Notes under the pieces: model-generated
What the model saw: only the letters and a program-made list of their open reading frames with translations
What the model was told of the DNA's origin: nothing
Database searches by the model: none
Shown: positions 1 to 64,000 of the stretch, one piece after another
Numbering within the stretch: the stretch's first letter is position 1
How the letters are laid out: each line of letters opens with the position of its first letter
Assembly (NCBI RefSeq): GCF_006384975.1
Contig: NZ_CP021645.1
Span: 1,392,001 to 1,456,000 of the forward strand
DNA: 64,000 bases
Direction of reading: 5' to 3'
DNA from: Pseudomonas oryzihabitans
GTDB taxonomy: Bacteria > Pseudomonadota > Gammaproteobacteria > Pseudomonadales > Pseudomonadaceae
Program-made: the position numbers and the translations under genes

Positions 1-32
1 TTCGCCAACCCTGCCCTCCCGAGGAGCACACC

Positions 33-392
33 ATGCTGATTCAACGCTTCCAACCCAACAACGGCCGCCTCAGCCATGCCCTGGTTTACAACGGTATCGT
101 CTACATCACCGGCCAAGTCCCAGCCGACCGGACCCAGGATGTCGGCGGCCAAACCAGCCAGGTCCTGGCGCGTATCGACGAACTCCTGGCGGAAGCCGGC
201 TCCGACAAGTCCCATATTCTGTTCGCCCAGGTGTGGTTGAAGCATGCCGTGAAGGACTTCGCAGCCATGAATGCGGCCTGGGATGCCTGGGTTCCCAAAG
301 ATGCTCTGCCGGCCCGAGCCACGGTCGAGGCCAATCTGGCGGCCGAAAACATCCTCGTCGAGATCGCCGTGCAGGCTGCGGTAAAGGCCTGA
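33..392 (+). CDS. RidA/YjgF/UK114 family enamine/imine deaminase
   Basis: A 119-residue protein, the usual size of the RidA family. These cytosolic trimers hydrolyse reactive 2-aminoacrylate and related enamines or imines released by PLP enzymes. The C-terminal signature PARATVEANLA carries the conserved arginine that binds the substrate carboxylate, and the N-terminal half has the typical YNGIVYITGQVP strand. A GAGGAG ribosome binding site (21-26) lies 6 bases before the ATG. mmsA follows after 58 bases on the same strand, so the two may be co-transcribed; imine detoxification beside amino-acid degradation is plausible. The family is broad, so the true substrate is uncertain. Confidence 0.9.
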   Translation: MLIQRFQPNNGRLSHALVYNGIVYITGQVPADRTQDVGGQTSQVLARIDELLAEAGSDKSHILFAQVWLKHAVKDFAAMNAAWDAWVPKDALPARATVEANLAAENILVEIAVQAAVKA

Positions 393-450
393 TTTCGTCC
401 TTGGCGCTCCTCTCCACGGAGCGCCCGCCTCTCGTACAAGGAGTCCCTTC

Positions 451-1944
451 ATGAGCCTCAAGCATCTTATCGGCGGCCAACTGGTCGACGGTGGCAGCCG
501 CCGCGCACCGGTCTACAACCCCTCCACCGGCGCGGTAATCCGCGAAGTGCCCCTGGCCGATGCCGCCACCCTGCGGCAGGCCATCGACGCTGCCCAGACG
601 GCCTATCCGGCCTGGCGCAACACCCCGCCGGCCAAGCGCGCCCAGGTGCTGTTCCGCTTCAAGCAACTGCTGGAAACCAACGAAGCACGCCTGGTCCAGC
701 TGATCAGCGAAGAACATGGCAAGACCCTGGAAGACGCTGCCGGCGAACTGCGCCGTGGTATCGAGAACGTCGAATACGCCACCGCCGCGCCCGAATTGCT
801 CAAGGGCGAGTACAACCGCAATGCCGGCCCCAGCATCGACACCTGGTCCGACTTCCAGCCCCTGGGCGTAGTCGCCGGCATCACCCCGTTCAACTTCCCG
901 GCCATGGTGCCACTGTGGATGTATCCGCTGGCTATCGCCTGCGGCAACACCTTCATCCTCAAGCCCAGCGAGCGCGATCCCAGCTCCACCCTGGCCATCG
1001 CCCAGCTGTTCGAGGAGGCCGGCCTGCCCAAGGGCGTGCTCAACGTGGTGCATGGCGACAAGGAAGCCGTGGACGGCCTGCTCGATGCCCCCGAGGTCAA
1101 GGCGCTGAGCTTCGTCGGTTCCACCCCCATCGCCGAATACATCTATGCCCGCGGCACCGCCAAGGGCAAGCGCGTCCAGGCCCTGGGCGGCGCCAAGAAC
1201 CATGCGGTGGTCATGCCCGACGCCGACCTCGGCAACACCGTCAATGCGCTGATGGGCGCCGCCTATGGCTCCTGCGGTGAACGCTGCATGGCCATCTCGG
1301 TGGCGGTCTGCGTCGGCGACCAGGTCGCCGATGCCCTGATCGCCCGGCTGGTGCCGGAGATCGAGAAGCTCAAGGTCGGTCCCGGCACCCAATGTGGCCT
1401 GGACATGGGCCCGCTGGTCACCGGCGCGCACCTGGACAAGGTCACCGGCTACGTCGCTGACGGCGAAGCTGCCGGTGCCAAACTGGTGGTGGACGGTCGC
1501 AGCCTCAAGGTCGCCGATCATGAAGAAGGCTTCTTCCTCGGCGGCTGCCTGTTCGACCAGGTCACCCCGGAGATGCGCATCTACAAGGAAGAGATCTTCG
1601 GTCCGGTGCTCTGCGTGGTGCGGGTCAAGAGCCTGGAAGAGGGCATCGCCCTGATCAACGCCCACGAATACGGCAACGGCACCTGCATCTTCACCCGCGA
1701 CGGCGAAGCGGCACGGCTGTTCGCCGACCAGATCGAAGTGGGCATGGTCGGCATCAACGTACCCCTGCCGGTACCGGTGGCCTACCACAGCTTCGGCGGC
1801 TGGAAACGCTCGCTGTTCGGCGATCTCCACGCCTACGGCCCGGACGGCGTGCGCTTCTACACCCGCCGCAAGACCATCACCCAGCGCTGGCCGCAACGCG
1901 AAGCTCAAGAAGCCTCGCAGTTCGCCTTCCCCAGCAACGGCTGA
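451..1944 (+). CDS. mmsA: CoA-acylating methylmalonate-semialdehyde dehydrogenase
   Basis: A 497-residue aldehyde dehydrogenase. MmsA oxidises (methyl)malonate semialdehyde to propionyl- or acetyl-CoA with NAD+ and CoA, in valine, beta-alanine or inositol breakdown. Length and motifs fit: GVVAGITPFNFP in the cofactor domain, FVGSTPIAEYIY near the nucleotide site, and the GERCMA segment whose Cys279 is the predicted nucleophile; that sequence separates MmsA from ordinary aldehyde dehydrogenases. The usual partner mmsB is not adjacent; hut genes follow instead. Activity on malonate semialdehyde versus methylmalonate semialdehyde cannot be told from sequence. Confidence 0.92.
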   Translation: MSLKHLIGGQLVDGGSRRAPVYNPSTGAVIREVPLADAATLRQAIDAAQTAYPAWRNTPPAKRAQVLFRFKQLLETNEARLVQLISEEHGKTLEDAAGELRRGIENVEYATAAPELLKGEYNRNAGPSIDTWSDFQPLGVVAGITPFNFPAMVPLWMYPLAIACGNTFILKPSERDPSSTLAIAQLFEEAGLPKGVLNVVHGDKEAVDGLLDAPEVKALSFVGSTPIAEYIYARGTAKGKRVQALGGAKNHAVVMPDADLGNTVNALMGAAYGSCGERCMAISVAVCVGDQVADALIARLVPEIEKLKVGPGTQCGLDMGPLVTGAHLDKVTGYVADGEAAGAKLVVDGRSLKVADHEEGFFLGGCLFDQVTPEMRIYKEEIFGPVLCVVRVKSLEEGIALINAHEYGNGTCIFTRDGEAARLFADQIEVGMVGINVPLPVPVAYHSFGGWKRSLFGDLHAYGPDGVRFYTRRKTITQRWPQREAQEASQFAFPSNG

Positions 1945-1955
1945 GTGGGCGAAAC

Positions 1956-1984
1956 GCGCTTGGCCGGCTATGCCGCCCAAGCGC
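1956..1984 (+). terminator. possible hairpin terminator after mmsA
   Basis: GCGCTTGG (1956-1963) pairs with CCAAGCGC (1977-1984), with a short inner GGC/GCC stem. It starts 12 bases past the mmsA stop. No clear T tract follows, so intrinsic termination is only possible. Confidence 0.35.
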
Positions 1985-2156
1985 TATAGAGCCGACCATG
2001 GGGCGCTAACGCCTGGCGTGAAGTTATCCAGAGGGCGAAGGGCAACTTCATCCCGCCATCTGGTTCTCCCCGCGTTTGCGTATACCTGTGCATTGCCTAC
2101 GCGTGGCTTTCTGATCGCCACCCCGACTGACGGGTATCCCTTGCGACCCTCTTGCC

Positions 2157-2171
2157 TGGACGACCTTTTTC
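2157..2171 (+). promoter_or_regulatory. sigma54-like promoter for hutU
   Basis: TGGACGACCTTTTTC resembles the TGGCACG-N4-TTGC consensus, but the -12 dinucleotide is TC rather than GC. What supports it is geometry: its last base lies exactly 8 bp before the HutC operator, the same distance as at the better sigma54 site at 10427-10441. Pseudomonas hut genes are known to depend on sigma54 with CbrB or NtrC. Confidence 0.4.
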
Positions 2172-2176
2172 CTATA

Positions 2177-2190
2177 CTTGTATATACATG
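2177..2190 (+). promoter_or_regulatory. HutC operator upstream of hutU
   Basis: CTTGTATATACATG contains the perfect palindrome TGTATATACA (2179-2188), matching the TGTA-N2-TACA core known for the Pseudomonas repressor HutC. It sits 34-47 bp upstream of the hutU ATG, where a repressor would block initiation until urocanate releases it. Confidence 0.8.
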
Positions 2191-2223
2191 CTCTATCATT
2201 AAAACCTCTTGCAGGACCCCGCC

Positions 2224-3906
2224 ATGACCGACGCCACCCGCCATCGCTCCGTGACCATCCGCGCGCCCCGCGGCACCCAGCTCAACGCCCGTAGCTGGCT
2301 CACCGAAGCGCCGTTGCGCATGCTGATGAACAACCTGGACCCCGAGGTCGCGGAAAACCCCGAGGAACTGGTCGTCTATGGCGGGATTGGCCGGGCCGCG
2401 CGCAACTGGGAGTGCTACGACGCCATCGTCGCCAGCCTCAAGACGCTGGGTGACGACGAAACGTTGCTGGTGCAGTCCGGCAAGCCGGTTGGGGTGTTCA
2501 AGACCCACAGCAACGCGCCGCGCGTGCTGATCGCCAACTCCAACCTGGTCCCGCACTGGGCGAGCTGGGAGCACTTCAACGAGCTCGACGCCAAGGGCCT
2601 GGCCATGTACGGCCAGATGACCGCGGGCAGCTGGATCTACATCGGCAGCCAGGGCATCGTCCAGGGCACCTACGAAACCTTCGTCGAGGCCGGGCGCCAG
2701 CACTATGAGGGCAATCTCAAGGGGCGTTGGGTACTGACCGCCGGCCTGGGCGGCATGGGCGGCGCCCAGCCCCTGGCCGCGACCCTGGCCGGTGCCTGTT
2801 CGCTGAACATCGAATGCCAGCAGAGCCGCATCGATTTCCGCCTCAAGACCCGCTACGTCGACGAGCAAGCCAAGGATCTGGACGATGCCCTGGCCCGCCT
2901 CGACCGCTACACCAGCGAAGGCCGCGCCATCTCCATCGCCCTGCAGGGCAACGCCGCGGAAATCCTGCCCGAGCTGGTGCGGCGCGGTGTCCGCCCGGAT
3001 ATGGTCACCGACCAGACCAGCTCCCATGATCCGCTCAATGGCTATCTGCCGGCCGGCTGGACCTGGGAGGAATATCGCGCGCGTGCCCTCACCGAGCCGG
3101 CGGCGGTGGTCAAGGCGGCCAAGGCCTCCATGGCCCAGCACGTGCGCGCCATGCTCGACTTCCAGCGCCAAGGCGTGCCTACCTTCGACTACGGCAACAA
3201 CATCCGCCAGATGGCCAAGGAAGAAGGCGTGAGCGATGCCTTCGCCTTCCCCGGCTTCGTCCCGGCCTATATTCGCCCGCTGTTCTGCCGGGGCATCGGG
3301 CCGTTCCGCTGGGCAGCGCTGTCCGGTGATGCCGAGGACATCTATCGCACCGATGCCAAGGTCAAGGAACTCATCCCCGATGACGCCCACCTGCACAACT
3401 GGCTGGACATGGCGCGCGAGCGCATCGCCTTCCAGGGGCTGCCGGCGCGTATCTGCTGGGTCGGCCTGGGCAAGCGCGCCAAGCTCGGTCTGGCCTTCAA
3501 CGAGATGGTCCGCACGGGCGAACTCAAGGCACCCATCGTCATCGGTCGCGATCACCTGGATTCCGGCTCGGTGGCCAGCCCCAACCGCGAGACCGAAGCC
3601 ATGCGCGATGGCTCCGACGCGGTCTCCGACTGGCCGTTGCTCAACGCCCTGCTGAACACAGCCAGTGGCGCCACCTGGGTATCCCTGCATCATGGCGGTG
3701 GCGTGGGCATGGGCTTCTCGCAGCACTCGGGCATGGTCATCGTCTGCGATGGCTCCGATGAAGCCGCTGAACGCATCGCCCGGGTACTGACCAACGACCC
3801 GGCCACCGGGGTGATGCGCCACGCCGACGCCGGCTACGAGATCGCCATCGAGTGCGCGCACGAGCAGGGCTTGAATTTGCCGATGATCATCCAGCCTCAG
3901 GCGTAA
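2224..3906 (+). CDS. hutU: urocanate hydratase (urocanase)
   Basis: A 560-residue cytosolic enzyme that uses tightly bound NAD+ as an electrophile to hydrate urocanate to imidazolonepropionate, the second step of histidine breakdown. Length and sequence fit the family throughout: the N-terminal GTQLNARSW segment, the Rossmann loop [12 protein letters not shown], and the C-terminal [17 protein letters not shown] block. The ATG at 2224 gives the family N-terminus MTDATRHRS; an in-frame TTG at 2209 would add five residues and looks less likely. It is the first gene of a unit continuing into the transporter, hutI and hutG, behind a HutC operator. Confidence 0.96.
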
Positions 3907-4017
3907 TAGGTGGCGCGGTGGCGGCCCAGCTGCCGCCACTGGCGCCTTTCCGGGTCCCGGCCTCCCCGGCTGCCTGCGATGGGCACTGGTGGCGGGCCAT
4001 CGTCGCGCAGGTCCTAT

Positions 4018-5424
4018 ATGTCCGAGTCCGCTTCCGCGCCGTCGCTGATCGAACGGCGCTCCATCGACTACATCCCACCCCAGGAACGTCACGGCCGGCT
4101 GTACAGCCAGTTCACCCTCTGGCTGGGGGCCAATCTGCAGATCACCGCCATCGTCACCGGCGCCCTCGCCGTGGTGCTGGGCGGCGATGTCTTCTGGTCG
4201 CTCTGGGGGCTGTTGCTCGGCCAGGTGCTCGGCGGCACGGTGATGGCCCTGCACGCCGCCCAGGGCCCGCGCCTGGGGCTGCCGCAGATGATCTCCAGTC
4301 GCGTCCAGTTCGGCGTCCAGGGCGCGGCCGTGCCCCTGGTGCTGGTCTGCCTGATGTACCTGGGCTTCACCGCCACCGGCACGGTGCTCTCGGGGCAGGC
4401 GCTCGGCCAGTTGTTCCAGGTCAGCGACAGCCTGGGCATCCTGATCTTCGCCGCGGTCATCGTGTTGGTGACGGCGCTGGGCTATCGAGCCATCCACCTG
4501 CTTGGGCGGCTGGCCAGCGTCCTGGGGGTGATCGCCTTCTGCTACCTGTTCAGCCGGGTGCTCAGCGTCGGCGACGTACCGGCGCTGTTGCAGAATCGGC
4601 ATTTCAGCTGGAGCGGCTTCCTGCTCGCCGTGTCCCTGGCCGCCTCCTGGCAGATCGCCTATGGCCCCTATGTGGCCGACTACTCGCGCTACCTGCCCGC
4701 CCGCACCTCGCCGCTGAAGACCTTCTTCGCGGTGGGCGCTGGTTCGGTGCTGGGGGCCCAGACCGCCATGGTGCTCGGGGTCTTCGCCGCGGCCATGGCC
4801 AACGGCCGGTTCATGGGCCATGAGGTCGCCTTCATCGTCGGTCTGGGTGGCAGCGGCGCCACGGCCGCGCTGCTCTATTTCAGCATCGCCTTCGGCAAGG
4901 TGACCATCTCCACCCTGAACTCCTATGGCAGCTTCATGTGCATCGCCACCCTGATCAGCGGCTTCCGCGGCGAAGTCGAGATCAGCCCGCGCCAGCGACT
5001 GCTGTTCGTCCTGGCCATCGTCGGGGCGGCCACCCTGATCGCCCTGCTCGGCCAAGGCGCCTTCCTGCTGGCATTCAAGTCCTTCATCCTTTTCTTGCTG
5101 ACCTTCTTCACGCCCTGGAGCGCGATCAACCTGGTCGACTACTACCTCATCACCCGGGAGCGCTACGACCTGGCGGCGCTGGCCGACCCGGATGGCCGCT
5201 ACGGGCGCTGGAACCGTACTGGCCTGACCGTCTATGTCATCGGCGTGCTGATCCAGCTGCCCTTCCTGTCGACCAAGCTCTACACCGGCCCGCTGGTCGC
5301 CCACCTGGGTGGGGTCGACATCTCCTGGGTCATCGGCCTGCTGGTACCGGCCCTGCTCTACTGGCTGCTGGCCCGCCGCCGCGCGACCGCACCGGCCTAT
5401 CCCCTGCGCGAGGACACTCCATGA
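4018..5424 (+). CDS. NCS1-family (CodB-like) permease of the hut operon
   Basis: A 468-residue membrane protein with about 12 hydrophobic segments and NCS1 features: the ERYG/RHG-type N-terminus [28 protein letters not shown] in the first helix, and [13 protein letters not shown] in the middle. NCS1 carriers take up nucleobases, hydantoins and related heterocycles. Its place between hutU and hutI, with a 4-base ATGA overlap into hutI, suggests uptake of urocanate or another imidazole, as for CodB-like permeases in other Pseudomonas hut clusters. The ATG at 4018 removes 36 residues of unrelated upstream frame. The substrate is inferred from context only. Confidence 0.87.
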
Positions 5425-6626
5425 AGCTCTGGTACAACTGCCATGCCGCCACCCTGGTCGACGGGGTCTATGGTGCCCTGGAAGACGCGGCCTTGCTGGT
5501 CGATGGCGAGCGCCTGCACTGGGTGGGTCCGCTGGCCGAGCTGCCCTCGATAGCGATCAGCGAACGCCATGACCTGGCGGGCGCTTGGGTCACGCCCGGC
5601 TTGATCGATTGCCATACCCATCTGGTCTTCGGCGGCGATCGCAGTGGCGAATTCGAGCAGCGCCTGCAGGGTGTCAGCTATGCCGAGATCGCCGCTGCTG
5701 GCGGTGGCATCGCCAGCAGCGTGCGCGCCACCCGCGCCGCCAGCGAGGACGAATTGCTGGCCAGCGCCCTGCGCCGCGCCCGGCCCCTGCTAGCCGAAGG
5801 CGTCACCGTGCTGGAAGTGAAATCCGGCTATGGCCTGGACCTGGCCAGCGAACGCAAGATGCTGCGGGTAGCGCGCCGACTGGGCGAGGTATTGCCGGTC
5901 ACGGTCCGCACCACCTGCCTGGCCGCCCACGCCCTGCCCCCGGAATTCGCCGGCCGGGCCGATGACTACATCACTGCCATCTGCGACGACTGGCTCCCGC
6001 AACTGGCTGCCGAGGGTCTGGTCGATGCGGTGGATGCCTTCTGCGAGCACCTGGCCTTTTCCCCGGCCCAGGTCGAGCGCGTCTTCCAGACCGCCACCCG
6101 GCTCGGCCTGCCGGTCAAGCTGCACGCCGAACAGCTGTCGGTACAGCACGGCGCGGCGCTCGCGGCGCGCTATGGCGCGCTGTCAGCCGACCACCTGGAA
6201 TACCTGGTCGAGGAAGACGTGGTGGCCATGGCCGCCGCCGGCACCGTGGCGGTCCTGCTGCCCGGCGCCTTCCTCACCTTGCGCGAGACGCAATTTCCGC
6301 CGGTGGCGGCGTTGCGCGCCCATGGCGTGCCCATCGCCCTGGCCAGCGACGCCAATCCAGGCACCTCGCCGGTGCTGTCGTTGCGGCTGATGCTCAACCT
6401 GGGCTGCACCCTGTTCGGCCTCACCCCGGAAGAAGCCCTGGCCGGCGTCACCCTCAATGCCGCCCGGGCGCTCGGCCTCGCGGACCGCTACGGCAGCCTG
6501 GAAGCGGGCAAGTACGCTGATTTCATCGTCTGGGACATCACCCGCCCCGCCGAGCTGGCCTACTGGCTCGGCGGCCAACTCGACACCCGCATCATCCGCC
6601 ACGGCCAGGAGCTCGCCCGTGTCTGA
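5421..6626 (+). CDS. hutI: imidazolonepropionase
   Basis: A 401-residue amidohydrolase-fold enzyme that opens imidazolonepropionate to formiminoglutamate, the third step of the pathway. The metal-binding DCHTHLVF motif, the KSGYGLD segment, HAEQL and the [11 protein letters not shown] block are all present, and the length matches the family. Its ATG overlaps the transporter stop (ATGA), and hutG starts at a GTG inside its last codons, so the three genes are translationally coupled. Confidence 0.96.
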
Positions 6627-7422
6627 CACCTTTAAGTTCACTCGCGGCCAGGTGCCGCTGCTGATCAGCATGCCGCATCCCGGCACCCGCCTCACCGCCG
6701 CGGTCGAGCAGGGCCTGGTGCCCGCCGGCCAGGCCCTCGCCGACACCGACTGGCACATCCCCCGGCTCTATGCCATGGCCGAGGAATTGGGCGCCAGCCG
6801 GCTGGAGGCGCTCTATTCGCGCTACGTCGTCGATCTCAATCGACCCGACGATGACGTGCCCCTCTACAGCAGCGCCACCACCGGGCTCTTTCCCGAGGTG
6901 CTCTTCGACGGCAGCCCGCTGTTCCTCGACGGCCAGGCACCGGACGCCCAGGCACGCCAACAGGCGCTGGAGGAGATCTGGCGACCCTATCACCAGACCC
7001 TGGTGACGGAACTGCAGCGACTGCGCGAGACCTTCGGCTATGCGCTGCTGTGGGACGCCCATTCCATCTGCTCGCGCATCCCGCGGCTGTTCGACGGTCA
7101 ACTGCCGGATCTCAACTTCGGCACCTTCGACGGAGCCAGCTGTGATCCGGAACTGACCAGCCGGCTGCAGGCGGTCGCCAGTGGCCAGCAACGCCTGACC
7201 CACGTCTTCAATGGCCGCTTCAAGGGCGGCTTCATCACCCGCCACTATGGCGCCCCCGACCAGCACATCCATGCCGTGCAACTGGAACTGGCGCAATGCA
7301 CCTACATGGACGAGGCGCCGCCCTTCGGCTATCGCGAAGATCGCGCCACCCCTACCCAGGACGTCCTGCGCCAGTTGCTCGAGGCGGCGCTGACCTGGGG
7401 GCGTGAGCGGTACGGTCGTTGA
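6619..7422 (+). CDS. hutG: N-formylglutamate deformylase
   Basis: A 267-residue enzyme that hydrolyses N-formylglutamate to formate and glutamate, the last step of the five-step route. The GTG at 6619 is chosen because it gives the family N-terminus [20 protein letters not shown] and overlaps the hutI stop by 8 bases. Typical segments are the metal-site [10 protein letters not shown], the substrate-site [13 protein letters not shown], and the metal-site LLWDAHSI. With hutF encoded nearby, the pathway runs formiminoglutamate to formylglutamate to glutamate plus formate. A hairpin terminator follows directly. Confidence 0.95.
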
Positions 7423-7429
7423 ACCCGAG

Positions 7430-7459
7430 GGCCCCGACTTGGTCGGGGCCTCCTTCCTT
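7430..7459 (+). terminator. intrinsic terminator between hutG and hutF
   Basis: GGCCCCGAC and GTCGGGGCC form a perfect 9-bp stem (7430-7450) with a three-base TTG loop, followed by the pyrimidine-rich TCCTTCCTTC. It ends the rightward hut unit and lies between convergent genes, so it may also slow leftward hutF transcription, although there is no T tract on that side. Confidence 0.75.
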
Positions 7460-8817
7460 CAAGCGAGCAGGGTACGGAGAACCTTGGCGAAATCCTGGGC
7501 ACTGGCGGCTTCGTCGGGATGCCGCCCCTCCTGCACCACCCAACGCCCCCCGACCATCACGTCCCTGACCTGGCGATCGCCGCCGGCGAACAACCAACGG
7601 TTGAGCACAGCCTCCGCCGGTGCGCTGGACAGGTAGGGATCGGCGCCATCCAGAACCACCCAATCAGCACGCCGACCGACCTCCAGCGCGCCAATCTGCT
7701 GGCCCAAGGCCACAGCGCCACCCTGTAGGGCCTGCTCGAACAGCTGTTGGCCGACATTGGGCTGGCGCGCGCCGACCAGCCGATTGCGCTGCTGATCGCG
7801 CAGGCGCTGGCCGTACTCCAGCCACCGCAGTTCCTCGACCGGGCTGACACTCACATGGCTGTCCGAGCCGATGCCGAAGCGCCCACCGGCGGCGAGGAAA
7901 GCCGTCGCCGGAAAGATCCCGTCGCCCAGGTTGGCCTCGGTGGTCGGACAGAGGCCGGCGATGGCCCGACTCCGCGCCATCAGGGCGACTTCGTGGGGTA
8001 GCGCGTGGGTGGCGTGGACCAGGCACCAGCGCTCATCCACCGCCACCTGGTCGTACAGCCACTCGAGGGGCCGGCGCCCGCTCCAGGCCAGGCAGTCGTC
8101 CACTTCCTTCTGCTGCTCGGCGATATGGATGTGCACCGGCCAGCTCGCATCCGTCGCCGCCAATACCGTGGCGAGTTGCTCGCCGCTGACGGCGCGTAAC
8201 GAGTGAAAGCACAGGCCCAGGCGCTGCCGGTCATCCAGCACCGCCGCCAGGCGGGGCAAGAGTTCCAGGTAGCTGTCGGTGGTATGCAGGAAGCGCCGCT
8301 GACCCGCGGTCGGCGCCTGGGCGCCGAAGCCGCTGTAGCTGTAGAGCACCGGCAACAGGGTCAACCCTATGCCCGCACTGCGCGCCGCCTGGGCGATACG
8401 CCCACCCAGTTCGGCAGGGTCAGCGTAGGGAGTGCCTTGAGGATCATGGTGCACGTAGTGGAATTCAGCCACGGCGGTGTAGCCGGCCTTGAGCATCTCG
8501 ATATACAGCTGCCGGGCTACCACCTGCACCTGCTCCGGCTCAAGCCGGCCCACCAGGCGATACATCAGGTCGCGCCAGGTCCAGAAACTATCCCGGGTGG
8601 CACCCGCCACTTCCGCCAGGCCGGCCATGGCCCGTTGGAAGGCATGGGAATGCAGATTGGGCATGCCTGGCAGCAGCGGCCCCTGCAGTCGCTCGGCGCC
8701 CTCCGCCGAGCCGTGGGCCTGGACGCTCTGCAGATGGCCCTGGGCGTCTACCTCCAGGCGTACGTCCATCGCCCACCCCTCGGGTAGCAGCGCCCTTTCC
8801 GCGAAAAAAGCCGGCAT
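7459..8817 (-). CDS. hutF: formimidoylglutamate deiminase
   Basis: A 452-residue amidohydrolase that deiminates formiminoglutamate to N-formylglutamate and ammonia, the branch used by pseudomonads. The metal-binding HSHAFQRAMAG, the HIHIAEQ strand, LVHATH, and SDSHVSVSPVEELRWLEYGQRL fit the HutF group of the ATZ/TRZ amidohydrolases. The start at 8817 gives MPAFFAERALLPEGW; a GAGG lies 6 bases upstream. It is divergent from hutC and shares an intergenic HutC operator with it. Confidence 0.95.
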   Translation of the reverse strand: MPAFFAERALLPEGWAMDVRLEVDAQGHLQSVQAHGSAEGAERLQGPLLPGMPNLHSHAFQRAMAGLAEVAGATRDSFWTWRDLMYRLVGRLEPEQVQVVARQLYIEMLKAGYTAVAEFHYVHHDPQGTPYADPAELGGRIAQAARSAGIGLTLLPVLYSYSGFGAQAPTAGQRRFLHTTDSYLELLPRLAAVLDDRQRLGLCFHSLRAVSGEQLATVLAATDASWPVHIHIAEQQKEVDDCLAWSGRRPLEWLYDQVAVDERWCLVHATHALPHEVALMARSRAIAGLCPTTEANLGDGIFPATAFLAAGGRFGIGSDSHVSVSPVEELRWLEYGQRLRDQQRNRLVGARQPNVGQQLFEQALQGGAVALGQQIGALEVGRRADWVVLDGADPYLSSAPAEAVLNRWLFAGGDRQVRDVMVGGRWVVQEGRHPDEAASAQDFAKVLRTLLA

Positions 8818-8845
8818 AATCGACCTCATCCTAGCCAAGCCTAAC

Positions 8846-8857
8846 ATGTATATACAT
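8846..8857 (+). promoter_or_regulatory. HutC operator between hutF and hutC
   Basis: ATGTATATACAT is a perfect 12-bp palindrome containing the TGTATATACA core (8847-8856); an overlapping half-site TATACA continues to 8862. It lies 29 bp before hutF and 55 bp before hutC, so one repressor dimer could control both directions, including autoregulation. Confidence 0.77.
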
Positions 8858-8912
8858 ATACAGACATAAACGGCTACGGTAAACTGCTGGTTGTCTTTCC
8901 AAGGGGCCTTTC

Positions 8913-9653
8913 ATGCCTTCACCGTCGAACTCCGCCTCTGCGCCCAAGGCCGCTCCCGCGCCCTTCTACGAGCAGGTCAAGCAACTCATCCTGAGGCAGA
9001 TCCATTCGGGCGCCTGGCCACCGCACCAGAAGATTCCCTCCGAGGCCGAGCTGGTCGCCCAGTTGGGCTTCAGCCGCATGACGGTGCACCGCGCCTTGCG
9101 CGAGCTGACCAGCGACGGCCTGCTGGTGCGGATGCAGGGCGTTGGCACCTTCGTCGCCGAACCCAAGGGCCAGGCCGCCCTCTTCGAGGTGCACAACATC
9201 GCCGACGAGATCGCCTCCCGGGGCCACCGGCACCGCCTTGAAGTCATCCGGATGCAGAGTGAAACGGCCAACGGCGAACGCTCCATGGCGCTGGGCGTAC
9301 GCGAAGGCCAGCCGGTCTTCCACTCGCTGATCGTGCACTACGAGAACGACGTACCGGTGCAGATCGAAGACCGCTACGTCAATCCTGCGGTGGCGCCGGA
9401 GTATCTCGACCAGGACTTCAGCAGCGAAACGCCCTACGTCTACTTGAATCGCCTCGCGCCCCTGACCGAAGGCGAGCATGTGGTCGAGGCCGTGCTCGCC
9501 TCCGCCGAAGAGCAGCAGTTGCTGCGTATTCCTGCCACGGAGCCTTGCCTGATGATTCGGCGGCGCACCTGGTCGGGACGCCGCGCCGTCACCAGCGCCA
9601 GGCTGCTGTATCCCGGCAGTCGCTATCGACTCGAAGGGCATTTCGGCTCATGA
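8913..9653 (+). CDS. hutC: histidine utilisation repressor, GntR/HutC family
   Basis: A 246-residue cytosolic regulator. Residues about 17-85 form a GntR winged helix (PFYEQVKQLILRQIHSG, then SRMTVHRALRELTSDGLLVR), and about 95-240 form a UTRA ligand domain. HutC repressors bind TGTA-N2-TACA palindromes and release them when urocanate binds; three such sites flank hut genes here. AAGGGG precedes the ATG. hutD begins in an ATGA overlap, so the two are coupled. Confidence 0.95.
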   Translation: MPSPSNSASAPKAAPAPFYEQVKQLILRQIHSGAWPPHQKIPSEAELVAQLGFSRMTVHRALRELTSDGLLVRMQGVGTFVAEPKGQAALFEVHNIADEIASRGHRHRLEVIRMQSETANGERSMALGVREGQPVFHSLIVHYENDVPVQIEDRYVNPAVAPEYLDQDFSSETPYVYLNRLAPLTEGEHVVEAVLASAEEQQLLRIPATEPCLMIRRRTWSGRRAVTSARLLYPGSRYRLEGHFGS

Positions 9654-10234
9654 GCAAACTCACTCGCCTCCCCGCAGGCGGGCACCGGCGCATGCCCTGG
9701 CGCAATGGCCTGGGCAGCACCCTCGAAATCGCGCGCGATACCACCGCCACGGCTACCGATTTCGGCTGGCGCGTATCGCTGGCCGACGTGACGCAATCCG
9801 GGGCCTTTTCCCCTTTCGCCGGGATGACGCGAATCATCAGCGTGATCGAGGGGATGGGGATGCGGCTGCACGTCGACGGCGAGATCACCCCGCCCCTGGG
9901 TTGCTGGCAGGCATTCGTCTTCTCCGGTGATGCCCAGGTCGAGTGCGAGCTGCTCGCTGGCCCTATCCGGGACTTCAACCTCATCTATCGCCCAGATCGT
10001 TATGCAGCCGAACTCGACTGGGTATCGATTGACGGCACCTGGGAGCTGGATGATTCGCGAGCGCTGCTGCTGTTTTGCGCTGAGGGATCGCTGGAGGTCT
10101 GCCATGAAGGTGCCCGCTTGGGACTCGAACAGCTGGATGCCCTGCACGTCCAGCCAGGGCCGGCGCCTACCGAGTTGACTATACAAGGCAAGGCCCAGCT
10201 TGGCGTGATCCGCTTGCGCGCCCTGGCACTGTAG
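9650..10234 (+). CDS. hutD: HutD family protein
   Basis: A 194-residue cupin-fold protein of the HutD family. The N-terminal LPAGGHRRMPWRNGLGST segment is the family hallmark. HutD is known in Pseudomonas to be co-transcribed with hutC and to benefit growth on histidine, and has been proposed to limit pathway activity; no enzymatic activity is established. The ATG overlaps the hutC stop (ATGA). The gene is complete. Confidence 0.92.
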   Translation: MSKLTRLPAGGHRRMPWRNGLGSTLEIARDTTATATDFGWRVSLADVTQSGAFSPFAGMTRIISVIEGMGMRLHVDGEITPPLGCWQAFVFSGDAQVECELLAGPIRDFNLIYRPDRYAAELDWVSIDGTWELDDSRALLLFCAEGSLEVCHEGARLGLEQLDALHVQPGPAPTELTIQGKAQLGVIRLRALAL

Positions 10235-10426
10235 CCCTGAGGCGGTATTTGTCCGCCGCGCGTTACCGGGCTGTTACCCAAAGTAGCCAAGAGCAGGTTC
10301 AGAGCCAGCGCCGACGCGCTCTCGATTGGTGCAGCCGAAGAGCAAGCGCACCTTAATTGCGCTCAAGACGCTCTTCAATCCGTCTCCTCCTCCTCTCAAA
10401 CCCGGACAAACCTGTACCGAAAGAGC

Positions 10427-10441
10427 TGGCCCTACATTTGC
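10427..10441 (+). promoter_or_regulatory. sigma54 promoter for the ABC transporter-hutH unit
   Basis: TGGCCCTACATTTGC closely matches TGGCACG-N4-TTGC, with the invariant GG and GC ten bases apart, preceded by C and followed by T as preferred. It is 72 bp upstream of the substrate-binding-protein ATG and 8 bp before a HutC-like operator. An activator such as CbrB or NtrC would be needed; its site was not located. Confidence 0.7.
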
Positions 10442-10448
10442 TTATGGT

Positions 10449-10458
10449 TGTACATACA
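10449..10458 (+). promoter_or_regulatory. HutC-like operator at the ABC transporter promoter
   Basis: TGTACATACA fits TGTA-N2-TACA with one change from the perfect palindromes near hutU and hutF/hutC. It overlaps the expected start site of the sigma54 promoter just upstream, so repressor and polymerase would compete directly. Confidence 0.62.
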
Positions 10459-10512
10459 TGTGTCGGTAACCAAAGATCCACGGCTTCATCCAGACAACAC
10501 CAAGGAGCAATA

Positions 10513-11361
10513 ATGAGAAAGACACGAGGGTTGAAGGCACTGATGGCAGGCATGGTTCTGCTCATGACTGGGGGCCTGGTACAGGCCAAAGAGTGGACCA
10601 GCGTGAAGATCGCCACCGAGGGCGCCTACGAACCCTGGAACCTCACGCTGCCAGGCGGCAAGCTCGGCGGCTTCGAGATCGATCTGATGGACAAGCTCTG
10701 TCCGCAGATGCAGCTCAAGTGCACCTACGTCGTGCAGAACTGGGACGGCATGATCGCCAGCCTCAATGCCGGTAAGGTCGATGTGCTCATGGACGCCATC
10801 GTGGTGACGGACGAACGCAAGCAGGCCGTGGCCTTCTCGATACCCTACGCGCGCACGCCCGCCAGCTTCGCGGCGCTCAAGGCCGATCTGTTGCCCGGCC
10901 AGACCGGCGCCCAGGGCATACGCACCCTGAGCACCGCACCGGCGGATATCGAAGCCGGCGTCGCCGACCTGCAGAAGGCCCTGGCCGGCAAGACCATCGG
11001 CATCGCCTCGGGCACCGTGTACACCAATTTCATCGATACCTATTTCGGCAAGATCGCCACCATCCGCGAATACACCACCTCCGCCGAAGCGGTGTTGGAC
11101 CTGACGGCCGGACGCATCGATGCGGTCTTCGATGACGTCACCTTCCTCAACTCCATCATGGCGCAGCCGGGCAACCAGCAGGTGGTGTTCACCGGTCCCG
11201 AATTGGCCGGGCCCATCTGGGGCGAAGGCGAGGCCCTGGCCTTCCGCCAGCGCGACCCCGAGCTCAAGGCCAAATTCGATGCCGCGCTCAAGGCGGCGAT
11301 CGCCGACGGCACCGTCAAGCAGCTCAGCGAGAAATGGTTCAAGGTCGACCTGACTCCTTGA
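10513..11361 (+). CDS. amino-acid ABC transporter, periplasmic binding protein
   Basis: A 282-residue SBP_bac_3 protein of the lysine/arginine/ornithine/histidine type. A Sec signal peptide covers about residues 1-25 (hydrophobic LMAGMVLLMTGG, cleavage after VQA). The mature part starts VKIATEGAYEPWN and carries GFEIDLMDKLC, WDGMIASLNAGKVDVLMDA and the DDVTFLNSIM segment. AAGGAG lies before the ATG. It heads an SBP-permease-permease-ATPase-hutH series with a HutC-like operator, so histidine or urocanate is the likely ligand (inference). Confidence 0.9.
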   Translation: MRKTRGLKALMAGMVLLMTGGLVQAKEWTSVKIATEGAYEPWNLTLPGGKLGGFEIDLMDKLCPQMQLKCTYVVQNWDGMIASLNAGKVDVLMDAIVVTDERKQAVAFSIPYARTPASFAALKADLLPGQTGAQGIRTLSTAPADIEAGVADLQKALAGKTIGIASGTVYTNFIDTYFGKIATIREYTTSAEAVLDLTAGRIDAVFDDVTFLNSIMAQPGNQQVVFTGPELAGPIWGEGEALAFRQRDPELKAKFDAALKAAIADGTVKQLSEKWFKVDLTP

Positions 11362-11421
11362 TCTCAAGGCGAGGTGGCCCGCGCCGCCTCGCCATCCGTC
11401 ACGTCAAATCAGGATTTCCGG

Positions 11422-12144
11422 ATGAATTTCCTCGCACTTCTAGGGTTCGGCGAACGAGGCTGGGGCGCCTCGCTGCTCGTGGCCATGGGCACCACCTTGC
11501 TGGTCACCCTGACGGCCTTGTTGATCGGTGCCCTGTTCGGCGCCTTGGTCGCCAGTGCCAAGCTGTCCAGGCGTCGCTCGTTGCGGCTGCTGGGTGAAGG
11601 CTATTCGATCCTGTTCCGCGGCGTGCCCGAGCTGTTGATCATCTACCTGTTCTTCTTCGGCGGCGCGACCTTGGTGACCGCCATCGGCTACTGGTTCGGT
11701 GGCGAGGGCTACATAGACCTGCCGCCTTTCTGGGTCGGCGCCCTCACCGTGGGCCTGATCTCCGGCTCCTACCAGGCCGAGGTCTATCGCGGCGCCTACC
11801 TGGCCATCGCGCCCGGCGAGATCGAGGCGGGTCAGGCGATCGGTATGTCCCGGCCGCTGCTGTTGCGCCGCATCATCATCCCCTTGGTGTGGCGCTTCGC
11901 CCTGCCTGGCCTTGGCAACGTCTGGCAGATGAGCCTCAAGGATTCCGCCCTGGTGTCGGTGATCGGCCTGGTGGAGCTGATGCGTGCCAGCCAGGTGGCG
12001 GCAGGCTCGACCCGCCAGTACTTCACCTTCTACATCATCGCCGGGATCGGTTACCTCCTGCTAACCGGTCTGTCGAGCCGGCTGTTTCATATCGCCGAAG
12101 CCCGGGTACGCCGTACCCAGCGGCCCCTGCATAGCGGAGCCTAA
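11422..12144 (+). CDS. amino-acid ABC transporter permease (HisQ-like)
   Basis: A 240-residue inner-membrane permease of the His/Glu/Gln/Arg/opine family. The EAA loop (AIAPGEIEAGQAIGMSRPLLLRR region, near residues 130-155) is the contact for the ATPase. The ATG at 11422 starts just before the first hydrophobic segment; an upstream GTG at 11374 would add 16 hydrophilic residues. The second permease follows after 3 bases, fitting a HisQ/HisM heterodimer. Confidence 0.88.
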   Translation: MNFLALLGFGERGWGASLLVAMGTTLLVTLTALLIGALFGALVASAKLSRRRSLRLLGEGYSILFRGVPELLIIYLFFFGGATLVTAIGYWFGGEGYIDLPPFWVGALTVGLISGSYQAEVYRGAYLAIAPGEIEAGQAIGMSRPLLLRRIIIPLVWRFALPGLGNVWQMSLKDSALVSVIGLVELMRASQVAAGSTRQYFTFYIIAGIGYLLLTGLSSRLFHIAEARVRRTQRPLHSGA

Positions 12145-12147
12145 CGC

Positions 12148-12885
12148 ATGCCCGATTTCGCCTTTCTCGCCTCTGTCATGGGCCGGCTGCTGACCGCGCT
12201 GCCCACTACCCTGGCGCTGTTCAGCCTCTCGCTGATCTGCGGTATCGCCCTGGCGATAGGGATCGTGGCGCTCAGGGTCAATCGCCGTCCCTGGCTGAGC
12301 CTGCCCGCGCGCGGCTACATAGCGCTGTTCCGGGGCACGCCGCTCATGGTCCAGCTGTTCCTCATCTACTACGGCCTGGGCCAGCTGAGCGTGATCCGGG
12401 ACAGTTTCGCCTGGCCACTGCTGCGCTCCCCCTTCGGTTGCGCGGTACTGTCGCTGGCCTTGTGCACCGCGGCCTATACCGCCGAGATCATCCGTGGCGG
12501 CCTGCTGGCGGTCCCGCGCGGCCAGATCGAAGCCGCGCTGGCGGTAGGCATGACCCGCTGGCAGGTGCTGCGCACGGTCATCGCGCCCATCACCCTGCGC
12601 CAGGCTCTGCCCGCCTATTCCACCGAAGCCATCCTGCTGGTCAAGTCGACGGCGCTGGCCAGCCTGGTGACGGTCTGGGACGTGACCGGCGTGGCCCAGC
12701 AGATCATCCAGCGCACCTATCGCACCATGGAAGTCTTCGTCTGCGCCGCGGCCATCTACCTGGTGCTCAACTTCCTGCTGGTCCGCCTCGTGGCCTGGCT
12801 GGAGCTATTGCTGACGCCGCCACGCCGGGTACCGCCGCCCGCCCAGGCCAGCACCTCCCTCGCCCAACCTTCCGCCGATCTATGA
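12148..12885 (+). CDS. amino-acid ABC transporter permease (HisM-like)
   Basis: The second, 245-residue transmembrane subunit of the same importer. It has the family [13 protein letters not shown] first helix, [20 protein letters not shown], and the EAA loop near [19 protein letters not shown]. It directly precedes the ATPase gene (19-base gap) and presumably pairs with the preceding permease around the binding-protein docking site. Confidence 0.9.
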
Positions 12886-12904
12886 TTCGCTCCTGGAGCC
12901 CGCT

Positions 12905-13696
12905 ATGAATCAACAAGCCGCGGCGACGCTCGTCGTCCAAGACATCCGCAAGGCCTTCGGCAGCCTGGAGGTACTCAAGGGCATCTCGCTGGAGGCACGC
13001 CCGGGTGACGTGATCTCCATCCTCGGCGCCAGTGGATCGGGCAAGAGCACCTTCCTGCGCTGCATCAACCTGTTGGAAACGCCGGACCAGGGCAGCATCA
13101 GCCTGGAAGGCCAGACCATCGGCCTGCAGCGCGGCCGTGACGGCACGCTCAAGGCCACCGACCAGCGCCAAGTCGAGTGGTTGCGTACCCGCCTGGGTAT
13201 GGTGTTCCAGAGCTTCAACCTGTGGTCGCACCGCAGCGTGCTGCAAAACGTCATGGAAGGGCCGCTGCGGGTACTCAAGCGCTCGCCGGCCGAATGCCGC
13301 GAGCAGGCCGAACGCCTCTTGCAGCGGGTTGGCCTCTACGAACGCAAGGACTACTACCCCGCCCAGCTGTCCGGCGGCCAGCAACAGCGGGTCGCCATCG
13401 CCCGGGCTCTGGCCATGGAGCCCGGGGCCCTGCTGTTCGACGAGCCGACGTCGGCACTGGACCCGGAATTGGTGGGCGAGGTGCTCAAGGTGATGCGCTC
13501 GCTTGCCGATGAAGGCATGACCATGTTGGTGGTGACCCACGAGATGGGCTTTGCCCGCCACGTCTCCAACCGAGTGGTGTTCATGCACCAGGGCCAGATC
13601 GATGCCCAGGGCACCCCGGAGGAGCTGTTCGAGCGACTGCCGACCGAGCGTTTCCGGCAATTCGTGTCCAGCCACCAACTGCGGAGCGGCGAGTGA
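12905..13696 (+). CDS. amino-acid ABC transporter ATP-binding protein (HisP-like)
   Basis: A 263-residue ATPase of the polar amino-acid uptake group. All motifs are intact: Walker [10 protein letters not shown], the Q-loop [11 protein letters not shown], signature LSGGQQQR, Walker [13 protein letters not shown] and the switch histidine in VVTHEMGFA. It powers the two permeases just upstream. Its stop overlaps the HutH-family ATG (TGATG), coupling transport and the last gene. Confidence 0.93.
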
Positions 13697-15216
13697 TGCC
13701 CATGACCCAAGCCTCACCCCCTACCCTGGCGGCCGCTACCGTCGTTCGCGGCAGTACCTCGCTGAGCTGGCAGGACATCGTCGCGGTAGCCCGCGATGGC
13801 GCACTGCTGGAATTGACCGCCGACACCTGGCAACGCATCGATAAGGCGCGTGCCATCGTCGAGGGGATCGTCGCCCGGGGCGAACGCGCCTATGGCATCA
13901 GTACCGGCCTCGGGGCCCTGTGCGATGTGCTGCTCGAAGGACCGCAACTGGCCGAACTGTCCCGCAATACGCTGCTCAGCCATGCCTGCGGGATCGGCGA
14001 GCCGCTCAGCGACGAGCAGACCCGCGCCATCATCTGCGTGGCCATCAACAACTACGCCCATGGCTACTCGGGCATCAGCCGCGAGATCGTCGAGGCCCTA
14101 CTGGCGCTGCTCAATCTGGGGATCACGCCCTTGGTGCCCCGCGATGGCTCGGTGGGCTATCTCACCCATATGGCCCATGTGGGCGTGGCCCTGCTGGGTT
14201 ACGGCGAAGTCCGCTGGGGCGGACGCATCCTCAGCGCCAGCGATGCCCTGCAGACGGCCGAGCTGCCGCCGTTGGCGCTGGGCGCCAAGGATGGTCTGAG
14301 CCTGGTCAATGGCACCCCCTGCATGACCGGTCTGAGTTGCCTGGCCTTGGCGGACGCCCACAACCTGGTGGAGTGGGCCGACTGCATCGCGGCCATGAGC
14401 TTCGAAGCCCTCGGCGGCCAACTCGATGCCTTCGATGAGCAGGTACTGGCGCTCAAGCCGCATCCGGGCATGCAGCAGGTAGGTGCCAAGCTGCGCGCCC
14501 AGCTGGCGAACAGCGAAGTGCTGGCCAGCTTCCAGGGCGTGCGCACCCAGGACGCCTTGAGTATCCGCTCGATTCCCCAGGTGCATGGAGCCTGTCGCGA
14601 TCAACTCCGGCATGCCGCCCAGCAGATCGATCTCGAATTGGCCGGTGCCACCGACAATCCGCTGGTGCTGGGTACGCCGGAAGGCTACCGGGTCGTCTCC
14701 CAGGCCAATCCGCATGGTGAGTCCGTGGCTATGGCAGCCGACCTGCTGGCCATCGCCCTGGTCGAGCTGGGCGGGATCGCCGAGCGGCGCCTGGATCGCC
14801 TGGTGAACCCATTGGTGAGCGGTCTGCCGCCGTTCCTGGTCGCTCATCCCGGAGTCAATTCGGGAATGATGATCGCCCAGTACGTGGCCGCCGCCCACGC
14901 TGGGGAAAATCGCCAGTTGGCCCAGCCCGCCGTCGTGGACAACTTCGTCACCTCGGCACTACAGGAAGACCACCTGAGCATGGGCACGGGCGCCGCGCTC
15001 AAGCTCCTGCGGGTGATCGAAAACAGCACGCGCATCCTGGCCATCGAGTATCTGCTGGCCGCGCAGGCGTTCGAATTTCTCAAGGCACGGCGCTTCGGAG
15101 AAGGCACCTCGGTGACCTGGCAGCGGCTACGCGCCGTGGTACCGCCCTACGAACAGGATCGTTGGTTGGCGCCTGATATTGCCAAGGCGGTGGAGGTACT
15201 ACACGGTCGGGCATGA
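13696..15216 (+). CDS. HutH-family aromatic/histidine ammonia-lyase homologue lacking the MIO motif
   Basis: A 506-residue member of the histidine/phenylalanine ammonia-lyase family, coupled to the ABC ATPase (TGATG). Active lyases form the MIO electrophile from Ala-Ser-Gly in GSVGASGDLAPLAH. Here residues 151-160 read GSVGYLTHMAH-like sequence, as if exactly the three MIO residues were missing. Tyr66 (YGISTGLG), the SHACGIGE histidine, Asn205 (VNGT) and the C-terminal QEDHLSM are kept, but the QDxYS tyrosine is Leu (QDALSIR). By known chemistry it should not be a normal histidase. It may be a HutH1-type paralogue with another role. Start 13696 is preferred; ATG 13702 is possible. Confidence 0.85.
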   Translation: MPMTQASPPTLAAATVVRGSTSLSWQDIVAVARDGALLELTADTWQRIDKARAIVEGIVARGERAYGISTGLGALCDVLLEGPQLAELSRNTLLSHACGIGEPLSDEQTRAIICVAINNYAHGYSGISREIVEALLALLNLGITPLVPRDGSVGYLTHMAHVGVALLGYGEVRWGGRILSASDALQTAELPPLALGAKDGLSLVNGTPCMTGLSCLALADAHNLVEWADCIAAMSFEALGGQLDAFDEQVLALKPHPGMQQVGAKLRAQLANSEVLASFQGVRTQDALSIRSIPQVHGACRDQLRHAAQQIDLELAGATDNPLVLGTPEGYRVVSQANPHGESVAMAADLLAIALVELGGIAERRLDRLVNPLVSGLPPFLVAHPGVNSGMMIAQYVAAAHAGENRQLAQPAVVDNFVTSALQEDHLSMGTGAALKLLRVIENSTRILAIEYLLAAQAFEFLKARRFGEGTSVTWQRLRAVVPPYEQDRWLAPDIAKAVEVLHGRA

Positions 15217-15265
15217 ACGCCACGGGCAAATTCCCGCCGGCGCTTGAAAAGCCTGCCAGACAACA

Positions 15266-15287
15266 GCCGCCTGACGCGTCAGGCGGC
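15266..15287 (+). terminator. palindromic hairpin between convergent genes
   Basis: The 22 bases from 15266 to 15287 form a perfect palindrome (GCCGCCTGACG and its complement). It lies 50 bp past the HutH-family stop and just before the end of the leftward dehydrogenase remnant, as expected for a bidirectional terminator. T runs are weak on both sides. Confidence 0.5.
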
Positions 15288-15293
15288 CCCTTC

Positions 15294-15920
15294 TCAGCGG
15301 GCCACGCCATTCACCCTGAATAGCCAGTCGAACGTTTGGTCGAGGGACGGCGTGGCCGTGTCCAGCAGCTCGCTGGCCAGTTGCTCCGAGGTGCGGGCGA
15401 AGAGTGCCTTGATCCCGGGCAGCACGGCGACCGGCAGGTCCGCCGCGCGCAGTTGACGCTCGGCCTTTTCGACTTCCTTGAGACGGCGCGGTGCATGGAC
15501 TACGTGGGTACGGATCAGGGCGCCGAGAAAGTCCCGCAGGTTGGCCTGGTCGATATCGCTCAAGGCGTCATGGAGCTTGGCTGTGACGCCCTGTTGCTCC
15601 GCGGCCATGAAACACTCAATGGTCAGGGCTTCGAGACCCTTGGTATAGACGCTACGCAGGATCTTCAAGGCGGCGGCATCGCCCGCGGCGCCGCCCTCCA
15701 CCAGTTTCAGCGGCGCGCCAGCGGCAGCGAACAAGGCCAGGGCACGATCCATCCCGTCTCCGGCGCCCAGCAGGTTGGTCTTCTCCCGGGTCAGGGCGAT
15801 GGCGCCGAGAATGGCCAAATCGACGTAGGCGATGGCCTGCTCCGCGGCCAGCCGCGCCGCCTTGCGAATCTGCTCGGGGTCCGCCGTCGTCATGTCGATG
15901 AACAGCGCGTATCGTGGCAT
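15294..15920 (-). pseudogene. C-terminal remnant of an NAD(P)-dependent dehydrogenase (DUF1932-type)
   Basis: About 208 residues remain. They resemble the C-terminal half of 6-phosphogluconate/3-hydroxyisobutyrate-dehydrogenase-like proteins with a DUF1932 domain: ALFIDMTTADPEQ continues as such proteins do after the Rossmann domain, followed by a helical region ending DWLFRVNGVAR. The whole N-terminal NAD-binding domain is absent, and at about 15920 the DNA turns abruptly AT-rich. The fragment could still start at the ATG at 15920 but would lack a cofactor site. It looks cut by the neighbouring insertion. The subfamily is a judgement from sequence pattern. Confidence 0.6.
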
Positions 15921-15960
15921 TACGGTATCGTTAATCCTTGTCTGCGGCCAATGAGCGATT

Positions 15961-17058
15961 ATGAGTATTAAGCCTGAATATTTTGAAAAATTGCGTGAAA
16001 TGCTTATTTCAGGCGCTATCACCGCAATCACCTTTGATACGCAGGCATTTGATAGGAACGGCAGAACTTTCAGAGCAGGGCTCTTAGCACAGCTGGGACA
16101 GATAAAAAACTCCAGCATTAAGCTGATTGTCACTGAATTGGTTCGTGACGAGGCAGAAAAGCATATGCTTGAAATGCACAGTGCAAGGCATAAGAAAGTT
16201 GATGACGCATTTGCGCTTGTAGCCCAATATTTGAGCGACGACTTAGTTGACGAGGTGCGCGAAGAGCTCCAAGCAAGGGCCACCCCAGCGCAAATAGTCT
16301 TTCATGAAATAAATGATTTTTTCCTCGCGACGAATGCTGAGCTGGCATTCTACGACGAAATATCCACCAGAAATCTTTTTAAACTTTATTTTAATAATAA
16401 GCCCCCTTTCCACAGAAACAACGATAAAAAACATGAATTCCCTGATACTGTAGCGCTTCTAAGCCTAGAAGCACATGCAGAGAATGGCGGTATTCTAGTC
16501 GTTTCCTCAGACAAGGACTGGATTGAATTCTGCAACAGCTCTGAAAATAAAAGACTTCATTGCATACCGGACCTGACAACTGCACTCTCACTAATCAATT
16601 CAATAGAAGCTAATGTTAGGGAAATCACCAACCAACGCTTTTTACAGCTTCAGAGATTCAATGATTGCGGAGGTCTCAAGGCAGCAATTAGTGATAACCT
16701 GACCGAAAAGCTAGAACGCGACCTGCTTTTTACTGCCAGGACCAAACATCTTTATAACGCTCGCTGTTCAAGCATAAAGGTTGACTCTGTTATCCAGAGA
16801 GAAAATAAAATATTCGGAAAAATCCGAGATGACTCGAGCAGGACGATTTGGGCGCTTGAGCTAGATGCTGCATGCAACATTACTGTAGATGTTGATTTTT
16901 TTTGTGAAAATAGAAACTATATTGGCTCCAACAGCTATCATCACACTCTATCAATACCCACCATCTCAATCATTAAGTTAACAAGAGAATGCATTGATGT
17001 AGAAGTCAGCTTTGACATCAAAACAATATTGGACTTAGGGCCCATCGAGCCAAAATAG
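15961..17058 (+). CDS. PIN-domain protein (putative ribonuclease)
   Basis: A 365-residue protein; about residues 20-210 look like a PIN nuclease domain. The acidic residues are in order: ITFDTQAFD, the ELVRDEAEKH helix, EFPDTVALLSLEAHA, and VVSSDKDWIEF, matching the D-E-D-D metal site. The C-terminal 150 residues are unassigned. PIN proteins cleave RNA in toxin-antitoxin and other defence contexts. No small antitoxin gene is next to it; a longer gene follows on the same strand after 142 bases. Composition is AT-rich against GC-rich neighbours, so recent transfer is likely. Target and role are unknown. Confidence 0.72.
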   Translation: MSIKPEYFEKLREMLISGAITAITFDTQAFDRNGRTFRAGLLAQLGQIKNSSIKLIVTELVRDEAEKHMLEMHSARHKKVDDAFALVAQYLSDDLVDEVREELQARATPAQIVFHEINDFFLATNAELAFYDEISTRNLFKLYFNNKPPFHRNNDKKHEFPDTVALLSLEAHAENGGILVVSSDKDWIEFCNSSENKRLHCIPDLTTALSLINSIEANVREITNQRFLQLQRFNDCGGLKAAISDNLTEKLERDLLFTARTKHLYNARCSSIKVDSVIQRENKIFGKIRDDSSRTIWALELDAACNITVDVDFFCENRNYIGSNSYHHTLSIPTISIIKLTRECIDVEVSFDIKTILDLGPIEPK

Positions 17059-17200
17059 TTGACCCAGAGTGCGACAGAGAGCCAATAATTATACTGCCTA
17101 ACGAGAGCTGCTTTTTGCCGATACCCTTCAGGCAGATTGTGACTAGCTGACATTAGCTGCTTTACCATAAGGGTGATCTTACTACGGAGATATAATTTTC

Positions 17201-18433
17201 ATGCAAAATAATATAGCAAAAAGCTCCAAAAAGCCAAGAACCACAAAGAAGAACAGAACAAACGATTCATGCATAGACCACCTTCAAACTAAATGGCGAA
17301 ATATTTTAACTAAAAGATTCATCTATTTTTTTAATAAATCCCCCGAGTCCGCCCAGCGCATGGAGCTGATCATAAACTGCATGGTAAAAGGTCTAGAATC
17401 TCTATTCTTAAGGTTTTCGGACTTAAAGGATACTCAGTTCAACACGCAAGTCATGCTGTCTGATGTTGATGTATATTCCCAGCGGATGGCAGAGATGTTG
17501 TTTTACTACCAGCTTTTAGGAATGGGCTTCAGCGACATTAGAAGCAAGGATGCTGGACCAGATTTTGTCGCCAAGAAAAATGATGAAATATTCTGTTTTG
17601 AGGTGACAACACCTACCCCGAAAGATGCTATCAGAGAGCTTATTGGGCAGGCCAAGTTAGCACCCAAAGAGCGAGACTTAGTTTTTCGCGAGCGTTTGCT
17701 GTCGGTTACGTCTGCTATCAAAGGAAAACTGGAAAGTTTTGAAAATCATAAATCGGCAGGGCACGTCCCAAAGGGCGCCCATTACATAATCGTTATCAAT
17801 GATTCACTGCTGCTACCATATGACCAGCCTTGGTATGGGGTGCTGGCTGAGCTTTGCTTTGGTGACAGTACCCTGCCGATTACCGTAGATGCTACGCTTG
17901 GCTCTGGGAGTATCGATTTCGCTGATATTCTCGCTGAAGCACCTTCAGAAAGTGATGGCGACGAGTTTAAAAGCCTTGTAATGAAGAGCAATTTCGGAAT
18001 TTCTATCAATGGAGGGGAGCCGATCACTCCAGAGGACTCTTTGTTGCGTATAAAAATCAGAAAGAAAATACCCACCAGAAATAACACCGACACCGTCTTG
18101 GTAGATATAGTTGAATCTATGGGTGTAGCTGGGATTTATCAAATAACACTACGAGAGGACCTATTTTTTTACCACTCCTTTAAGTCTAGCAAGAGCGTAA
18201 AACCCGCTTCCGCATTGATCAGCTCGGTAAAAAACAAACAGCTGGTCAGAAATTCAATACATTTCAAATCAGCATATTCTAAAGATGAAAATCTCGTGCA
18301 GCCCCCCATGCCACCTGCGCGCATGCTTGACCGCGAACCACACGACTTTAATAACCAAGTTGCCTATGATATGTTCTTTAAACCCTACGTAGAGGGTGGT
18401 GAGCTCTATAAATCGCCTGAAACCCGAAATTAG
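17201..18433 (+). CDS. unknown protein with a PD-(D/E)xK-like nuclease motif
   Basis: A 410-residue protein with a lysine-rich N-terminus (about 1-25). Around residues 119-137 it reads GPDFVAKKNDEIFCFEVTTP: Gly-Pro-Asp121, a spacer, then Glu134-x-Thr on a beta strand. That is the D...ExT/K layout of restriction-endonuclease-like folds, although the usual lysine is Thr136. Later parts (HYIIVINDSLL, then a C-terminal half) are not recognised. It follows the PIN gene in the same AT-rich block and probably belongs with it functionally. I do not assign a function; a nuclease is the best guess. Confidence 0.6.
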   Translation: MQNNIAKSSKKPRTTKKNRTNDSCIDHLQTKWRNILTKRFIYFFNKSPESAQRMELIINCMVKGLESLFLRFSDLKDTQFNTQVMLSDVDVYSQRMAEMLFYYQLLGMGFSDIRSKDAGPDFVAKKNDEIFCFEVTTPTPKDAIRELIGQAKLAPKERDLVFRERLLSVTSAIKGKLESFENHKSAGHVPKGAHYIIVINDSLLLPYDQPWYGVLAELCFGDSTLPITVDATLGSGSIDFADILAEAPSESDGDEFKSLVMKSNFGISINGGEPITPEDSLLRIKIRKKIPTRNNTDTVLVDIVESMGVAGIYQITLREDLFFYHSFKSSKSVKPASALISSVKNKQLVRNSIHFKSAYSKDENLVQPPMPPARMLDREPHDFNNQVAYDMFFKPYVEGGELYKSPETRN

Positions 18434-18940
18434 TCAGCAGCATAAGCTCACGGCTGTTTTTTGTAGGGTTAGTGGATGCAAACCTGGCAGGCTTTTGCTC
18501 TTTATTTTCCCAGTCGCAAAGATAGCATTAACCGCTCTGTAATAGATTTTACAGATCTTCATAGTCGGTTATAGAGTTTCTTTACTGGATAGAGCAAGGC
18601 AGAGGCCAAAGAGCCCAACAATAGCCATGAAGAATGCGAAACTCTATCGAGTTGCGTGCAGCCAGAAGGTGTCGACTAGTGCGAATGGCCGACGGCTCTC
18701 ATGCGAAAAATGAATAGTTTGGCGTTTCAGAAGTTAACCACACAATTTTGGCGGCGCTTTTCCGCCATAGGCGGATCGTCCGGCCAGTGGCACCACTCCT
18801 CGTCAGCCCTGCTATGACTCGTCACGGCACCGGCCCGGTCGGGGCGACGCATCGAAAAAATGACTCCCCTATTCCAGCGCAAGCTTCTGAAACACCCTAC
18901 TAGGCCCACATCGAGCCTAGCTCGACAATCCCTGCGATGA
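18434..18940. other. gene-poor right end of the AT-rich insertion
   Basis: About 500 bases with no supported gene. The first 280 bases remain AT-rich; GC content rises from about 18740. Short open frames on both strands have no recognisable product. The join to the truncated MFS gene lies at about 18941. No terminal inverted repeats or target duplication were recognised by eye. Confidence 0.5.
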
Positions 18941-19345
18941 CTAGACCGCCGCCTCGGCGACACCCAGGGCGGAGCGATAGACCTTGAGCATGCCGATGCT
19001 GTGGGAGGTACCGATCAGCAGCGTGACGAGGGAGGTCAGGCCGATGGCCGCCGGTGCTATCACCCGCACGCTGACCTTGCTGAGCAGCAAACCGGCAGGG
19101 ATCTGGCCCAGGGAATATGAAGAGGAAGAAGGCACTGACCAGCAATCCCACCTCGGCATTGGTCGCCCAGAATTCCTTCTGGATATAGGGCAGCGCGATG
19201 CCGATGTTCGCCCGATCCGCCGCGGCCAGCCGATAGGCCACGACGATGACCGCCAGCACCACCCAGCGATAGCGGGTCATCGTCGCCGTCCGCCCGAGCG
19301 CTCGGCCGAATGGACAGCGCCCTTGGAAGCAACGGATTCGGTCAT
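18941..19345 (-). pseudogene. broken MFS transporter (anion:cation symporter type), N-terminal part only
   Basis: The first 130 or so residues of an MFS permease can be pieced together from three frames. The ATG at 19345 reads MTESVASKG then meets a stop at 19277-19279. The next frame reads MTRYRWVVLAVIVVAYRL and DRANIGIALPYIQKEF. After a shift near 19120 it continues SLGQIPAGLLLSKVSVRV and ends GVAEAAV at a stop. The rest of the 12-helix protein is missing. It lies on the same strand as the truncated dehydrogenase beyond the AT-rich insertion, so both may be ends of one disrupted operon. At least two frameshifts plus truncation make it a clear pseudogene. Confidence 0.8.
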
Positions 19346-19611
19346 GGAGTCCTCACTTGTTATGGTTATTAGGATGAGGACGTTTTACGGCGGGTGCTCA
19401 GGCTGAAAAAGCGATAAATAAGCACAAGCATTCATTCCCAATCAGAATGAATGCTAGAAAAAGGCCGGGCTAGAGGCGTCTGATGCAGCCTTGGCCCCGG
19501 GTTATGCACCCTGCGCCAGGAAGCCACCCTGCCCCGCCAACAAGGCCGGGGTCTCAGCGCGCGCTGGCCAGCGCCGCCCGAATCCCCGGGCGGCTTCCCT
19601 GGCGGCCGATA

Positions 19612-22059
19612 TCAGCCCTGGGGCAAGGGCTGCCAGCCAGCGGCCGTGCGCAGTTCCAGGCACGCCGGCTGGCCATCGAGACGCAGCAGATGCAGCCAGC
19701 CGTGGTGCACCAGATCGCGCACCACCGCATGGGCAGCGATCACCTGATCGATCAGGGCGCGGGGCGCCTCGATCACCACGTGCAGGCGCAGCGGCCGATG
19801 CATCCACTGCTTGCCGTCGTGCAGCGACTGACGCGCCAGGCCGATGCGCAGGTCGCCACCGTTGCCCTCGAACACGCCGATATGCCCGCCTACCACGTTG
19901 TGCAGCAGTTTGTTGCCGCTGCCGAATCTTAGGTTATCGGTGGTCGAGGTGAAGTACTGCAGGTTGATCCAGTGCGCCACCACCATGGGCGCGGTCATGA
20001 TCGACTCCAACACCTTGCCGGCCTCGTCCTGCCGCCAGTCGTAATCGTGCAGGAAGGCACGCCCCTGCAGGTCGACCCCACGGGTGCGGGCACGGGGCGC
20101 GGCGATGAAGGCGGCATTGCCGGCCAGGCCCCACTCGGGCCGGGTTTGCGCCCAGTCGCGGGCACGCCGACGCAGCCGTCCGAGCAGCTTGTCCGGCTGC
20201 TCACGCAGCGCCGCCAGCCCCAGCTTCAGAGCCCTTTGCTGGCGCACCTCGGTAGTGGCCTTGTCCAACGCCGCCCGCAAGCGTTGCCAATGGGACTGCA
20301 AGGCCTCGGGCAGCGCCTCATGGGCGAAGACCTGCACCTCGTCGGTGGTGGTGTTGTGCAGTCCGGCGAGAACCTGGCAGTGCGGCGGCAATTCGAGTCC
20401 GCGCTCACGCAGGCCGGCGCGCACCTCGCTGTCGTTGAGCAGGCCAGCCAGCAGCCGTGCATTGATCTCGCCGCTCTGGCCGCAGCAGGCGCCACAGTCG
20501 AGGCCGGCCGCCTGCGGATTGTTAGCACTCTGGCTGCCGTGGCCGAGCAGCACCAGCAGCGCCGGCACCGGCCCATTGAGCCCCATGGCCTTGAGGATCC
20601 GCTCGGCCAGGTCGACCTTCTGCGGCAGCGCCATGGCCGGCAGCTGCGGTTGCAGGCGTTGCCATTCGGTGCGGCGCCAGGCGCTCCGGTCGGGCTGGAC
20701 CGCCCCGCCGGTCAGGCCGTAGGTCCGCCCCAGCAGCGCCCCGGCATAGCCGAGACCGATACTCTCGACCAGGGTGAAGGTCGAGGCCGGCAGCCGCTCG
20801 AACAGGCGCCAGCGTCCCTGACGGGCCAGGCGCTCCTGGCGCACCTCGGCCAACCGCCGATCTCCGGCGGCATCGCCACTGCCCTCGCTGACCTGCAATT
20901 GCGGGGCGAGCAGGCCCGGTAACTGCGGGCGCGTGGCACTGGTACCCAGGGGCGTATAGGCGATGGGCAAGCCGAAGAAGCCGGCGAAACCGCCAGTCTC
21001 CAGCTCCGGGCAGGCATGCTCAAGCGCGCGTCTCAGCGGCTCCGAGCGCACGTCGATGCAGAAGAACAACTTGGCCAGCGGCGCCTTGGGCAAGGCCGTG
21101 GGTACGCTCTGGCACAGCGCCTGCTGCAATTGCTCCTGCCAGGCCAATTCATCGGCCCGCTGCCAGAGTTGCAGGGCCTGCCAGGTGGCCGAAGGCGCTT
21201 GCTGCAGACGCATCCGCCAAGTCGAGCGCCAGAGGTGCCAGCGACTGTCGGCATCGCGCCGCCGATCGTCCACCAGCCACTCCCAAGCCGCGCGGATAGC
21301 CAGCAGTTCGAGCATGGTCTGGTCGTCTTCGCCCTGTAGCCTGGCTTGCCAACGCCGGTAGGCGCACCAGGACGCCCAACCCAGGTTACGCAGCAGCAGA
21401 CAGTCGAACCAGGCGCTCCACTCCTGCGCCGGCAACTCCAGATGCTGCACCGCTGCCTCCAGCGCCGCCAGCGGTTGCGCGGGCAACTCGGCGATGCGCT
21501 GGTGCAGGTCGCGGCAGGCGCTGAGCACGCTCAAGCCCCGGTCTGCCAGCAGGCTGTCACGCCAGGCCTGGTAGAGCCCGGCACCGTCGGCGGGACGCCA
21601 GTCCGCCTGTTCGCGATCGAACCAGGCGGCGCAGCTCTGGCCGATCTGCTGGGTGATCAGCGCCGGCCAGCCCGGCAGCGGGATACCCGGCTCGGCCAAG
21701 TCCTCCAGCAGCGGCAGCCCCTGCCCCGCTTCCTCGGGCGCATTGAGGGCCTGCAACAGGTGGGCCGGCGTCCAGGCTCCGCCCTGCTCGGCCAGCGCCT
21801 GCTGCAGATGGCGCTCGGCGATGGCGCCGTCCTGCCAGGCCTGGAGGTAATCCGCGGCGCTCAGCGTCAGTCGGCTGCCGGCACGCTGCCAGAGCTGCGC
21901 GGCGACGGTCCGCCAGGGTTGCTCACGCCGCTCCCACAGGGGGCTGACAGCGATCATGCGATCCAGTGGCCAGGTCGGCGCGATGCGGGCGCACGCCTGC
22001 CGCGCAGCCTCGTGCAGGGAGGCCTGGGCGAGGCCGGGAATGGGTTCGTAGGCGGTCAT
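19612..22059 (-). CDS. dabA: DabA: zinc-dependent subunit of the inorganic-carbon (bicarbonate/CO2) transporter
   Basis: An 815-residue DUF2309/UPF0753 protein. DabA is a cytosolic, beta-carbonic-anhydrase-like subunit that with membrane DabB accumulates bicarbonate using an ion gradient. The zinc site is visible: Cys334 and Asp336 in CIDVRSEP, His507 in HGSQSANNP, and Cys522 in LDCGACCGQ. Their spacing (2, 171 and 15 residues) equals that described for the Halothiobacillus enzyme. The ATG at 22059 overlaps the dabB stop (ATGA) and has GGAG upstream. It is the second gene of a dabB-dabA operon beside a divergent LysR regulator. Confidence 0.92.
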   Translation of the reverse strand: MTAYEPIPGLAQASLHEAARQACARIAPTWPLDRMIAVSPLWERREQPWRTVAAQLWQRAGSRLTLSAADYLQAWQDGAIAERHLQQALAEQGGAWTPAHLLQALNAPEEAGQGLPLLEDLAEPGIPLPGWPALITQQIGQSCAAWFDREQADWRPADGAGLYQAWRDSLLADRGLSVLSACRDLHQRIAELPAQPLAALEAAVQHLELPAQEWSAWFDCLLLRNLGWASWCAYRRWQARLQGEDDQTMLELLAIRAAWEWLVDDRRRDADSRWHLWRSTWRMRLQQAPSATWQALQLWQRADELAWQEQLQQALCQSVPTALPKAPLAKLFFCIDVRSEPLRRALEHACPELETGGFAGFFGLPIAYTPLGTSATRPQLPGLLAPQLQVSEGSGDAAGDRRLAEVRQERLARQGRWRLFERLPASTFTLVESIGLGYAGALLGRTYGLTGGAVQPDRSAWRRTEWQRLQPQLPAMALPQKVDLAERILKAMGLNGPVPALLVLLGHGSQSANNPQAAGLDCGACCGQSGEINARLLAGLLNDSEVRAGLRERGLELPPHCQVLAGLHNTTTDEVQVFAHEALPEALQSHWQRLRAALDKATTEVRQQRALKLGLAALREQPDKLLGRLRRRARDWAQTRPEWGLAGNAAFIAAPRARTRGVDLQGRAFLHDYDWRQDEAGKVLESIMTAPMVVAHWINLQYFTSTTDNLRFGSGNKLLHNVVGGHIGVFEGNGGDLRIGLARQSLHDGKQWMHRPLRLHVVIEAPRALIDQVIAAHAVVRDLVHHGWLHLLRLDGQPACLELRTAAGWQPLPQG

Positions 22060-23576
22060 GAGCGGTCTCCAAGGGGCGCGAAAAAGGGCTGAGGCGCAGG
22101 CCACAGGCGGAAGGTCAGGCGGGTGAAGTGCTCATCCAGGTAGAAACCGGCGAAAGCCAGGGGGTAAAGACGTTGCGCCAGGGCGCCGCGGGGGTGCGCC
22201 AGGAGCACGGCCTGCAGCAGGTAGAGGCCGAGTAGCAGCAGCACGGCCAGGCCGGTCAGGGGCAGCGGCGCCGTGGGCAGGCGCTGGTCGAGAATCCAGC
22301 CGGCCGCCTGGTGCCACAGCAGATAGGCGCCCAGCAGCAGACCGAACATCAGCAGCCCATGCGCCAGCTGTCCGCGACTCAGGCACCAGGGGGCCAGGCC
22401 GATGGCCAGGATCGTCAGGGCCACCCAGGGCAGCTCGTGGCCCGGCAGCGCCCAGGCCCACAGCCCTTTCAGCAGGAGCAGCGCCACGGCCGCCAACGCC
22501 AGGGCGCGCAGCAGGCCGCCCAGCTCGGGCGCGGGCATCAGCGGCTGCAGGGCGTGTTGCCGGCTGTGGGCCACGGTATCGCCGGCCGCCAGGAAGGCAT
22601 GGGCTTTGTACAGCGAGTGGGCCAGCAGGTGCACCAGGGCCAGCTCGTACAACCCCAGACCGCATTCGAGCAGCATCAGGCCCATTTGCGCGCAGGTCGA
22701 CCAGGCCAGGCGTACCTTGATGCTGATCCGGGTCATCATCACCAGTGCCGCCAGGACCGCCGTCAGGCCGCCGACCAGTACCAGCAGGCTCTGCGCCGGC
22801 ACGGCGGCGGAAAACAGCGGGGCGAAGCGCAACAGCAGGAAACCGCCCAGGTTGACCAGTCCCGCATGCAGCAGCGCCGAGACTGGCGTCGGCGCCTCCA
22901 TCACCTGGATCAGCCAGCCATGCACCGGCAACTGCGCCGACTTGAGGATCACCGCCAGGGCCAGCAGCAGCGCTGCCAACTGCAGGTCCCACCCCAGATG
23001 ACCATTGGCTTGCAGCTGTCCGTTCACGGCCGCGAGAATCGCCGAGATCTGGCTGTCACCGCTCGCCCGCACCAGCAGCCCGGTCGCCAGCAGCAGGCTG
23101 ACATCGGCCAGCCGACTGGCGAGAAATTTCTTGTGGGCGGCCACCACCGCCTGGGGCCGGTCGCGATAGAAGGTGAGCAGCTGGTGCAGGCACAGGCTGG
23201 ACAGGATCCAGGCGCCCACCAGCAGGAACACATCGGCGGTGGTCACCACCGTCGCCACCGTCGCCAGGGTGGCCAGCAGGGCGAGCACGTAACGCCGCTG
23301 TCCCGCTTCGCCGTCCAGATAGCGCTGGGAATATTCGATGATCACCAGGGCCAGCAGGCCGATCAGACCGGCCATGGCCAGGCCGAGGCGGTCGCTGGAA
23401 TGCCCATTGAAGATCGCCCGTAGCACGGCGGCGACGGCCAGCATCAGGCCGAGATAACCGGCTGCCCGGGCGGGCCACCAGAATCGACGTGGCGAGTGGA
23501 GGAAGGCGACGGGGATCAATGCCAGGGCATAGGCCCAGGGCAGCAACGACGCCAGGGAAACCGGCAGGCTAGACAC
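22056..23576 (-). CDS. dabB: DabB: membrane subunit of the inorganic-carbon transporter (NuoL/MrpA-like)
   Basis: A 506-residue, very hydrophobic protein of the proton-conducting antiporter family (complex I NuoL/NuoM-like), with about 13 or more membrane segments. Family marks include the SRLADVSLLLATGLL region and the LHAGLVNLGGFLLLRFAPLF helix typical of these subunits. It would supply the ion gradient coupling for DabA. The GTG at 23576 is chosen because AAGGAG lies 8 bases upstream; the frame stays open further but without a good start. It overlaps dabA by 4 bases. Confidence 0.88.
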   Translation of the reverse strand: MSSLPVSLASLLPWAYALALIPVAFLHSPRRFWWPARAAGYLGLMLAVAAVLRAIFNGHSSDRLGLAMAGLIGLLALVIIEYSQRYLDGEAGQRRYVLALLATLATVATVVTTADVFLLVGAWILSSLCLHQLLTFYRDRPQAVVAAHKKFLASRLADVSLLLATGLLVRASGDSQISAILAAVNGQLQANGHLGWDLQLAALLLALAVILKSAQLPVHGWLIQVMEAPTPVSALLHAGLVNLGGFLLLRFAPLFSAAVPAQSLLVLVGGLTAVLAALVMMTRISIKVRLAWSTCAQMGLMLLECGLGLYELALVHLLAHSLYKAHAFLAAGDTVAHSRQHALQPLMPAPELGGLLRALALAAVALLLLKGLWAWALPGHELPWVALTILAIGLAPWCLSRGQLAHGLLMFGLLLGAYLLWHQAAGWILDQRLPTAPLPLTGLAVLLLLGLYLLQAVLLAHPRGALAQRLYPLAFAGFYLDEHFTRLTFRLWPAPQPFFAPLGDRS

Positions 23577-23677
23577 GGTGCGTGCTCCTTGAAGAGGGGT
23601 AGCACTAGTGTCAAGAAATGTCTGATCCATTTAAAATAGATAGATCAGAACCAATCGTTCACTTTATAAGAACATCC

Positions 23678-24622
23678 ATGCGCCGATTGAATTTCCACCA
23701 TCTGCACTACTTCTGGGCCGTCGCCAAGGAAGGCAACCTGACCCGTGCCGCCGAGGCGCTGCATGTCTCCCAATCCGCCCTCTCCACCCAGATCCGCGTG
23801 CTGGAAGACCAACTCGGCCATGCCCTCTTCATCCGCTCCAGTCGCAGCCTAAAGCTGACCGAAGCCGGGCAACTGGTGCTGGATTACGCCGACACCATCT
23901 TCGCGCTCGGCAGCGAGCTGCAGACCACCCTGCAGCACACCGGCCAGGCCAGCCAGACGCTGCGCATCGGCGCCGTCGCGACCCTCTCGCGTAACTTCCA
24001 GGAGAACCTGCTGCGCCCCTTCCTCGGGCGAGACGACCTGGTGATCACCCTGGAGTCCGGCGGCGTGGATGAACTGCTGGAACGCCTGGCCCTGCACAAG
24101 CTGGACGTGGTGCTGACCAACAAAGCCGTCAGCGCCGACAGCCAGCGCACCTGGCAATGCCGCCTGCTCGCGCGCCAGGCAGTGTGCCTGATCGGCCCAC
24201 CGCGCCAGGACAGCCGCCCCTTCGACCTGCGGCGGGACCTGCAACAGGCCCGGCTGATCGTGCCGGGGCGCAGCAGCGACGTGCGCAGCCAGTTCGAGGT
24301 CTATTGCACCGGCCACGGGCTGCATCCACTGATCTGCGCCGAGGTCGACGACATGGCCATGTTGCGCCTGCTGGCGCGGGACTCCGGCGACATGGCCCTG
24401 CTGCCGGCCGTGGTGGTGCAGGACGAGTTGCGCAGCGGGGCGCTGCAGCTGTACGCCGAGGTGCCCGAGATCGCCGAGCAATTCTATGCGGTGACCCTGC
24501 AACGGCAATTCCGGCTGAAGATCCTGGACGAGCTGCTTGGCCAGCCGCCCGCGCAGGTGGAATCGGACAACGCCGTCCCCGGCACCGCCATTGCAGCGGA
24601 GCCAGGGGGCTCGGCGCCTTAG
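23678..24622 (+). CDS. LysR-family regulator next to dabBA
   Basis: A 314-residue LysR protein. The N-terminal helix-turn-helix (FHHLHYFWAVAKEGNLTRAAEALHVSQSALS region, residues about 4-35) is followed by a periplasmic-binding-like effector domain. It resembles the NhaR side of the family. It is divergent from dabB with about 100 bp between them, the usual LysR arrangement, so control of dabBA is likely. The ATG at 23678 fits the family N-terminus MRRLNFHHLHYF. Its stop overlaps that of the convergent autotransporter gene. Confidence 0.87.
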   Translation: MRRLNFHHLHYFWAVAKEGNLTRAAEALHVSQSALSTQIRVLEDQLGHALFIRSSRSLKLTEAGQLVLDYADTIFALGSELQTTLQHTGQASQTLRIGAVATLSRNFQENLLRPFLGRDDLVITLESGGVDELLERLALHKLDVVLTNKAVSADSQRTWQCRLLARQAVCLIGPPRQDSRPFDLRRDLQQARLIVPGRSSDVRSQFEVYCTGHGLHPLICAEVDDMAMLRLLARDSGDMALLPAVVVQDELRSGALQLYAEVPEIAEQFYAVTLQRQFRLKILDELLGQPPAQVESDNAVPGTAIAAEPGGSAP

Positions 24623-27600
24623 AAGCGCCAGCTCAGCTTGGCGTTGAGATCCTGATCCTTGCTGCGACCGCTCAGTTGGCCGTCGTAGCCCAGGCCCAGC
24701 GACACCGTCTCGGTCAGCGCCATGTCCAGCGCGCCCTGCACCACCGCCGCTTCGCGCGCGATGGGCGCACCCACCACGGTGAAGTTCGGGCCACCGGCGA
24801 AGGCGGCTTCGTGCTCGGGGGTGGTGTCGCCGAAGGCATGGCGCCAGCCCAGAGTGGCACTCGGCACCACCTTCCAATCACCCAGCGGCTTGCTCGCCAG
24901 ACGCAGGCCCAGGGTGCTAAAGGTCACGTCGGTGTTCTGCCGCGGATTGTCCAGCGCCAGGGCACCGCTGCGCTCGTGGAAGCCATCGGTCTGCAGGTGC
25001 ACATGGGCCAGGTTGGCGAAGGGTTCCAGGTTCAGGCTGCCCGCGTCGATCCGGTAGGCCAGTTCGCCGAAGGCCTGGGTGGTACCGGCGTCATACTCCG
25101 GCGCCAGGTGCTGGTTGCTGCCGAGGATCGTGAGATCGCGGCGCGCCTCCACCGAGTGCCAGGTGTGGGCCAGGCCGAGCTTGAGGCTCAGCGCATCCCA
25201 CTGGTTGCCGGCGTAGAGACCCAGGTGGTAGTCGGTGCTGGTGGCCGAGCCCGACTCGTCGCGCAGGTCGAGATCGGTATGGCCGAAGCCGATCAGGCCA
25301 CCGGCGCGCCAGCCGTTGTCCAGGGGAATGTCACCGCCGATCAGCAAGCCATGGCTGTGGCTGTCCAGGCTACTGGCGTCGTGGCTGCCGTCGTTACGAC
25401 CCCAGGCGCCGAGGGCCTGGGTCCAGACCAGGCCGCGCTCGGGGCTGCCGGCCAGGCCCTGGATACCGGAGCTGGACGGCGCATCGTCCTGGGCCTCGTG
25501 CAGGCGCTCGGCCATGGCGTTGCGGACCAGGCGGCTGTCTTCCACGAACACCGTCTTGGTGGTGGCATGCAGTTCGTTGCCCAGGCTCTGGAAGGTCGAG
25601 CGAGCGCTGGCGGCATTGGTCGCGGCCACCTGATTCCACAGGGCATTGCCGGCACCGGCCGCATCCAGGCCAGCCGCGGCAGCGCGAGCGTTGCGGCCAT
25701 TGGCCAGGTCGGCGAAGGCCACGCCGTTGCGCGGCAGGCTCAGGGTCGCCTGGTTGGCGCTGTAGCTCAGGGTCGGGGTGAGGAAGGCGAAGTCGGACTG
25801 GATCTGTCCGAAGCTGCCGCTCAGGCCATTGCCGGCGCTGAGCAATTGATAGCTGCCCAGCGCCTGCCAGTAGGGGCTGGAGACCAGTGCCAGGGTGGCG
25901 CCGTTGACCGCGATGCTGCCGTTGGCGACCAGGCGGTCGGCGCGGCCGGTGGCATCGGTTTCGACCTGATAGATCGAGCCCTGGTCGAGGGTCACGTCGC
26001 CATTGACGTTGAGCTGGCCCACCGAGTTACCCGGCGCCAGGATACCGCCCTGGGCCACGCTCAGGCTGGCCAGGCTGCCGTTGCCGCCGAGGGTGGCACC
26101 GGAATTGACCGTCACCGCCGAATTGCCGAGGTTGCCGTTGATGGCCAGGCGGCCCTGGTTGACGGTGGTGGTACCGGAGAAATCGCTGTTGCCGGTCAGG
26201 CTCAGGGAGCCGACGCCGGTCTTCACCAGGCTGCCATTACCGTGCAGGTTGTTGGCCAGGCTGTCGTTGACCGACTGATCCAGCACTAGGGTGGCGTTGT
26301 CGGTGATGTCACCGCTGCCGAAGGCCTGGGCATAGCCGCGCAGGGTACCGCCATTGATCACCGTGCCACCGCTGTAGGTGTTGAATCCGGTGAGGGTGAG
26401 TTCGCCGCTGCCGTCCTTGGTCAAGCTGCCGCTGCCACCGATGTTGTTGCGCCAGGCGTCGCTGGCATTGAAGCCACCCTGGCTGGCATCCATGTTGACC
26501 TCGACGTTGCCGTTGAAGGCGCCGTAGCCGTCGGCGGCCGCCATGAGATTGAGGCGGCCGTAGCCGTTGGATTCGTCGATGACCACATAGCCGGAAGACA
26601 GCTCGGTGCTGGCCAGGATGTCGCGGCGCTGGCTGGCGCTGAGGTAGGGGAAGCGCGTTTCCAGCAGCACCTCGGCGTTGGTCGGTACCACCGGCGCCAG
26701 GTTGGTCGGGCCGACGGGCGCGAAGCCGTAGGTCATGCGGTAGGTGTACAGCGCCTTGTCCTGGGCATGCTGCGACTGCTGGTCGGTGGCCGGATCGACC
26801 TTGGCCACGCAGTTGTTGATGTCGCCGCCGCACACCTGGGCGAAGTAGGCCTGGGCCTGGGTGAAGGCGTCGCTGCGCAACTGGGCGTTGTTGACCAGGT
26901 TATCGATGGCGAAATAGGTAGCGGTGATGCGCCCGCCGATCACGTCCAGCGGCGAATGCATGCCGGCGACGATGCGGTTGTTACCCAGTTCGGAGGCGCG
27001 GAACAGCTCTTCGCTCAAGCGCTGGGGCACGGCGTAGCCGAAACCCATGGCGGCCAGGTAGGCGGCGTTGGTGTGGCCGCTGGGGAAGCCGCCATCGGTC
27101 TGAGGTGTGGTACTGAGCGCCGGACGCAGCGACAAGGGCACGATATCCACGCCGGCCTGCCGCCAGGGGCGCGGATATTGATAGGCGTTCTTCGCCGGGG
27201 TGGTGGAGGCATCGTTGCGGATCGCCTGGACCAGTTGCACCACCTTGCCCAGTTGCGAATTGGCGTCGCCGGCACCGTTGCCGTTGTCGCTGTACTTGGT
27301 GGTCTGGGTGGAGGCGTCGAACACCGGGATGGTGGTGAAGGCCCCGGAGCCGGCCAGGTAGGCATTGGCCAGAGAGCCCAGGCCACTGATCAGGCTGTAG
27401 CTCTGGTCGCGGCGGTCATCGTAGTAGGCCGCAATTTCCTGGGCCTGGGTGCGGGTCTTCGAGAGGTCGACCACGTACTGGATATTGCGCTGCAGTATAG
27501 GTGCGCCCAGGGCGGTGGGGGTCCCGGTATTCCAGGTGGCCCCCGGCGTCCAGAGCTTGTTATAGCCAGACAACAGGTCGACGCCATTGATGGCGTTGTT

Positions 27601-27693
27601 GCCCGAACGACTGGCGGCCTGCACCGAAAGCGCCAGCAACGAGGCCGTGAACACAGCCGTCATCACTACGGGTTTATTACCTGAACGTTTCAC
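24619..27693 (-). CDS. autotransporter with a PAP2 acid-phosphatase passenger
   Basis: A 1024-residue type V secreted protein. A Sec signal peptide ends near residue 26. Residues about 60-290 are a PAP2 phosphatase with the active-site motifs intact: RP at 175-176 in QYPRPWR, PSGH at 204-207, and His246/Asp250 in GMHSPLDV. Residues about 415-600 are glycine-rich beta-helix repeats (GELTLTGFNTYSGGT type). About 740-1024 form a beta-barrel ending LSWRF with a terminal Phe. It would display a phosphatase on the cell surface. The start is GTG with AAGGAG upstream. The in vivo substrate is unknown. Confidence 0.9.
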   Translation of the reverse strand: MKRSGNKPVVMTAVFTASLLALSVQAASRSGNNAINGVDLLSGYNKLWTPGATWNTGTPTALGAPILQRNIQYVVDLSKTRTQAQEIAAYYDDRRDQSYSLISGLGSLANAYLAGSGAFTTIPVFDASTQTTKYSDNGNGAGDANSQLGKVVQLVQAIRNDASTTPAKNAYQYPRPWRQAGVDIVPLSLRPALSTTPQTDGGFPSGHTNAAYLAAMGFGYAVPQRLSEELFRASELGNNRIVAGMHSPLDVIGGRITATYFAIDNLVNNAQLRSDAFTQAQAYFAQVCGGDINNCVAKVDPATDQQSQHAQDKALYTYRMTYGFAPVGPTNLAPVVPTNAEVLLETRFPYLSASQRRDILASTELSSGYVVIDESNGYGRLNLMAAADGYGAFNGNVEVNMDASQGGFNASDAWRNNIGGSGSLTKDGSGELTLTGFNTYSGGTVINGGTLRGYAQAFGSGDITDNATLVLDQSVNDSLANNLHGNGSLVKTGVGSLSLTGNSDFSGTTTVNQGRLAINGNLGNSAVTVNSGATLGGNGSLASLSVAQGGILAPGNSVGQLNVNGDVTLDQGSIYQVETDATGRADRLVANGSIAVNGATLALVSSPYWQALGSYQLLSAGNGLSGSFGQIQSDFAFLTPTLSYSANQATLSLPRNGVAFADLANGRNARAAAAGLDAAGAGNALWNQVAATNAASARSTFQSLGNELHATTKTVFVEDSRLVRNAMAERLHEAQDDAPSSSGIQGLAGSPERGLVWTQALGAWGRNDGSHDASSLDSHSHGLLIGGDIPLDNGWRAGGLIGFGHTDLDLRDESGSATSTDYHLGLYAGNQWDALSLKLGLAHTWHSVEARRDLTILGSNQHLAPEYDAGTTQAFGELAYRIDAGSLNLEPFANLAHVHLQTDGFHERSGALALDNPRQNTDVTFSTLGLRLASKPLGDWKVVPSATLGWRHAFGDTTPEHEAAFAGGPNFTVVGAPIAREAAVVQGALDMALTETVSLGLGYDGQLSGRSKDQDLNAKLSWRF

Positions 27694-27996
27694 CAGCTCT
27701 TCTCCTTGGCGTCATGGATACAACCTGTTACAGGTTGTCGTGAGGCGGCGAGGCTAGAGTGGTTGTATGACGATATGGAGGCAGTCTGATGGCAATTTTT
27801 GTTTACTGGGCAACAGCTTACGTACGCAACCCGTTTTCCCTTCCCGCGTGCGTCAAAAAAGCGTGCAGAACCTTCCGTGGACGCGACCGAAGCGACTTGG
27901 CTGAGCGAGGTACACTCCCACCTTGAGTCGCCTGCCCTGCCAAAGATTCGCGCCATCGCGATCAAGAGGCCGCCCTACCCCAGCGGAGTTCAGACA

Positions 27997-28410
27997 TTGA
28001 CGACCACCCTCCACATCGCGGCAGCCGTGCTGCTGAACGAGCAACAGCAACTGCTACTGGTGCGCAAACGCGGCACCTCGGCCTTCATGCAGCCGGGAGG
28101 GAAGATCGATCCTGGTGAGCAGCCTCTGGATGCCCTGATCCGAGAGCTGCATGAAGAGCTTGGTCTTGTCATCGATCCGGGAGACGCCACCTTTCTTGGT
28201 AACTACCAGGCTCCAGCGGCCAATGAGCCTGGATTCATGGTTGATTGCGCGCTGTATTGGATCGAGCTGAAGCCGGGAGACCAGGCGATTACGGCGGCAG
28301 AAATCGAAGAGGCGCAGTGGGTTTCGATAGCAGGGGCGTGCGAGCTAGAGCTGGCTCCGCTGACGCGGGAGCTGGTGTTGCCGCTGGTGAAGTGTTTACA
28401 TTCTAACTAG
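27997..28410 (+). CDS. NUDIX hydrolase
   Basis: A 137-residue NUDIX protein. The box is complete: GGKIDPGEQPLDALIRELHEELGL, here shown only by its ends, fits G-x5-E-x7-RE-x2-EE-x-G. Such enzymes cleave nucleoside diphosphates linked to another moiety; the substrate cannot be read from sequence. The TTG at 27997 is preferred: CGGAG sits 8 bases upstream and the protein then begins directly with the TTTLHIAAAVLL strand. The frame stays open to 27799 but the extra residues look non-coding. Confidence 0.8.
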   Translation: MTTTLHIAAAVLLNEQQQLLLVRKRGTSAFMQPGGKIDPGEQPLDALIRELHEELGLVIDPGDATFLGNYQAPAANEPGFMVDCALYWIELKPGDQAITAAEIEEAQWVSIAGACELELAPLTRELVLPLVKCLHSN

Positions 28411-28520
28411 ACTTGCTATTTTCCAAGCTTTCTGCAAGGAAAGATCACATGGCCGCAGAAAAGGTTTGACATCGCATTGAACGAGACCTATCACTCTGCG
28501 AACGACAAAAGGAGCTTGAC

Positions 28521-29852
28521 GTGTCGCTTTCCGTAGACAGCAAAATAATTAAGAAAATAAATTCGCTACACAACACAGACAAAGAATACTGGTCATTTTC
28601 TCGCAGGTCGAAGCGAACCCATTGCCATGGATTCATTAAGTATCCCGCAATGATGGTTCCTGAAATGCAAGGCGAACTGATAGATATTTTTCTAAATCAC
28701 CAATCCAAAATAAAGTCCATCTTCGACCCGTTTGTTGGCTCAGGAACAACAATGGGCGAAGCCATGATGAGGGGGCTAAACTTCCAAGGAGTAGACATTA
28801 ACCCCTTAGCTATTCTCGCCTGCGAAACAAAGTCAGACGCCTTTTATATTTCCTCGCTCAAGCATAAAATCCTGGAACTCAACAACCGCTTACAGAAGGA
28901 CACTCTAGACTCTATAGAAGTTAACTTTCCAAAAATAGAAAAGTGGTTTATACCTCGAGTCCAGATTGAGCTGAGCAAAATTAGACGCGCCATAATGGCT
29001 GAACCTAGCAAATGGGCCAGAAGATTCTTCTGGGTTGCATTCAGCGACACCGTGAGAGGATGCTGCAACTCTCGCAGCTCCACCTACAAACTTCACATGA
29101 AACCTCAAGATGAGATAGACGAAGTAGGGTCTTGCCTTGAGATTTTTAAAAATAAAATTCAATTCAACTTTGAACTCAAGAAAGAACAGATGGATCTCTT
29201 GGCAGAACAAGGCCTGCTATCGGGCTCCACTCTTCTAAGCAACATCAATCTTTCCATATCAGACATCCAGGCGCTACCCAAGAAAAGCGAGCACAATCTA
29301 CATGACATGCTGATTACCTCTCCACCATATGGTGACAATTCTACCACCGTACCTTATGGGCAATTTTCTTATCTTCCTCTGATGTGGATCGACACAGCCG
29401 ACTTGCGAAATAAAGTCCCAAGCAAATTATTATCGAATGCCTCTGCAATTGACAGAGCCAGCCTTGGCGGATCGCACGCTAAGAAAGTTGAAGGCATAGA
29501 CCAACTAAGATGCATGTCACAAAGCTTTTCAACAAGTCTAGATCAGTTACTTAAGTACGAAAACAGTGGCCCAGTACGTCTATCTTCCTTTATCAAGGAT
29601 CTGAATAACTCACTAGACAATATGCTTTTTAGGATAAAACCCAAAGGCTATCTTATTTGGACACTAGGAAACAGGCACATTTCTGGACAAAAAATCCCAT
29701 TAAATAATATTTTAAGGGAACTATTAGAGGCTCGTGGCTGTGAATTTTTAATAGAAATAGACCGCAATATACCCCATAAAAGAATGGCGAACAGAAACAG
29801 CCGATCTCAAACCATGACCGAAGAACAAGTCCTGATAATGAAAAAGGGCTAA
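28521..29852 (+). CDS. DNA methyltransferase with SPPY motif (probable N4-cytosine type)
   Basis: A 443-residue methyltransferase. Motif I is DPFVGSGTT (from Asp69), binding S-adenosylmethionine, and the catalytic motif IV is SPPY at residues 267-270, typical of N4-cytosine enzymes (N6-adenine usually has DPPY or NPPY). The order I before IV fits the beta-like groups; about 180 residues between them probably hold target recognition. A GTG start follows AAAGGAG. The gene is AT-rich. The next gene, 54 bases on, encodes a GHKL ATPase, so this may be the modification half of a defence system. No classical restriction nuclease gene is adjacent. Confidence 0.82.
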   Translation: MSLSVDSKIIKKINSLHNTDKEYWSFSRRSKRTHCHGFIKYPAMMVPEMQGELIDIFLNHQSKIKSIFDPFVGSGTTMGEAMMRGLNFQGVDINPLAILACETKSDAFYISSLKHKILELNNRLQKDTLDSIEVNFPKIEKWFIPRVQIELSKIRRAIMAEPSKWARRFFWVAFSDTVRGCCNSRSSTYKLHMKPQDEIDEVGSCLEIFKNKIQFNFELKKEQMDLLAEQGLLSGSTLLSNINLSISDIQALPKKSEHNLHDMLITSPPYGDNSTTVPYGQFSYLPLMWIDTADLRNKVPSKLLSNASAIDRASLGGSHAKKVEGIDQLRCMSQSFSTSLDQLLKYENSGPVRLSSFIKDLNNSLDNMLFRIKPKGYLIWTLGNRHISGQKIPLNNILRELLEARGCEFLIEIDRNIPHKRMANRNSRSQTMTEEQVLIMKKG

Positions 29853-29906
29853 CTTCAACCATAGAACATTCAAACCTATAAGTCTATTCGCGGAAAGGAA
29901 TCTCAT

Positions 29907-31991
29907 ATGCCAGAGGCATCTTTGAAGTTTGGCGGAAAGATAATAGAAGAACTGTCACAAAAAATCCCATCCTCCTTATTCGCCCTAAATGAATTAATAA
30001 AAAATGCTTATGATGCTTTTTCTCCTTACATAAAAATAAAAATTGAGCCCTCCCAAAATACAATAACCATCTCAGACAACGGAAATGGAATGGGCATAGC
30101 GGAAATAGAAAATCTATTTCACATATCACAAAGTTCTAAAAATTATGGTGAAATTATTGAACAAGACGGAATCCAGAGAATAACTCAAGGATCCAAAGGA
30201 TTAGGCTTTCTAGCCGCATTCAAATTTGGCCACAAAGTAGAATGGACGACTTCAAAAAATGGCATTGAAAGTAAATTCTCTCTTGAGAAGTCCGCTCTAG
30301 TCTCCAAAACAGACCTCACAGGAACAGCCATACCAATAACAACAAATCCCAGCAAACAAAAAGGGACAACAATCGTTATCTATTCAAGCCAGAAGTATCT
30401 TGAAGAGCTACAAGCTGACCTAGAGGATGAAAGAGTCTCAGAAAAGCTCGCTGCTGCAATCGAAGACAACGCATTTAATATAGAAATATACATAGAAAAT
30501 ACATTAATTTCCTCAACTCAAAAAATCAAGGACTTCCGTCAGGAGAGAGAAAACGATCAGCTTTTTTATGTAAAGTACAATTCAGAGGAAAATATTTTAC
30601 ACTTCTACCATCGGGGGGAGCTCTTGGACCCCGTTTCCGGATTAGAACTCCCCATCAACCCTAAAGACTACCAAATAGACTTAGAGCTAATAATATTTAG
30701 CTTAGGCAAAGGAAAAAAAGAGAGATCCATATCCAAACTTAATAGAAGAACACATGACAAAGCACTGTATCCCTTAGTTTATGTCAATCGCAATCTATTT
30801 AACAATACAGCCATATTTGACCCAGACATTCTTAGAAAATCCAAATTAAGCCATTCACTCCCTCAAATTATTGGGCGAGTAAAAATAACAAGCCAGAGCA
30901 AGGAGCTAGAATTCAATTCAGATAGAACTAATTTTGTAGAAAACTCATTAACAAAAGGACTAATGAAAAATCTAAGGAAACTCAATGAGCGCATTCAGAC
31001 TACTGGTTCTGAGCTAAAAAAAGAACTGCAGGCACAGACACCAAAAAATGAGATCCCCACAGGCAAAGCTGCTCCAATCTCAAAGCCAGAGACCTCCCAA
31101 AAAAGGACAGCGCATGTACTGATTGATAGAAGCATGCCCTTTGAAATCAATATACCATCGAGCCAACTGGACTTGGCTAACTATATTTTCCTAGTAAAGA
31201 ACAGCCTTGGCGAAGAAGTTAATAAACATGAAGTCATCATCCTAATTGACAGTGAGCCTTCAAACGATGGCATATTGCAGTCAATAGAGGAACCTTGCGA
31301 AAAGATAATTCTTTTCAGGTACTGCGACCCACATACAAAAGTAGCTTCCACCGAAATCACATTAAAATTCATCAAAAAGACATCCAGCATTACTGGGGCG
31401 CCCCTAAACAAATCTCTCTTTACAATTGAGTCAGAAACAGGATACCGCATTAGCCATAATACAATTTCGAGCCTAATAAATGGCATAGACACAGCCTATC
31501 AATCACGAAACAAAGAAAATTATCTTCCGCTCATAGCTTGTTCCATGAGGTGTATACTCGAAATCTCTTCGAAAAAGACATTTCAAAGAAAGAATCGGCT
31601 CTTTGCAAAGATAAACACAAAAACATTGAATCAAAGGCTACAAAGCGAGCTAAAATCCGACTTGATGCTCGAAGTCATGTACATATTGATTTTATTAAAG
31701 AAAAATCAAAATCTCTTAAGGGTAATATCCGAAGCCAGCGGAATCAGCTTTAAAATATTTAACAACCTTCTAGATTTAGAGGCATTTGGTAGCGCAGTTA
31801 AGCTATCTAACGTAGGAGCTCACTCTTCGTCTGGCTACCTATCCAAACCCAAAATCGAAGAGTGCGCAAACAAATGCGGGCTGTTTGCAGTTATATGCGA
31901 CATTCTGATAAATTTAGATAGCAAAACAGAAAGCTCCCTAGCGATAATAAAACTAGACGAGACTGATTTTTCATCTTATCTTGGACAATAA
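29907..31991 (+). CDS. GHKL-type ATPase protein paired with the methyltransferase (MORC/MutL-like)
   Basis: A 694-residue protein starting with a GHKL ATPase fold. The N-box is NELIKNAYDAF (Glu29, Asn33), the G1 box DNGNGMG (Asp57), and the G2 box GSKGLGFLAAF (from Gly95). The catalytic glutamate and Mg-binding asparagine are kept, so ATP binding is expected. An S5-like region probably follows (to about 340). About 500-694 is a helical domain ending near NVGAHSSSGYLSK, not recognised. GHKL/MORC ATPases linked to restriction-modification genes are described (Iyer, Abhiman and Aravind). Function here is inferred from pairing and composition. No nuclease motif was recognised. Confidence 0.7.
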   Translation: MPEASLKFGGKIIEELSQKIPSSLFALNELIKNAYDAFSPYIKIKIEPSQNTITISDNGNGMGIAEIENLFHISQSSKNYGEIIEQDGIQRITQGSKGLGFLAAFKFGHKVEWTTSKNGIESKFSLEKSALVSKTDLTGTAIPITTNPSKQKGTTIVIYSSQKYLEELQADLEDERVSEKLAAAIEDNAFNIEIYIENTLISSTQKIKDFRQERENDQLFYVKYNSEENILHFYHRGELLDPVSGLELPINPKDYQIDLELIIFSLGKGKKERSISKLNRRTHDKALYPLVYVNRNLFNNTAIFDPDILRKSKLSHSLPQIIGRVKITSQSKELEFNSDRTNFVENSLTKGLMKNLRKLNERIQTTGSELKKELQAQTPKNEIPTGKAAPISKPETSQKRTAHVLIDRSMPFEINIPSSQLDLANYIFLVKNSLGEEVNKHEVIILIDSEPSNDGILQSIEEPCEKIILFRYCDPHTKVASTEITLKFIKKTSSITGAPLNKSLFTIESETGYRISHNTISSLINGIDTAYQSRNKENYLPLIACSMRCILEISSKKTFQRKNRLFAKINTKTLNQRLQSELKSDLMLEVMYILILLKKNQNLLRVISEASGISFKIFNNLLDLEAFGSAVKLSNVGAHSSSGYLSKPKIEECANKCGLFAVICDILINLDSKTESSLAIIKLDETDFSSYLGQ

Positions 31992-31998
31992 TTATATA

Positions 31999-32024
31999 TA
32001 TGGGCTATAGATTTTTAGCCCATA
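31999..32024 (+). terminator. hairpin terminator after the GHKL gene
   Basis: TATGGGCTA (31999-32007) pairs over nine bases with TAGCCCATA (32016-32024), loop of eight, just 8 bases past the stop. A modest T-containing tail (TTACCTTT) follows. Confidence 0.55.
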
Positions 32025-32372
32025 TTACCTTTCCAAACTCAACACTCTTTACTGCAGCGCAAAAACCTATGCACAACGAACGAATTTACACCCTGATCAC
32101 ATTAGAAATCCAGCCTCCTTCAATAGATTCCTGAATTATTAAATTCGAAAATATGCTATAATAATAAGTAAATGGAGATTTCTTGCAGCCTTTTGAATAC
32201 TCAATCAATATAATGCCTTTATTCTCACTGTTCAATTCAATCTAAACAAACAATGGAGGCAATCTTTCTTTGCAACGCTAATAACCACCCGGCACCCCAG
32301 GCGTACCATACCCGCCCTCCCCCCGCTACAATACCCGCCCTGCTGTGCCCCACCTGATCGAGAAGAACCGCC
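32025..32372. other. AT-rich spacer at the right edge of the acquired block
   Basis: About 350 bases. The first 240 are AT-rich and hold a TATAAT box (32157-32162). GGAG at 32174-32177 precedes a 20-codon open frame starting TTG at 32183 and ending TAA at 32243-32245, which may be a truncated gene start. Around 32280 the composition returns to core GC; TACAAT (32327-32332) is a plausible -10 for rlhA. Confidence 0.4.
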
Positions 32373-34388
32373 ATGTCCCTGCCCAAGCACCATCTGGAAT
32401 TGCTCAGCCCTGCCCGCGATGTCGGGATCGCGCGGGAGGCCATCCTGCATGGGGCGGATGCCGTCTACATTGGTGGGCCGAGCTTTGGCGCGCGGCACAA
32501 TGCCTGTAACGAGGTGAGCGAGATCGCCGAGTTGGTGACCTTCGCCCGGCGCTACCATGCGCGGGTATTCACCACCATCAACACCATCCTGCATGACGAC
32601 GAGCTGGAGCCGGCGCGCAAGCTGATCCATCAGCTCTACGACGCGGGGGTGGATGCGCTGATCGTGCAGGACATGGGCGTGCTGGAGCTGGATATTCCGC
32701 CGATCGAGTTGCACGCCAGTACCCAGACCGACATCCGCACTCTGGGCCGGGCCAAGTTTCTCGACCAGGCCGGCTTTTCCCAGCTGGTGCTGGCCCGCGA
32801 GCTGAACCTCAAGGAAATCGCGGCCATCGCCGCCGAGACCGAGGCGGCCATTGAATTCTTCATCCATGGCGCCCTGTGCGTGGCCTTCTCCGGCCAGTGC
32901 AACATCTCCCATGCCCAGACCGGCCGCAGCGCCAACCGCGGTGACTGCTCCCAGGCGTGCCGCCTGCCCTACACCCTCAAGGACGAAAAAGGCGGGGTGA
33001 TCGCCTACGAAAAGCACCTGCTGTCGATGAAGGACAACAACCAGAGCGCCAACCTGCGCGCCCTGGTCGAGGCCGGGGTGCGCTCCTTCAAGATCGAGGG
33101 GCGCTACAAGGATGTGGGCTACGTGAAGAACATCACCGCCTACTATCGCCAGTTGCTCGACGAGATCCTCGAAGACCGCAGCGACCTGGCGCGCGCCTCC
33201 AGCGGGCGCACCGCGCACTTCTTCGTGCCCGATCCGGACAAGACCTTCCACCGCGGCAGCACCGACTATTTCGTCACCGAGCGCAAGGTGGACATCGGCG
33301 CCTTCGATTCGCCGACCTTTACCGGCCTGCTGGTCGGCCAGGTGGAGAAGGTCAACAAGCGCGACCTGATCGCCGTGACCCAGGAGCCGCTGTCCAATGG
33401 CGACGGCCTTAACGTGCTGGTCAAGCGCGAGGTGGTGGGCTTCCGCGCCAACGTCGCCGAATTGAAAGGTGAATTCGAAGAGGACGGCGAGAAGCGCTAC
33501 CGCTATCGCGTCGAGCCCAACGAGATGCCCGAGGGGCTGTTCCGCCTGCGGCCGAACCATCCGCTGTCGCGCAACCTGGACCACAACTGGCAGCAGGCGC
33601 TGCTCAAGACCAGCGCCGAACGCCGCATCGGCGTGCGCTGGAGGGCCGAGCTGCGTGAAGAGCGTCTGCGCCTGACCGCCACCAGCGAGGAAGGCGTGAG
33701 TGTCGAGGTGGCCCTGGCTGGCCCCTTCGGTGTGGCCAACAAGCCGGAACAGGCGCTGGAGGGTCTGCGCGATCTGCTGACGCAGCTGGGCACCACCGAG
33801 TACCACGCCCTGGACGTGGCCCTGGACGCACCCCAGGCCTTCTTCGTGCCCAATTCGCAACTCAAGGCACTGCGCCGCGAGGCCATCGAGCAACTGACCG
33901 CCGCCCGCATCGCCGCCCATCCGCGTGGCAGCCGCAAGGCCGAGACCAGCCCGCCGCCGGTCTATCCCGAGGCGCACCTCTCGTTCCTCTACAACGTCTA
34001 CAACCAGAAGGCCCGTGACTTCTACCATCGCCACGGCGTGCAACTGATCGACGCCGCCTACGAGGCCCACGAAGAGCCCGGCGAGGTGCCGGTGATGATC
34101 ACCAAGCACTGTCTGCGCTTCTCCTTCAACCTCTGCCCCAAGCAGGCCAAGGGCGTTACCGGCGTACGCACCAAGGTCGCGCCCATGCAGTTGGTCCATG
34201 GCGACGAGGTGCTGACCCTGAAGTTCGACTGCAAACCCTGCGAGATGCATGTGGTCGGCAAGATGAAGGGCCATATCCTCGACCTGCCACTACCGGGCAG
34301 CCAGGCCGCCGCCAAGGCGGTCGCCAGCATCAGTCCGGAAGACCTGCTCAAGACCATTCGCAACAAGCCGACGGGTTACAGTCACTAA
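32373..34388 (+). CDS. rlhA: 23S rRNA 5-hydroxycytidine C2501 synthase, U32 peptidase family
   Basis: A 671-residue YdcP/RlhA-type protein, close to the E. coli length. RlhA is needed for hydroxylation of C2501 in 23S rRNA. The N-terminal U32 domain reads LELLSPARDVGIAREAILHGADAVYIGG and the cysteine-containing core SGQCNISHAQTGRSANRGDCSQ; the C-terminal cysteines are in KHCLRFSFNLCPKQ and FDCKPCEM, likely iron-sulfur ligands as in related U32 proteins. It stands alone. Other U32 members (TrhP) differ in length and C-terminal part. Confidence 0.88.
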   Translation: MSLPKHHLELLSPARDVGIAREAILHGADAVYIGGPSFGARHNACNEVSEIAELVTFARRYHARVFTTINTILHDDELEPARKLIHQLYDAGVDALIVQDMGVLELDIPPIELHASTQTDIRTLGRAKFLDQAGFSQLVLARELNLKEIAAIAAETEAAIEFFIHGALCVAFSGQCNISHAQTGRSANRGDCSQACRLPYTLKDEKGGVIAYEKHLLSMKDNNQSANLRALVEAGVRSFKIEGRYKDVGYVKNITAYYRQLLDEILEDRSDLARASSGRTAHFFVPDPDKTFHRGSTDYFVTERKVDIGAFDSPTFTGLLVGQVEKVNKRDLIAVTQEPLSNGDGLNVLVKREVVGFRANVAELKGEFEEDGEKRYRYRVEPNEMPEGLFRLRPNHPLSRNLDHNWQQALLKTSAERRIGVRWRAELREERLRLTATSEEGVSVEVALAGPFGVANKPEQALEGLRDLLTQLGTTEYHALDVALDAPQAFFVPNSQLKALRREAIEQLTAARIAAHPRGSRKAETSPPPVYPEAHLSFLYNVYNQKARDFYHRHGVQLIDAAYEAHEEPGEVPVMITKHCLRFSFNLCPKQAKGVTGVRTKVAPMQLVHGDEVLTLKFDCKPCEMHVVGKMKGHILDLPLPGSQAAAKAVASISPEDLLKTIRNKPTGYSH

Positions 34389-34449
34389 GCCGGTGACGGG
34401 CTTGCCAGTGCACTTGGCGCGGTTCCCGTTCGAGCCTGACCGGTAAGCG

Positions 34450-35646
34450 CTACAGCTGGCCTGTCGAATGCCTGCCCCTCAGGCCAGGGCGGGCCAACCA
34501 CCACAGCGGTCCCTGCGCCAACAGCGCCAGAGCCACGCCCACCCAGGGCGTCAGCGCCAGTTGGCCATGCGCGACCAGGCTGCTGCCCAGGGTTTCACCC
34601 AGGGTGATGCCGAGATTGAACGCCGCGATGTTCAATGCCGAGGCGAAATCGAGGGCGTGTGGCGTCCAGCGTTGCGCCGTTTCCAGCATTCCGGCCTGGA
34701 AGCCGGGGGATAGTCCGAACGCCAACCCACCCCAGACGAACAACAGGGGCACCATGACGCTCTTCCACGGCAAGGCCAGCGCCATGGCCAGCAACACCAG
34801 CAGCAATCCGAACAACAGGAGCCGCAAGGCCGTCGGCCAGCCCAGCCGTGCGGCCCAGCGGCCGCCGAGGAGATTGCCCACCAGGGTGGCGATGCCGAAC
34901 ACCACCAGCAGTCCACTGGCCATCTGACTCGAAAAGCCGGTGATCTCCGTCAGAATGGGGGTGATGAAGGTAAAGCTGGCGAAACTGGCGCCAAAGCCGA
35001 GCACGGTGACTGACATCATGGCCAGGATCGCCGGACTGGCCAAGGCCGCGATCTGGCGCTTTGCCGGCCCCGTCGCCTCGGCGGGCAACGACGGAATCCA
35101 CCGCGTGATGGCGAGCAAGGCCAAGCCGGCCAGCCCCACCACGGCAAAGAGCGGCAACCGCCATCCCAGGGCGTTGCCGATCAGGCTGCCCAAGGGTACG
35201 CCGAGCACCATCGCCAGGGTCAGGCCCGCGAACATCGATGCGATGGCGCGGCTGGCCTGACCGTCCGGTGCCAGACGTGCCGCGACGGTGGCGCCGATAG
35301 CGAAGAAGCTGCCATGCGCTACGGCGGTCACCAGGCGTCCGGCCAGTAATAGCTCATAGCTGCCGGCAAGCGCCGATAGCAGGTTGCCCGCCAGGAAGAT
35401 GGCCACCAGTACCAGCAGCAGCGGCTTGCGCGGCAGGCGGGCGAGCGCCAGTACGGTGAGGGGCGTGCCCACCGCCAAGGCCAGGGCGTAAAACCCGACC
35501 AGCCCACCCGCCTGGGCGAGGGGCACCGCGAGATCCTCGGCAATGGCCGGCAGCACGCCCACTACGATGAATTCCGCCACGCCGATGGCGAAGGCGGTGA
35601 TCGCCAGAGCCCAGATGCCCGGGTGAGTTCGCTGGACGCCACTCAT
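34450..35646 (-). CDS. MFS transporter, drug:H+ antiporter-like (DHA1)
   Basis: A 398-residue, 12-helix permease. The N-terminus IWALAITAFAIGVAEFIVVGVLPAIAEDL is shown by its first and last parts typical of the YdeA/AraJ/PbuE group of efflux carriers. The ATG at 35646 overlaps the upstream gene's stop (ATGA), so it is coupled to the HbpS-like gene and probably to the IclR gene further up. The substrate is unknown; sugars, purines or small metabolites are exported by relatives. Confidence 0.84.
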   Translation of the reverse strand: MSGVQRTHPGIWALAITAFAIGVAEFIVVGVLPAIAEDLAVPLAQAGGLVGFYALALAVGTPLTVLALARLPRKPLLLVLVAIFLAGNLLSALAGSYELLLAGRLVTAVAHGSFFAIGATVAARLAPDGQASRAIASMFAGLTLAMVLGVPLGSLIGNALGWRLPLFAVVGLAGLALLAITRWIPSLPAEATGPAKRQIAALASPAILAMMSVTVLGFGASFASFTFITPILTEITGFSSQMASGLLVVFGIATLVGNLLGGRWAARLGWPTALRLLLFGLLLVLLAMALALPWKSVMVPLLFVWGGLAFGLSPGFQAGMLETAQRWTPHALDFASALNIAAFNLGITLGETLGSSLVAHGQLALTPWVGVALALLAQGPLWWLARPGLRGRHSTGQL

Positions 35647-36044
35647 GGGCGGCCTGCCGCCGTCAGGGCTATGGCTTGGTCGGCAGCCAGGGTGGCGCCA
35701 GCGACGCCCAGGCCGCCGATAACCCTGCCATCGGGGTCGTACAATACCACGCCGCCTCCGAAACCGATCAGACCACCATTGGAGGCCTCCAGGGTGTAGA
35801 GGGCGCCACCCGGCTGGGCGGCGACACCGATCTCGCCGCTGTCGGTCCGGAACAGCGCGGCCATCCGCGCCTTCTTGAGGGACACGTCGATGGCCCCGGG
35901 GACGGCGTCCTGCATGCGCAGGAAGCCGCTCAGCAGACCTGCGGCATCCACCACGCTGATACAGATCGAGAAACCTTGCTCGCGGGCCAGTGCCTGGGCG
36001 CGGTCGATGATTTGCTGGGTAAGGACATCGGTCAAAGGAGGCAT
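35643..36044 (-). CDS. GlcG/HbpS-family small protein
   Basis: A 133-residue protein of the GlcG/HbpS family (Haem_degrading/DUF336 fold). Typical stretches are LAREQGFSICISVVDAAG, the LKKARMAALFR helix, and the glycine-rich FGGGVVLYDPDGRVIGGLGV. Members bind haem or cobalamin or sit in glycolate, aromatic and other catabolic operons; their role is mostly undefined. The ATG at 36044 has GGAG nine bases upstream. It overlaps the MFS gene and lies 83 bp downstream of the IclR gene on the same strand. Confidence 0.82.
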   Translation of the reverse strand: MPPLTDVLTQQIIDRAQALAREQGFSICISVVDAAGLLSGFLRMQDAVPGAIDVSLKKARMAALFRTDSGEIGVAAQPGGALYTLEASNGGLIGFGGGVVLYDPDGRVIGGLGVAGATLAADQAIALTAAGRP

Positions 36045-36127
36045 ACGCAAACTCCACGCTGAAGGAAGGAGTTTTCGATGATTTCCGCAGCGCGCCCAGG
36101 CGGGAAGACCGTGAGAGGCGAAGGGCG

Positions 36128-36847
36128 CTAAAGTTTGATGATGTCGAACATCTCGCGCATGGCGGTTGTGGCGAGGCTGCGCAGGGTACTTTCTCCTAGT
36201 CGCTGAGCAGGCCCGGCGACCCCAAGCGCCGCCACTACCCGCCCTTGCCGGCGCAGCGGCAGGGCCAGGCAATTCAAGCCGGGTTCGGCTTCTTCCAGAT
36301 CCAGCGCATAGCCCTGTTCGATGATGCGGGCCAGATCATCTTCCAGCGCGACCGGAATCAATTGCGCACGCCGCAAGCTTCGCAGCAGCATGGGATCGAA
36401 GGCGAGGAAGAGCTTGCCGATGGCGGAGGTCGTCAGTCCCTCGCGACGGCCACGTGGACTACCCACACGCAGGCTGCCGTTGCCTTCCACGGCATCGAGG
36501 TAGAGGTATTCCCGCGTGCCACAGGGGACGGCCAGGTAGCAGGTTTCACCACTACGGTCGGCCAACGCCCACATGGCCGGCGCGAAGGCGGAACGCAGCG
36601 TCGCATCGGCATCGGCCAGCGGCTGGGCGATGTCGCGGAGCCGCAAGCCGAGGATGTACCGGGTTCCTTGACGGGACACGTAGCCCATAGCCGCCAGGGT
36701 ATTGAGCAGGCCATGCAAGGTGCTCTTGTGCAGGCCGAGTTGCGCGACCAGCTCCGACAACCGTGCCTCGCCGCCTTGCGCCGCGATGACTTCGAGCACC
36801 CGCAGGGCCCGCTCCACGGATTGAATGCGGCGGTTTTCGTCGATCAT
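36128..36847 (-). CDS. IclR-family transcriptional regulator
   Basis: A 239-residue regulator: winged helix at residues about 8-65 (SVERALRVLEVIAAQGG, then LHKSTLHGLLNTLAAMGYV) and an IclR effector domain after it (about 80-235). It leads the group with the HbpS-like and MFS genes, so it likely controls them and itself. The effector is unknown. Confidence 0.9.
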   Translation of the reverse strand: MIDENRRIQSVERALRVLEVIAAQGGEARLSELVAQLGLHKSTLHGLLNTLAAMGYVSRQGTRYILGLRLRDIAQPLADADATLRSAFAPAMWALADRSGETCYLAVPCGTREYLYLDAVEGNGSLRVGSPRGRREGLTTSAIGKLFLAFDPMLLRSLRRAQLIPVALEDDLARIIEQGYALDLEEAEPGLNCLALPLRRQGRVVAALGVAGPAQRLGESTLRSLATTAMREMFDIIKL

Positions 36848-36971
36848 AAGGGGACCGTCTGGCCGTTATCCATGAGCCGCAATGCGCTCTGTCTTATTGG
36901 GACAACGTTAAAAGGTATCGCCATGAATGTGGGTATTCCCTTGGAAACCACTACACCTTGGGGTTACACAC

Positions 36972-37769
36972 CTAGCGCCCGGTCTGGGCGATGTAGCCGA
37001 TGAACAGCCTGAACAATTCGGCGTGACTGGAGATTTCCAGACGCTGGTAGAGGTTGTGCTTGTGCACCTTCACCGTTCCCTCGGAGATACCCAGCTGGCG
37101 GGCGATGGAGGCGGTGCTGTGGCCCTGTAGCAGCAACTTGGCGATATAGCGTTGGGCCTCGGTCAGTTGCCCCAGAACCCCGACGAAGGCGCTTTCCAGC
37201 TGGTTGTCCGTGCCTGTGGGCTCCAGCTGGCATCGCAACTGGCTCCCATGCTGCTCCAGAGCGGCGCTCACCAGCGGTGTCAGCCGATGCAGGTAGGCGA
37301 CCTCGGTGTCGTCAAAAGCGCCGTGTTCTTGCGCCTTCATCAGGGTAAACACCAAGGCGGTGTGCGCCCGCAGGTGAATGATATAGCCGATCTCGTCAAT
37401 CTGGGTGCCATGGGTGGAAGAGACGCAAGGATGGAGGTCGGGCGAGATGGCGAAGCCCGAGGAGAAAAAACTGTCCGGAGCCAACTCGCTCATTCGCCAC
37501 AGACCACCTGGATGACGGTTCATGCTGGCGACGTAGAAGGGATCGAGCAGGTAGCCGCCGCGGCTGTAGGCATCCAGGGTGCGGGCGGCGACCTGCCCCC
37601 GATAGCCATCGTGCAGAAGCTCGGCAGGTTGATCGAAGCGAAACAGGTAGAGGCAGCTCATGTCGAAGCTAACCCCGCCCTCCAGCAAAGCACACAGCGC
37701 CTGTCCCAGCGAGGCGCTGCCGATGGCGCCGATTAGCCGGGCCAATACATCGACATCTAGCGTATTCAT
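36972..37769 (-). CDS. LuxR-type transcriptional regulator
   Basis: A 265-residue protein with a C-terminal LuxR/GerE helix-turn-helix, residues about 198-260: LTEAQRYIAKLLLQGHSTAS, then LGISEGTVKVHKHNLYQRL. The N-terminal 190 residues are an unassigned sensor region, not a receiver or acyl-homoserine-lactone domain that I recognise. The ATG at 37769 is preceded by GGAG at 7 bases. It is the gene just downstream, on the same strand, of the lactone oxidase-NCS1-SDR group and is a candidate regulator of it. Confidence 0.85.
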   Translation of the reverse strand: MNTLDVDVLARLIGAIGSASLGQALCALLEGGVSFDMSCLYLFRFDQPAELLHDGYRGQVAARTLDAYSRGGYLLDPFYVASMNRHPGGLWRMSELAPDSFFSSGFAISPDLHPCVSSTHGTQIDEIGYIIHLRAHTALVFTLMKAQEHGAFDDTEVAYLHRLTPLVSAALEQHGSQLRCQLEPTGTDNQLESAFVGVLGQLTEAQRYIAKLLLQGHSTASIARQLGISEGTVKVHKHNLYQRLEISSHAELFRLFIGYIAQTGR

Positions 37770-38000
37770 CTCGGCGCTCCTGTGCGAGAGCGCCGGCGGA
37801 TCGAGCGCTCTCGTGCCGCTCGCTGGGTGATTTACTGCGGAGTCGAGTCCTAGCGAGCAGGTTCCGGTGTCGTCATTCACATACCCGAAGCATGTCACCC
37901 CAAGTACGCCCGAGGCTTCACCCTAGCCGACCTTCCAACGCACTGGTAGCGGCAGGGCTCTCCCCACGCCGGTAGGTGGAGGGGGTTGGCAGGGGCTACG

Positions 38001-39248
38001 TCACTCGAATAGCGTTCGCAGGTGGTCGTTCAGGAAGTAGCCGTGCGGATCCACCTCGCGGCGCAGTTGGCGAAAGGCTTCGGCCTTAGGAAACCAACGA
38101 TCCACGTCGTCGCGTTGGGTGAAATGCAGCTTGCCCCAGTGCGGACGCGAGCCGTACTGCCGCAGGATGGCATCGACGTCCCTGAGGAAGGGCCAGTAGT
38201 CAACGCCGTTGGGTCCACCGGAGCAGGAAATGGTAACGCTGTCCTGCTCGTGGAAGGGACTGATCCAGGCGGGATCACCTTTGGTGAAGCGGTACTCGAC
38301 GGGATAGATGCAGCGTGGATGCTTGGTCAGCACCAGCTCGCGAATTTGCCGCAGCGCCTGCTTGCCGAATTGCGCGGGCACGGCGTATTCGAGTTCGTGG
38401 AAGTTGGCGACGTAGTGGATGGCGAACACTTCCGAACTGTAGGCGATTTTTTCGTGCTCTCCATCGTAGTAGCTGCGCTCGTCAGTCATGTCCATAACCT
38501 TCACTTCACACACGTCGAATTCCTTACGACTCCGCGAGACCTTCGCGGTATCCGGCAGACAGTACAGATGGCGACTTTCCGCAGTCGGACACCAGAAGAA
38601 GCCGAAATGGCGATGCCGGGCGGCCAGTTCGTCGTAACGCTCCATCAGCGCTTCGAAGTCTTCACGCCACACCCGATCATGCAGCCAGTAGGCGTCGCTC
38701 ACCTGCAGGGTCATCTCCGAGATGACCCCGAACAGGCCGATGTTTACCTGGGTTGCATGAAGCAGATCCAGGTTCTGCGTATCGGACACTTCCATCACCG
38801 AGCCATCGGGACGCACGATCTTCATGCCGACGACTTGCGACGAGAGATTGCCCAGCGTCGTACCCGTGCCGTGGGTACCGGTGGCAAGCGCTCCGGCGAT
38901 AGCCTGGGAGTCGATGTCGCCTTGGTTGGTCAGCGAATAGCCCATTTCCTTGAGGAAGCGCGTGAGGGTATTTAGCTTGGTCCCGGCCTTAACCGAGACC
39001 CGCTTGCGTTGCTCGTCTACGCCGGTGATCCCCTGGTAGTCCTGCAAGGACAACAACAGACCGCTAGTTGCCACCACCGGGGTGAAGGAATGCCCGGATC
39101 CGGCGCACCGGACGGACTTGCCCTGGCTGGTAGCCGCCTGGACCAGTGCCGAGATTTCCTCTTCGCTCGTAGGCGAAGCCAAGTGGGCCGCCATGAACGA
39201 CTGATTGCCCACCCAGTTGCGCCAGTGCCCGCCGCGTGGAAGCTCCAT
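38001..39248 (-). CDS. FAD-linked aldonolactone oxidase (D-arabinono-1,4-lactone oxidase family)
   Basis: A 415-residue flavoprotein. The VAO-type FAD domain has SVRCAGSGHSFTPVV (in covalent flavoproteins this histidine carries FAD) and IAGALATGTHGTG; the C-terminal ALO domain includes HWGKLHF and ends VDPHGYFLNDHLRTLF. Relatives oxidise sugar lactones or alditols with oxygen, giving H2O2. No signal peptide is seen, so it is cytosolic. AAGGAG lies before the ATG at 39248. Its neighbours are an NCS1 permease and an SDR, which suggests catabolism of an imported polyol or glycoside. The exact substrate is unknown. Confidence 0.87.
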   Translation of the reverse strand: MELPRGGHWRNWVGNQSFMAAHLASPTSEEEISALVQAATSQGKSVRCAGSGHSFTPVVATSGLLLSLQDYQGITGVDEQRKRVSVKAGTKLNTLTRFLKEMGYSLTNQGDIDSQAIAGALATGTHGTGTTLGNLSSQVVGMKIVRPDGSVMEVSDTQNLDLLHATQVNIGLFGVISEMTLQVSDAYWLHDRVWREDFEALMERYDELAARHRHFGFFWCPTAESRHLYCLPDTAKVSRSRKEFDVCEVKVMDMTDERSYYDGEHEKIAYSSEVFAIHYVANFHELEYAVPAQFGKQALRQIRELVLTKHPRCIYPVEYRFTKGDPAWISPFHEQDSVTISCSGGPNGVDYWPFLRDVDAILRQYGSRPHWGKLHFTQRDDVDRWFPKAEAFRQLRREVDPHGYFLNDHLRTLFE

Positions 39249-39372
39249 AAATTTTCTCCTTGAATCAGACTCGAAACATCGAACGATCATTATCGGCCCA
39301 CCACCGAGAGCCCGTGGCAGCGCCGTCATCGGCCGGCGCCGATAACAGGCGGCCGGCCGGACGCCTTACGGC

Positions 39373-40779
39373 TCAGGCATTCTCGAATGGGCTGACCGGA
39401 GCGGTGAAGGACTGGACGCTGTCGAAGGGCGTCAAGTGCAACTGTTTGCGACGATTCACCAGGTAATACAGCACCCCAGGAACGACCAGCGCGGGCAGCC
39501 AAGAGATATCAGTACCGACGAGGCTGGCTATGGGCCCCTTGTAGAAAGACAGCTCCATGAAGGGGATCTGCACCACTACGGCAAAGGCATAGATCGACAG
39601 GGTATTCCAGTTAACCTTGCCGTAAATGCCATTGACGTCGTACATGGCCGCCACGCTGTAGCGCCCCTTGCGGATCCAGTAGTAGTCCGCCAGGTTGATG
39701 GCGCTCCAGGGAACCAGCACATAGACCTGGCCGATCAGGATGTCGCTGAAGTAGGCGCTGAAGTTGTATTGGGCGGCGATGGCGATCCAAGTGACGATCA
39801 CGGCGACGATCGCCATGATGAAGAACTTGGTCAGCAGGCTGATCCGCACCTTGCCGTTGAAGCCGGTGAAGATGGTTGTGGTGGACATGTAGGAGCTGTA
39901 CAGGTTCATCACGTTCCACTCCAGCACCCCGACGATGATCACGCAGTACACCAGCGTCTCGTAACCAGGGAAGAGCTTGGCGATGGCGCTACCGGGATCG
40001 GTAGTCACGTCCAGCGCAGAGGCGGCCATGATAGCGCCGAGCAGCATCAACAGCGTCGAGCCGATCACGATGCCCAGATAGCTGTACCAGAACGTCGATC
40101 GCGTGGAGATGGTAGTGGGCAGGTAACGGGAGTAGTCGGCCACGTAAGGTCCGAACCCGAGGGTCCAGGACGCGGCTTGGGTCACCACCAGGCAGAAGAC
40201 CGCGAACTTGAAGGTGCCCGACGACAGTTCCCACACGCCGGCGGGCAAGCCATGCTGAAGGACGGCATAGGCCGCCAAAGCGAAGACGATGCTGGACAGC
40301 GCGCTCATCCAGGCACCGATGCGGTGGATCAGCTCGTAGCCCACGAAGCCGACGACGAGGGTGAGCACGCCGAACAGGATGATGGCGTTGTTATCCGAGA
40401 CCGGCGCCACCGCCTTGATCGAATCACGCATCACCACGCCATTGGCCGCGGTGAAGAGGATATAGGCCAGCACTACGATGGCCAGCGGCACGCCGGCCCC
40501 GAGCACGCCGAACTGCGCCCGACTCTGGATCATCTGCGGGATACCCAGGTGCGGCCCTTGCGCGGAATGCGCCGCCATGAATACGGAGCCGATCAGGTTG
40601 CCCAGGATCAAGCCGATGAAGGTCCAGCCCAGGTTCAATCCGGCAACCACGCCCAGTGCCCCGATCACCATGGTGGTGACCTGCATGTTGGCGCTGCACC
40701 AGATGGTGAAGAGCCGCTTGGGCGATCCATAACGTTCGTGCTCGGGAATGAATTCGACGCTGCGATTCTCGATTTCCAT
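39373..40779 (-). CDS. NCS1-family permease (CodB-like)
   Basis: A 468-residue permease with about 12 helices. NCS1 hallmarks are present: VEFIPEHERYG, WCSANMQVTTMVIGALG, ILGNLIGSVFMAAHSAQGP, and [18 protein letters not shown] precedes the ATG. It has the same length as the hut-cluster NCS1 gene and shares its motifs, but lies in a different gene group with the lactone oxidase and SDR. Nucleobase or hydantoin-like substrates are typical; here the substrate is unknown. Confidence 0.88.
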   Translation of the reverse strand: MEIENRSVEFIPEHERYGSPKRLFTIWCSANMQVTTMVIGALGVVAGLNLGWTFIGLILGNLIGSVFMAAHSAQGPHLGIPQMIQSRAQFGVLGAGVPLAIVVLAYILFTAANGVVMRDSIKAVAPVSDNNAIILFGVLTLVVGFVGYELIHRIGAWMSALSSIVFALAAYAVLQHGLPAGVWELSSGTFKFAVFCLVVTQAASWTLGFGPYVADYSRYLPTTISTRSTFWYSYLGIVIGSTLLMLLGAIMAASALDVTTDPGSAIAKLFPGYETLVYCVIIVGVLEWNVMNLYSSYMSTTTIFTGFNGKVRISLLTKFFIMAIVAVIVTWIAIAAQYNFSAYFSDILIGQVYVLVPWSAINLADYYWIRKGRYSVAAMYDVNGIYGKVNWNTLSIYAFAVVVQIPFMELSFYKGPIASLVGTDISWLPALVVPGVLYYLVNRRKQLHLTPFDSVQSFTAPVSPFENA

Positions 40780-40903
40780 GTATTGCTCCCTCTCGCCAAG
40801 AGTGTTCTAGGTTTTTTGGTTTGGCAGTATCAGGTGCTGGGAAGCCGCGCCTTGTTATGAGCTGGGGGCGCGGGCTCACTATGGTCAGAGCTCGAACAGG
40901 TTC

Positions 40904-41668
40904 TCAAGCCGCGGTGTAGGCGTTATCGACGAACAAATGGGTACCGTTAACGAAGCTGGAATCATCGCTGGCGAGGAACAACGCGGCTGACGCTACTTCC
41001 GCTGGATCGCACAGGCGCCCCTGCATTCCCGCCAGGGTCGCGTCGGATATCTCGGTACCGTGCTCGCGCAACAGGTCGAGTTCGCGACGGCCATGGGCGG
41101 TACCGATGAAGCCAGGGCAGATGGCGTTGCTACGGATGTTGCGGTCGCGGAACTCCACGGCTAGCGCCCGGGCGAACATGTGGCAGGCACCCTTAGTGGT
41201 GCAATAGAGCACCTCCATCGGTGTACCGACGACTCCAGAGATCGACGAGGTGCAAATCACGCTGCCGCCCCCGGCGGCGATCATCCCCGGCAGGACGGCA
41301 CGGGACACCAGAAACATGCTCTTGACGTTGATCGCCATCAACCGATCCCAGTCGTCCTCCCCGGTTTCCAGAAAGGGGCCCACATGGATGGTGCCGGCAT
41401 GATTCATCAGTACGGTGATCGCGCCGAAGCGCTGCTCCACCTGAGCGACGGCGGCGTGGACCTGGTCGGCCACGGAGACGTCCGCGGCCACGAAGCAGAC
41501 GCTACCGCCCGCAGCGCTGATGCGTTCAGCCACGGCGGCGCCGTCGCTGCTCGGCAGGTCGAGAATGGCGACCCTGGCGCCTTCGCGGGCGAAGAGTTCG
41601 GCTGCCGAGAGGCCGCAGCCGCCTGCGCCACCGGTGATCAAAGCGACTTTTCCTGCAAGGCGTCCCAT
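40904..41668 (-). CDS. short-chain dehydrogenase/reductase
   Basis: A 254-residue classical SDR. The cofactor loop GGAGGCGLS (TGxxxGxG type, slightly varied as GGAGGCG), the NHAGT segment in place of NNAG, the catalytic serines in CTSSISG, and Tyr-x3-Lys (YCTTK) are all visible, and Asp after the second strand (AILDLPS) suggests NAD(H). AGGAAAG lies before the ATG. It is the first gene of the leftward group with NCS1 and the lactone oxidase. Confidence 0.88.
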   Translation of the reverse strand: MGRLAGKVALITGGAGGCGLSAAELFAREGARVAILDLPSSDGAAVAERISAAGGSVCFVAADVSVADQVHAAVAQVEQRFGAITVLMNHAGTIHVGPFLETGEDDWDRLMAINVKSMFLVSRAVLPGMIAAGGGSVICTSSISGVVGTPMEVLYCTTKGACHMFARALAVEFRDRNIRSNAICPGFIGTAHGRRELDLLREHGTEISDATLAGMQGRLCDPAEVASAALFLASDDSSFVNGTHLFVDNAYTAA

Positions 41669-42036
41669 GGTGCTTTCCTGATAGTCCGAGGCTGAGCCGA
41701 TGGATCGAAAACTAAGGGCCAGCGAACCGGAGCGTCCATATGCCAGGGGATATATGGGCAGTCAAACCTTTGAATCCTAAAGAAATATTCTTGAATCCAG
41801 GCCGTAATTGAGCGCCGCGGGCGGACCATCCGCGCCAAGGGAACCTCGTGGACGACCCGACCGTTCAGGCTGGGGCTTGACCAGGCTAGCCAAGCCACAG
41901 TAGGTCGCGAGCGCGACGTCCCAACCAGGCACCCTATCCAGCACTCGCTGTCAAACGAAGGTAGCGGATGAGGCGTACGATCAGGCCTTGCTTGAGCCTA
42001 GCCCGCCCCGAGATCGCTACAACCTAGGACAACGCC
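41669..42036. other. intergenic region between divergent SDR and DUF1993 genes
   Basis: Some 370 bases without a supported gene. It must hold both divergent promoters. No operator palindrome or terminator was identified with confidence. Confidence 0.5.
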
Positions 42037-42600
42037 ATGACGCTCACCGATATCCTCGTCCCCACCTACACCCATATGCTCCAAGCCCTGTCGGCCTGGC
42101 TCGACAAGGCCGAGGCCCAGCGACCTGAGGGTGCTGCCGAAGCGCTGCTGGTGGCGCGCCTGGCGCCCGACATGTTCCCGCTCGCCACCCAGGTGCGCTT
42201 TGCCTGCGTCCAGGCTCAGGAAGGGGTTTTCCGCCTGCATGGCCAGGCCTTTCCGCCCTCGCTGACGACCCTGCTCGATGAGGGCCGCCACGCCGCCGAG
42301 CAGCCCGGCTCGCTCGCCCAGGCCCAAGCGCGGATCAGCGAAACGCTGGCAGAGTTACAGCGTACGGTGGCTGAGCAGACACCAGTCGCCGAGGGAACGC
42401 CCCTGGCCCATGAACTGCCGCAGGGCCTGGTGTTCGATTTTTCGGCGGAGCAGTACGTGCGCGATTGGGCGCTGTCGCAGTTCTATTTCCATGTGATGAC
42501 GGCCTACGCGATCCTGCGTGCCGAGGGCATCGAGCTGGGCAAGGCCGACTACGTCGCCCATATGCTGCCCTACCTGCGCCCTGGCGTCGCGCCGACCTGA
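42037..42600 (+). CDS. DUF1993 family protein
   Basis: A 187-residue protein of the DUF1993 family, probably a DinB-like four-helix bundle. The N-terminal YTHMLQALSAWLDKAE, the LVARLAPDMFPLATQVRFAC stretch and the C-terminal HVMTAYAILRAEGIELGKADY fit. No function is established for the family. It stands alone, in ordinary core composition. Confidence 0.85.
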   Translation: MTLTDILVPTYTHMLQALSAWLDKAEAQRPEGAAEALLVARLAPDMFPLATQVRFACVQAQEGVFRLHGQAFPPSLTTLLDEGRHAAEQPGSLAQAQARISETLAELQRTVAEQTPVAEGTPLAHELPQGLVFDFSAEQYVRDWALSQFYFHVMTAYAILRAEGIELGKADYVAHMLPYLRPGVAPT

Positions 42601-42607
42601 TCCAACT

Positions 42608-42966
42608 TCAACGCAGAGGCGAATACTCACCGGCCAGGGCGATCATGGACGTCGCCTGATCGATCTGCTCGGGGGCGCCCTTGGGCGGCCACAGCCCCGC
42701 CACATAGTGTGCTGTCCGCAAATCGAAGCGCTGTTGGATGGACTCGAAACCCCAGATGTGCGTGATACGCGGTGGCCCATCGAGGGCGATCATATTGATC
42801 ACCAGATGCTCTGGTATAGGCCTTGGCCGGCTCCAGCGCAGCCCGCCAGGCGGCGAGCGTGGGCGGCAGGCCGCCGGGTTTGAGCCGGTAGGTGCGGAAT
42901 TCGTAGAGACCGCCATAGGCACGGGGCTCAATGTCCGGTAGGAAATCGAACCCCTGGTAGCTCTCC
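42608..42966 (-). pseudogene. NIPSNAP-family protein, frameshifted remnant
   Basis: Joining two frames restores a NIPSNAP-like protein: YGGLYEFRTYRLKPGGLPP and TLAAWRAALEPAKAYT in the first frame (to about 42812), then HLVINMIALDGPP, ITHIWGFESIQQRFDLR and the terminal GEYSPLR in another, ending at 42608. This covers about one NIPSNAP domain; a frameshift lies near 42812 and no proper start remains before the MmgE/PrpD stop at 42969. The two genes on one strand may once have formed an operon. Confidence 0.75.
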
Positions 42967-42968
42967 CC

Positions 42969-44444
42969 TTAGGTGGTACTGCGCCTGGCCGCCCGGGCGA
43001 TCTGGCTCGCGTCCGCCAGTTGCTCCACCTGCCAGCAGGTTTCCATCAGCGCCTGGGTCTGCTGCCTGGGCAGGATGCCTTCGGCCAGGTCACTGAACTT
43101 GGCTGCCAGTTGCTCATCGGTCATGGGTACTTCCACGCTGCCGATGGCGTGCTGGATGTACTGGTGCAACTGGCGACCGTCGTTCAATACGATGGTCATG
43201 TCCACTTGCTGCGGCTTGATCTCAGGGTCGACGGTGGCCACCACCTTGGATCGGAGCGCCAACACGGCAGGGTCCTGGACGGCCTGATCGCTGTATTGGC
43301 GTTCGCCCGCCGCGCCCTGGATCAGGGCGATGGCGACGGAGTGGTAGATGCTGAACTTGCCTTCCAGCCCGGTCTGCGGGGTCTGCTTGCCGGTCAGCTC
43401 CAGCACCAGTGGATGGACGCGCAAGCGAACCTCGGCGATCTGCTCGGGTTTGAGCTGATACCTGTTGCGCAACTGGATGGCCGCATCCAACGCCGGATGG
43501 ATGACGATGCCGCAGGCGAACGGCTTGTAGGTGTTGAGCGCCGCTTCGTAGCGAGTGCCCAGGCCCTCGGTGATCTCGGCTAAGTCCTGCTTGGTGCTGA
43601 TGGTATGGGCCCAACCGCGCTTCGCTTCGAGCATTCCGTCTGAACTGGTGAAATCCTGCGCGGCCAGTAGCGCGGCGAAGAGGCCATTGCTGGCGGCCCG
43701 GCCGGGATTGAAGCTCTTGTTCATGGAGCCGAAGGATTCGCGCAGGCCAACCGGCTGCGACGCGGCCAGGCCCAGCGCCCAGACCAGCTGCTGCTCGCTC
43801 AGGCCCAGCAACTTACCCGCGGCGGCCGCGGCACCGAACACGCCGGCCGTGCCGGTGATGTGCCAACCCACGTCGTAGTGATTCGGATAGACCGCATTGC
43901 CGATACGGCACTCGGTTTCGACACCCAGTACCAGCGCATTCAGAAACTCCCGCCCCCTTACCGGCCGGTACTCGGACAGCGCCAGAATGGCCGATACCAC
44001 CGGCCCGGCGGGATGGATGATGGTCTTCAGGTGGGTGTCGTCATAATCGAAGATATGGCTGGCCACCCCATTGAGAAAGGCCGTATTCATGATATCCAGC
44101 CGCTCGGTCCGCCCCAGCAGGCTGGCCTGTTCGGGCCCCGAGAAGGGCCCGAGCGCGCGGAGTGCACGCGCGACCGTCTCATGTTGCGAGCCACCGACGG
44201 CGACGCCCACCCAGTTGAGCAAGGTGCGTACGCCTTCCTTGCGCACGGCCGGTGGCAGATCCTCGTAGCGAGCCTTTACGAGGTAGCTGGCCAGGATGTG
44301 CGTAGTGCCTTTGCCCTCAGCTGACGTCATGGTTGCCTTACCTGTGGCGCTGGCTTCGGTGGCCCCTACCCAGCGCGGTGAAGCGGCAGCTGCCGAGGCG
44401 AGAGCGCCGATTTTCAGCAGACTGCGGCGGTTCATGGGAATCAT
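42969..44444 (-). CDS. MmgE/PrpD-family protein with a twin-arginine leader
   Basis: A 491-residue protein. Residues about 45-470 are an MmgE/PrpD fold (2-methylcitrate dehydratase and relatives, such as iminodisuccinate epimerase): FDYDDTHLKTIIHPAGPV and GWHITGTAGVFGAAAAAGKLLGL are family blocks. The N-terminus is unusual: MNRRSLLKIGALASAAAASP looks like a Tat signal with RRSLLK and a hydrophobic stretch, although the family is normally cytosolic. GGAG lies 7 bases before the ATG at 44444. It is divergent from a LysR gene and upstream of a NIPSNAP remnant. The substrate is unknown. Confidence 0.84.
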   Translation of the reverse strand: MIPMNRRSLLKIGALASAAAASPRWVGATEASATGKATMTSAEGKGTTHILASYLVKARYEDLPPAVRKEGVRTLLNWVGVAVGGSQHETVARALRALGPFSGPEQASLLGRTERLDIMNTAFLNGVASHIFDYDDTHLKTIIHPAGPVVSAILALSEYRPVRGREFLNALVLGVETECRIGNAVYPNHYDVGWHITGTAGVFGAAAAAGKLLGLSEQQLVWALGLAASQPVGLRESFGSMNKSFNPGRAASNGLFAALLAAQDFTSSDGMLEAKRGWAHTISTKQDLAEITEGLGTRYEAALNTYKPFACGIVIHPALDAAIQLRNRYQLKPEQIAEVRLRVHPLVLELTGKQTPQTGLEGKFSIYHSVAIALIQGAAGERQYSDQAVQDPAVLALRSKVVATVDPEIKPQQVDMTIVLNDGRQLHQYIQHAIGSVEVPMTDEQLAAKFSDLAEGILPRQQTQALMETCWQVEQLADASQIARAARRSTT

Positions 44445-44546
44445 GCAAAGCTCCGAATTATTGGTTTTGAAGGGAGAGATGCGCGCCCTTGGAGCATGGA
44501 TCACCAGGCGACTAAACTTAACTGCATTTATCGAATGGGCTCATGC

Positions 44547-45467
44547 ATGAAAAACATGAATGTCGAGATAGGCGATCTACGCGCCTTTGTCGCGGTGGCC
44601 GATCTCGGCAGCTTCGCCGCCGCCGCCCGGGAGTTGTACCTGTCTCAACCTGCCCTTTCCCGGCGCATACTCAAGCTCGAAAACAGCCTGGGCGTACGGC
44701 TGCTCAACCGGACCACGAGACGCATCGAACTCAGCGCCCCCGGTCGCGCCTTTCTGGGTCGGGCGCGCCAGGTACTGAACGACTTCGACGAATCCCTGCT
44801 CGACGTGACCGACGCCGCCAATCGGCTGACCGGTGAGGTCACCCTCGCCTGCGTACCCACGGTGATCAACCAATTGCCAGAGGTGCTCAAGCAGTATCAG
44901 CGGCAGTACCCGGGCATCCTGGTGCGCGTGATGGACGAAGGGGCCAGCGATGTCCTGACCCGGGTGACCCGTGGCGAAGCGGATTTCGGGATCAACTACC
45001 TGGGTGCGCAGGAGGGCAATCTCGTGTTCGAGCCGCTGCACGAGGATGACTTCGTGCTGGTCTGCCCCAGGAGTCACCCCTTGGCTACCTGCGCATCGGT
45101 GCGCTGGGCGGAATTGGCTAGCCATAGCTACATCGCGGTCAACAAGGCCAGCGGTAATCGCATGCTGCTGGACCTGGCCCTGGCCCGGATTCCTGATCTA
45201 CCCAAGCCGGTCCTGGAAGCGCGGCATGTCCGCACCGTCATCGATCTGGTGGCCGCCGGCCTGGGTGTTGCCACGGTGCCGCGCCTGGCCATTCCGGCCA
45301 GTGCGCTCGATTCCTACCTAGTGGCCGTGCCTCTGAGCGAGCCTGCGATCACCCGCTCGCTGGGCCTTATCACTCGTCATGGTCAACTCCTCAGCCCTGC
45401 CGCGCAGCGCCTGTGCGACCTGCTCAGGCAACGGGGTTTGGCTGCCGGACGCCTTCCTACCCATTGA
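44547..45467 (+). CDS. LysR-family transcriptional regulator
   Basis: A 306-residue LysR protein: helix-turn-helix at about 5-65 (DLRAFVAVADLGSFAAAARE, LSQPALSRRILKLE) and an effector domain beyond 90. It is divergent from the MmgE/PrpD gene with about 100 bp between, so it probably regulates that gene. The ATG at 44547 is preferred; ATG 44556 and 44535 are alternatives. Confidence 0.88.
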   Translation: MKNMNVEIGDLRAFVAVADLGSFAAAARELYLSQPALSRRILKLENSLGVRLLNRTTRRIELSAPGRAFLGRARQVLNDFDESLLDVTDAANRLTGEVTLACVPTVINQLPEVLKQYQRQYPGILVRVMDEGASDVLTRVTRGEADFGINYLGAQEGNLVFEPLHEDDFVLVCPRSHPLATCASVRWAELASHSYIAVNKASGNRMLLDLALARIPDLPKPVLEARHVRTVIDLVAAGLGVATVPRLAIPASALDSYLVAVPLSEPAITRSLGLITRHGQLLSPAAQRLCDLLRQRGLAAGRLPTH

Positions 45468-45531
45468 TATATCCATCAATAGCGCCGAGACCTTAGTAAC
45501 GGCGCTGATATTTTAACTATGCCTATCTAAC

Positions 45532-45774
45532 TTATTCAGAATTCTCTAGTGGCAAGACCTTAATCATCTCAGTCAGCAACGACTTTCCGGATGCAATTGG
45601 CAGTAACTTTGCAACTTTCACCTCAGCAAGCCAGATATCTTTAGCATAGAACTAAGCCAGGATAGACCGCTCTAGCACCGCCCTTCCCGCGCTGATTCGT
45701 CGCGTCATCAATGGATCACTCCCCTTAGGAAACTTCATCTGCAACTCAGGCGAAGCGGCGATATAGCAACAGCC
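45532..45774 (-). pseudogene. unidentified gene remnant with an internal amber codon
   Basis: The minus strand from 45774 reads CYIAASPELQMKFPKGSD, PLMTRRISAGRAVLERSIL, then TAG, then FYAKDIWLAEVKVAKLL and PIASGKSLLTEMIKVLPLE before TAA (45532-45534). Both halves are in the same frame and amphipathic enough to look protein-like. No start codon in frame or family was recognised. Chance is possible. Confidence 0.3.
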
Positions 45775-46030
45775 GTCCCTCGTTCATGCCTTATTCAGCA
45801 GTGCCTCGATATCCCAGGGTATACATCGATAGATTTCCCTTTGCGGTCGAGCCGCCCCACCCGCCTACAGGCCGCTCCGCACCTGGCTTTCAGAGATGAG
45901 GCCAGCGCACACCCGTCAAGCCCGCCGCATCTTTGGCAGGTCTTCGCCGCAAGCGCGAAAACCTTTATCGGACTAATCCAGCGCAACTTCGATAAGTATC
46001 TGCCATTCATCCCATGGCCCAAGGCCACTA

Positions 46031-46057
46031 TAAATTTAAGGTCTCTCAATCCGAAAG
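46031..46057 (+). promoter_or_regulatory. FliA (sigma28)-like promoter for the MCP-cheW pair
   Basis: TAAATTTA, an 11-base spacer, then TCCGAAAG; compared with TAAAGTTT-N11-GCCGATAA this matches 6 of 8 and 5 of 8. It ends 77 bases before the MCP ATG. The other MCP in the window has a similar site at a similar distance. Confidence 0.4.
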
Positions 46058-46134
46058 ACTGACTATTGACGCCGCTTTTCCGCCGTCGGTCTTGACTGGT
46101 CTCGATCACCAGTCGTTCTCAGTAGGAGCACTCC

Positions 46135-47775
46135 ATGTTCAAGAATTTCCGGATTGGCACTCGGCTAATCGTGTCCTTTATCGCCGTCGCGGCTATTAGC
46201 CTCGTGGTCGGGATGGTAGGACTCAATAACAGTGGCCAGATCAATGATCTGGCGACGCAACTCTATCAACGCGAATTGCTCGGGCTTTCCTATATCAAGG
46301 AAGCCAATCTGAACCTCGTCGTCATAGGCCGTGCCCGCGGTAATTACCTGTTGGCCACCAATGACGGAGACCGCACCCGCGCCCAGGCGGAAGTCAAACA
46401 GGGGCTGGCGAACGTACGGGATTATCTGGCCAAGGCCCGACCGCTGTTCACCAGTGAGGCCTCGGCGAACAACTTCCGGCAGATCGACGAACTGCTCAAC
46501 AGCTATGCCAACCGCCTGGATCAAGCCATGGCGACCGCCCAAGGCCAGACGCTGCGTGAAGCCAATCCGGTGCTGGACGACCAGCTCGCCAGCGTGCGGC
46601 ACTACGGTGACCAGGTGGGTGCGCTGATGGACGAGCTGTCCAAGCGCAAGGAGCAGAACGCCAGTGACGCCAACGACCTGACCGACCAGCTCTATGAGCA
46701 TAGCCGAGTCATGCTGATCGGCATCATCGCCATCGGGGTGGCCTTCGGCATCCTGCTCGGCTTCCTGATGAGTCGCAGCATCACCCGCCCGCTGGGTGCT
46801 GCGGTGGTCATTGCCGATCGCCTGGCGGCCGGTGACCTGACCCAGCGCATCGAAGCCGAAGGCCGCGATGAAACCGCCGCGCTGCTACGCGCCATGGACG
46901 GCATGAGCCAGCGCCTGGCGCAGATCATCAGCGACGTACGCAGCGCCTCCGATGGCCTGGCCAGTGCCTCGGAAGAGATCTCCGCCACGGCTCAGAGCAT
47001 CAGCCAGGCCAGCACCGAACAGGCGGCCTCGGTCGAGGAAACCAGCGCCAGCATCGAAGAGATGTCGGCCTCCATCGCCCAGAACACCGAGAACGCCAAG
47101 GTCACCGACGGCATGGCCGGCAAGGCCGCGAGCGAGGCGAACGAAGGGGGCCAGGCGGTCAGCCAGACCCTGACCGCCATGAAGACCATCGCCGACAAGA
47201 TCGGCATCATCGACGACATTGCCTATCAGACCAATCTGCTGGCGCTCAACGCCGCCATCGAAGCGGCCCGGGCCGGCGAGCATGGCAAGGGCTTCGCCGT
47301 GGTGGCCGCCGAGGTGCGCAAGCTGGCGGAACGCAGCCAGATCGCCGCCCAGGAGATCGGTAACGTCGCCCAGGGCAGCGTGGCCCTGGCCGAACGCGCC
47401 GGAGCTTTGCTGGACGAGATGGTGCCCTCCATCAACAAGACCTCCGATCTGGTACAGGAAATCACCGCCGCCTCGGAAGAACAGAGTGCCGGCGTCGGCC
47501 AGATCAACAGCGCCATGCTGCAACTGAGCCAGGTCACCCAGCAAAACGCCTCGGCGTCCGAGGAGCTGGCCGCCACCGCCGAAGAGATGAGCAGCCAGGC
47601 CGAGCAGCTCCAGCAGCTGATGGAATACTTCACCCTCAGCAGCTCACTCACCGCGAAACCGCTGGAAGCCGCCGCACCCAAGCGGTCGAAGCCGGCATCG
47701 TCCCTCGACACCGCGCGGCGCGCCCCTCTGGGCGGCGTGCCGGCCGGCTTCGCCCGTTTCGAGGAGCATGCCTGA
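46135..47775 (+). CDS. methyl-accepting chemotaxis protein (four-helix-bundle sensor)
   Basis: A 546-residue transmembrane receptor. A first membrane helix (residues about 8-30) and a second (about 190-212) bound a periplasmic region of about 155 residues that looks like the 4HB_MCP domain. A HAMP linker follows ([21 protein letters not shown]), then the signalling domain with the conserved hairpin tip [32 protein letters not shown], here named by its first part. AGGAG precedes the ATG. The stop overlaps the cheW ATG. The ligand is unknown. Confidence 0.92.
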
Positions 47776-48245
47776 TGCTTTCCCGTCAGTTCCTCATCTT
47801 CCAGCTCGGCAACGAGCGCTATGGGGTGAATACCGGTTGCGTGCGGGAGATTATCGAGTATGGCGCGGTCACGACGGTCCCCCTGCTGCCGCCCGCGCTC
47901 CGCGGCGTCATCAACCTGCGCGGCGCCGCCGTACCGGTGATGGACCTCGGTGTGCGCTTTCATGACCAGGTGACCGAGACCCTGAGGCGCAGTTGCATCG
48001 TGGTCCTGGAGACCCAGGTCCACGGCGCGGCCCAGTTGTTCGGCATCGTCGTCGACGCCGTCTGCGAGGTGCTGGAGATCGCCGCCGACGGCATCGAGCC
48101 GGCCCCACGCTTCGGGGCCTCGATCCGCACCGACTACATCTCGGGCATGACCAAGCAAGGAGCGGGCTTCGTCGTCCTGCTCGACATGGAGCGGGTACTG
48201 GGCGAAGACGAACTCACGCAGCTTGCCGCCGCAACAGCTGCCTGA
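47775..48245 (+). CDS. cheW: CheW-family chemotaxis coupling protein
   Basis: A 156-residue CheW protein linking receptors to the CheA kinase. Family blocks are LIFQLGNERYGVNTGCVREI, the VINLRGAAVPVMDL strand and DAVCEVLEI; length is right for a lone CheW domain. TGATG overlap with the MCP gene suggests a dedicated receptor-coupler pair. No cheA is nearby, so it must work with a kinase encoded elsewhere. Confidence 0.92.
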   Translation: MLSRQFLIFQLGNERYGVNTGCVREIIEYGAVTTVPLLPPALRGVINLRGAAVPVMDLGVRFHDQVTETLRRSCIVVLETQVHGAAQLFGIVVDAVCEVLEIAADGIEPAPRFGASIRTDYISGMTKQGAGFVVLLDMERVLGEDELTQLAAATAA

Positions 48246-48833
48246 TCCCAAATCTCCGGCGCCGGATAGCCTTGGCGCCTTGGCGTCAGGCCGCCCGCGA
48301 TAGCCAGAACAGGGCGCGGCAGTAAGGTGGGCAGTCGTCTCGCCTTTAACCGACCACGGCAGTGCGCCCGGCGCTGTCGGCGTCGATGCCCTTTCTACGC
48401 GCTACTGTACGTATGCCAACCTGCTGAACGCCTGTCACCATACCGACTTCGAGCTCAGGCGCGCCTCCGAACTCGACCGTGCGCTCACCTCTCAGCCAGG
48501 TGGCCGTGGTGCGCACATCTCCGCGGTACCGGCCTCAATGACCGAGCTGCACGGAGCGAGCAGCTTCTAACTGGCCCACCCGCGTGGACAGGCTTCGCCA
48601 ACGGGAACGAGACACCTTTTGATCACGGCGTATCAGGGCAGTGTTCAGTGTCGCGCGATGGCTGGCCTTAGTGCTCGCCGAGCGGCTGCAGAGCACAGCA
48701 TTTCGCAAACGGCTCGATAATGGCCAACGTTACTCGCCAATCCAGGGGAAACAGCACTGTCATCGAGCCCCGTTTTATAACGACACCTTGACGAGCACTC
48801 ATGACTTTTTCTAATTCAATGACGCACCTGACC
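48246..48833. other. intergenic region, no gene supported
   Basis: Nearly 590 bases between convergent genes. Short open frames exist on the plus strand but show no family signature or start context. No clear hairpin terminator was seen. It may be decayed sequence. Confidence 0.45.
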
Positions 48834-49655
48834 TCAATTCAGGTTGTAGCCATGCAAGCGGGTCAACAAGACTTCCTTCCAATGATTTTCCCGTGCCGAT
48901 ATTTCGTGACTCATTGCATGTAGGTCAGCGATTTCCAGTATCGAGAATCGAAGATCATATTTCCGCTCCGGGACTGCCTCGATTCCGAATTCCTGCCTCA
49001 AGGCGACATTACCCCCGTGGGTAGTTGCAGCGTATGTGCACCAACGTCCCCATATCCCGTCTTCCCCGTCAGCTTTGCCTACATAAAGCTTCCCAGTGGC
49101 ACTGTCGGTGATCAGGTAGATGCCTTTGACGCTGGATAAGGCAGATCGCCACGTCGAAATGTCTTGGCGAACCACAATATCGAGATGCTCCTTCGTCAAA
49201 TTAACGGACTTATAGCCTGGGAAGTCGCCGATGGTCAGCCGCTTGGATAGCAGCTCGCTGACAACCAAATCGTTGGCCAGGGTCGTACCAAGCGGATAGG
49301 AATGGCGCTCTTTATACTGGCTGTCCAAATAGAGTCGACCCACCCATTCCTCGGCTGCCTCTATCCGTTCGAGCTCATAGAGGTAGTGAGGGCGAGGCTC
49401 GGTGTGTGGAGTACTGCCAATTTTGCGGAACAGTCCCGCAAACAACCACCGCGTCGGACGACCGGCCTGTATCAGCGAGACGACAAACTCCTTTTGAAAA
49501 TTGCGCTGCGTCTGCCAGGATTGCCAGCCGTCGAATCGCCCCTCGAGAAAGACGTCCAGCGGGTGTTCCTTACCGTTGTGCCTGGCAAGGTGAACCTTGG
49601 CGTTCTTGGCAGTGAAGCCAGGTTCCCAGAGCTTGAGTAGATCGAACAGCAGCAT
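48834..49655 (-). CDS. GIY-YIG nuclease-domain protein
   Basis: A 273-residue protein. The C-terminal third has a GIY-YIG domain: KGIYLITDSATGKLYVGKA gives the two-motif core, followed by WGRWCTYAATTHGGN with the expected arginine, and a helix with ENHWKEVLLTR carrying the glutamate. The N-terminal 170 residues are unassigned. Such stand-alone proteins occur in accessory DNA; cleavage targets are unknown. The ATG at 49655 follows GGAAGG; ATG 49667 is the alternative. GC content is lower than in neighbours. It lies downstream of rlmE on the same strand, 220 bases away. Confidence 0.78.
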   Translation of the reverse strand: MLLFDLLKLWEPGFTAKNAKVHLARHNGKEHPLDVFLEGRFDGWQSWQTQRNFQKEFVVSLIQAGRPTRWLFAGLFRKIGSTPHTEPRPHYLYELERIEAAEEWVGRLYLDSQYKERHSYPLGTTLANDLVVSELLSKRLTIGDFPGYKSVNLTKEHLDIVVRQDISTWRSALSSVKGIYLITDSATGKLYVGKADGEDGIWGRWCTYAATTHGGNVALRQEFGIEAVPERKYDLRFSILEIADLHAMSHEISARENHWKEVLLTRLHGYNLN

Positions 49656-49875
49656 GTCGCCTTCCATTGCAAATAGGGTAAGAGGTGTCCACAACGCCGA
49701 TCCAGGCGCTCGGGCTGTTGATTCGTGCCATTGCCACGAATCCGTTTCAGACTCGACCGTACAAGGTGTCAGGGTTCACTGCGACACAGGTGGCCATCGA
49801 CAGCCCGGCCATTCCGGGTCTATCTGAGGAGAAGAGGTATGAACGGCGAATCGAGCCGATGGAAGCGGAGTTGCC

Positions 49876-50496
49876 TCAGCCCTTGAAGCCCTTGCCCACC
49901 AGATAGACCTCGCGCGAACGGGGTCGCGAGGCCTCGGGCTTGCGGATCGATACCTTCTCGAAGGAGCTGCGCACGTCCTTGAGGAAGTCATCGGAGCCTT
50001 CGCCCTGGAACACCTTGACCACGTAGTTGCCGCCCGGCTTGAGCACCTGGCGCACCATGTCGAGGGTCAGCTCGACCAGGTACATGGCAGCCGCCTGGTC
50101 GGCCGCTGCGACACCACTGATGTTGGGGGCGATGTCGGACACGATCAGATCGGGTTGCCGGCCATCGAGCACGCCGAGGATCTTCTGGAAGACGCCATCG
50201 TCGGTGAAGTCGCCCTGCACGAAGTCGACGTTGTCGAGGGCGCCCATCGGCAGGATGTCGGTCGCCACCACGCGACCCTTGTCGCCGACGATGCCGCCCG
50301 CCACCTGCGACCAGCCGCCGGGAGCCGAGCCCAGATCCATGACCAGCATGCCGGGGCGGATCAGCTTGTCCTTCTCGTTGAGCTCGATCAGCTTGTAGCT
50401 GGAGCGCGAGCGCAGGCCGTCTTTCTGAGCGCGTTTCACGAAGGGATCGTTGACGTGTTCATCCAGCCACCGACGGCTGCTTTTGGATCGTTTCAT
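49876..50496 (-). CDS. rlmE: 23S rRNA 2'-O-ribose U2552 methyltransferase
   Basis: A 206-residue FtsJ/RrmJ enzyme that methylates U2552 in the ribosomal A loop using S-adenosylmethionine. [11 protein letters not shown] is the cofactor motif; the K-D-K-E tetrad appears as [21 protein letters not shown] and SREVYLV. Length is normal. In many Pseudomonas chromosomes rlmE is followed by ftsH; here a GIY-YIG gene follows instead, so the locus differs from that arrangement. Confidence 0.92.
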
Positions 50497-50739
50497 GTTG
50501 GAGCTACCACGGAAATCGGGAGAGAAGCGGACGCAAAACCAAGCCGGTCGGCCGCGAAGTGGCGGCGATTATAAGCCGATAACGCGCCGGGACGAATCGG
50601 GGATCGCCGGAACGACCGCCAGGCCGCCCAGTGGAGCGCCCATCGTCCTGGCCTGACAGGGCCGGGGCCGCCGGGTACAATCGCCGCCCTTCCCCTTCTT
50701 CTCCCTCCTTTGCCGGAGTCACCGGCCAGGATTATTGTC

Positions 50740-52389
50740 ATGATTCGCATCAACGAACTGTCCCTGCCGCTCGATCACACCCCCGCCGAATTGCGCCAGG
50801 CCATCGTCGCCCGCCTGAACCTGCGCGACGCGGACCTCCTCGATTTCACCGTGTTCAAGCGCAGCTACGATGCGCGCAAGAAGAACAGCGTCATCCTGTT
50901 CATCTACATCATCGACCTGGAAGTACGCGACGAGGCGGCGGTGCTGGCGCGCTTTGCCCAAGATCCCCAAGTGCGCCCCGCCCCGGACACCGGCTACTAC
51001 CCGGTCGGCCAGGCGCCGGCCAATCTGACCGAGCGCCCCCTGGTCGTGGGCTTTGGCCCCTGCGGCCTGTTCACCGCCCTGCTGCTCGCCCAAATGGGCT
51101 TCAAGCCCATCGTGCTCGAACGCGGCAAGGACGTGCGCAGTCGCACCAAGGACACCTGGGCCCTATGGCGCAAGAAGGTGCTGACGCCCGAATCCAACGT
51201 GCAATTCGGCGAAGGCGGGGCGGGACTGTTTTCCGATGGCAAGCTCTACAGCCAGATCAAGGACCCGAAGTTCTACGCGCGCAAGGTGATGCACGAATTC
51301 GTCCGCGCCGGCGCGCCGGAAGAGATCCTCTACGTCAGCAAGCCGCACATCGGCACCTTCCGCCTCACCGGGGTGGTGGCGGCCATGCGTGAGGAAATCA
51401 TCGCCCTCGGCGGTGAAGTCCGCTTCGAAAGCAAGGTGACCGATCTCTTGATCGACGGAGACCAGCTCGAAGGCGTGGTGCTCGCCAATGGCGAAACCCT
51501 GCACAGCCGCCATGTGGTGCTCGCGCTGGGCCACAGCTCCCGCGACACCTTCCGCATGCTGCACCGCCAGGGCGTGTTCATCGAGGCCAAGCCCTTCGCC
51601 ATCGGCTTCCGCATCGAACACCCCCAGGGCATGATCGACGAGGCCCGCCTGGGCAAGTACGCCGGCCACCCGGAACTGGGCGCCGCCGACTACAAGGTGG
51701 TCTATCACGCCAAGAATGGCCGCGCCGTGTACAGCTTCTGCATGTGTCCGGGCGGCACCGTGGTGGCCGCTACCTCCGAGCCGGGCCGCGTCGTCACCAA
51801 CGGCATGAGCCAGTACTCGCGCAACGAGCGCAACGCCAACTCCGGTATCGTGGTGGGCATCAATCCCGAGCAGGACTTCCCCGGCGATCCGCTGGCCGGT
51901 GTCGAGTTGCAGGAGCGCCTGGAATCGCGCGCCTACGAGCTGGGCGGTAGCGACTACTGCGCGCCCGGCCAGTTGGTCGGCGACTTCATCCGCGGCGTGC
52001 CTTCCACCGAATTCGGCGAGGTCGAGCCCTCCTACAAGCCCGGCGTGCGCCTGGGCGACCTGGCGCCATCGCTGCCCGCCTACGCCATCGAGGCCATTCG
52101 CGAGGCGCTGCCGGCCTTCGGCAAGCAGATCCGCGGCTTCGACCGCCATGACGCCATCCTGACCGGCATCGAGACCCGTACCTCTTCGCCGGTGCGTATC
52201 ACCCGTGATCACGAGACGCTGCAGAGCCTCAATCTGCGCGGCCTCTATCCCGCGGGTGAAGGCGCCGGTTACGCCGGCGGCATCCTCTCCGCGGGCGTGG
52301 ACGGCATCAAGGTGGCCGAGGCGCTGGCCAAGGCGATGCTCGCGGAAGGCGACGCGCAGGACGCCCCGCTAGCCCGGGCCGCTGGCTGA
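50740..52389 (+). CDS. FAD-dependent NAD(P) oxidoreductase (COG2509-type)
   Basis: A 549-residue flavoprotein. Residues about 1-80 form an extra N-terminal domain (RSYDARKKNSVILFIYIIDLE), then a dinucleotide-binding motif VGFGPCGLFTALLLAQMGFKP and the FAD-contact FGEGGAGLFSDGKL; near the end GAGYAGGILSAGVDGI closes the FAD site. This matches the uncharacterised FAD-dependent dehydrogenase group widespread in bacteria. The ATG at 50740 gives MIRINELSLPL. The TrmH-type gene overlaps its stop (TGATG). The reaction is unknown. Confidence 0.85.
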   Translation: MIRINELSLPLDHTPAELRQAIVARLNLRDADLLDFTVFKRSYDARKKNSVILFIYIIDLEVRDEAAVLARFAQDPQVRPAPDTGYYPVGQAPANLTERPLVVGFGPCGLFTALLLAQMGFKPIVLERGKDVRSRTKDTWALWRKKVLTPESNVQFGEGGAGLFSDGKLYSQIKDPKFYARKVMHEFVRAGAPEEILYVSKPHIGTFRLTGVVAAMREEIIALGGEVRFESKVTDLLIDGDQLEGVVLANGETLHSRHVVLALGHSSRDTFRMLHRQGVFIEAKPFAIGFRIEHPQGMIDEARLGKYAGHPELGAADYKVVYHAKNGRAVYSFCMCPGGTVVAATSEPGRVVTNGMSQYSRNERNANSGIVVGINPEQDFPGDPLAGVELQERLESRAYELGGSDYCAPGQLVGDFIRGVPSTEFGEVEPSYKPGVRLGDLAPSLPAYAIEAIREALPAFGKQIRGFDRHDAILTGIETRTSSPVRITRDHETLQSLNLRGLYPAGEGAGYAGGILSAGVDGIKVAEALAKAMLAEGDAQDAPLARAAG

Positions 52390-53120
52390 TGAAGCTCGAC
52401 GACATCAAGAAGCTCCACCAGAAGAAGTACCGCGCCGAATTCGGTCATTTCCTGGTGGAGGGCGAGCATCTGGCGCTGGAGCTGCAAAAGGCCGCGCTGC
52501 AGAATCCGCAGCTGCAGCGCGCGGAGCTTTACGTGACCGCCGCCTACGAGCACTGGCAGAGTCCGTTCCGCACGCACCTGATCAGCGACCGGCAGATGGC
52601 GCAGATCGCCGATACCAAGACGCCGCAGGGCATCATCGCCGTGGTGCCCCTACCCTCGACCGAGCAGGCCGTGGCCGCCTCCGCTGCCAGCGAGCGCGCC
52701 TTCTACCTGCACGAGATCCAGGACCCCGGCAACCTGGGTACCATCCTGCGCACCCTGGCCTGGTTCGGGCGCTTTCGCTGCCTGCTCAGTCCGGGCAGCG
52801 TCGACCCCTACAATCCCAAGGTGGTCCGCGCCAGCATGGGCGCCATCTTCCACACGCCACTGGAGCTCGACGTCGAACTCGACGGCTTGCCGCAGCGCTT
52901 CCCCCGCATCGCCTGCCTGGACATGCAGGGCGAGCCCGTCCAGGCGGCGGGCTTCAAGGCCTTCGACTGCTACCTCTTCGGCAACGAAGCGCGCGGCGTA
53001 CCCCGGGAACAGCTCAGGGCGCTGAATGCCCAGCCCTTCACCATCACCGGCTCAGGGGCCATCGAATCCTTGAATCTGGCCGCCACGGTGAACATGTGCG
53101 CCTATGAGCTGAGTCGGTAG
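52389..53120 (+). CDS. TrmH/SpoU-family RNA 2'-O-methyltransferase
   Basis: A 243-residue SPOUT methyltransferase. An N-terminal RNA-binding part (KKLHQKKYRAEFGHFLVEGEHL) precedes the knotted domain, with LHEIQDPGNLGTILRTLAWF, LFGNEARGVP and GAIESLNLAATVNMC as motifs 1 to 3. The arginine in ILRTLAW and the asparagine in SLNLA are the conserved ones. It probably modifies rRNA or tRNA; the target is not evident. It is coupled to the preceding oxidoreductase gene. Confidence 0.88.
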   Translation: MKLDDIKKLHQKKYRAEFGHFLVEGEHLALELQKAALQNPQLQRAELYVTAAYEHWQSPFRTHLISDRQMAQIADTKTPQGIIAVVPLPSTEQAVAASAASERAFYLHEIQDPGNLGTILRTLAWFGRFRCLLSPGSVDPYNPKVVRASMGAIFHTPLELDVELDGLPQRFPRIACLDMQGEPVQAAGFKAFDCYLFGNEARGVPREQLRALNAQPFTITGSGAIESLNLAATVNMCAYELSR

Positions 53121-53211
53121 ACGGATCTGCCGAGCTTTGGACCTGAGTGCAGCCAAGCACCTACGCTTGCCGTCATAGCGGCAACCAGGCGGTTCTTGGT
53201 GTGGACCGGTA

Positions 53212-53238
53212 CCTCGACGCTCCTGACGAGCGTCGAGG
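53212..53238 (+). terminator. strong hairpin after the TrmH-type gene
   Basis: CCTCGACGCTC and GAGCGTCGAGG form a perfect 11-bp stem (53212-53222, 53228-53238) around CTGAC. It is about 90 bases past the stop and has no T tract, so it may be a terminator or a REP-like element. Confidence 0.45.
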
Positions 53239-53343
53239 CAGCGTCCATGACGGATTTGTAATCCGCCCGTCAGCCTGGCGTCCCCCCTGCCCTCCTACAG
53301 TGGCCCGGTCAGCAACACGCTGCCCCACTCAAGAGGACTCACC

Positions 53344-53598
53344 ATGAAAGCGCTCATTCTCGGCCTCCTTGGACTGCTCATTACCGGCTCCGCCCTGGCC
53401 GATACCACCAGCTCCGCCCCGATCCACGACGAGCCCGGCTTCTTCGTCCACCTCGACATCGACAAGGTCATCAGCCAAACCGATCTGACCAACCGCTGCG
53501 GTATCGTCCCGGCTCGCCTCGACTACCTGGATCACAGCGGCCGGGAGCACGTGATGGACTATCTCGTGTATGGCTATGGTTGCCACAACGACAACTGA
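53344..53598 (+). CDS. DUF2790 small secreted protein
   Basis: An 84-residue protein with a Sec signal peptide (MKALILGLLGLLITGSALA) and a mature DUF2790 region: VHLDIDKVISQTDLTNRCGI, VPARLDYLDHSGREHVMDY, ending YGYGCHNDN. Two cysteines could form a disulfide in the periplasm. The family is typical of Pseudomonas and has no settled function. Confidence 0.87.
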   Translation: MKALILGLLGLLITGSALADTTSSAPIHDEPGFFVHLDIDKVISQTDLTNRCGIVPARLDYLDHSGREHVMDYLVYGYGCHNDN

Positions 53599-53792
53599 AA
53601 TCGCTACCCGTGGCTGCTCTCGCCTGGAAGCTTGCCAAGGACGGCGGTCCGCGCCTGTTCCAGCAGCTCCCGGCACTGGACCTGTAGCTCGAACCCGCGC
53701 TCCTACCGGCGACCAAGGGAAGGATGTATAACCCTCGACTTGGCTGCCCCTCCAACGGCGAGCCCCCAGGACATACCAGAGCCAGCACCCCC

Positions 53793-54236
53793 ATGAACCT
53801 TGCTTTCATACCGACCGCGTTATGCGATGCGCAGCCCCTGGCGGACATTCGCGTTGCCGCCATGCGCGAGAGTCTGGAGCGGGTTGGAAGATTCGATCCG
53901 CAACGAGCCAGGGAGCGCTTCCTGGCCGCCTTCGAACCCGAGCTCTGCCGGTTCATCGAGGCCGATGGCGTTCGAGTGGGCTTTTTCGTCGTCCGTCCTT
54001 TTCCCGACCACCTGTATCTCGATCACCTGTACGTCCTGCCTGAGCATCAGGCGAAGTGCATTGGCAGCGCGGTGCTTCAAGAGGTCATGGCCGACGCCGA
54101 TGCTCGCCGCCTGCCGCTTCGGCTGGGCGCATTGCGGGGTAGCGACGCCAACCATTTCTATCGGCGCCACGGTTTTGTGCAGGTGGCTGAGTCCGAGTGG
54201 GATATCCATTATGTCCGCCAACCCAAGCTCGAGTGA
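53793..54236 (+). CDS. GNAT-family N-acetyltransferase
   Basis: A 147-residue acetyltransferase. The strand LYLDHLYVLPEHQAKCIGSA contains the acetyl-CoA loop in slightly altered form (HQAKCIGS for Q/RxxGxG/A), followed by LRLGALRGSDANHFYRRHGF, the usual C-terminal signature. The ATG at 53793 gives MNLAFIP; the frame is open further upstream. The altered pyrophosphate loop could weaken acetyl-CoA binding. Substrate unknown. Confidence 0.82.
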   Translation: MNLAFIPTALCDAQPLADIRVAAMRESLERVGRFDPQRARERFLAAFEPELCRFIEADGVRVGFFVVRPFPDHLYLDHLYVLPEHQAKCIGSAVLQEVMADADARRLPLRLGALRGSDANHFYRRHGFVQVAESEWDIHYVRQPKLE

Positions 54237-54633
54237 CGACGCTCTAGCGCGGGTTGGCGTTCGCCAACCGCGGCTCCCGTATGGGCACCAGCACCTGGAC
54301 CGGCACCGACGGAGCTGGCGAAGACCGTCGTGATTCCCACACTGCCGCAGGGGTTCCAGACGCACCAGCAATGGGGTTCGAGCTGTCAGCACGGATCGCC
54401 AGGTGGATCTGGTCCAGAACGGTTTCGACGGCGTGCTCCGTCCGCGGCCGTTCGTCGTATTTGCCGACGGCTCTCCTTATTGCAACGGCATGTTCGACCG
54501 CGCCGCTTGGGTGACCGGTATACTGGCCGGGCACGGCCTGTGACGAGCGCCTCTAGCGCGGCAACCTGGAGACGTCACCCTGTCGCTCGCTACCCAACCT
54601 ACTGCCCGGCCCGGGCAACGTACGAGCGGCCCG
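54237..54633. other. intergenic region with a weak protein-like frame
   Basis: About 400 bases without an intact gene. The plus-strand frame ending at TGA 54541-54543 reads VDLVQNGFDGVLRPRPF and VVFADGSPYCNGMFDRAA, which looks protein-like, but has no ATG and no recognised family. It may be a gene remnant. Confidence 0.35.
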
Positions 54634-57102
54634 ATGAGCACCCTGATCCCACCTCCCGTCCCTGCGTACAGCCTCGACGACGATGTCGACCTGATCGGGG
54701 AAATCGCCGCGGTTCCCAAGATCCTGGAAGTGGTGTGCCGGATGACGGGCATGGGCTTCGCCGCCGTGGCCCGGGTGACCGATGACCGCTGGATCGCCTG
54801 CAGCACGCTCGACCATATCGGCTTCGGCCTCGAGCCCGGTGGCGAGCTGACGGTCGAATCGACGATTTGCGACGAGATCCGCGACCATCTCCGGCCCGTC
54901 GTGATCGACGACGTGGCGCAGGACGCCCTCTACCGCGACCATCACACACCCAGGCAGTACGGTCTACGCAGCTATATTTCCGTACCCATCGTGCTGGACG
55001 ATGGCAGCTTCTTCGGCACCCTGTGTGCCATCGACCCCCAGCCGGCCCGACCGAGCAGCCCCGAGATTCTGCCGGCCCTCGAGTTGTTCGCCGGCATGAT
55101 CGCCCTGGAGATCGGTGCGCAGCGGCGCTTCCGCGCAGCCCGCAATGTCCTGCACAGCGAAGCCTTTTCCCGCAGCTTGCTCAAGGCCAGCCTGGATTGC
55201 GTGAAGATTTTCTCGGCCGAGGGTTACGTCGAATTCATCAACCTCCAGGGTCTGGAACTCTTCCAGCTGCAGTCCGAGGATCAAATGGTGGGGATCGAGT
55301 ACGCCTCGCTATGGCCGGCTGAGGAACGCTGGAAGATCAGGCAGGCCATCGAGCGGGCCGGCCAGGGCCAGACCACTCGCATCGAGGGCTTCTGCCCCAC
55401 CGCCCAGGGCGAGCCACGCTGGTGGGAAGTCTCCTGCTCGCCTTTCGAGGTTGCCGGTACCGACCAACTGAAGATCGTCTGCATCTCACGCGATATCAGC
55501 GCTCGCGTCCTTGCCCAGCGGGAGCAGCAGGCCAGGGCCGAGGCGATCGCGACGCTCAACGACGACCTGGAACGCCAGGTCTCGGCGCGCACCGCCGAGC
55601 GGGATCAGATCTGGAAATGCTCGAACGACCCGCTGTGCGTGGCGAGCCTCGAGGGCTTCTTCCTCAGCCTGAACCCGGCGTGGGTGATGACGCTGGGTTG
55701 GACGATCGATGAGCTCAAGGCTCAGCCGTTCATGGCCTTCGTCCACAGCGATGACCTAGTCGCCACCCGCCAGGCGCTGGCCGATCTCCAGCAGGGGGAG
55801 CCGGTGATCAGTTTCGAGAACCGCTACCGTCACCGCGATGGTTCCTACCGGTGGTTGTCCTGGAATGCCGTGCGTAACGCCGATCTGATCTACGCCACGG
55901 TCCGCGATGTGTCCCAGCAACGGCAGCAGGCACAGGACCTGGCGATGGCCGAGGATGCCTTGCGCCAGTCGCAGAAGATGGAGGCGATCGGTCAGCTTAC
56001 CGGCGGCGTGGCCCACGATTTCAATAACTTGCTGACGGTCATCAAGTCATCCTGCGACCTGCTCAAGCGCCCAAATCTTAACGAGGAACGCCGCGACCTC
56101 TATATCGGCGCCATTTCTACCACGGTCGATCGGGCGGCGAAGCTGACGGGCCAGTTGCTGGCCTTCGCCCGGCGCCAGGCGCTCACACCCGAGGTGTTTT
56201 CGGCGAACGCCAACGTCCGTGCCTTGCACGACATGCTGGGGACGCTGCTGGGATCACGCATCAGTATCAACCTGGACCTCTGCGAGCAGCCCTGCCTGGT
56301 CTACGCCGATCCGGGCCAATTCGACACCGCGCTGGTCAACATGGTGGTCAATGCCCGGGACGCCATGGAGGGGAGTGGAACCCTGACCATCAGCGTCAAG
56401 ACCGTGACCGACATGCCCACCAGCGCTGCCCCGCACGCGGTCGCCACCCCGTCGGTAGTGGTTTCCATCGCGGATGATGGTAGCGGTATCGCCCCGGAGC
56501 ACCTCGCGCAGATCTTCGAACCCTTCTTCACCACCAAGCGAGTGGGCAAAGGCACGGGGCTCGGGCTGAGCCAGGTGTTCGGCTTCATCAAGCAGTCGGG
56601 TGGAGAGATCCGTGTCACGAGCGAGGTCGGCCAGGGTACGACCTTCCACCTCTATCTACCGCAGGCGAGTGGCGAGTCCGCACCCCTGCTCGTGAGCGAA
56701 GCCCAGGCGGTAGCCGATGGCCATGGCGCCCGCGTGCTGGTGGTCGAAGACAACGTCCAAGTCGGCAACTTCGCCGTCGATTCGCTGCGGGATCTGGGCT
56801 ATCACCCGGTGCTGGCCGCGAACGCCGACCAGGCCCTGACCCTGCTCGCCGAGCAACCAGGCCACTACGACGTGGTCTTTTCGGATGTCGTCATGCCGGG
56901 CATGAGTGGCCTCGAACTCGCCATCGAAATCCGTCGGCTGTATCGCAGCCTCCCCATCCTGCTGACCTCCGGCTACAGCCACGTCCTCGCGACCAATGGC
57001 ACCCAGGGCTTCGAGCTGATCCACAAACCCTATTCCGTCGACGAGTTGTCACGCCGACTGCAGGAGATTCTGGGGGAAGCCTCCAAGCACCTGACAAGCT
57101 AG
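54634..57102 (+). CDS. hybrid sensor histidine kinase (GAF-PAS-PAS-HisKA-HATPase-REC)
   Basis: An 822-residue cytosolic kinase without clear membrane segments. The order is GAF (about 20-165), PAS (about 175-295), coiled linker, PAS (about 325-440, with RYRHRDGSYRWLSW), HisKA with phospho-acceptor His461 in GVAHDFNNLL, HATPase with NARDAMEG, DDGSGIAPEH and GKGTGLGLSQ, and a C-terminal receiver with Asp751 in FSDVVMPGMSG. The build matches light- or redox-sensing hybrid kinases, but no chromophore cysteine is recognised. No separate response-regulator gene is adjacent, so the partner is unknown. Confidence 0.88.
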   Translation: MSTLIPPPVPAYSLDDDVDLIGEIAAVPKILEVVCRMTGMGFAAVARVTDDRWIACSTLDHIGFGLEPGGELTVESTICDEIRDHLRPVVIDDVAQDALYRDHHTPRQYGLRSYISVPIVLDDGSFFGTLCAIDPQPARPSSPEILPALELFAGMIALEIGAQRRFRAARNVLHSEAFSRSLLKASLDCVKIFSAEGYVEFINLQGLELFQLQSEDQMVGIEYASLWPAEERWKIRQAIERAGQGQTTRIEGFCPTAQGEPRWWEVSCSPFEVAGTDQLKIVCISRDISARVLAQREQQARAEAIATLNDDLERQVSARTAERDQIWKCSNDPLCVASLEGFFLSLNPAWVMTLGWTIDELKAQPFMAFVHSDDLVATRQALADLQQGEPVISFENRYRHRDGSYRWLSWNAVRNADLIYATVRDVSQQRQQAQDLAMAEDALRQSQKMEAIGQLTGGVAHDFNNLLTVIKSSCDLLKRPNLNEERRDLYIGAISTTVDRAAKLTGQLLAFARRQALTPEVFSANANVRALHDMLGTLLGSRISINLDLCEQPCLVYADPGQFDTALVNMVVNARDAMEGSGTLTISVKTVTDMPTSAAPHAVATPSVVVSIADDGSGIAPEHLAQIFEPFFTTKRVGKGTGLGLSQVFGFIKQSGGEIRVTSEVGQGTTFHLYLPQASGESAPLLVSEAQAVADGHGARVLVVEDNVQVGNFAVDSLRDLGYHPVLAANADQALTLLAEQPGHYDVVFSDVVMPGMSGLELAIEIRRLYRSLPILLTSGYSHVLATNGTQGFELIHKPYSVDELSRRLQEILGEASKHLTS

Positions 57103-57151
57103 GCTCAGCCGCGGTCCGCCCGGGAAAAGCGGACCGCGTGGCAGAAGCTCG

Positions 57152-57418
57152 TTAGCCGAGCACGGCGCTGCGCAAGACGTCCGGGCTGACCGCCCGTGCC
57201 TGGTAACGCACCGAGACCGGGCCGTAGGCCTTGGAATCGAGGATGCGATCCCAACCGACGGGAGTCACCTGCTGGACAGGTGCGATATCCGCCTCCGCCA
57301 CCTTCGACTGCGGGATGACCTGGTTGCGACGCTCGTTGAGTTCGCTGGCCATGGCGGCATAGCTGGCAGTGCTGAGCATGGCGAGGGCGGCCATCTTGTT
57401 GAAGACGTTCATGGACAT
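57152..57418 (-). CDS. small secreted protein of unknown function
   Basis: An 88-residue protein with a likely Sec signal peptide (FNKMAALAMLSTASYAAMAS), leaving a mature part of about 65 residues: ELNERRNQVIPQSKVAEADI, then a C-terminal SVRYQARAVSPDVL. It has no cysteines. AGGAGG lies 7 bases before the ATG, strong support for translation. I do not recognise the family. Confidence 0.68.
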   Translation of the reverse strand: MSMNVFNKMAALAMLSTASYAAMASELNERRNQVIPQSKVAEADIAPVQQVTPVGWDRILDSKAYGPVSVRYQARAVSPDVLRSAVLG

Positions 57419-57584
57419 GATGATTCCTCCTGTCGAAGACTCGGGCCTGGCGTCGCCACAAGGAAGCGGTCTGGCGTCAGTGACAGCTTCACTGTGCGCC
57501 TCGCTGTCTTAACGCCGTCTTAACCCCTCTGAACCCTACCTGAACGACTGCGACAACCTGCCCCAGGCGATGGCCACTGGCCAA

Positions 57585-57598
57585 TTGATCTGGATCAG
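57585..57598 (+). promoter_or_regulatory. Anr/FNR-type box upstream of the cytochrome bd operon
   Basis: TTGATCTGGATCAG fits TTGAT-N4-ATCAA with one mismatch (last A is G). It lies 81 bases before the cydP ATG, at a distance suited to activation under low oxygen by Anr. Confidence 0.6.
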
Positions 57599-57678
57599 TT
57601 TTGCCCAGGGCCAGCAGGCGCATCCTGCATGCAGCCGCCACTCCGCCCTGGAGGGGCGCCACGGCTCGCGAGGTCGCC

Positions 57679-57822
57679 ATGAACGGACGCCTGGTCAAGG
57701 AATTGCTGGTCATCCTGCTGCTCAAGCTGGCGTTGCTCATGGTGATCAAGAGCCTCTGGTTCAGCGCCCCCACGGTCCCGCTCGACGCCGTCCAGGCGGT
57801 CAGCGCCCACCTGCTGGACTAG
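57679..57822 (+). CDS. cydP: CydP-like small membrane protein of the cyd operon
   Basis: A 47-residue protein with a single membrane helix (LLVILLLKLALLMVIKSLWF) and an N-terminal MNGRLVKE. Short proteins of this kind, called CydP, sit before cydA in Pseudomonas and related bacteria and are taken as accessory subunits or assembly factors. The ATG at 57679 fits; the longer frame upstream is not protein-like. cydA starts 33 bases on. Confidence 0.75.
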   Translation: MNGRLVKELLVILLLKLALLMVIKSLWFSAPTVPLDAVQAVSAHLLD

Positions 57823-57855
57823 TACCCCTTTCTTTTAGTTGAGGAGATTGCCGGG

Positions 57856-59469
57856 ATGATCTCGGAATCCGTCGTGGACCTGTCACGCCTGCAATTCGGC
57901 ATGACCGCGCTGTATCACTTCATCTTCGTGCCCCTGACCCTGGGGCTGGTGGTGATCCTGGGGATCATGGAGTCGGTCTATGTGATGACCGGCAAACAGG
58001 TATACAAGGACATGACCCAGTTCTGGGGCAAGCTGTTCGGCATCAACTTCGCCCTGGGCGTCACCACCGGCCTGACCATGGAGTTCCAGTTCGGCACCAA
58101 CTGGGCCTATTACTCCCACTACGTCGGCGACATCTTCGGCGCGCCCCTGGCCATCGAGGGCCTGATGGCCTTCTTCCTGGAATCGACGCTGATCGGCCTA
58201 TTCTTCTTCGGCTGGGATCGGCTCTCCAAGGGCCAGCACCTCTTGGTGACCTGGCTGGTGGCCCTGGGCTCGAATCTCTCGGCCCTGTGGATCTTGGTGG
58301 CCAATGGCTGGATGCAGAATCCGGTCGGCGCCGAATTCAACTACCTGACCATGCGCATGGAGCTCACGGACTTCGGGGCCCTGCTGCTCAATCCCGTCGC
58401 CCAGGTGAAGTTCGTCCATACCGTGGCCTCGGGCTATGTCACCGGCGCCATCTTCGTGCTGGCCATCTCCAGCTACTACCTGCTCAAGGGTCGCGACATC
58501 GGCTTCGCCCGGCGCTCCTTCGCCGTGGCCGCCGCCTTCGGCATGGCCGCGGTGCTATCGGTGATCGTACTGGGCGACGAATCCGGCTATCGCGTGGGCG
58601 AGGTACAGAAGGTCAAGCTGGCCGCCATCGAAGCCGAATGGAACACCGAAGAAGCCCCCGCCTCCTTCACCCTGTTCGGCATTCCCAACCAGCAGGAGAT
58701 GCGCACCGACTATGCGGTGAAGATCCCCTACCTGATGGGCCTGATCGCCACCCGCTCCACCACCGAGCCGGTCACCGGCATCAAGGATCTGGTCAAGCAA
58801 TACGAGGTGCGTATCCGCAACGGCGCCCTGGCCTATGCGCTGCTGGAGCAGCTACGCGCCGGTAACGATACGGCCGCCACTCGCGCCGCCTTCGACGCCC
58901 GCAAGCACGACCTCGGCTATGGCCTGCTGCTGAAGAAGTACGTGAACGATCCCACCACGGCCACGCCCGAACAGGTGCGCCAGGCCGCCCTGGACACCAT
59001 TCCCGGCGTCGCCAGCCTGTTCTGGACCTTCCGCATCATGGTCGCCAGTGGCGTGCTGATGCTGGCGCTGTTCGTCTGCGCCTTCTGGGCCTCGACCCGC
59101 CGCAACGAACTCCAGAAGCCCTGGCTGCTGAAGTGGGCGCTAATCAGCCTGCCCTTGCCCTGGATCGCCACCCAGACCGGTTGGTGGGTCGCCGAGCACG
59201 GTCGCCAGCCCTGGACCATCAGCGAGGTGCTGCCCACGCATCTGTCGGCCTCGACCCTGGCTGCGGGCGACCTGCTGGGTTCCATCGGCGCCCTGGTGGC
59301 CTTCTACACCCTGCTGTTGATCGTCGAGCTCTACCTGATGATCCGCTTCGCCCGCCGCGGCCCGAGCAGCCTGCATACCGGCCGCTACTTCCACGAACGC
59401 GCCGCCCAGGTGGGCGACGCCCTGCGTCAGGCCGCCGTAGCCAAACCCGCTACTCCGGCCAACGTCTGA
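57856..59469 (+). CDS. cydA: cytochrome bd ubiquinol oxidase subunit I
   Basis: A 537-residue inner-membrane oxidase subunit, reducing oxygen with ubiquinol. His21 in TALYHFIF is the haem ligand region; the central segment KLAAIEAEW to [10 protein letters not shown] is the long Q-loop as in E. coli CydA, including [12 protein letters not shown] and [19 protein letters not shown]. So this is a true long-Q-loop bd-I type rather than the short-loop cyanide-insensitive CioA usual in P. aeruginosa. GAGGAG lies upstream. It sits in a cydP-A-B-X-ybgE operon. Confidence 0.95.
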
Positions 59470-59479
59470 GGAGACCGCC

Positions 59480-60619
59480 ATGTTCGACTACGAAGTGCTC
59501 AAGCTCAGCTGGTGGGTACTGATCGGCGTATTGCTGATCGGCTTCGCCCTCACCGATGGCTTCGACATGGGCGCCATGATCCTGATGCCGCTGATCGGCA
59601 AGACCGACAAGGAACGCCGCGCCGCCATCAACAGCATCGCTCCGCACTGGGATGGCAACCAGGTGTGGTTCATCACCGCGGGCGGCGCCCTCTTCGCCGC
59701 CTGGCCGCTGGTCTATGCCACCGCCTTCTCCGGGCTCTACTGGGCGCTGCTGCTGGTGCTCTTCGCTCTGTTCCTGCGCCCGGTGGGCTTCGACTACCGC
59801 AGCAAGCTGGACAACCCCCGCTGGCGCAACGCCTGGGATTGGGGGCTGTTCGCCGGTAGCCTGGTCCCGGCGCTGGTGTTCGGCGTAGCCTTCGGCAACC
59901 TCTTCCAGGGCGTGCCCTTCCAACTCGACGACACCCTGAGAACCACCTACAGCGGCAGCTTCTTCGCCCTGCTCAATCCCTTCGCCCTGCTCTGCGGGCT
60001 GGTCAGCCTGGCCATGCTCTGCGCCCATGGCGGCGCCTGGCTGATGCTGCGTACCCACCAGGCCCTGGGCGAGCGTGCCCGGCGCGCCACCGGCCTCTGC
60101 GCCCTGCTCCACCTGGCCACCTTCGGCCTGGCCGGGGTCTGGCTGGCGTACGGCTTCGAGGGCTACCTGCTGGTCAGCCAGGGCGATCCGGGCAGCGCCC
60201 TGAATCCGCTGCACAAGGTGGTGACCGCCGGCAATCCGGGTTGGCTGGCCAACTATCATGCCCAGCCGCTAACGCTGCTCGCCCCAGTGCTGGCGGTACT
60301 CGGCAGTGTGCTGGCCCTGCTCGGCAGCAGTTGGCGCCAGGCAGGCCTGGCCTTCGCCGGCACCGCCCTGGCCATCGTCGGCACTATCGCCACCGCCGGC
60401 TGCGCGCTGTTTCCCTTCGTGCTGCCGTCGAGCCTGGACCTGGCGTCGAGTCTCACCATCTGGGACGCCGTTTCCAGCCAGCGCACCCTGGGCATCATGT
60501 TCGTCGCCGCGGCGATCTTCGTGCCCATCATCCTGGCCTACACCCTGTGGAGCTACCGGCGGATGTGGGGCAAGGTCGACGACCGCTTCATCGACGCCAA
60601 CCCCCACGGCCTCTACTGA
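59480..60619 (+). CDS. cydB: cytochrome bd ubiquinol oxidase subunit II
   Basis: A 379-residue, multi-helix subunit. The N-terminus [20 protein letters not shown] and the [15 protein letters not shown] segment, then [19 protein letters not shown], are highly typical of CydB. The C-terminus has [12 protein letters not shown]. Length matches E. coli CydB. It begins 10 bases after cydA with GAGGAG before the ATG, and is followed by cydX. Confidence 0.96.
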
Positions 60620-60645
60620 TCGAGCCACCTTCAAGGAGATTCGCC

Positions 60646-60762
60646 ATGTGGTACTTCACCTGGATTCTCGGTGTCCTGCTCGCCGCGAGCTTTGGCATCA
60701 TCAACGCCCTCTGGCTGGAAAGCACCCGGGAGCTGGACGTCCATGACGATGCCGAATGCTGA
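60646..60762 (+). CDS. cydX: cytochrome bd small subunit CydX
   Basis: A 38-residue single-helix protein: MWYFTWILGVLLAASFGIIN, then ALWLESTRELDVHDDAEC. It closely follows the CydX pattern (MWYFxWILG..LA...I.NALWLE). CydX stabilises the CydAB haem site. AAGGAG lies 7 bases upstream. The stop overlaps the next gene by 20 bases. Confidence 0.93.
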   Translation: MWYFTWILGVLLAASFGIINALWLESTRELDVHDDAEC

Positions 60763-61045
60763 AGCTCTGCCCCGCGTCCACCCGCTCGGGCGGACGCTGT
60801 CCCTGCTGCTAGCGGCGCCCCTAGCACTGCTGCTGCTGATCCACCCTGGGTTGATGCTCGACACCAGCGGCCACTACAGCCATCCGCTGCTGATGGCGGT
60901 GATGCTCGGTGTCTCCGCCGGGCTGGTCCACGGCGTCGGCTTCGTACCACGGCTGTGGCTGTGGCGGCTGCTGTTCGGACCGGTGGTGGGCTGGCCGTTG
61001 CTGGTGCTGGGCTATGCGCTGCTGCTCAAGGCCCAACTGGGCTGA
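60743..61045 (+). CDS. ybgE: cyd operon protein YbgE
   Basis: A 100-residue membrane protein with three hydrophobic segments (LSLLLAAPLALLLLIHP, MAVMLGVSAGLVHGVGF, WPLLVLGYALLLKAQ). Position and the HGVGFVPR/WLWRLLF signature match YbgE of cyd operons; its function is not settled. The ATG at 60743 overlaps cydX; ATG 60749 is also possible. Confidence 0.82.
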   Translation: MTMPNAEALPRVHPLGRTLSLLLAAPLALLLLIHPGLMLDTSGHYSHPLLMAVMLGVSAGLVHGVGFVPRLWLWRLLFGPVVGWPLLVLGYALLLKAQLG

Positions 61046-61166
61046 TTTAGACCGACAATAAACGTCTGGCACGCCAACGGGCTCGCGCCGCCGCGCCAGA
61101 CGCGGCGCTACCCACAGGCGGCAATGCCGCCGATCCCGCCAGTCATCCCGCACACTAGCTTGACTA

Positions 61167-61193
61167 TTAAGCTTCTCCGCCACCTGCCGACAC
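61167..61193 (+). promoter_or_regulatory. FliA (sigma28)-like promoter for the NIT-domain MCP
   Basis: TTAAGCTT, an 11-base spacer, then GCCGACAC; 6 of 8 matches in each half to TAAAGTTT-N11-GCCGATAA. It ends 81 bases before the MCP ATG. Confidence 0.45.
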
Positions 61194-61274
61194 GCCGGAA
61201 AGGCCAGCGCACTGCTTGGCCGCCCACCGCCTTCATGCCCGCCGCGCGACCGTTCGACGCCAGAGAATCGACCC

Positions 61275-63236
61275 ATGCTCAGGAATGCCCCGCTCAGTAC
61301 CAAGCTCCTGTTGATCCTGCTCTTGCCGTTGGCCGGTTTTCTGGTGATTTCCAGTCTCTATACCGCCGAGCGCTATCGGACGCTCAAGGACATGCAACAC
61401 ACCGTGACCGCCAGCGCCGCCGCCCAGCGCATCAGCGCCGTGGTCACCCGTCTGCAGCGCGAACGCGGCGCCAGTGGGGTGTTCCTCGGCAGCGGCGGCA
61501 AGGCGATGCAGGACAAGCTCAAGAGCTTCCGCCAGGACAGCGACCAGGCCCAGAGCGACCTGCGGGCCGTGGCCAGCAGCGACGATGCCGCCCTCCAAAG
61601 CGTATTGCGCACCCTGGACGGCTTGCCTGAGCTGCGGACCAAGGTCGACGGCCTGGGGCTCAACAGCACCCAGTCCGGTACCGCCTATACCGACCTCATC
61701 AAGGCGCTGATCGGCTACACCCACGCCCTCGAAGCCGGGGTCGAGGACTCGGCCATCCTGCGTGCGCTGGGTGCCCTGAACCTGTTCGTCGAGATAAAGG
61801 AAAGAGCGGGCCGCGAGCGGGTACTCCTGGGCCTGGCGTTCAACCAGAATCGCTTCGACGCCGCCCTGCTGTCGCGCTTCGCGCGCAATCTGGGCGAATT
61901 TTCCGCCTATGCCGATGCCTTCCAGCGCAAGGCCACGCCGGCATTCATCCAACAACTCGACGCCGCCTTCAAACAACCCAGCGCCCGGGAGGTCAGCCGC
62001 CTGCAGCAACTGGCGTTCGAGATCCCCCTGGGCGATCCCCTGGGCGTCAAGCCCGAGGATTGGTTCAACCTCGCCACCCAGCGCATCGACCTGATGAGTG
62101 CCGTGGAAAATGACCTAGGAGCCAGTGTCAGCGTCCTCGCCGAACAAGCCCGTGCCCGCGCCAGCCGTGACCTCTGGACCACCCTCGGCCTAGTGCTGGT
62201 AGTGCTGGTAGCCGTGTCGGCGCTGGCCTGGGCGATCATTCGCAACATCAAGCAGGCGGTCGACCAGGTCAACGGCACCCTGACCCGCCTGGCCACCCGT
62301 GACCTCACCGCGCGCTGCGCCTACCAAGGCCGCGATGAGTTCGGCACCATCACCGGCAATCTCAATCTCATGAGCCAGGAGCTCGGCCAGGTGATCCAGG
62401 AAATCGGCGCGGCCACCATGCAGGTCGCCACCGCCGCCGAAGAAGCCTCTGCGGTCGCCGTCCAGACCAGCCAGAACGTCGCCCAGCAGCGCCTGGGCAC
62501 CGACCAGGTGGCCACCGCCATCGCCGAGATGAGCGCGACCGTGAAGGATGTCGCCCGCAGCACCACCGAGGCCGCCGAAGGCTCGCGGCAGGTCGAGGGC
62601 AATACCAGCCAGGGTCGCCGCGAATTGCAGGCCACCATCAGCCTGGTGCAAGGCCTGTCGGTACAGGCCGAGCGCACCTCGGCGATCATCGCCGAGCTCA
62701 AGCAGGAGAGCGATTCCATCTCCTCGGTGCTGGACGTGATCCGCGGTATCGCCGAACAGACCAATCTACTGGCACTCAACGCTGCCATCGAGGCCGCCCG
62801 CGCCGGCGAGGCGGGCCGCGGCTTCGCCGTGGTAGCCGACGAGGTGCGCGCCCTGGCGCAAAAGACCCAGCAGTCCACCGGCAACATCCAACAGATGATC
62901 AGCCATTTGCAGACCGGCTCCGACCGCGCCACCCAAGCCATGCAGGAAACCCTGAGCCAGGTACAGACCGGCGCCAGCAACGTGGTGCGGGCCGGCGAGT
63001 TGCTCGGCGAGATCGCCGAGGGCGTGACCCTGATCAACGACCGTACCATCCAGGTGGCCTCCGCTGCCGAGCAGCAGAGCCAGGTCGCTGAAGAGATCAG
63101 CCGCAACGTCAACGACATCAACGACCTGGTGATCCAGGTCAGCGCCGGTGCCGAGCAGACCGCCGTCACCAGCCGCGAGCTGGCCCGCCTGGCCGAGCAG
63201 CAGCAGTCGCTGGTGGGGCGCTTCCAGGTAGCCTGA
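61275..63236 (+). CDS. methyl-accepting chemotaxis protein with NIT sensor domain
   Basis: A 653-residue receptor. A first helix (about 10-28) is followed by a periplasmic region of about 270 residues that looks like the NIT (nitrate/nitrite sensing) helical domain: [17 protein letters not shown] and [19 protein letters not shown] are characteristic arginine-rich helices. A second helix near 300-320, HAMP ([17 protein letters not shown]) and the signalling domain with the [20 protein letters not shown] tip follow. By analogy to McpN-type receptors it may sense nitrate; this is inference. No cheW is adjacent. Confidence 0.9.
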
Positions 63237-63448
63237 GCGGTTCCAGCGCGAGCGCTCGTCGCAGAGCGCCTGCGCCACGGTAGAGCGACGCCGCGGCACT
63301 TTTTCAATAACGGCTCGCCAGGCGTCGCAAGTCGTTGATCTAAGGAAGTGAGGCGCGAAGACGCAATTGCGCTCACAATGGGCTCCTGGGCATCCCGCGT
63401 GCGGGTGTACGCTCATCAACGGTAAAAAGGCTCGGTCCCCGCAATACG

Positions 63449-64000
63449 ATGGCAACGACAAAGCAACAGGGTGTGGCCTGGTTCGTCGACGGCGCTTACG
63501 CTTTGAGCGCCTGGAACGGTTCCGTATCCAACGCTAAATTCGATTATCTCAAGCTCCGCCAATTTATCGAACAGGATGCGGGAGAACGCATCGGCGACGC
63601 CTACTACTTCAACTGCGATAGCGATCCGCCCACTATCGCCCAGACCAACTTCAATAAATTCCTCAGCTCGGCCCCACCCAAGGGCGCCGGGTTGAGGGTC
63701 AAGCTCTATTGGCTGCAAAGCAAAAGCCACGAGTGGCCCGCGTCGGCAGGTGGCGGGCCGATTCTGCATCCCGTGACGGGCGAGCAGTACACGACGAAAA
63801 GTCAGAAAGGCGTCGATGTTGGCTTGGCGTTCAATCTCATGCGCTCCCACACGAAGCGCGGTTGGAAGAAGCTTTACCTGGTGGCAGGCGACGGCGACTT
63901 CCATGAGGTCGTCCAGCACCTGGTGGAAAACGAGGGCGTCGAAGTCACGGTGATCGGCGCCCATTTTTCGATCAGTGGCGAGATCGCCCCCTACGTTCGG
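63449..64000 (+). CDS. NYN-domain protein (LabA/DUF88-type), partial at window end
   Basis: The first 184 codons of a gene that runs past the window end. MATTKQQGVAWFVDGAYALS gives the first acidic strand of a NYN ribonuclease fold; TTKSQKGVDVGLAFNLM and LVAGDGDFHEVVQHLVENEG give the following metal-site aspartates. Such proteins are PIN-like nucleases or regulators of RNA decay. No ribosome binding site is obvious, so the ATG is the best but unproven start. Its C-terminal part is outside view. Confidence 0.8.
   Translation, partial: MATTKQQGVAWFVDGAYALSAWNGSVSNAKFDYLKLRQFIEQDAGERIGDAYYFNCDSDPPTIAQTNFNKFLSSAPPKGAGLRVKLYWLQSKSHEWPASAGGGPILHPVTGEQYTTKSQKGVDVGLAFNLMRSHTKRGWKKLYLVAGDGDFHEVVQHLVENEGVEVTVIGAHFSISGEIAPYVR

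Follow-up and report, generated by a model that had tools for sequence, protein, structure and literature searches.

A conserved methyltransferase and GHKL ATPase gene pair from Pseudomonas oryzihabitans, a candidate two-gene anti-phage system with a PD-lambda-5_A-type helical domain

Two adjacent genes of Pseudomonas oryzihabitans, located in the 64-kb stretch of DNA analysed here (the window), encode a predicted DNA methyltransferase and a GHKL ATPase. The pair is best explained, with somewhat better than even confidence, as a methylation-guarded anti-phage system in which a GHKL sensor would gate a helical effector of the PD-lambda-5_A type. Judged from the sequences and their genomic context, a defence role of the pair is likely. 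The features of the locus are as follows:

27853..28410, plus strand: NUDIX hydrolase gene, left neighbour (scanned stretch, Pfam; the listed ORF begins at 27799)
28396..32313, no strand: stretch replaced by other DNA in the same-genus genome G004, which is colinear up to 28395 and resumes at 32314
28521..29852, plus strand: SPPY-type amino-methyltransferase gene, 443 aa, with motif I FVGSG at residues 71-75 and motif IV SPPY at residues 267-270
29853..29906, plus strand: intergenic gap of 54 bp, probable operon
29907..31991, plus strand: GHKL ATPase gene, 694 aa
29907..30506, plus strand: GHKL ATP-binding domain, residues about 1-200 (HATPase_c_3, 3e-18; Foldseek)
30507..30941, plus strand: S5-type transducer region (about residues 201-345), placed by its position and secondary structure (GHKL-S5 layout according to PMC2292703)
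31104..31382, plus strand: Ig-like beta-sandwich (about residues 400-492); no other domain differs more between the two sister species compared
31392..31988, plus strand: C-terminal helical domain (about residues 496-694), proposed effector, with a relationship to the PD-lambda-5_A C-terminus
31548..31550, plus strand: codon of R548 (Rx3[ED] motif), invariant in 93/93 sequences
31821..31823, plus strand: codon of H639 ([HN]x3H motif), invariant in 93/93 sequences
32373..34388, plus strand: U32 peptidase-family gene, right neighbour, conserved flank

The methyltransferase ORF starts with GTG and the ATPase ORF with ATG. They occupy a block of 36-41% GC (0.41, 0.364 and 0.386 in the 1-kb bins of 29001-32000), separated by bins of intermediate GC from flanks reaching 0.616-0.690 (three bins, 25001-28000) and 0.645-0.693 (three bins, 33001-36000). 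Coordinates and bin composition thus confirm the original prediction of an SPPY methyltransferase and a 694-residue GHKL ATPase spaced by 54 bp in an AT-rich block. Its additional claim, that no classical restriction nuclease lies nearby, agrees with the profile scans of both proteins of the pair and with the three Pfam-scanned neighbours, where no such domain was found. A tRNA scan across the 64-kb window returned no tRNA genes.

The methyltransferase is matched by Pfam N6_N4_Mtase (5.9e-9) and, over nearly the full-length protein (residues 6-442), by the PADLOC type II methyltransferase model PDLC03360 (2.4e-131). Residues G73, S74 and G75, as well as S267-Y270, are unchanged in 19/19 family members. 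With a full-length profile and both motifs I and IV, the protein encoded at 28521-29852 is predicted to be a type II-like DNA methyltransferase. The PD-Lambda-5_B model was absent from the matches listed for it (25 of 37), and from those of five relatives.

The methyltransferase and the ATPase form a conserved unit, beyond chance proximity. A search with the ATPase as the only query gave 19 top-ranking outside loci, corresponding to 13 of the best 80 from genome contigs and 6 of the best 80 from viral contigs, all of which contain a methyltransferase homologue (tblastn, E <= 1.3e-43), so that the co-occurrence in other genomes proposed as a check of the original prediction was indeed found. 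In 17 of these 19 near loci, the methyltransferase is the direct same-strand neighbour of the ATPase, in either gene order. The 141 remaining loci correspond to more distant GHKL matches, including L104, whose match is restricted to the N-terminus and whose contig ends there, and the window methyltransferase family occurs in only 17 of them. Since the profile used for this near/distant count was built from the near loci, its own 19/19 holds by construction, and the independent 19/19 is the tblastn count. The distances of the two proteins correlate over 18 pairs (r = 0.56, equalled by 0/10000 permutations, species relatedness being uncorrected). The two genes are nevertheless not always inherited as one block, because dS between G000 and G006 amounts to 0.32 for the methyltransferase vs 0.54-1.74 for the ATPase.

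Residue conservation was read from a set of 93 sequences made of the window ATPase, 76 listed homologues and 16 loci. The listing covered 120 of 494 homologous proteins, 110 of the 120 measuring 630-730 aa; thinning at 85% identity left 88, from which the alignment took 77, the other 11 being omitted by hand. Three loci with cut or broken genes (L005, L007 and L015) were excluded from the ATPase alignments, and L007 also from the methyltransferase profile.

For the GHKL domain, Foldseek hits at E about 1e-12 include Hsp90/TRAP1, MORC3 and GyrB. The ATP-site residues E29, N33, D36, D57, G59, G61, G95, G98, G100, G153 and T154 show no variation in 93/93 aligned sequences, and the N, G1 and G2 boxes described in the original prediction are accordingly intact. 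The designation MORC-like does not hold in its strict sense: the GhXhhpXXRhl motif, the S5-domain criterion of PMC2292703, occurs in 0/93 aligned sequences, either within residues 191-370 or anywhere else. From its ATP motifs (93/93), the layout of its model and its methyltransferase neighbourhood, the ATPase is of the paraMORC type in the broad sense, the S5 region being assigned by position only. The GHKL-S5 layout was described in PMC2292703 together with a link between GHKL ATPases and restriction-modification, and the window pair fits this link, as the original prediction had noted. The C-terminal domains of the paraMORC1-5 subfamilies (RE fold, TIR, HxH and others) found no Pfam match in the window ATPase, and its [HN]x3H motif differs from HxH.

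The C-terminal half of the ATPase had been described as an unassigned helical domain; helical it is in part, but it consists of an Ig-like domain followed by a helical domain related to PD-lambda-5_A, and can no longer be called unassigned. Between the two sister species compared, the Ig-like domain shows the lowest amino acid identity of all domains (64.6%), whereas in the wider alignment its mean identity to the window protein (40.1%) is about that of the helical domain (40.5%), which weakens the idea of a special recognition role. Over residues 346-694, only N360, Q364, D474, R548 and H639 are invariant in 93/93 sequences; column 635 is occupied by H or N in 92/93, and a K or R occurs seven residues upstream of H639 in 59/93. 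The canonical HEPN ribonuclease motif Rx4-6H ends at H639 in just 4/93 sequences. Pfam gave no convincing family coverage of the helical domain in any of 17 relatives, and Ymh (PF09509) was matched by 0/17 at E <= 1, with a profile-profile P of 0.092. Members of DUF4145, considered for a HEPN comparison, were too few for a profile, and only their motif was inspected.

Structural searches were dominated by the Ig-like domain. Foldseek with the C-terminal model against PDB and BFVD yielded lists filled by this domain and no match at E <= 0.001; among the matches listed in these fold searches, which barely probed the other parts of the model, Ig-like domains occurred and no HEPN. When the sequences of solved structures were searched with the C-terminal profile, the best E was 0.038. 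Against a large protein set, the same profile retrieved 11 proteins and no other architecture, namely 7 already-known family pieces of 411-487 aa and 4 previously unlisted proteins of 166-374 aa.

Profile comparisons relate the helical domain to the C-terminal part of PD-lambda-5_A. The PADLOC models PDLC04001 (PD-Lambda-5_A) and PDLC03996 are matched by 14/17 and 7/17 C-termini, respectively (E <= 0.01), with a best value of 4.2e-20. The window ATPase itself matches PD-Lambda-5_A at 3.4e-5 as a full protein and at 4.9e-6 with its C-terminus alone. In the profile-profile comparison, the helical domain and PD-lambda-5_A gave P 2.2e-6, vs 0.092 and 0.65 for the Ymh and methyltransferase controls. 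At 1e-6, the match was missing in L100 and L102, two of the four full-length ATPases scanned from other loci. Homologues of PD-lambda-5_A, found mainly through the N-terminal part of the model (best stretches within positions 7-226), exhibit Rx3[ED] in 5/5 and [HN]x3H in 4/5. Their N-terminus appears ParB-like, with a weak Pfam match (E 0.085) in one of the three scanned and an EGNRR stretch invariant in 5/5. In all five loci of PDLC04001 homologues, the adjoining gene is of the DPPY type and encodes 285-302 aa (D12 class in both of the two scanned), and the window methyltransferase profile finds no match at 1e-3; for the PDLC03996 homologues L187 and L188, no DPPY/SPPY gene was found within the 3.6 kb examined. 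The helical tail is therefore found in combination with two N-termini that are unrelated to each other and with two likewise unrelated methyltransferases, DPPY/ParB-like in the PD-lambda-5_A homologues and SPPY/GHKL in the window.

The pair occupies a variable genomic site. At the same site, 3/6 pair-free genomes of the genus carry other defence-like genes (G003, G004 and G009, one of them weakly), and 3/6 carry DNA of ordinary GC. Around other loci, 6/10 scanned neighbour proteins match models of type I, II or IIG restriction, DdmD-like, MADS-like or TniQ proteins. The ATPase is rare (2/144 relatives and 1/369 class genomes, each count including the window's own genome), and phage records gave one match, to 16% of the ATPase.

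In the mechanism favoured here, the methyltransferase would mark a short host sequence. The GHKL/S5 region would act as an ATP-dependent clamp which, together with the Ig-like domain, would sense foreign or unmarked DNA or another infection cue. The clamp would gate the C-terminal helical effector, which is of the kind seen at the end of PD-lambda-5_A and whose invariant Rx3[ED] ... [HN]x3H signature would most likely represent a HEPN-like nuclease site, and firing of the effector would result in either restriction of the phage or arrest of the cell. In this respect, we infer DNA-state sensing, ATP gating, nucleolytic activity and self-protection by the methyltransferase. A tentative extension, clearly less probable, would have the pair combine restriction-modification with abortive infection: the GHKL clamp would sense DNA without the methyl mark of its partner and the Ig-like domain would activate a HEPN-like nuclease of a new class, in which the arginine would no longer lie on the helix of the histidine but on a different one (R548 with H639), the tail being modular across sensors and methyltransferases within a family of methylation-guarded suicide systems.

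It is rather unlikely that the pair is an ordinary type II-like restriction-modification system, with the GHKL protein as a DNA-cutting enzyme like BbrUII/HgiDII and an atypical DNase in its helical domain. PADLOC classes the methyltransferase as type II, the top NCBIfam match of the ATPase is the BbrUII/HgiDII restriction enzyme (8.4e-17), and the GHKL domains of the window ATPase and BbrUII are homologous (P 2.1e-14). However, the match to NF050001 reaches 60.9 bits vs a cut-off of 550 and covers residues 27-195 only, so the ATPase was rejected as a BbrUII/HgiDII enzyme; neither the Ig-like nor the helical domain shows a relation to the BbrUII protein of G019 and one relative (P 0.75 and 0.55), and a PD-(D/E)xK-like combination of invariant acidic residues and lysine is missing from residues 346-694.

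Still less probable is a methylation-dependent regulator, in which the GHKL protein would read methylation and remodel DNA or control genes without killing or cutting, as proposed for the two-component-like HEF_HK relatives of paraMORC. GHKL proteins include DNA clamps, which is in keeping with such a role. Moreover, 16/17 distant GHKL loci with the window methyltransferase family encode, from a by-eye reading of the sequences, an apparent second histidine-kinase-like C-terminal ATPase (the 17th being incomplete), a layout that matches one described in PMC8011034. The window ATPase, in contrast, possesses no second ATPase and ends in a PD-lambda-5_A-type tail, and defence agrees better with its sporadic occurrence and with what the site contains. 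A selfish addiction module, with a methyltransferase guarding against its partner, post-segregational killing maintaining the pair and any phage effect as a by-product, is very improbable: post-segregational killing is a known behaviour of restriction-modification pairs and the distribution is patchy, but the chromosomal site is shared with defence-like genes and the plasmid records searched contain no match to the ATPase at 1e-20.

Should the methylation-guarded defence system be confirmed, a single effector domain would be common to defence systems whose sensors are unrelated, as are their methyltransferases. It would provide a common, testable active site for the unexplained part of PD-lambda-5 and for proteins mostly labelled 'ATP-binding protein' or 'hypothetical protein', and a simple two-gene bacterial model of a MORC/Hsp90-type ATP clamp that reads the state of DNA and passes it on to an effector.

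In the literature searched, which excluded bioRxiv preprints entirely and subscription journals for the most part, no description of this methyltransferase and GHKL ATPase pairing was found. The paraMORC GHKL ATPases (PMC2292703) resemble the window ATPase by their N-terminal GHKL and S5-like region, intact ATP motifs, C-terminal extension and methyltransferase neighbours, whereas the window differs from their subfamilies in having no SF2 helicase partner and no recognised RE-fold, TIR or HxH C-terminal domain. The BbrUII/HgiDII restriction enzymes share the GHKL N-terminus but not the C-terminal domains. The paraMORC-Ymh(HEPN) fusions, proposed to be analogous to PrrC and RloC (PMC3710099), similarly lie in restriction-modification neighbourhoods and carry a helical domain C-terminal to a GHKL, but the helical domain of the window has no Ymh match. 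VcSduA, a GHKL-Shedu protein whose defence is abolished by ATP-site and nuclease mutants, also links a GHKL N-terminus to a C-terminal effector; its effector is, however, a DUF4263 PD-(D/E)xK nuclease, and a methyltransferase partner is not mentioned in the available text of PMC12137116. DUF4263 is absent from the window ATPase (Pfam, E <= 1), which sets aside Shedu type I-D. In the HEF_HK / Response_reg_2 systems (PMC8011034), the GHKL protein also lies downstream of a methyltransferase, and GHKL proteins of HEF_HK layout adjoin the methyltransferase family of the window as well; they differ by a second C-terminal ATPase in place of the Ig-like and helical domains, and membership was rejected, the window ATPase showing no HEF_HK and a HATPase within residues 24-135 only (Pfam, E <= 1). 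PD-lambda-5, a defence system of E. coli experimentally shown to affect all but one of ten phages, appears to its finders as a compacted prophage version of an RM+Abi system (PMC9519451). Like the window pair, it associates a DNA methyltransferase with a protein ending in the same helical tail, defence having been tested for PD-lambda-5 itself; the PD-lambda-5_A homologues differ by a ParB-like N-terminus and a DPPY (D12) methyltransferase neighbour, where the window displays a GHKL/S5 N-terminus and an SPPY-type partner.

The two genes of the pair lie on the same strand, exactly where the original prediction had placed them, and are separated by a 54-bp gap:

28521-29852, methyltransferase gene with a GTG start, 443 aa
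29907-31991, same strand as the methyltransferase, GHKL ATPase gene, 694 aa

They occupy an AT-rich block (GC 0.41, 0.364 and 0.386 in the 1-kb bins of 29001-32000) set, as predicted, between GC-rich DNA, with values of 0.616-0.690 in the three 1-kb bins of 25001-28000 and 0.645-0.693 in the three bins of 33001-36000. According to Pfam, the pair is bordered by a NUDIX gene on the left and a U32 peptidase-family gene on the right; no tRNA gene was detected by a tRNA scan of the 64-kb window. Elsewhere in the window, a single 1024-aa protein encoded on the minus strand (24619-27693) combines PATR passenger repeats and an autotransporter beta-domain with a PAP2 phosphatase domain. A second AT-rich block (15961-18433, GC 0.42-0.48) may be a further small pair of the defence or toxin type: a gene for a 365-aa protein with a PIN_12 domain (1.6e-20) precedes one for a 410-aa protein devoid of any Pfam match at 0.01.

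The methyltransferase matches N6_N4_Mtase in Pfam (E 5.9e-9), and the PADLOC type II methyltransferase model spans its residues 6-442 (E 2.4e-131). Its motifs consist of FVGSG at 71-75 and SPPY at 267-270, GSG and SPPY being invariant in 19/19 members of the family compared. No close solved structure was found, the best match (E 0.0032) being a tRNA methyltransferase aligned over residues 42-110 only. The ATPase matches HATPase_c_3 (E 3e-18), and the ATP-site residues E29, N33, D36, D57, G59, G61, G95, G98, G100, G153 and T154 are invariant in 93/93 aligned ATPases. Its AlphaFold2 model, built from 77 sequences (mean pLDDT 87.8, pTM 0.57), resembles Hsp90/TRAP1, MORC3 and GyrB structures in Foldseek. 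The proposed MORC identity is not supported in the strict sense: since the MORC-specific motif occurs in none of the 93 sequences, the ATPase is paraMORC-type rather than MORC. The nearest named family, the BbrUII/HgiDII restriction enzyme, was rejected (60.9 bits vs a cut-off of 550, residues 27-195 only). Compared with BbrUII-type proteins, represented by a protein of genome G019 above the cut-off and one relative below it, the GHKL part is homologous (P 2.1e-14), whereas the Ig-like part gives P 0.75 and the helical part P 0.55; judging from these sequences, the GHKL domain alone appears common to both.

Conservation of the pair was examined at loci fetched by ATPase alignment only, the best 80 being kept from each of two contig sets. 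A methyltransferase homologue occurs in all 19 best-ranked loci (L003-L015 and L098-L103; tblastn, E <= 1.3e-43), so that the pair is indeed conserved elsewhere. It directly adjoins the ATPase in 17/19, a figure that includes L007, which is broken, and L005 and L015, which are cut; other genes intervene in L003 and L098; the methyltransferase comes first in 7 loci and second in 12. Over 18 pairs, the pairwise distances of both proteins correlate (r = 0.56, uncorrected for species relatedness; 0/10000 permutations as high). In L003 of Colwellia maritima (5660-9524), three extra genes separate the partners, the first encoding a 719-aa protein with a HATPase_c domain at its end. In L007 of Leclercia adecarboxylata (8632-11875), both genes are fragmented, in keeping with decay of a defence locus.

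The methyltransferase family also occurs in 17 of the other 141 loci, which hold distant GHKL matches. Their GHKL proteins show no Ig-like or helical profile match at E 0.01; 16/17 appear, by eye in the sequence, to possess a second, histidine-kinase-like C-terminal ATPase, the 17th being cut. This layout resembles that of the HEF_HK proteins described in PMC8011034. The methyltransferase lies directly upstream of such apparent two-ATPase proteins in L053, L063, L071, L116, L134, L151, L155, L161, L176 and others. Because it also stands next to a different GHKL protein, this methyltransferase family may be one that pairs with GHKL proteins in general.

Among 144 relatives' genomes, the ATPase occurs in two, the window's own and that of a sister species (G006), where it lies with its methyltransferase at the same genomic place; neither protein was found in further genomes among 369 of the class. 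The U32 flank was found in 8/14 genomes searched, which makes the site readable in six pair-free genomes of the genus. In G004 the site carries a helicase weakly similar to GajB (3.9e-6) together with an 854-aa gene of no assigned family, the window-unique stretch relative to G004 being 28396-32313. G003 carries phosphoribosyltransferase-like, ORC/CDC6-like and CARF-type genes with a methyltransferase-like piece, and G009 an Avs4 homologue separated from the U32 gene by a transporter gene. G002, G007 and G008 have DNA of ordinary GC. Defence-like genes thus occupy the site in 3/6 pair-free genomes, weakly so for the G004 helicase. The site beside the U32 gene is a hotspot, other species of the genus carrying Avs4, PRTase/ORC-CDC6/CARF genes or a helicase pair there (G003, G004, G009; L094, L091, L097). 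At other loci, 6/10 scanned neighbours of the pair matched models.

Model matches of proteins neighbouring the pair at other loci
L004, type II methyltransferase-restriction fusion
L006, type I
L009, type IIG
L012, DdmD-like
L010, MADS-like
L005, TniQ

Between the window's genome and G006, the methyltransferases are 95.3% identical (dS 0.32). The ATPase identity reaches 88.0% over residues 1-200, 77.2% over 201-345, 72.7% over 346-400, 64.6% in the Ig-like and 91.4% in the helical domain, with dS of 0.54-1.74. Conservation of tail and ATP site alongside a changed middle would be consistent with recognition by the middle region; however, this reading is weakened on two counts: recombination is indicated by the raised dS, and over the 77-sequence alignment the Ig-like domain is as divergent as the helical one (mean identity to the window protein 40.1% and 40.5%, respectively). 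The sharp difference in dS between two genes of one probable operon suggests that the ATPase gene was exchanged or recombined without the methyltransferase.

GHKL proteins form dimers whose closure is driven by ATP, and methyltransferases next to effectors as a rule mark self. Taken together with the present gene evidence, this leads us to propose that the pair would form a methylation-guarded defence system, with the GHKL/Ig-like part as putative sensor and the helical tail as putative acting part. GHKL ATPases in restriction-modification neighbourhoods (PMC2292703) and GHKL-HEPN fusions in such neighbourhoods (PMC3710099) are already published, and PD-lambda-5, an experimentally tested phage-defence system of E. 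coli, is also in print. Neither a link of the GHKL family to the PD-lambda-5_A tail nor its fixed pairing with this methyltransferase family was found in the literature searched, most subscription journals and bioRxiv lying outside it.

PD-lambda-5 was compared through homologues in other genomes rather than the E. coli proteins themselves. No PD-Lambda-5_B model occurs among the 25 of 37 PADLOC matches listed for the methyltransferase, nor among those listed for five of its relatives. Homologues of the PD-Lambda-5_A model PDLC03996 occur in 2/349 phylum genomes, with no DPPY or SPPY gene within the 3.6 kb examined. Those of the second model, PDLC04001, occur in 5/229 class genomes (at 1e-10), and adjoin in 5/5 loci a gene whose 285-302 aa product carries a DPPY motif and, in both of those scanned with Pfam (2 of 5), is a D12-class adenine methyltransferase; the profile of the window methyltransferase has no match there at 1e-3. 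Since these neighbours are unlike the window methyltransferase, the tail is common to different methyltransferase partners: the same tail occurs with either a GHKL or a ParB-like N-terminus, the latter label resting on a weak Pfam match in 1 of 3 proteins scanned (E 0.085), beside different kinds of methyltransferases.
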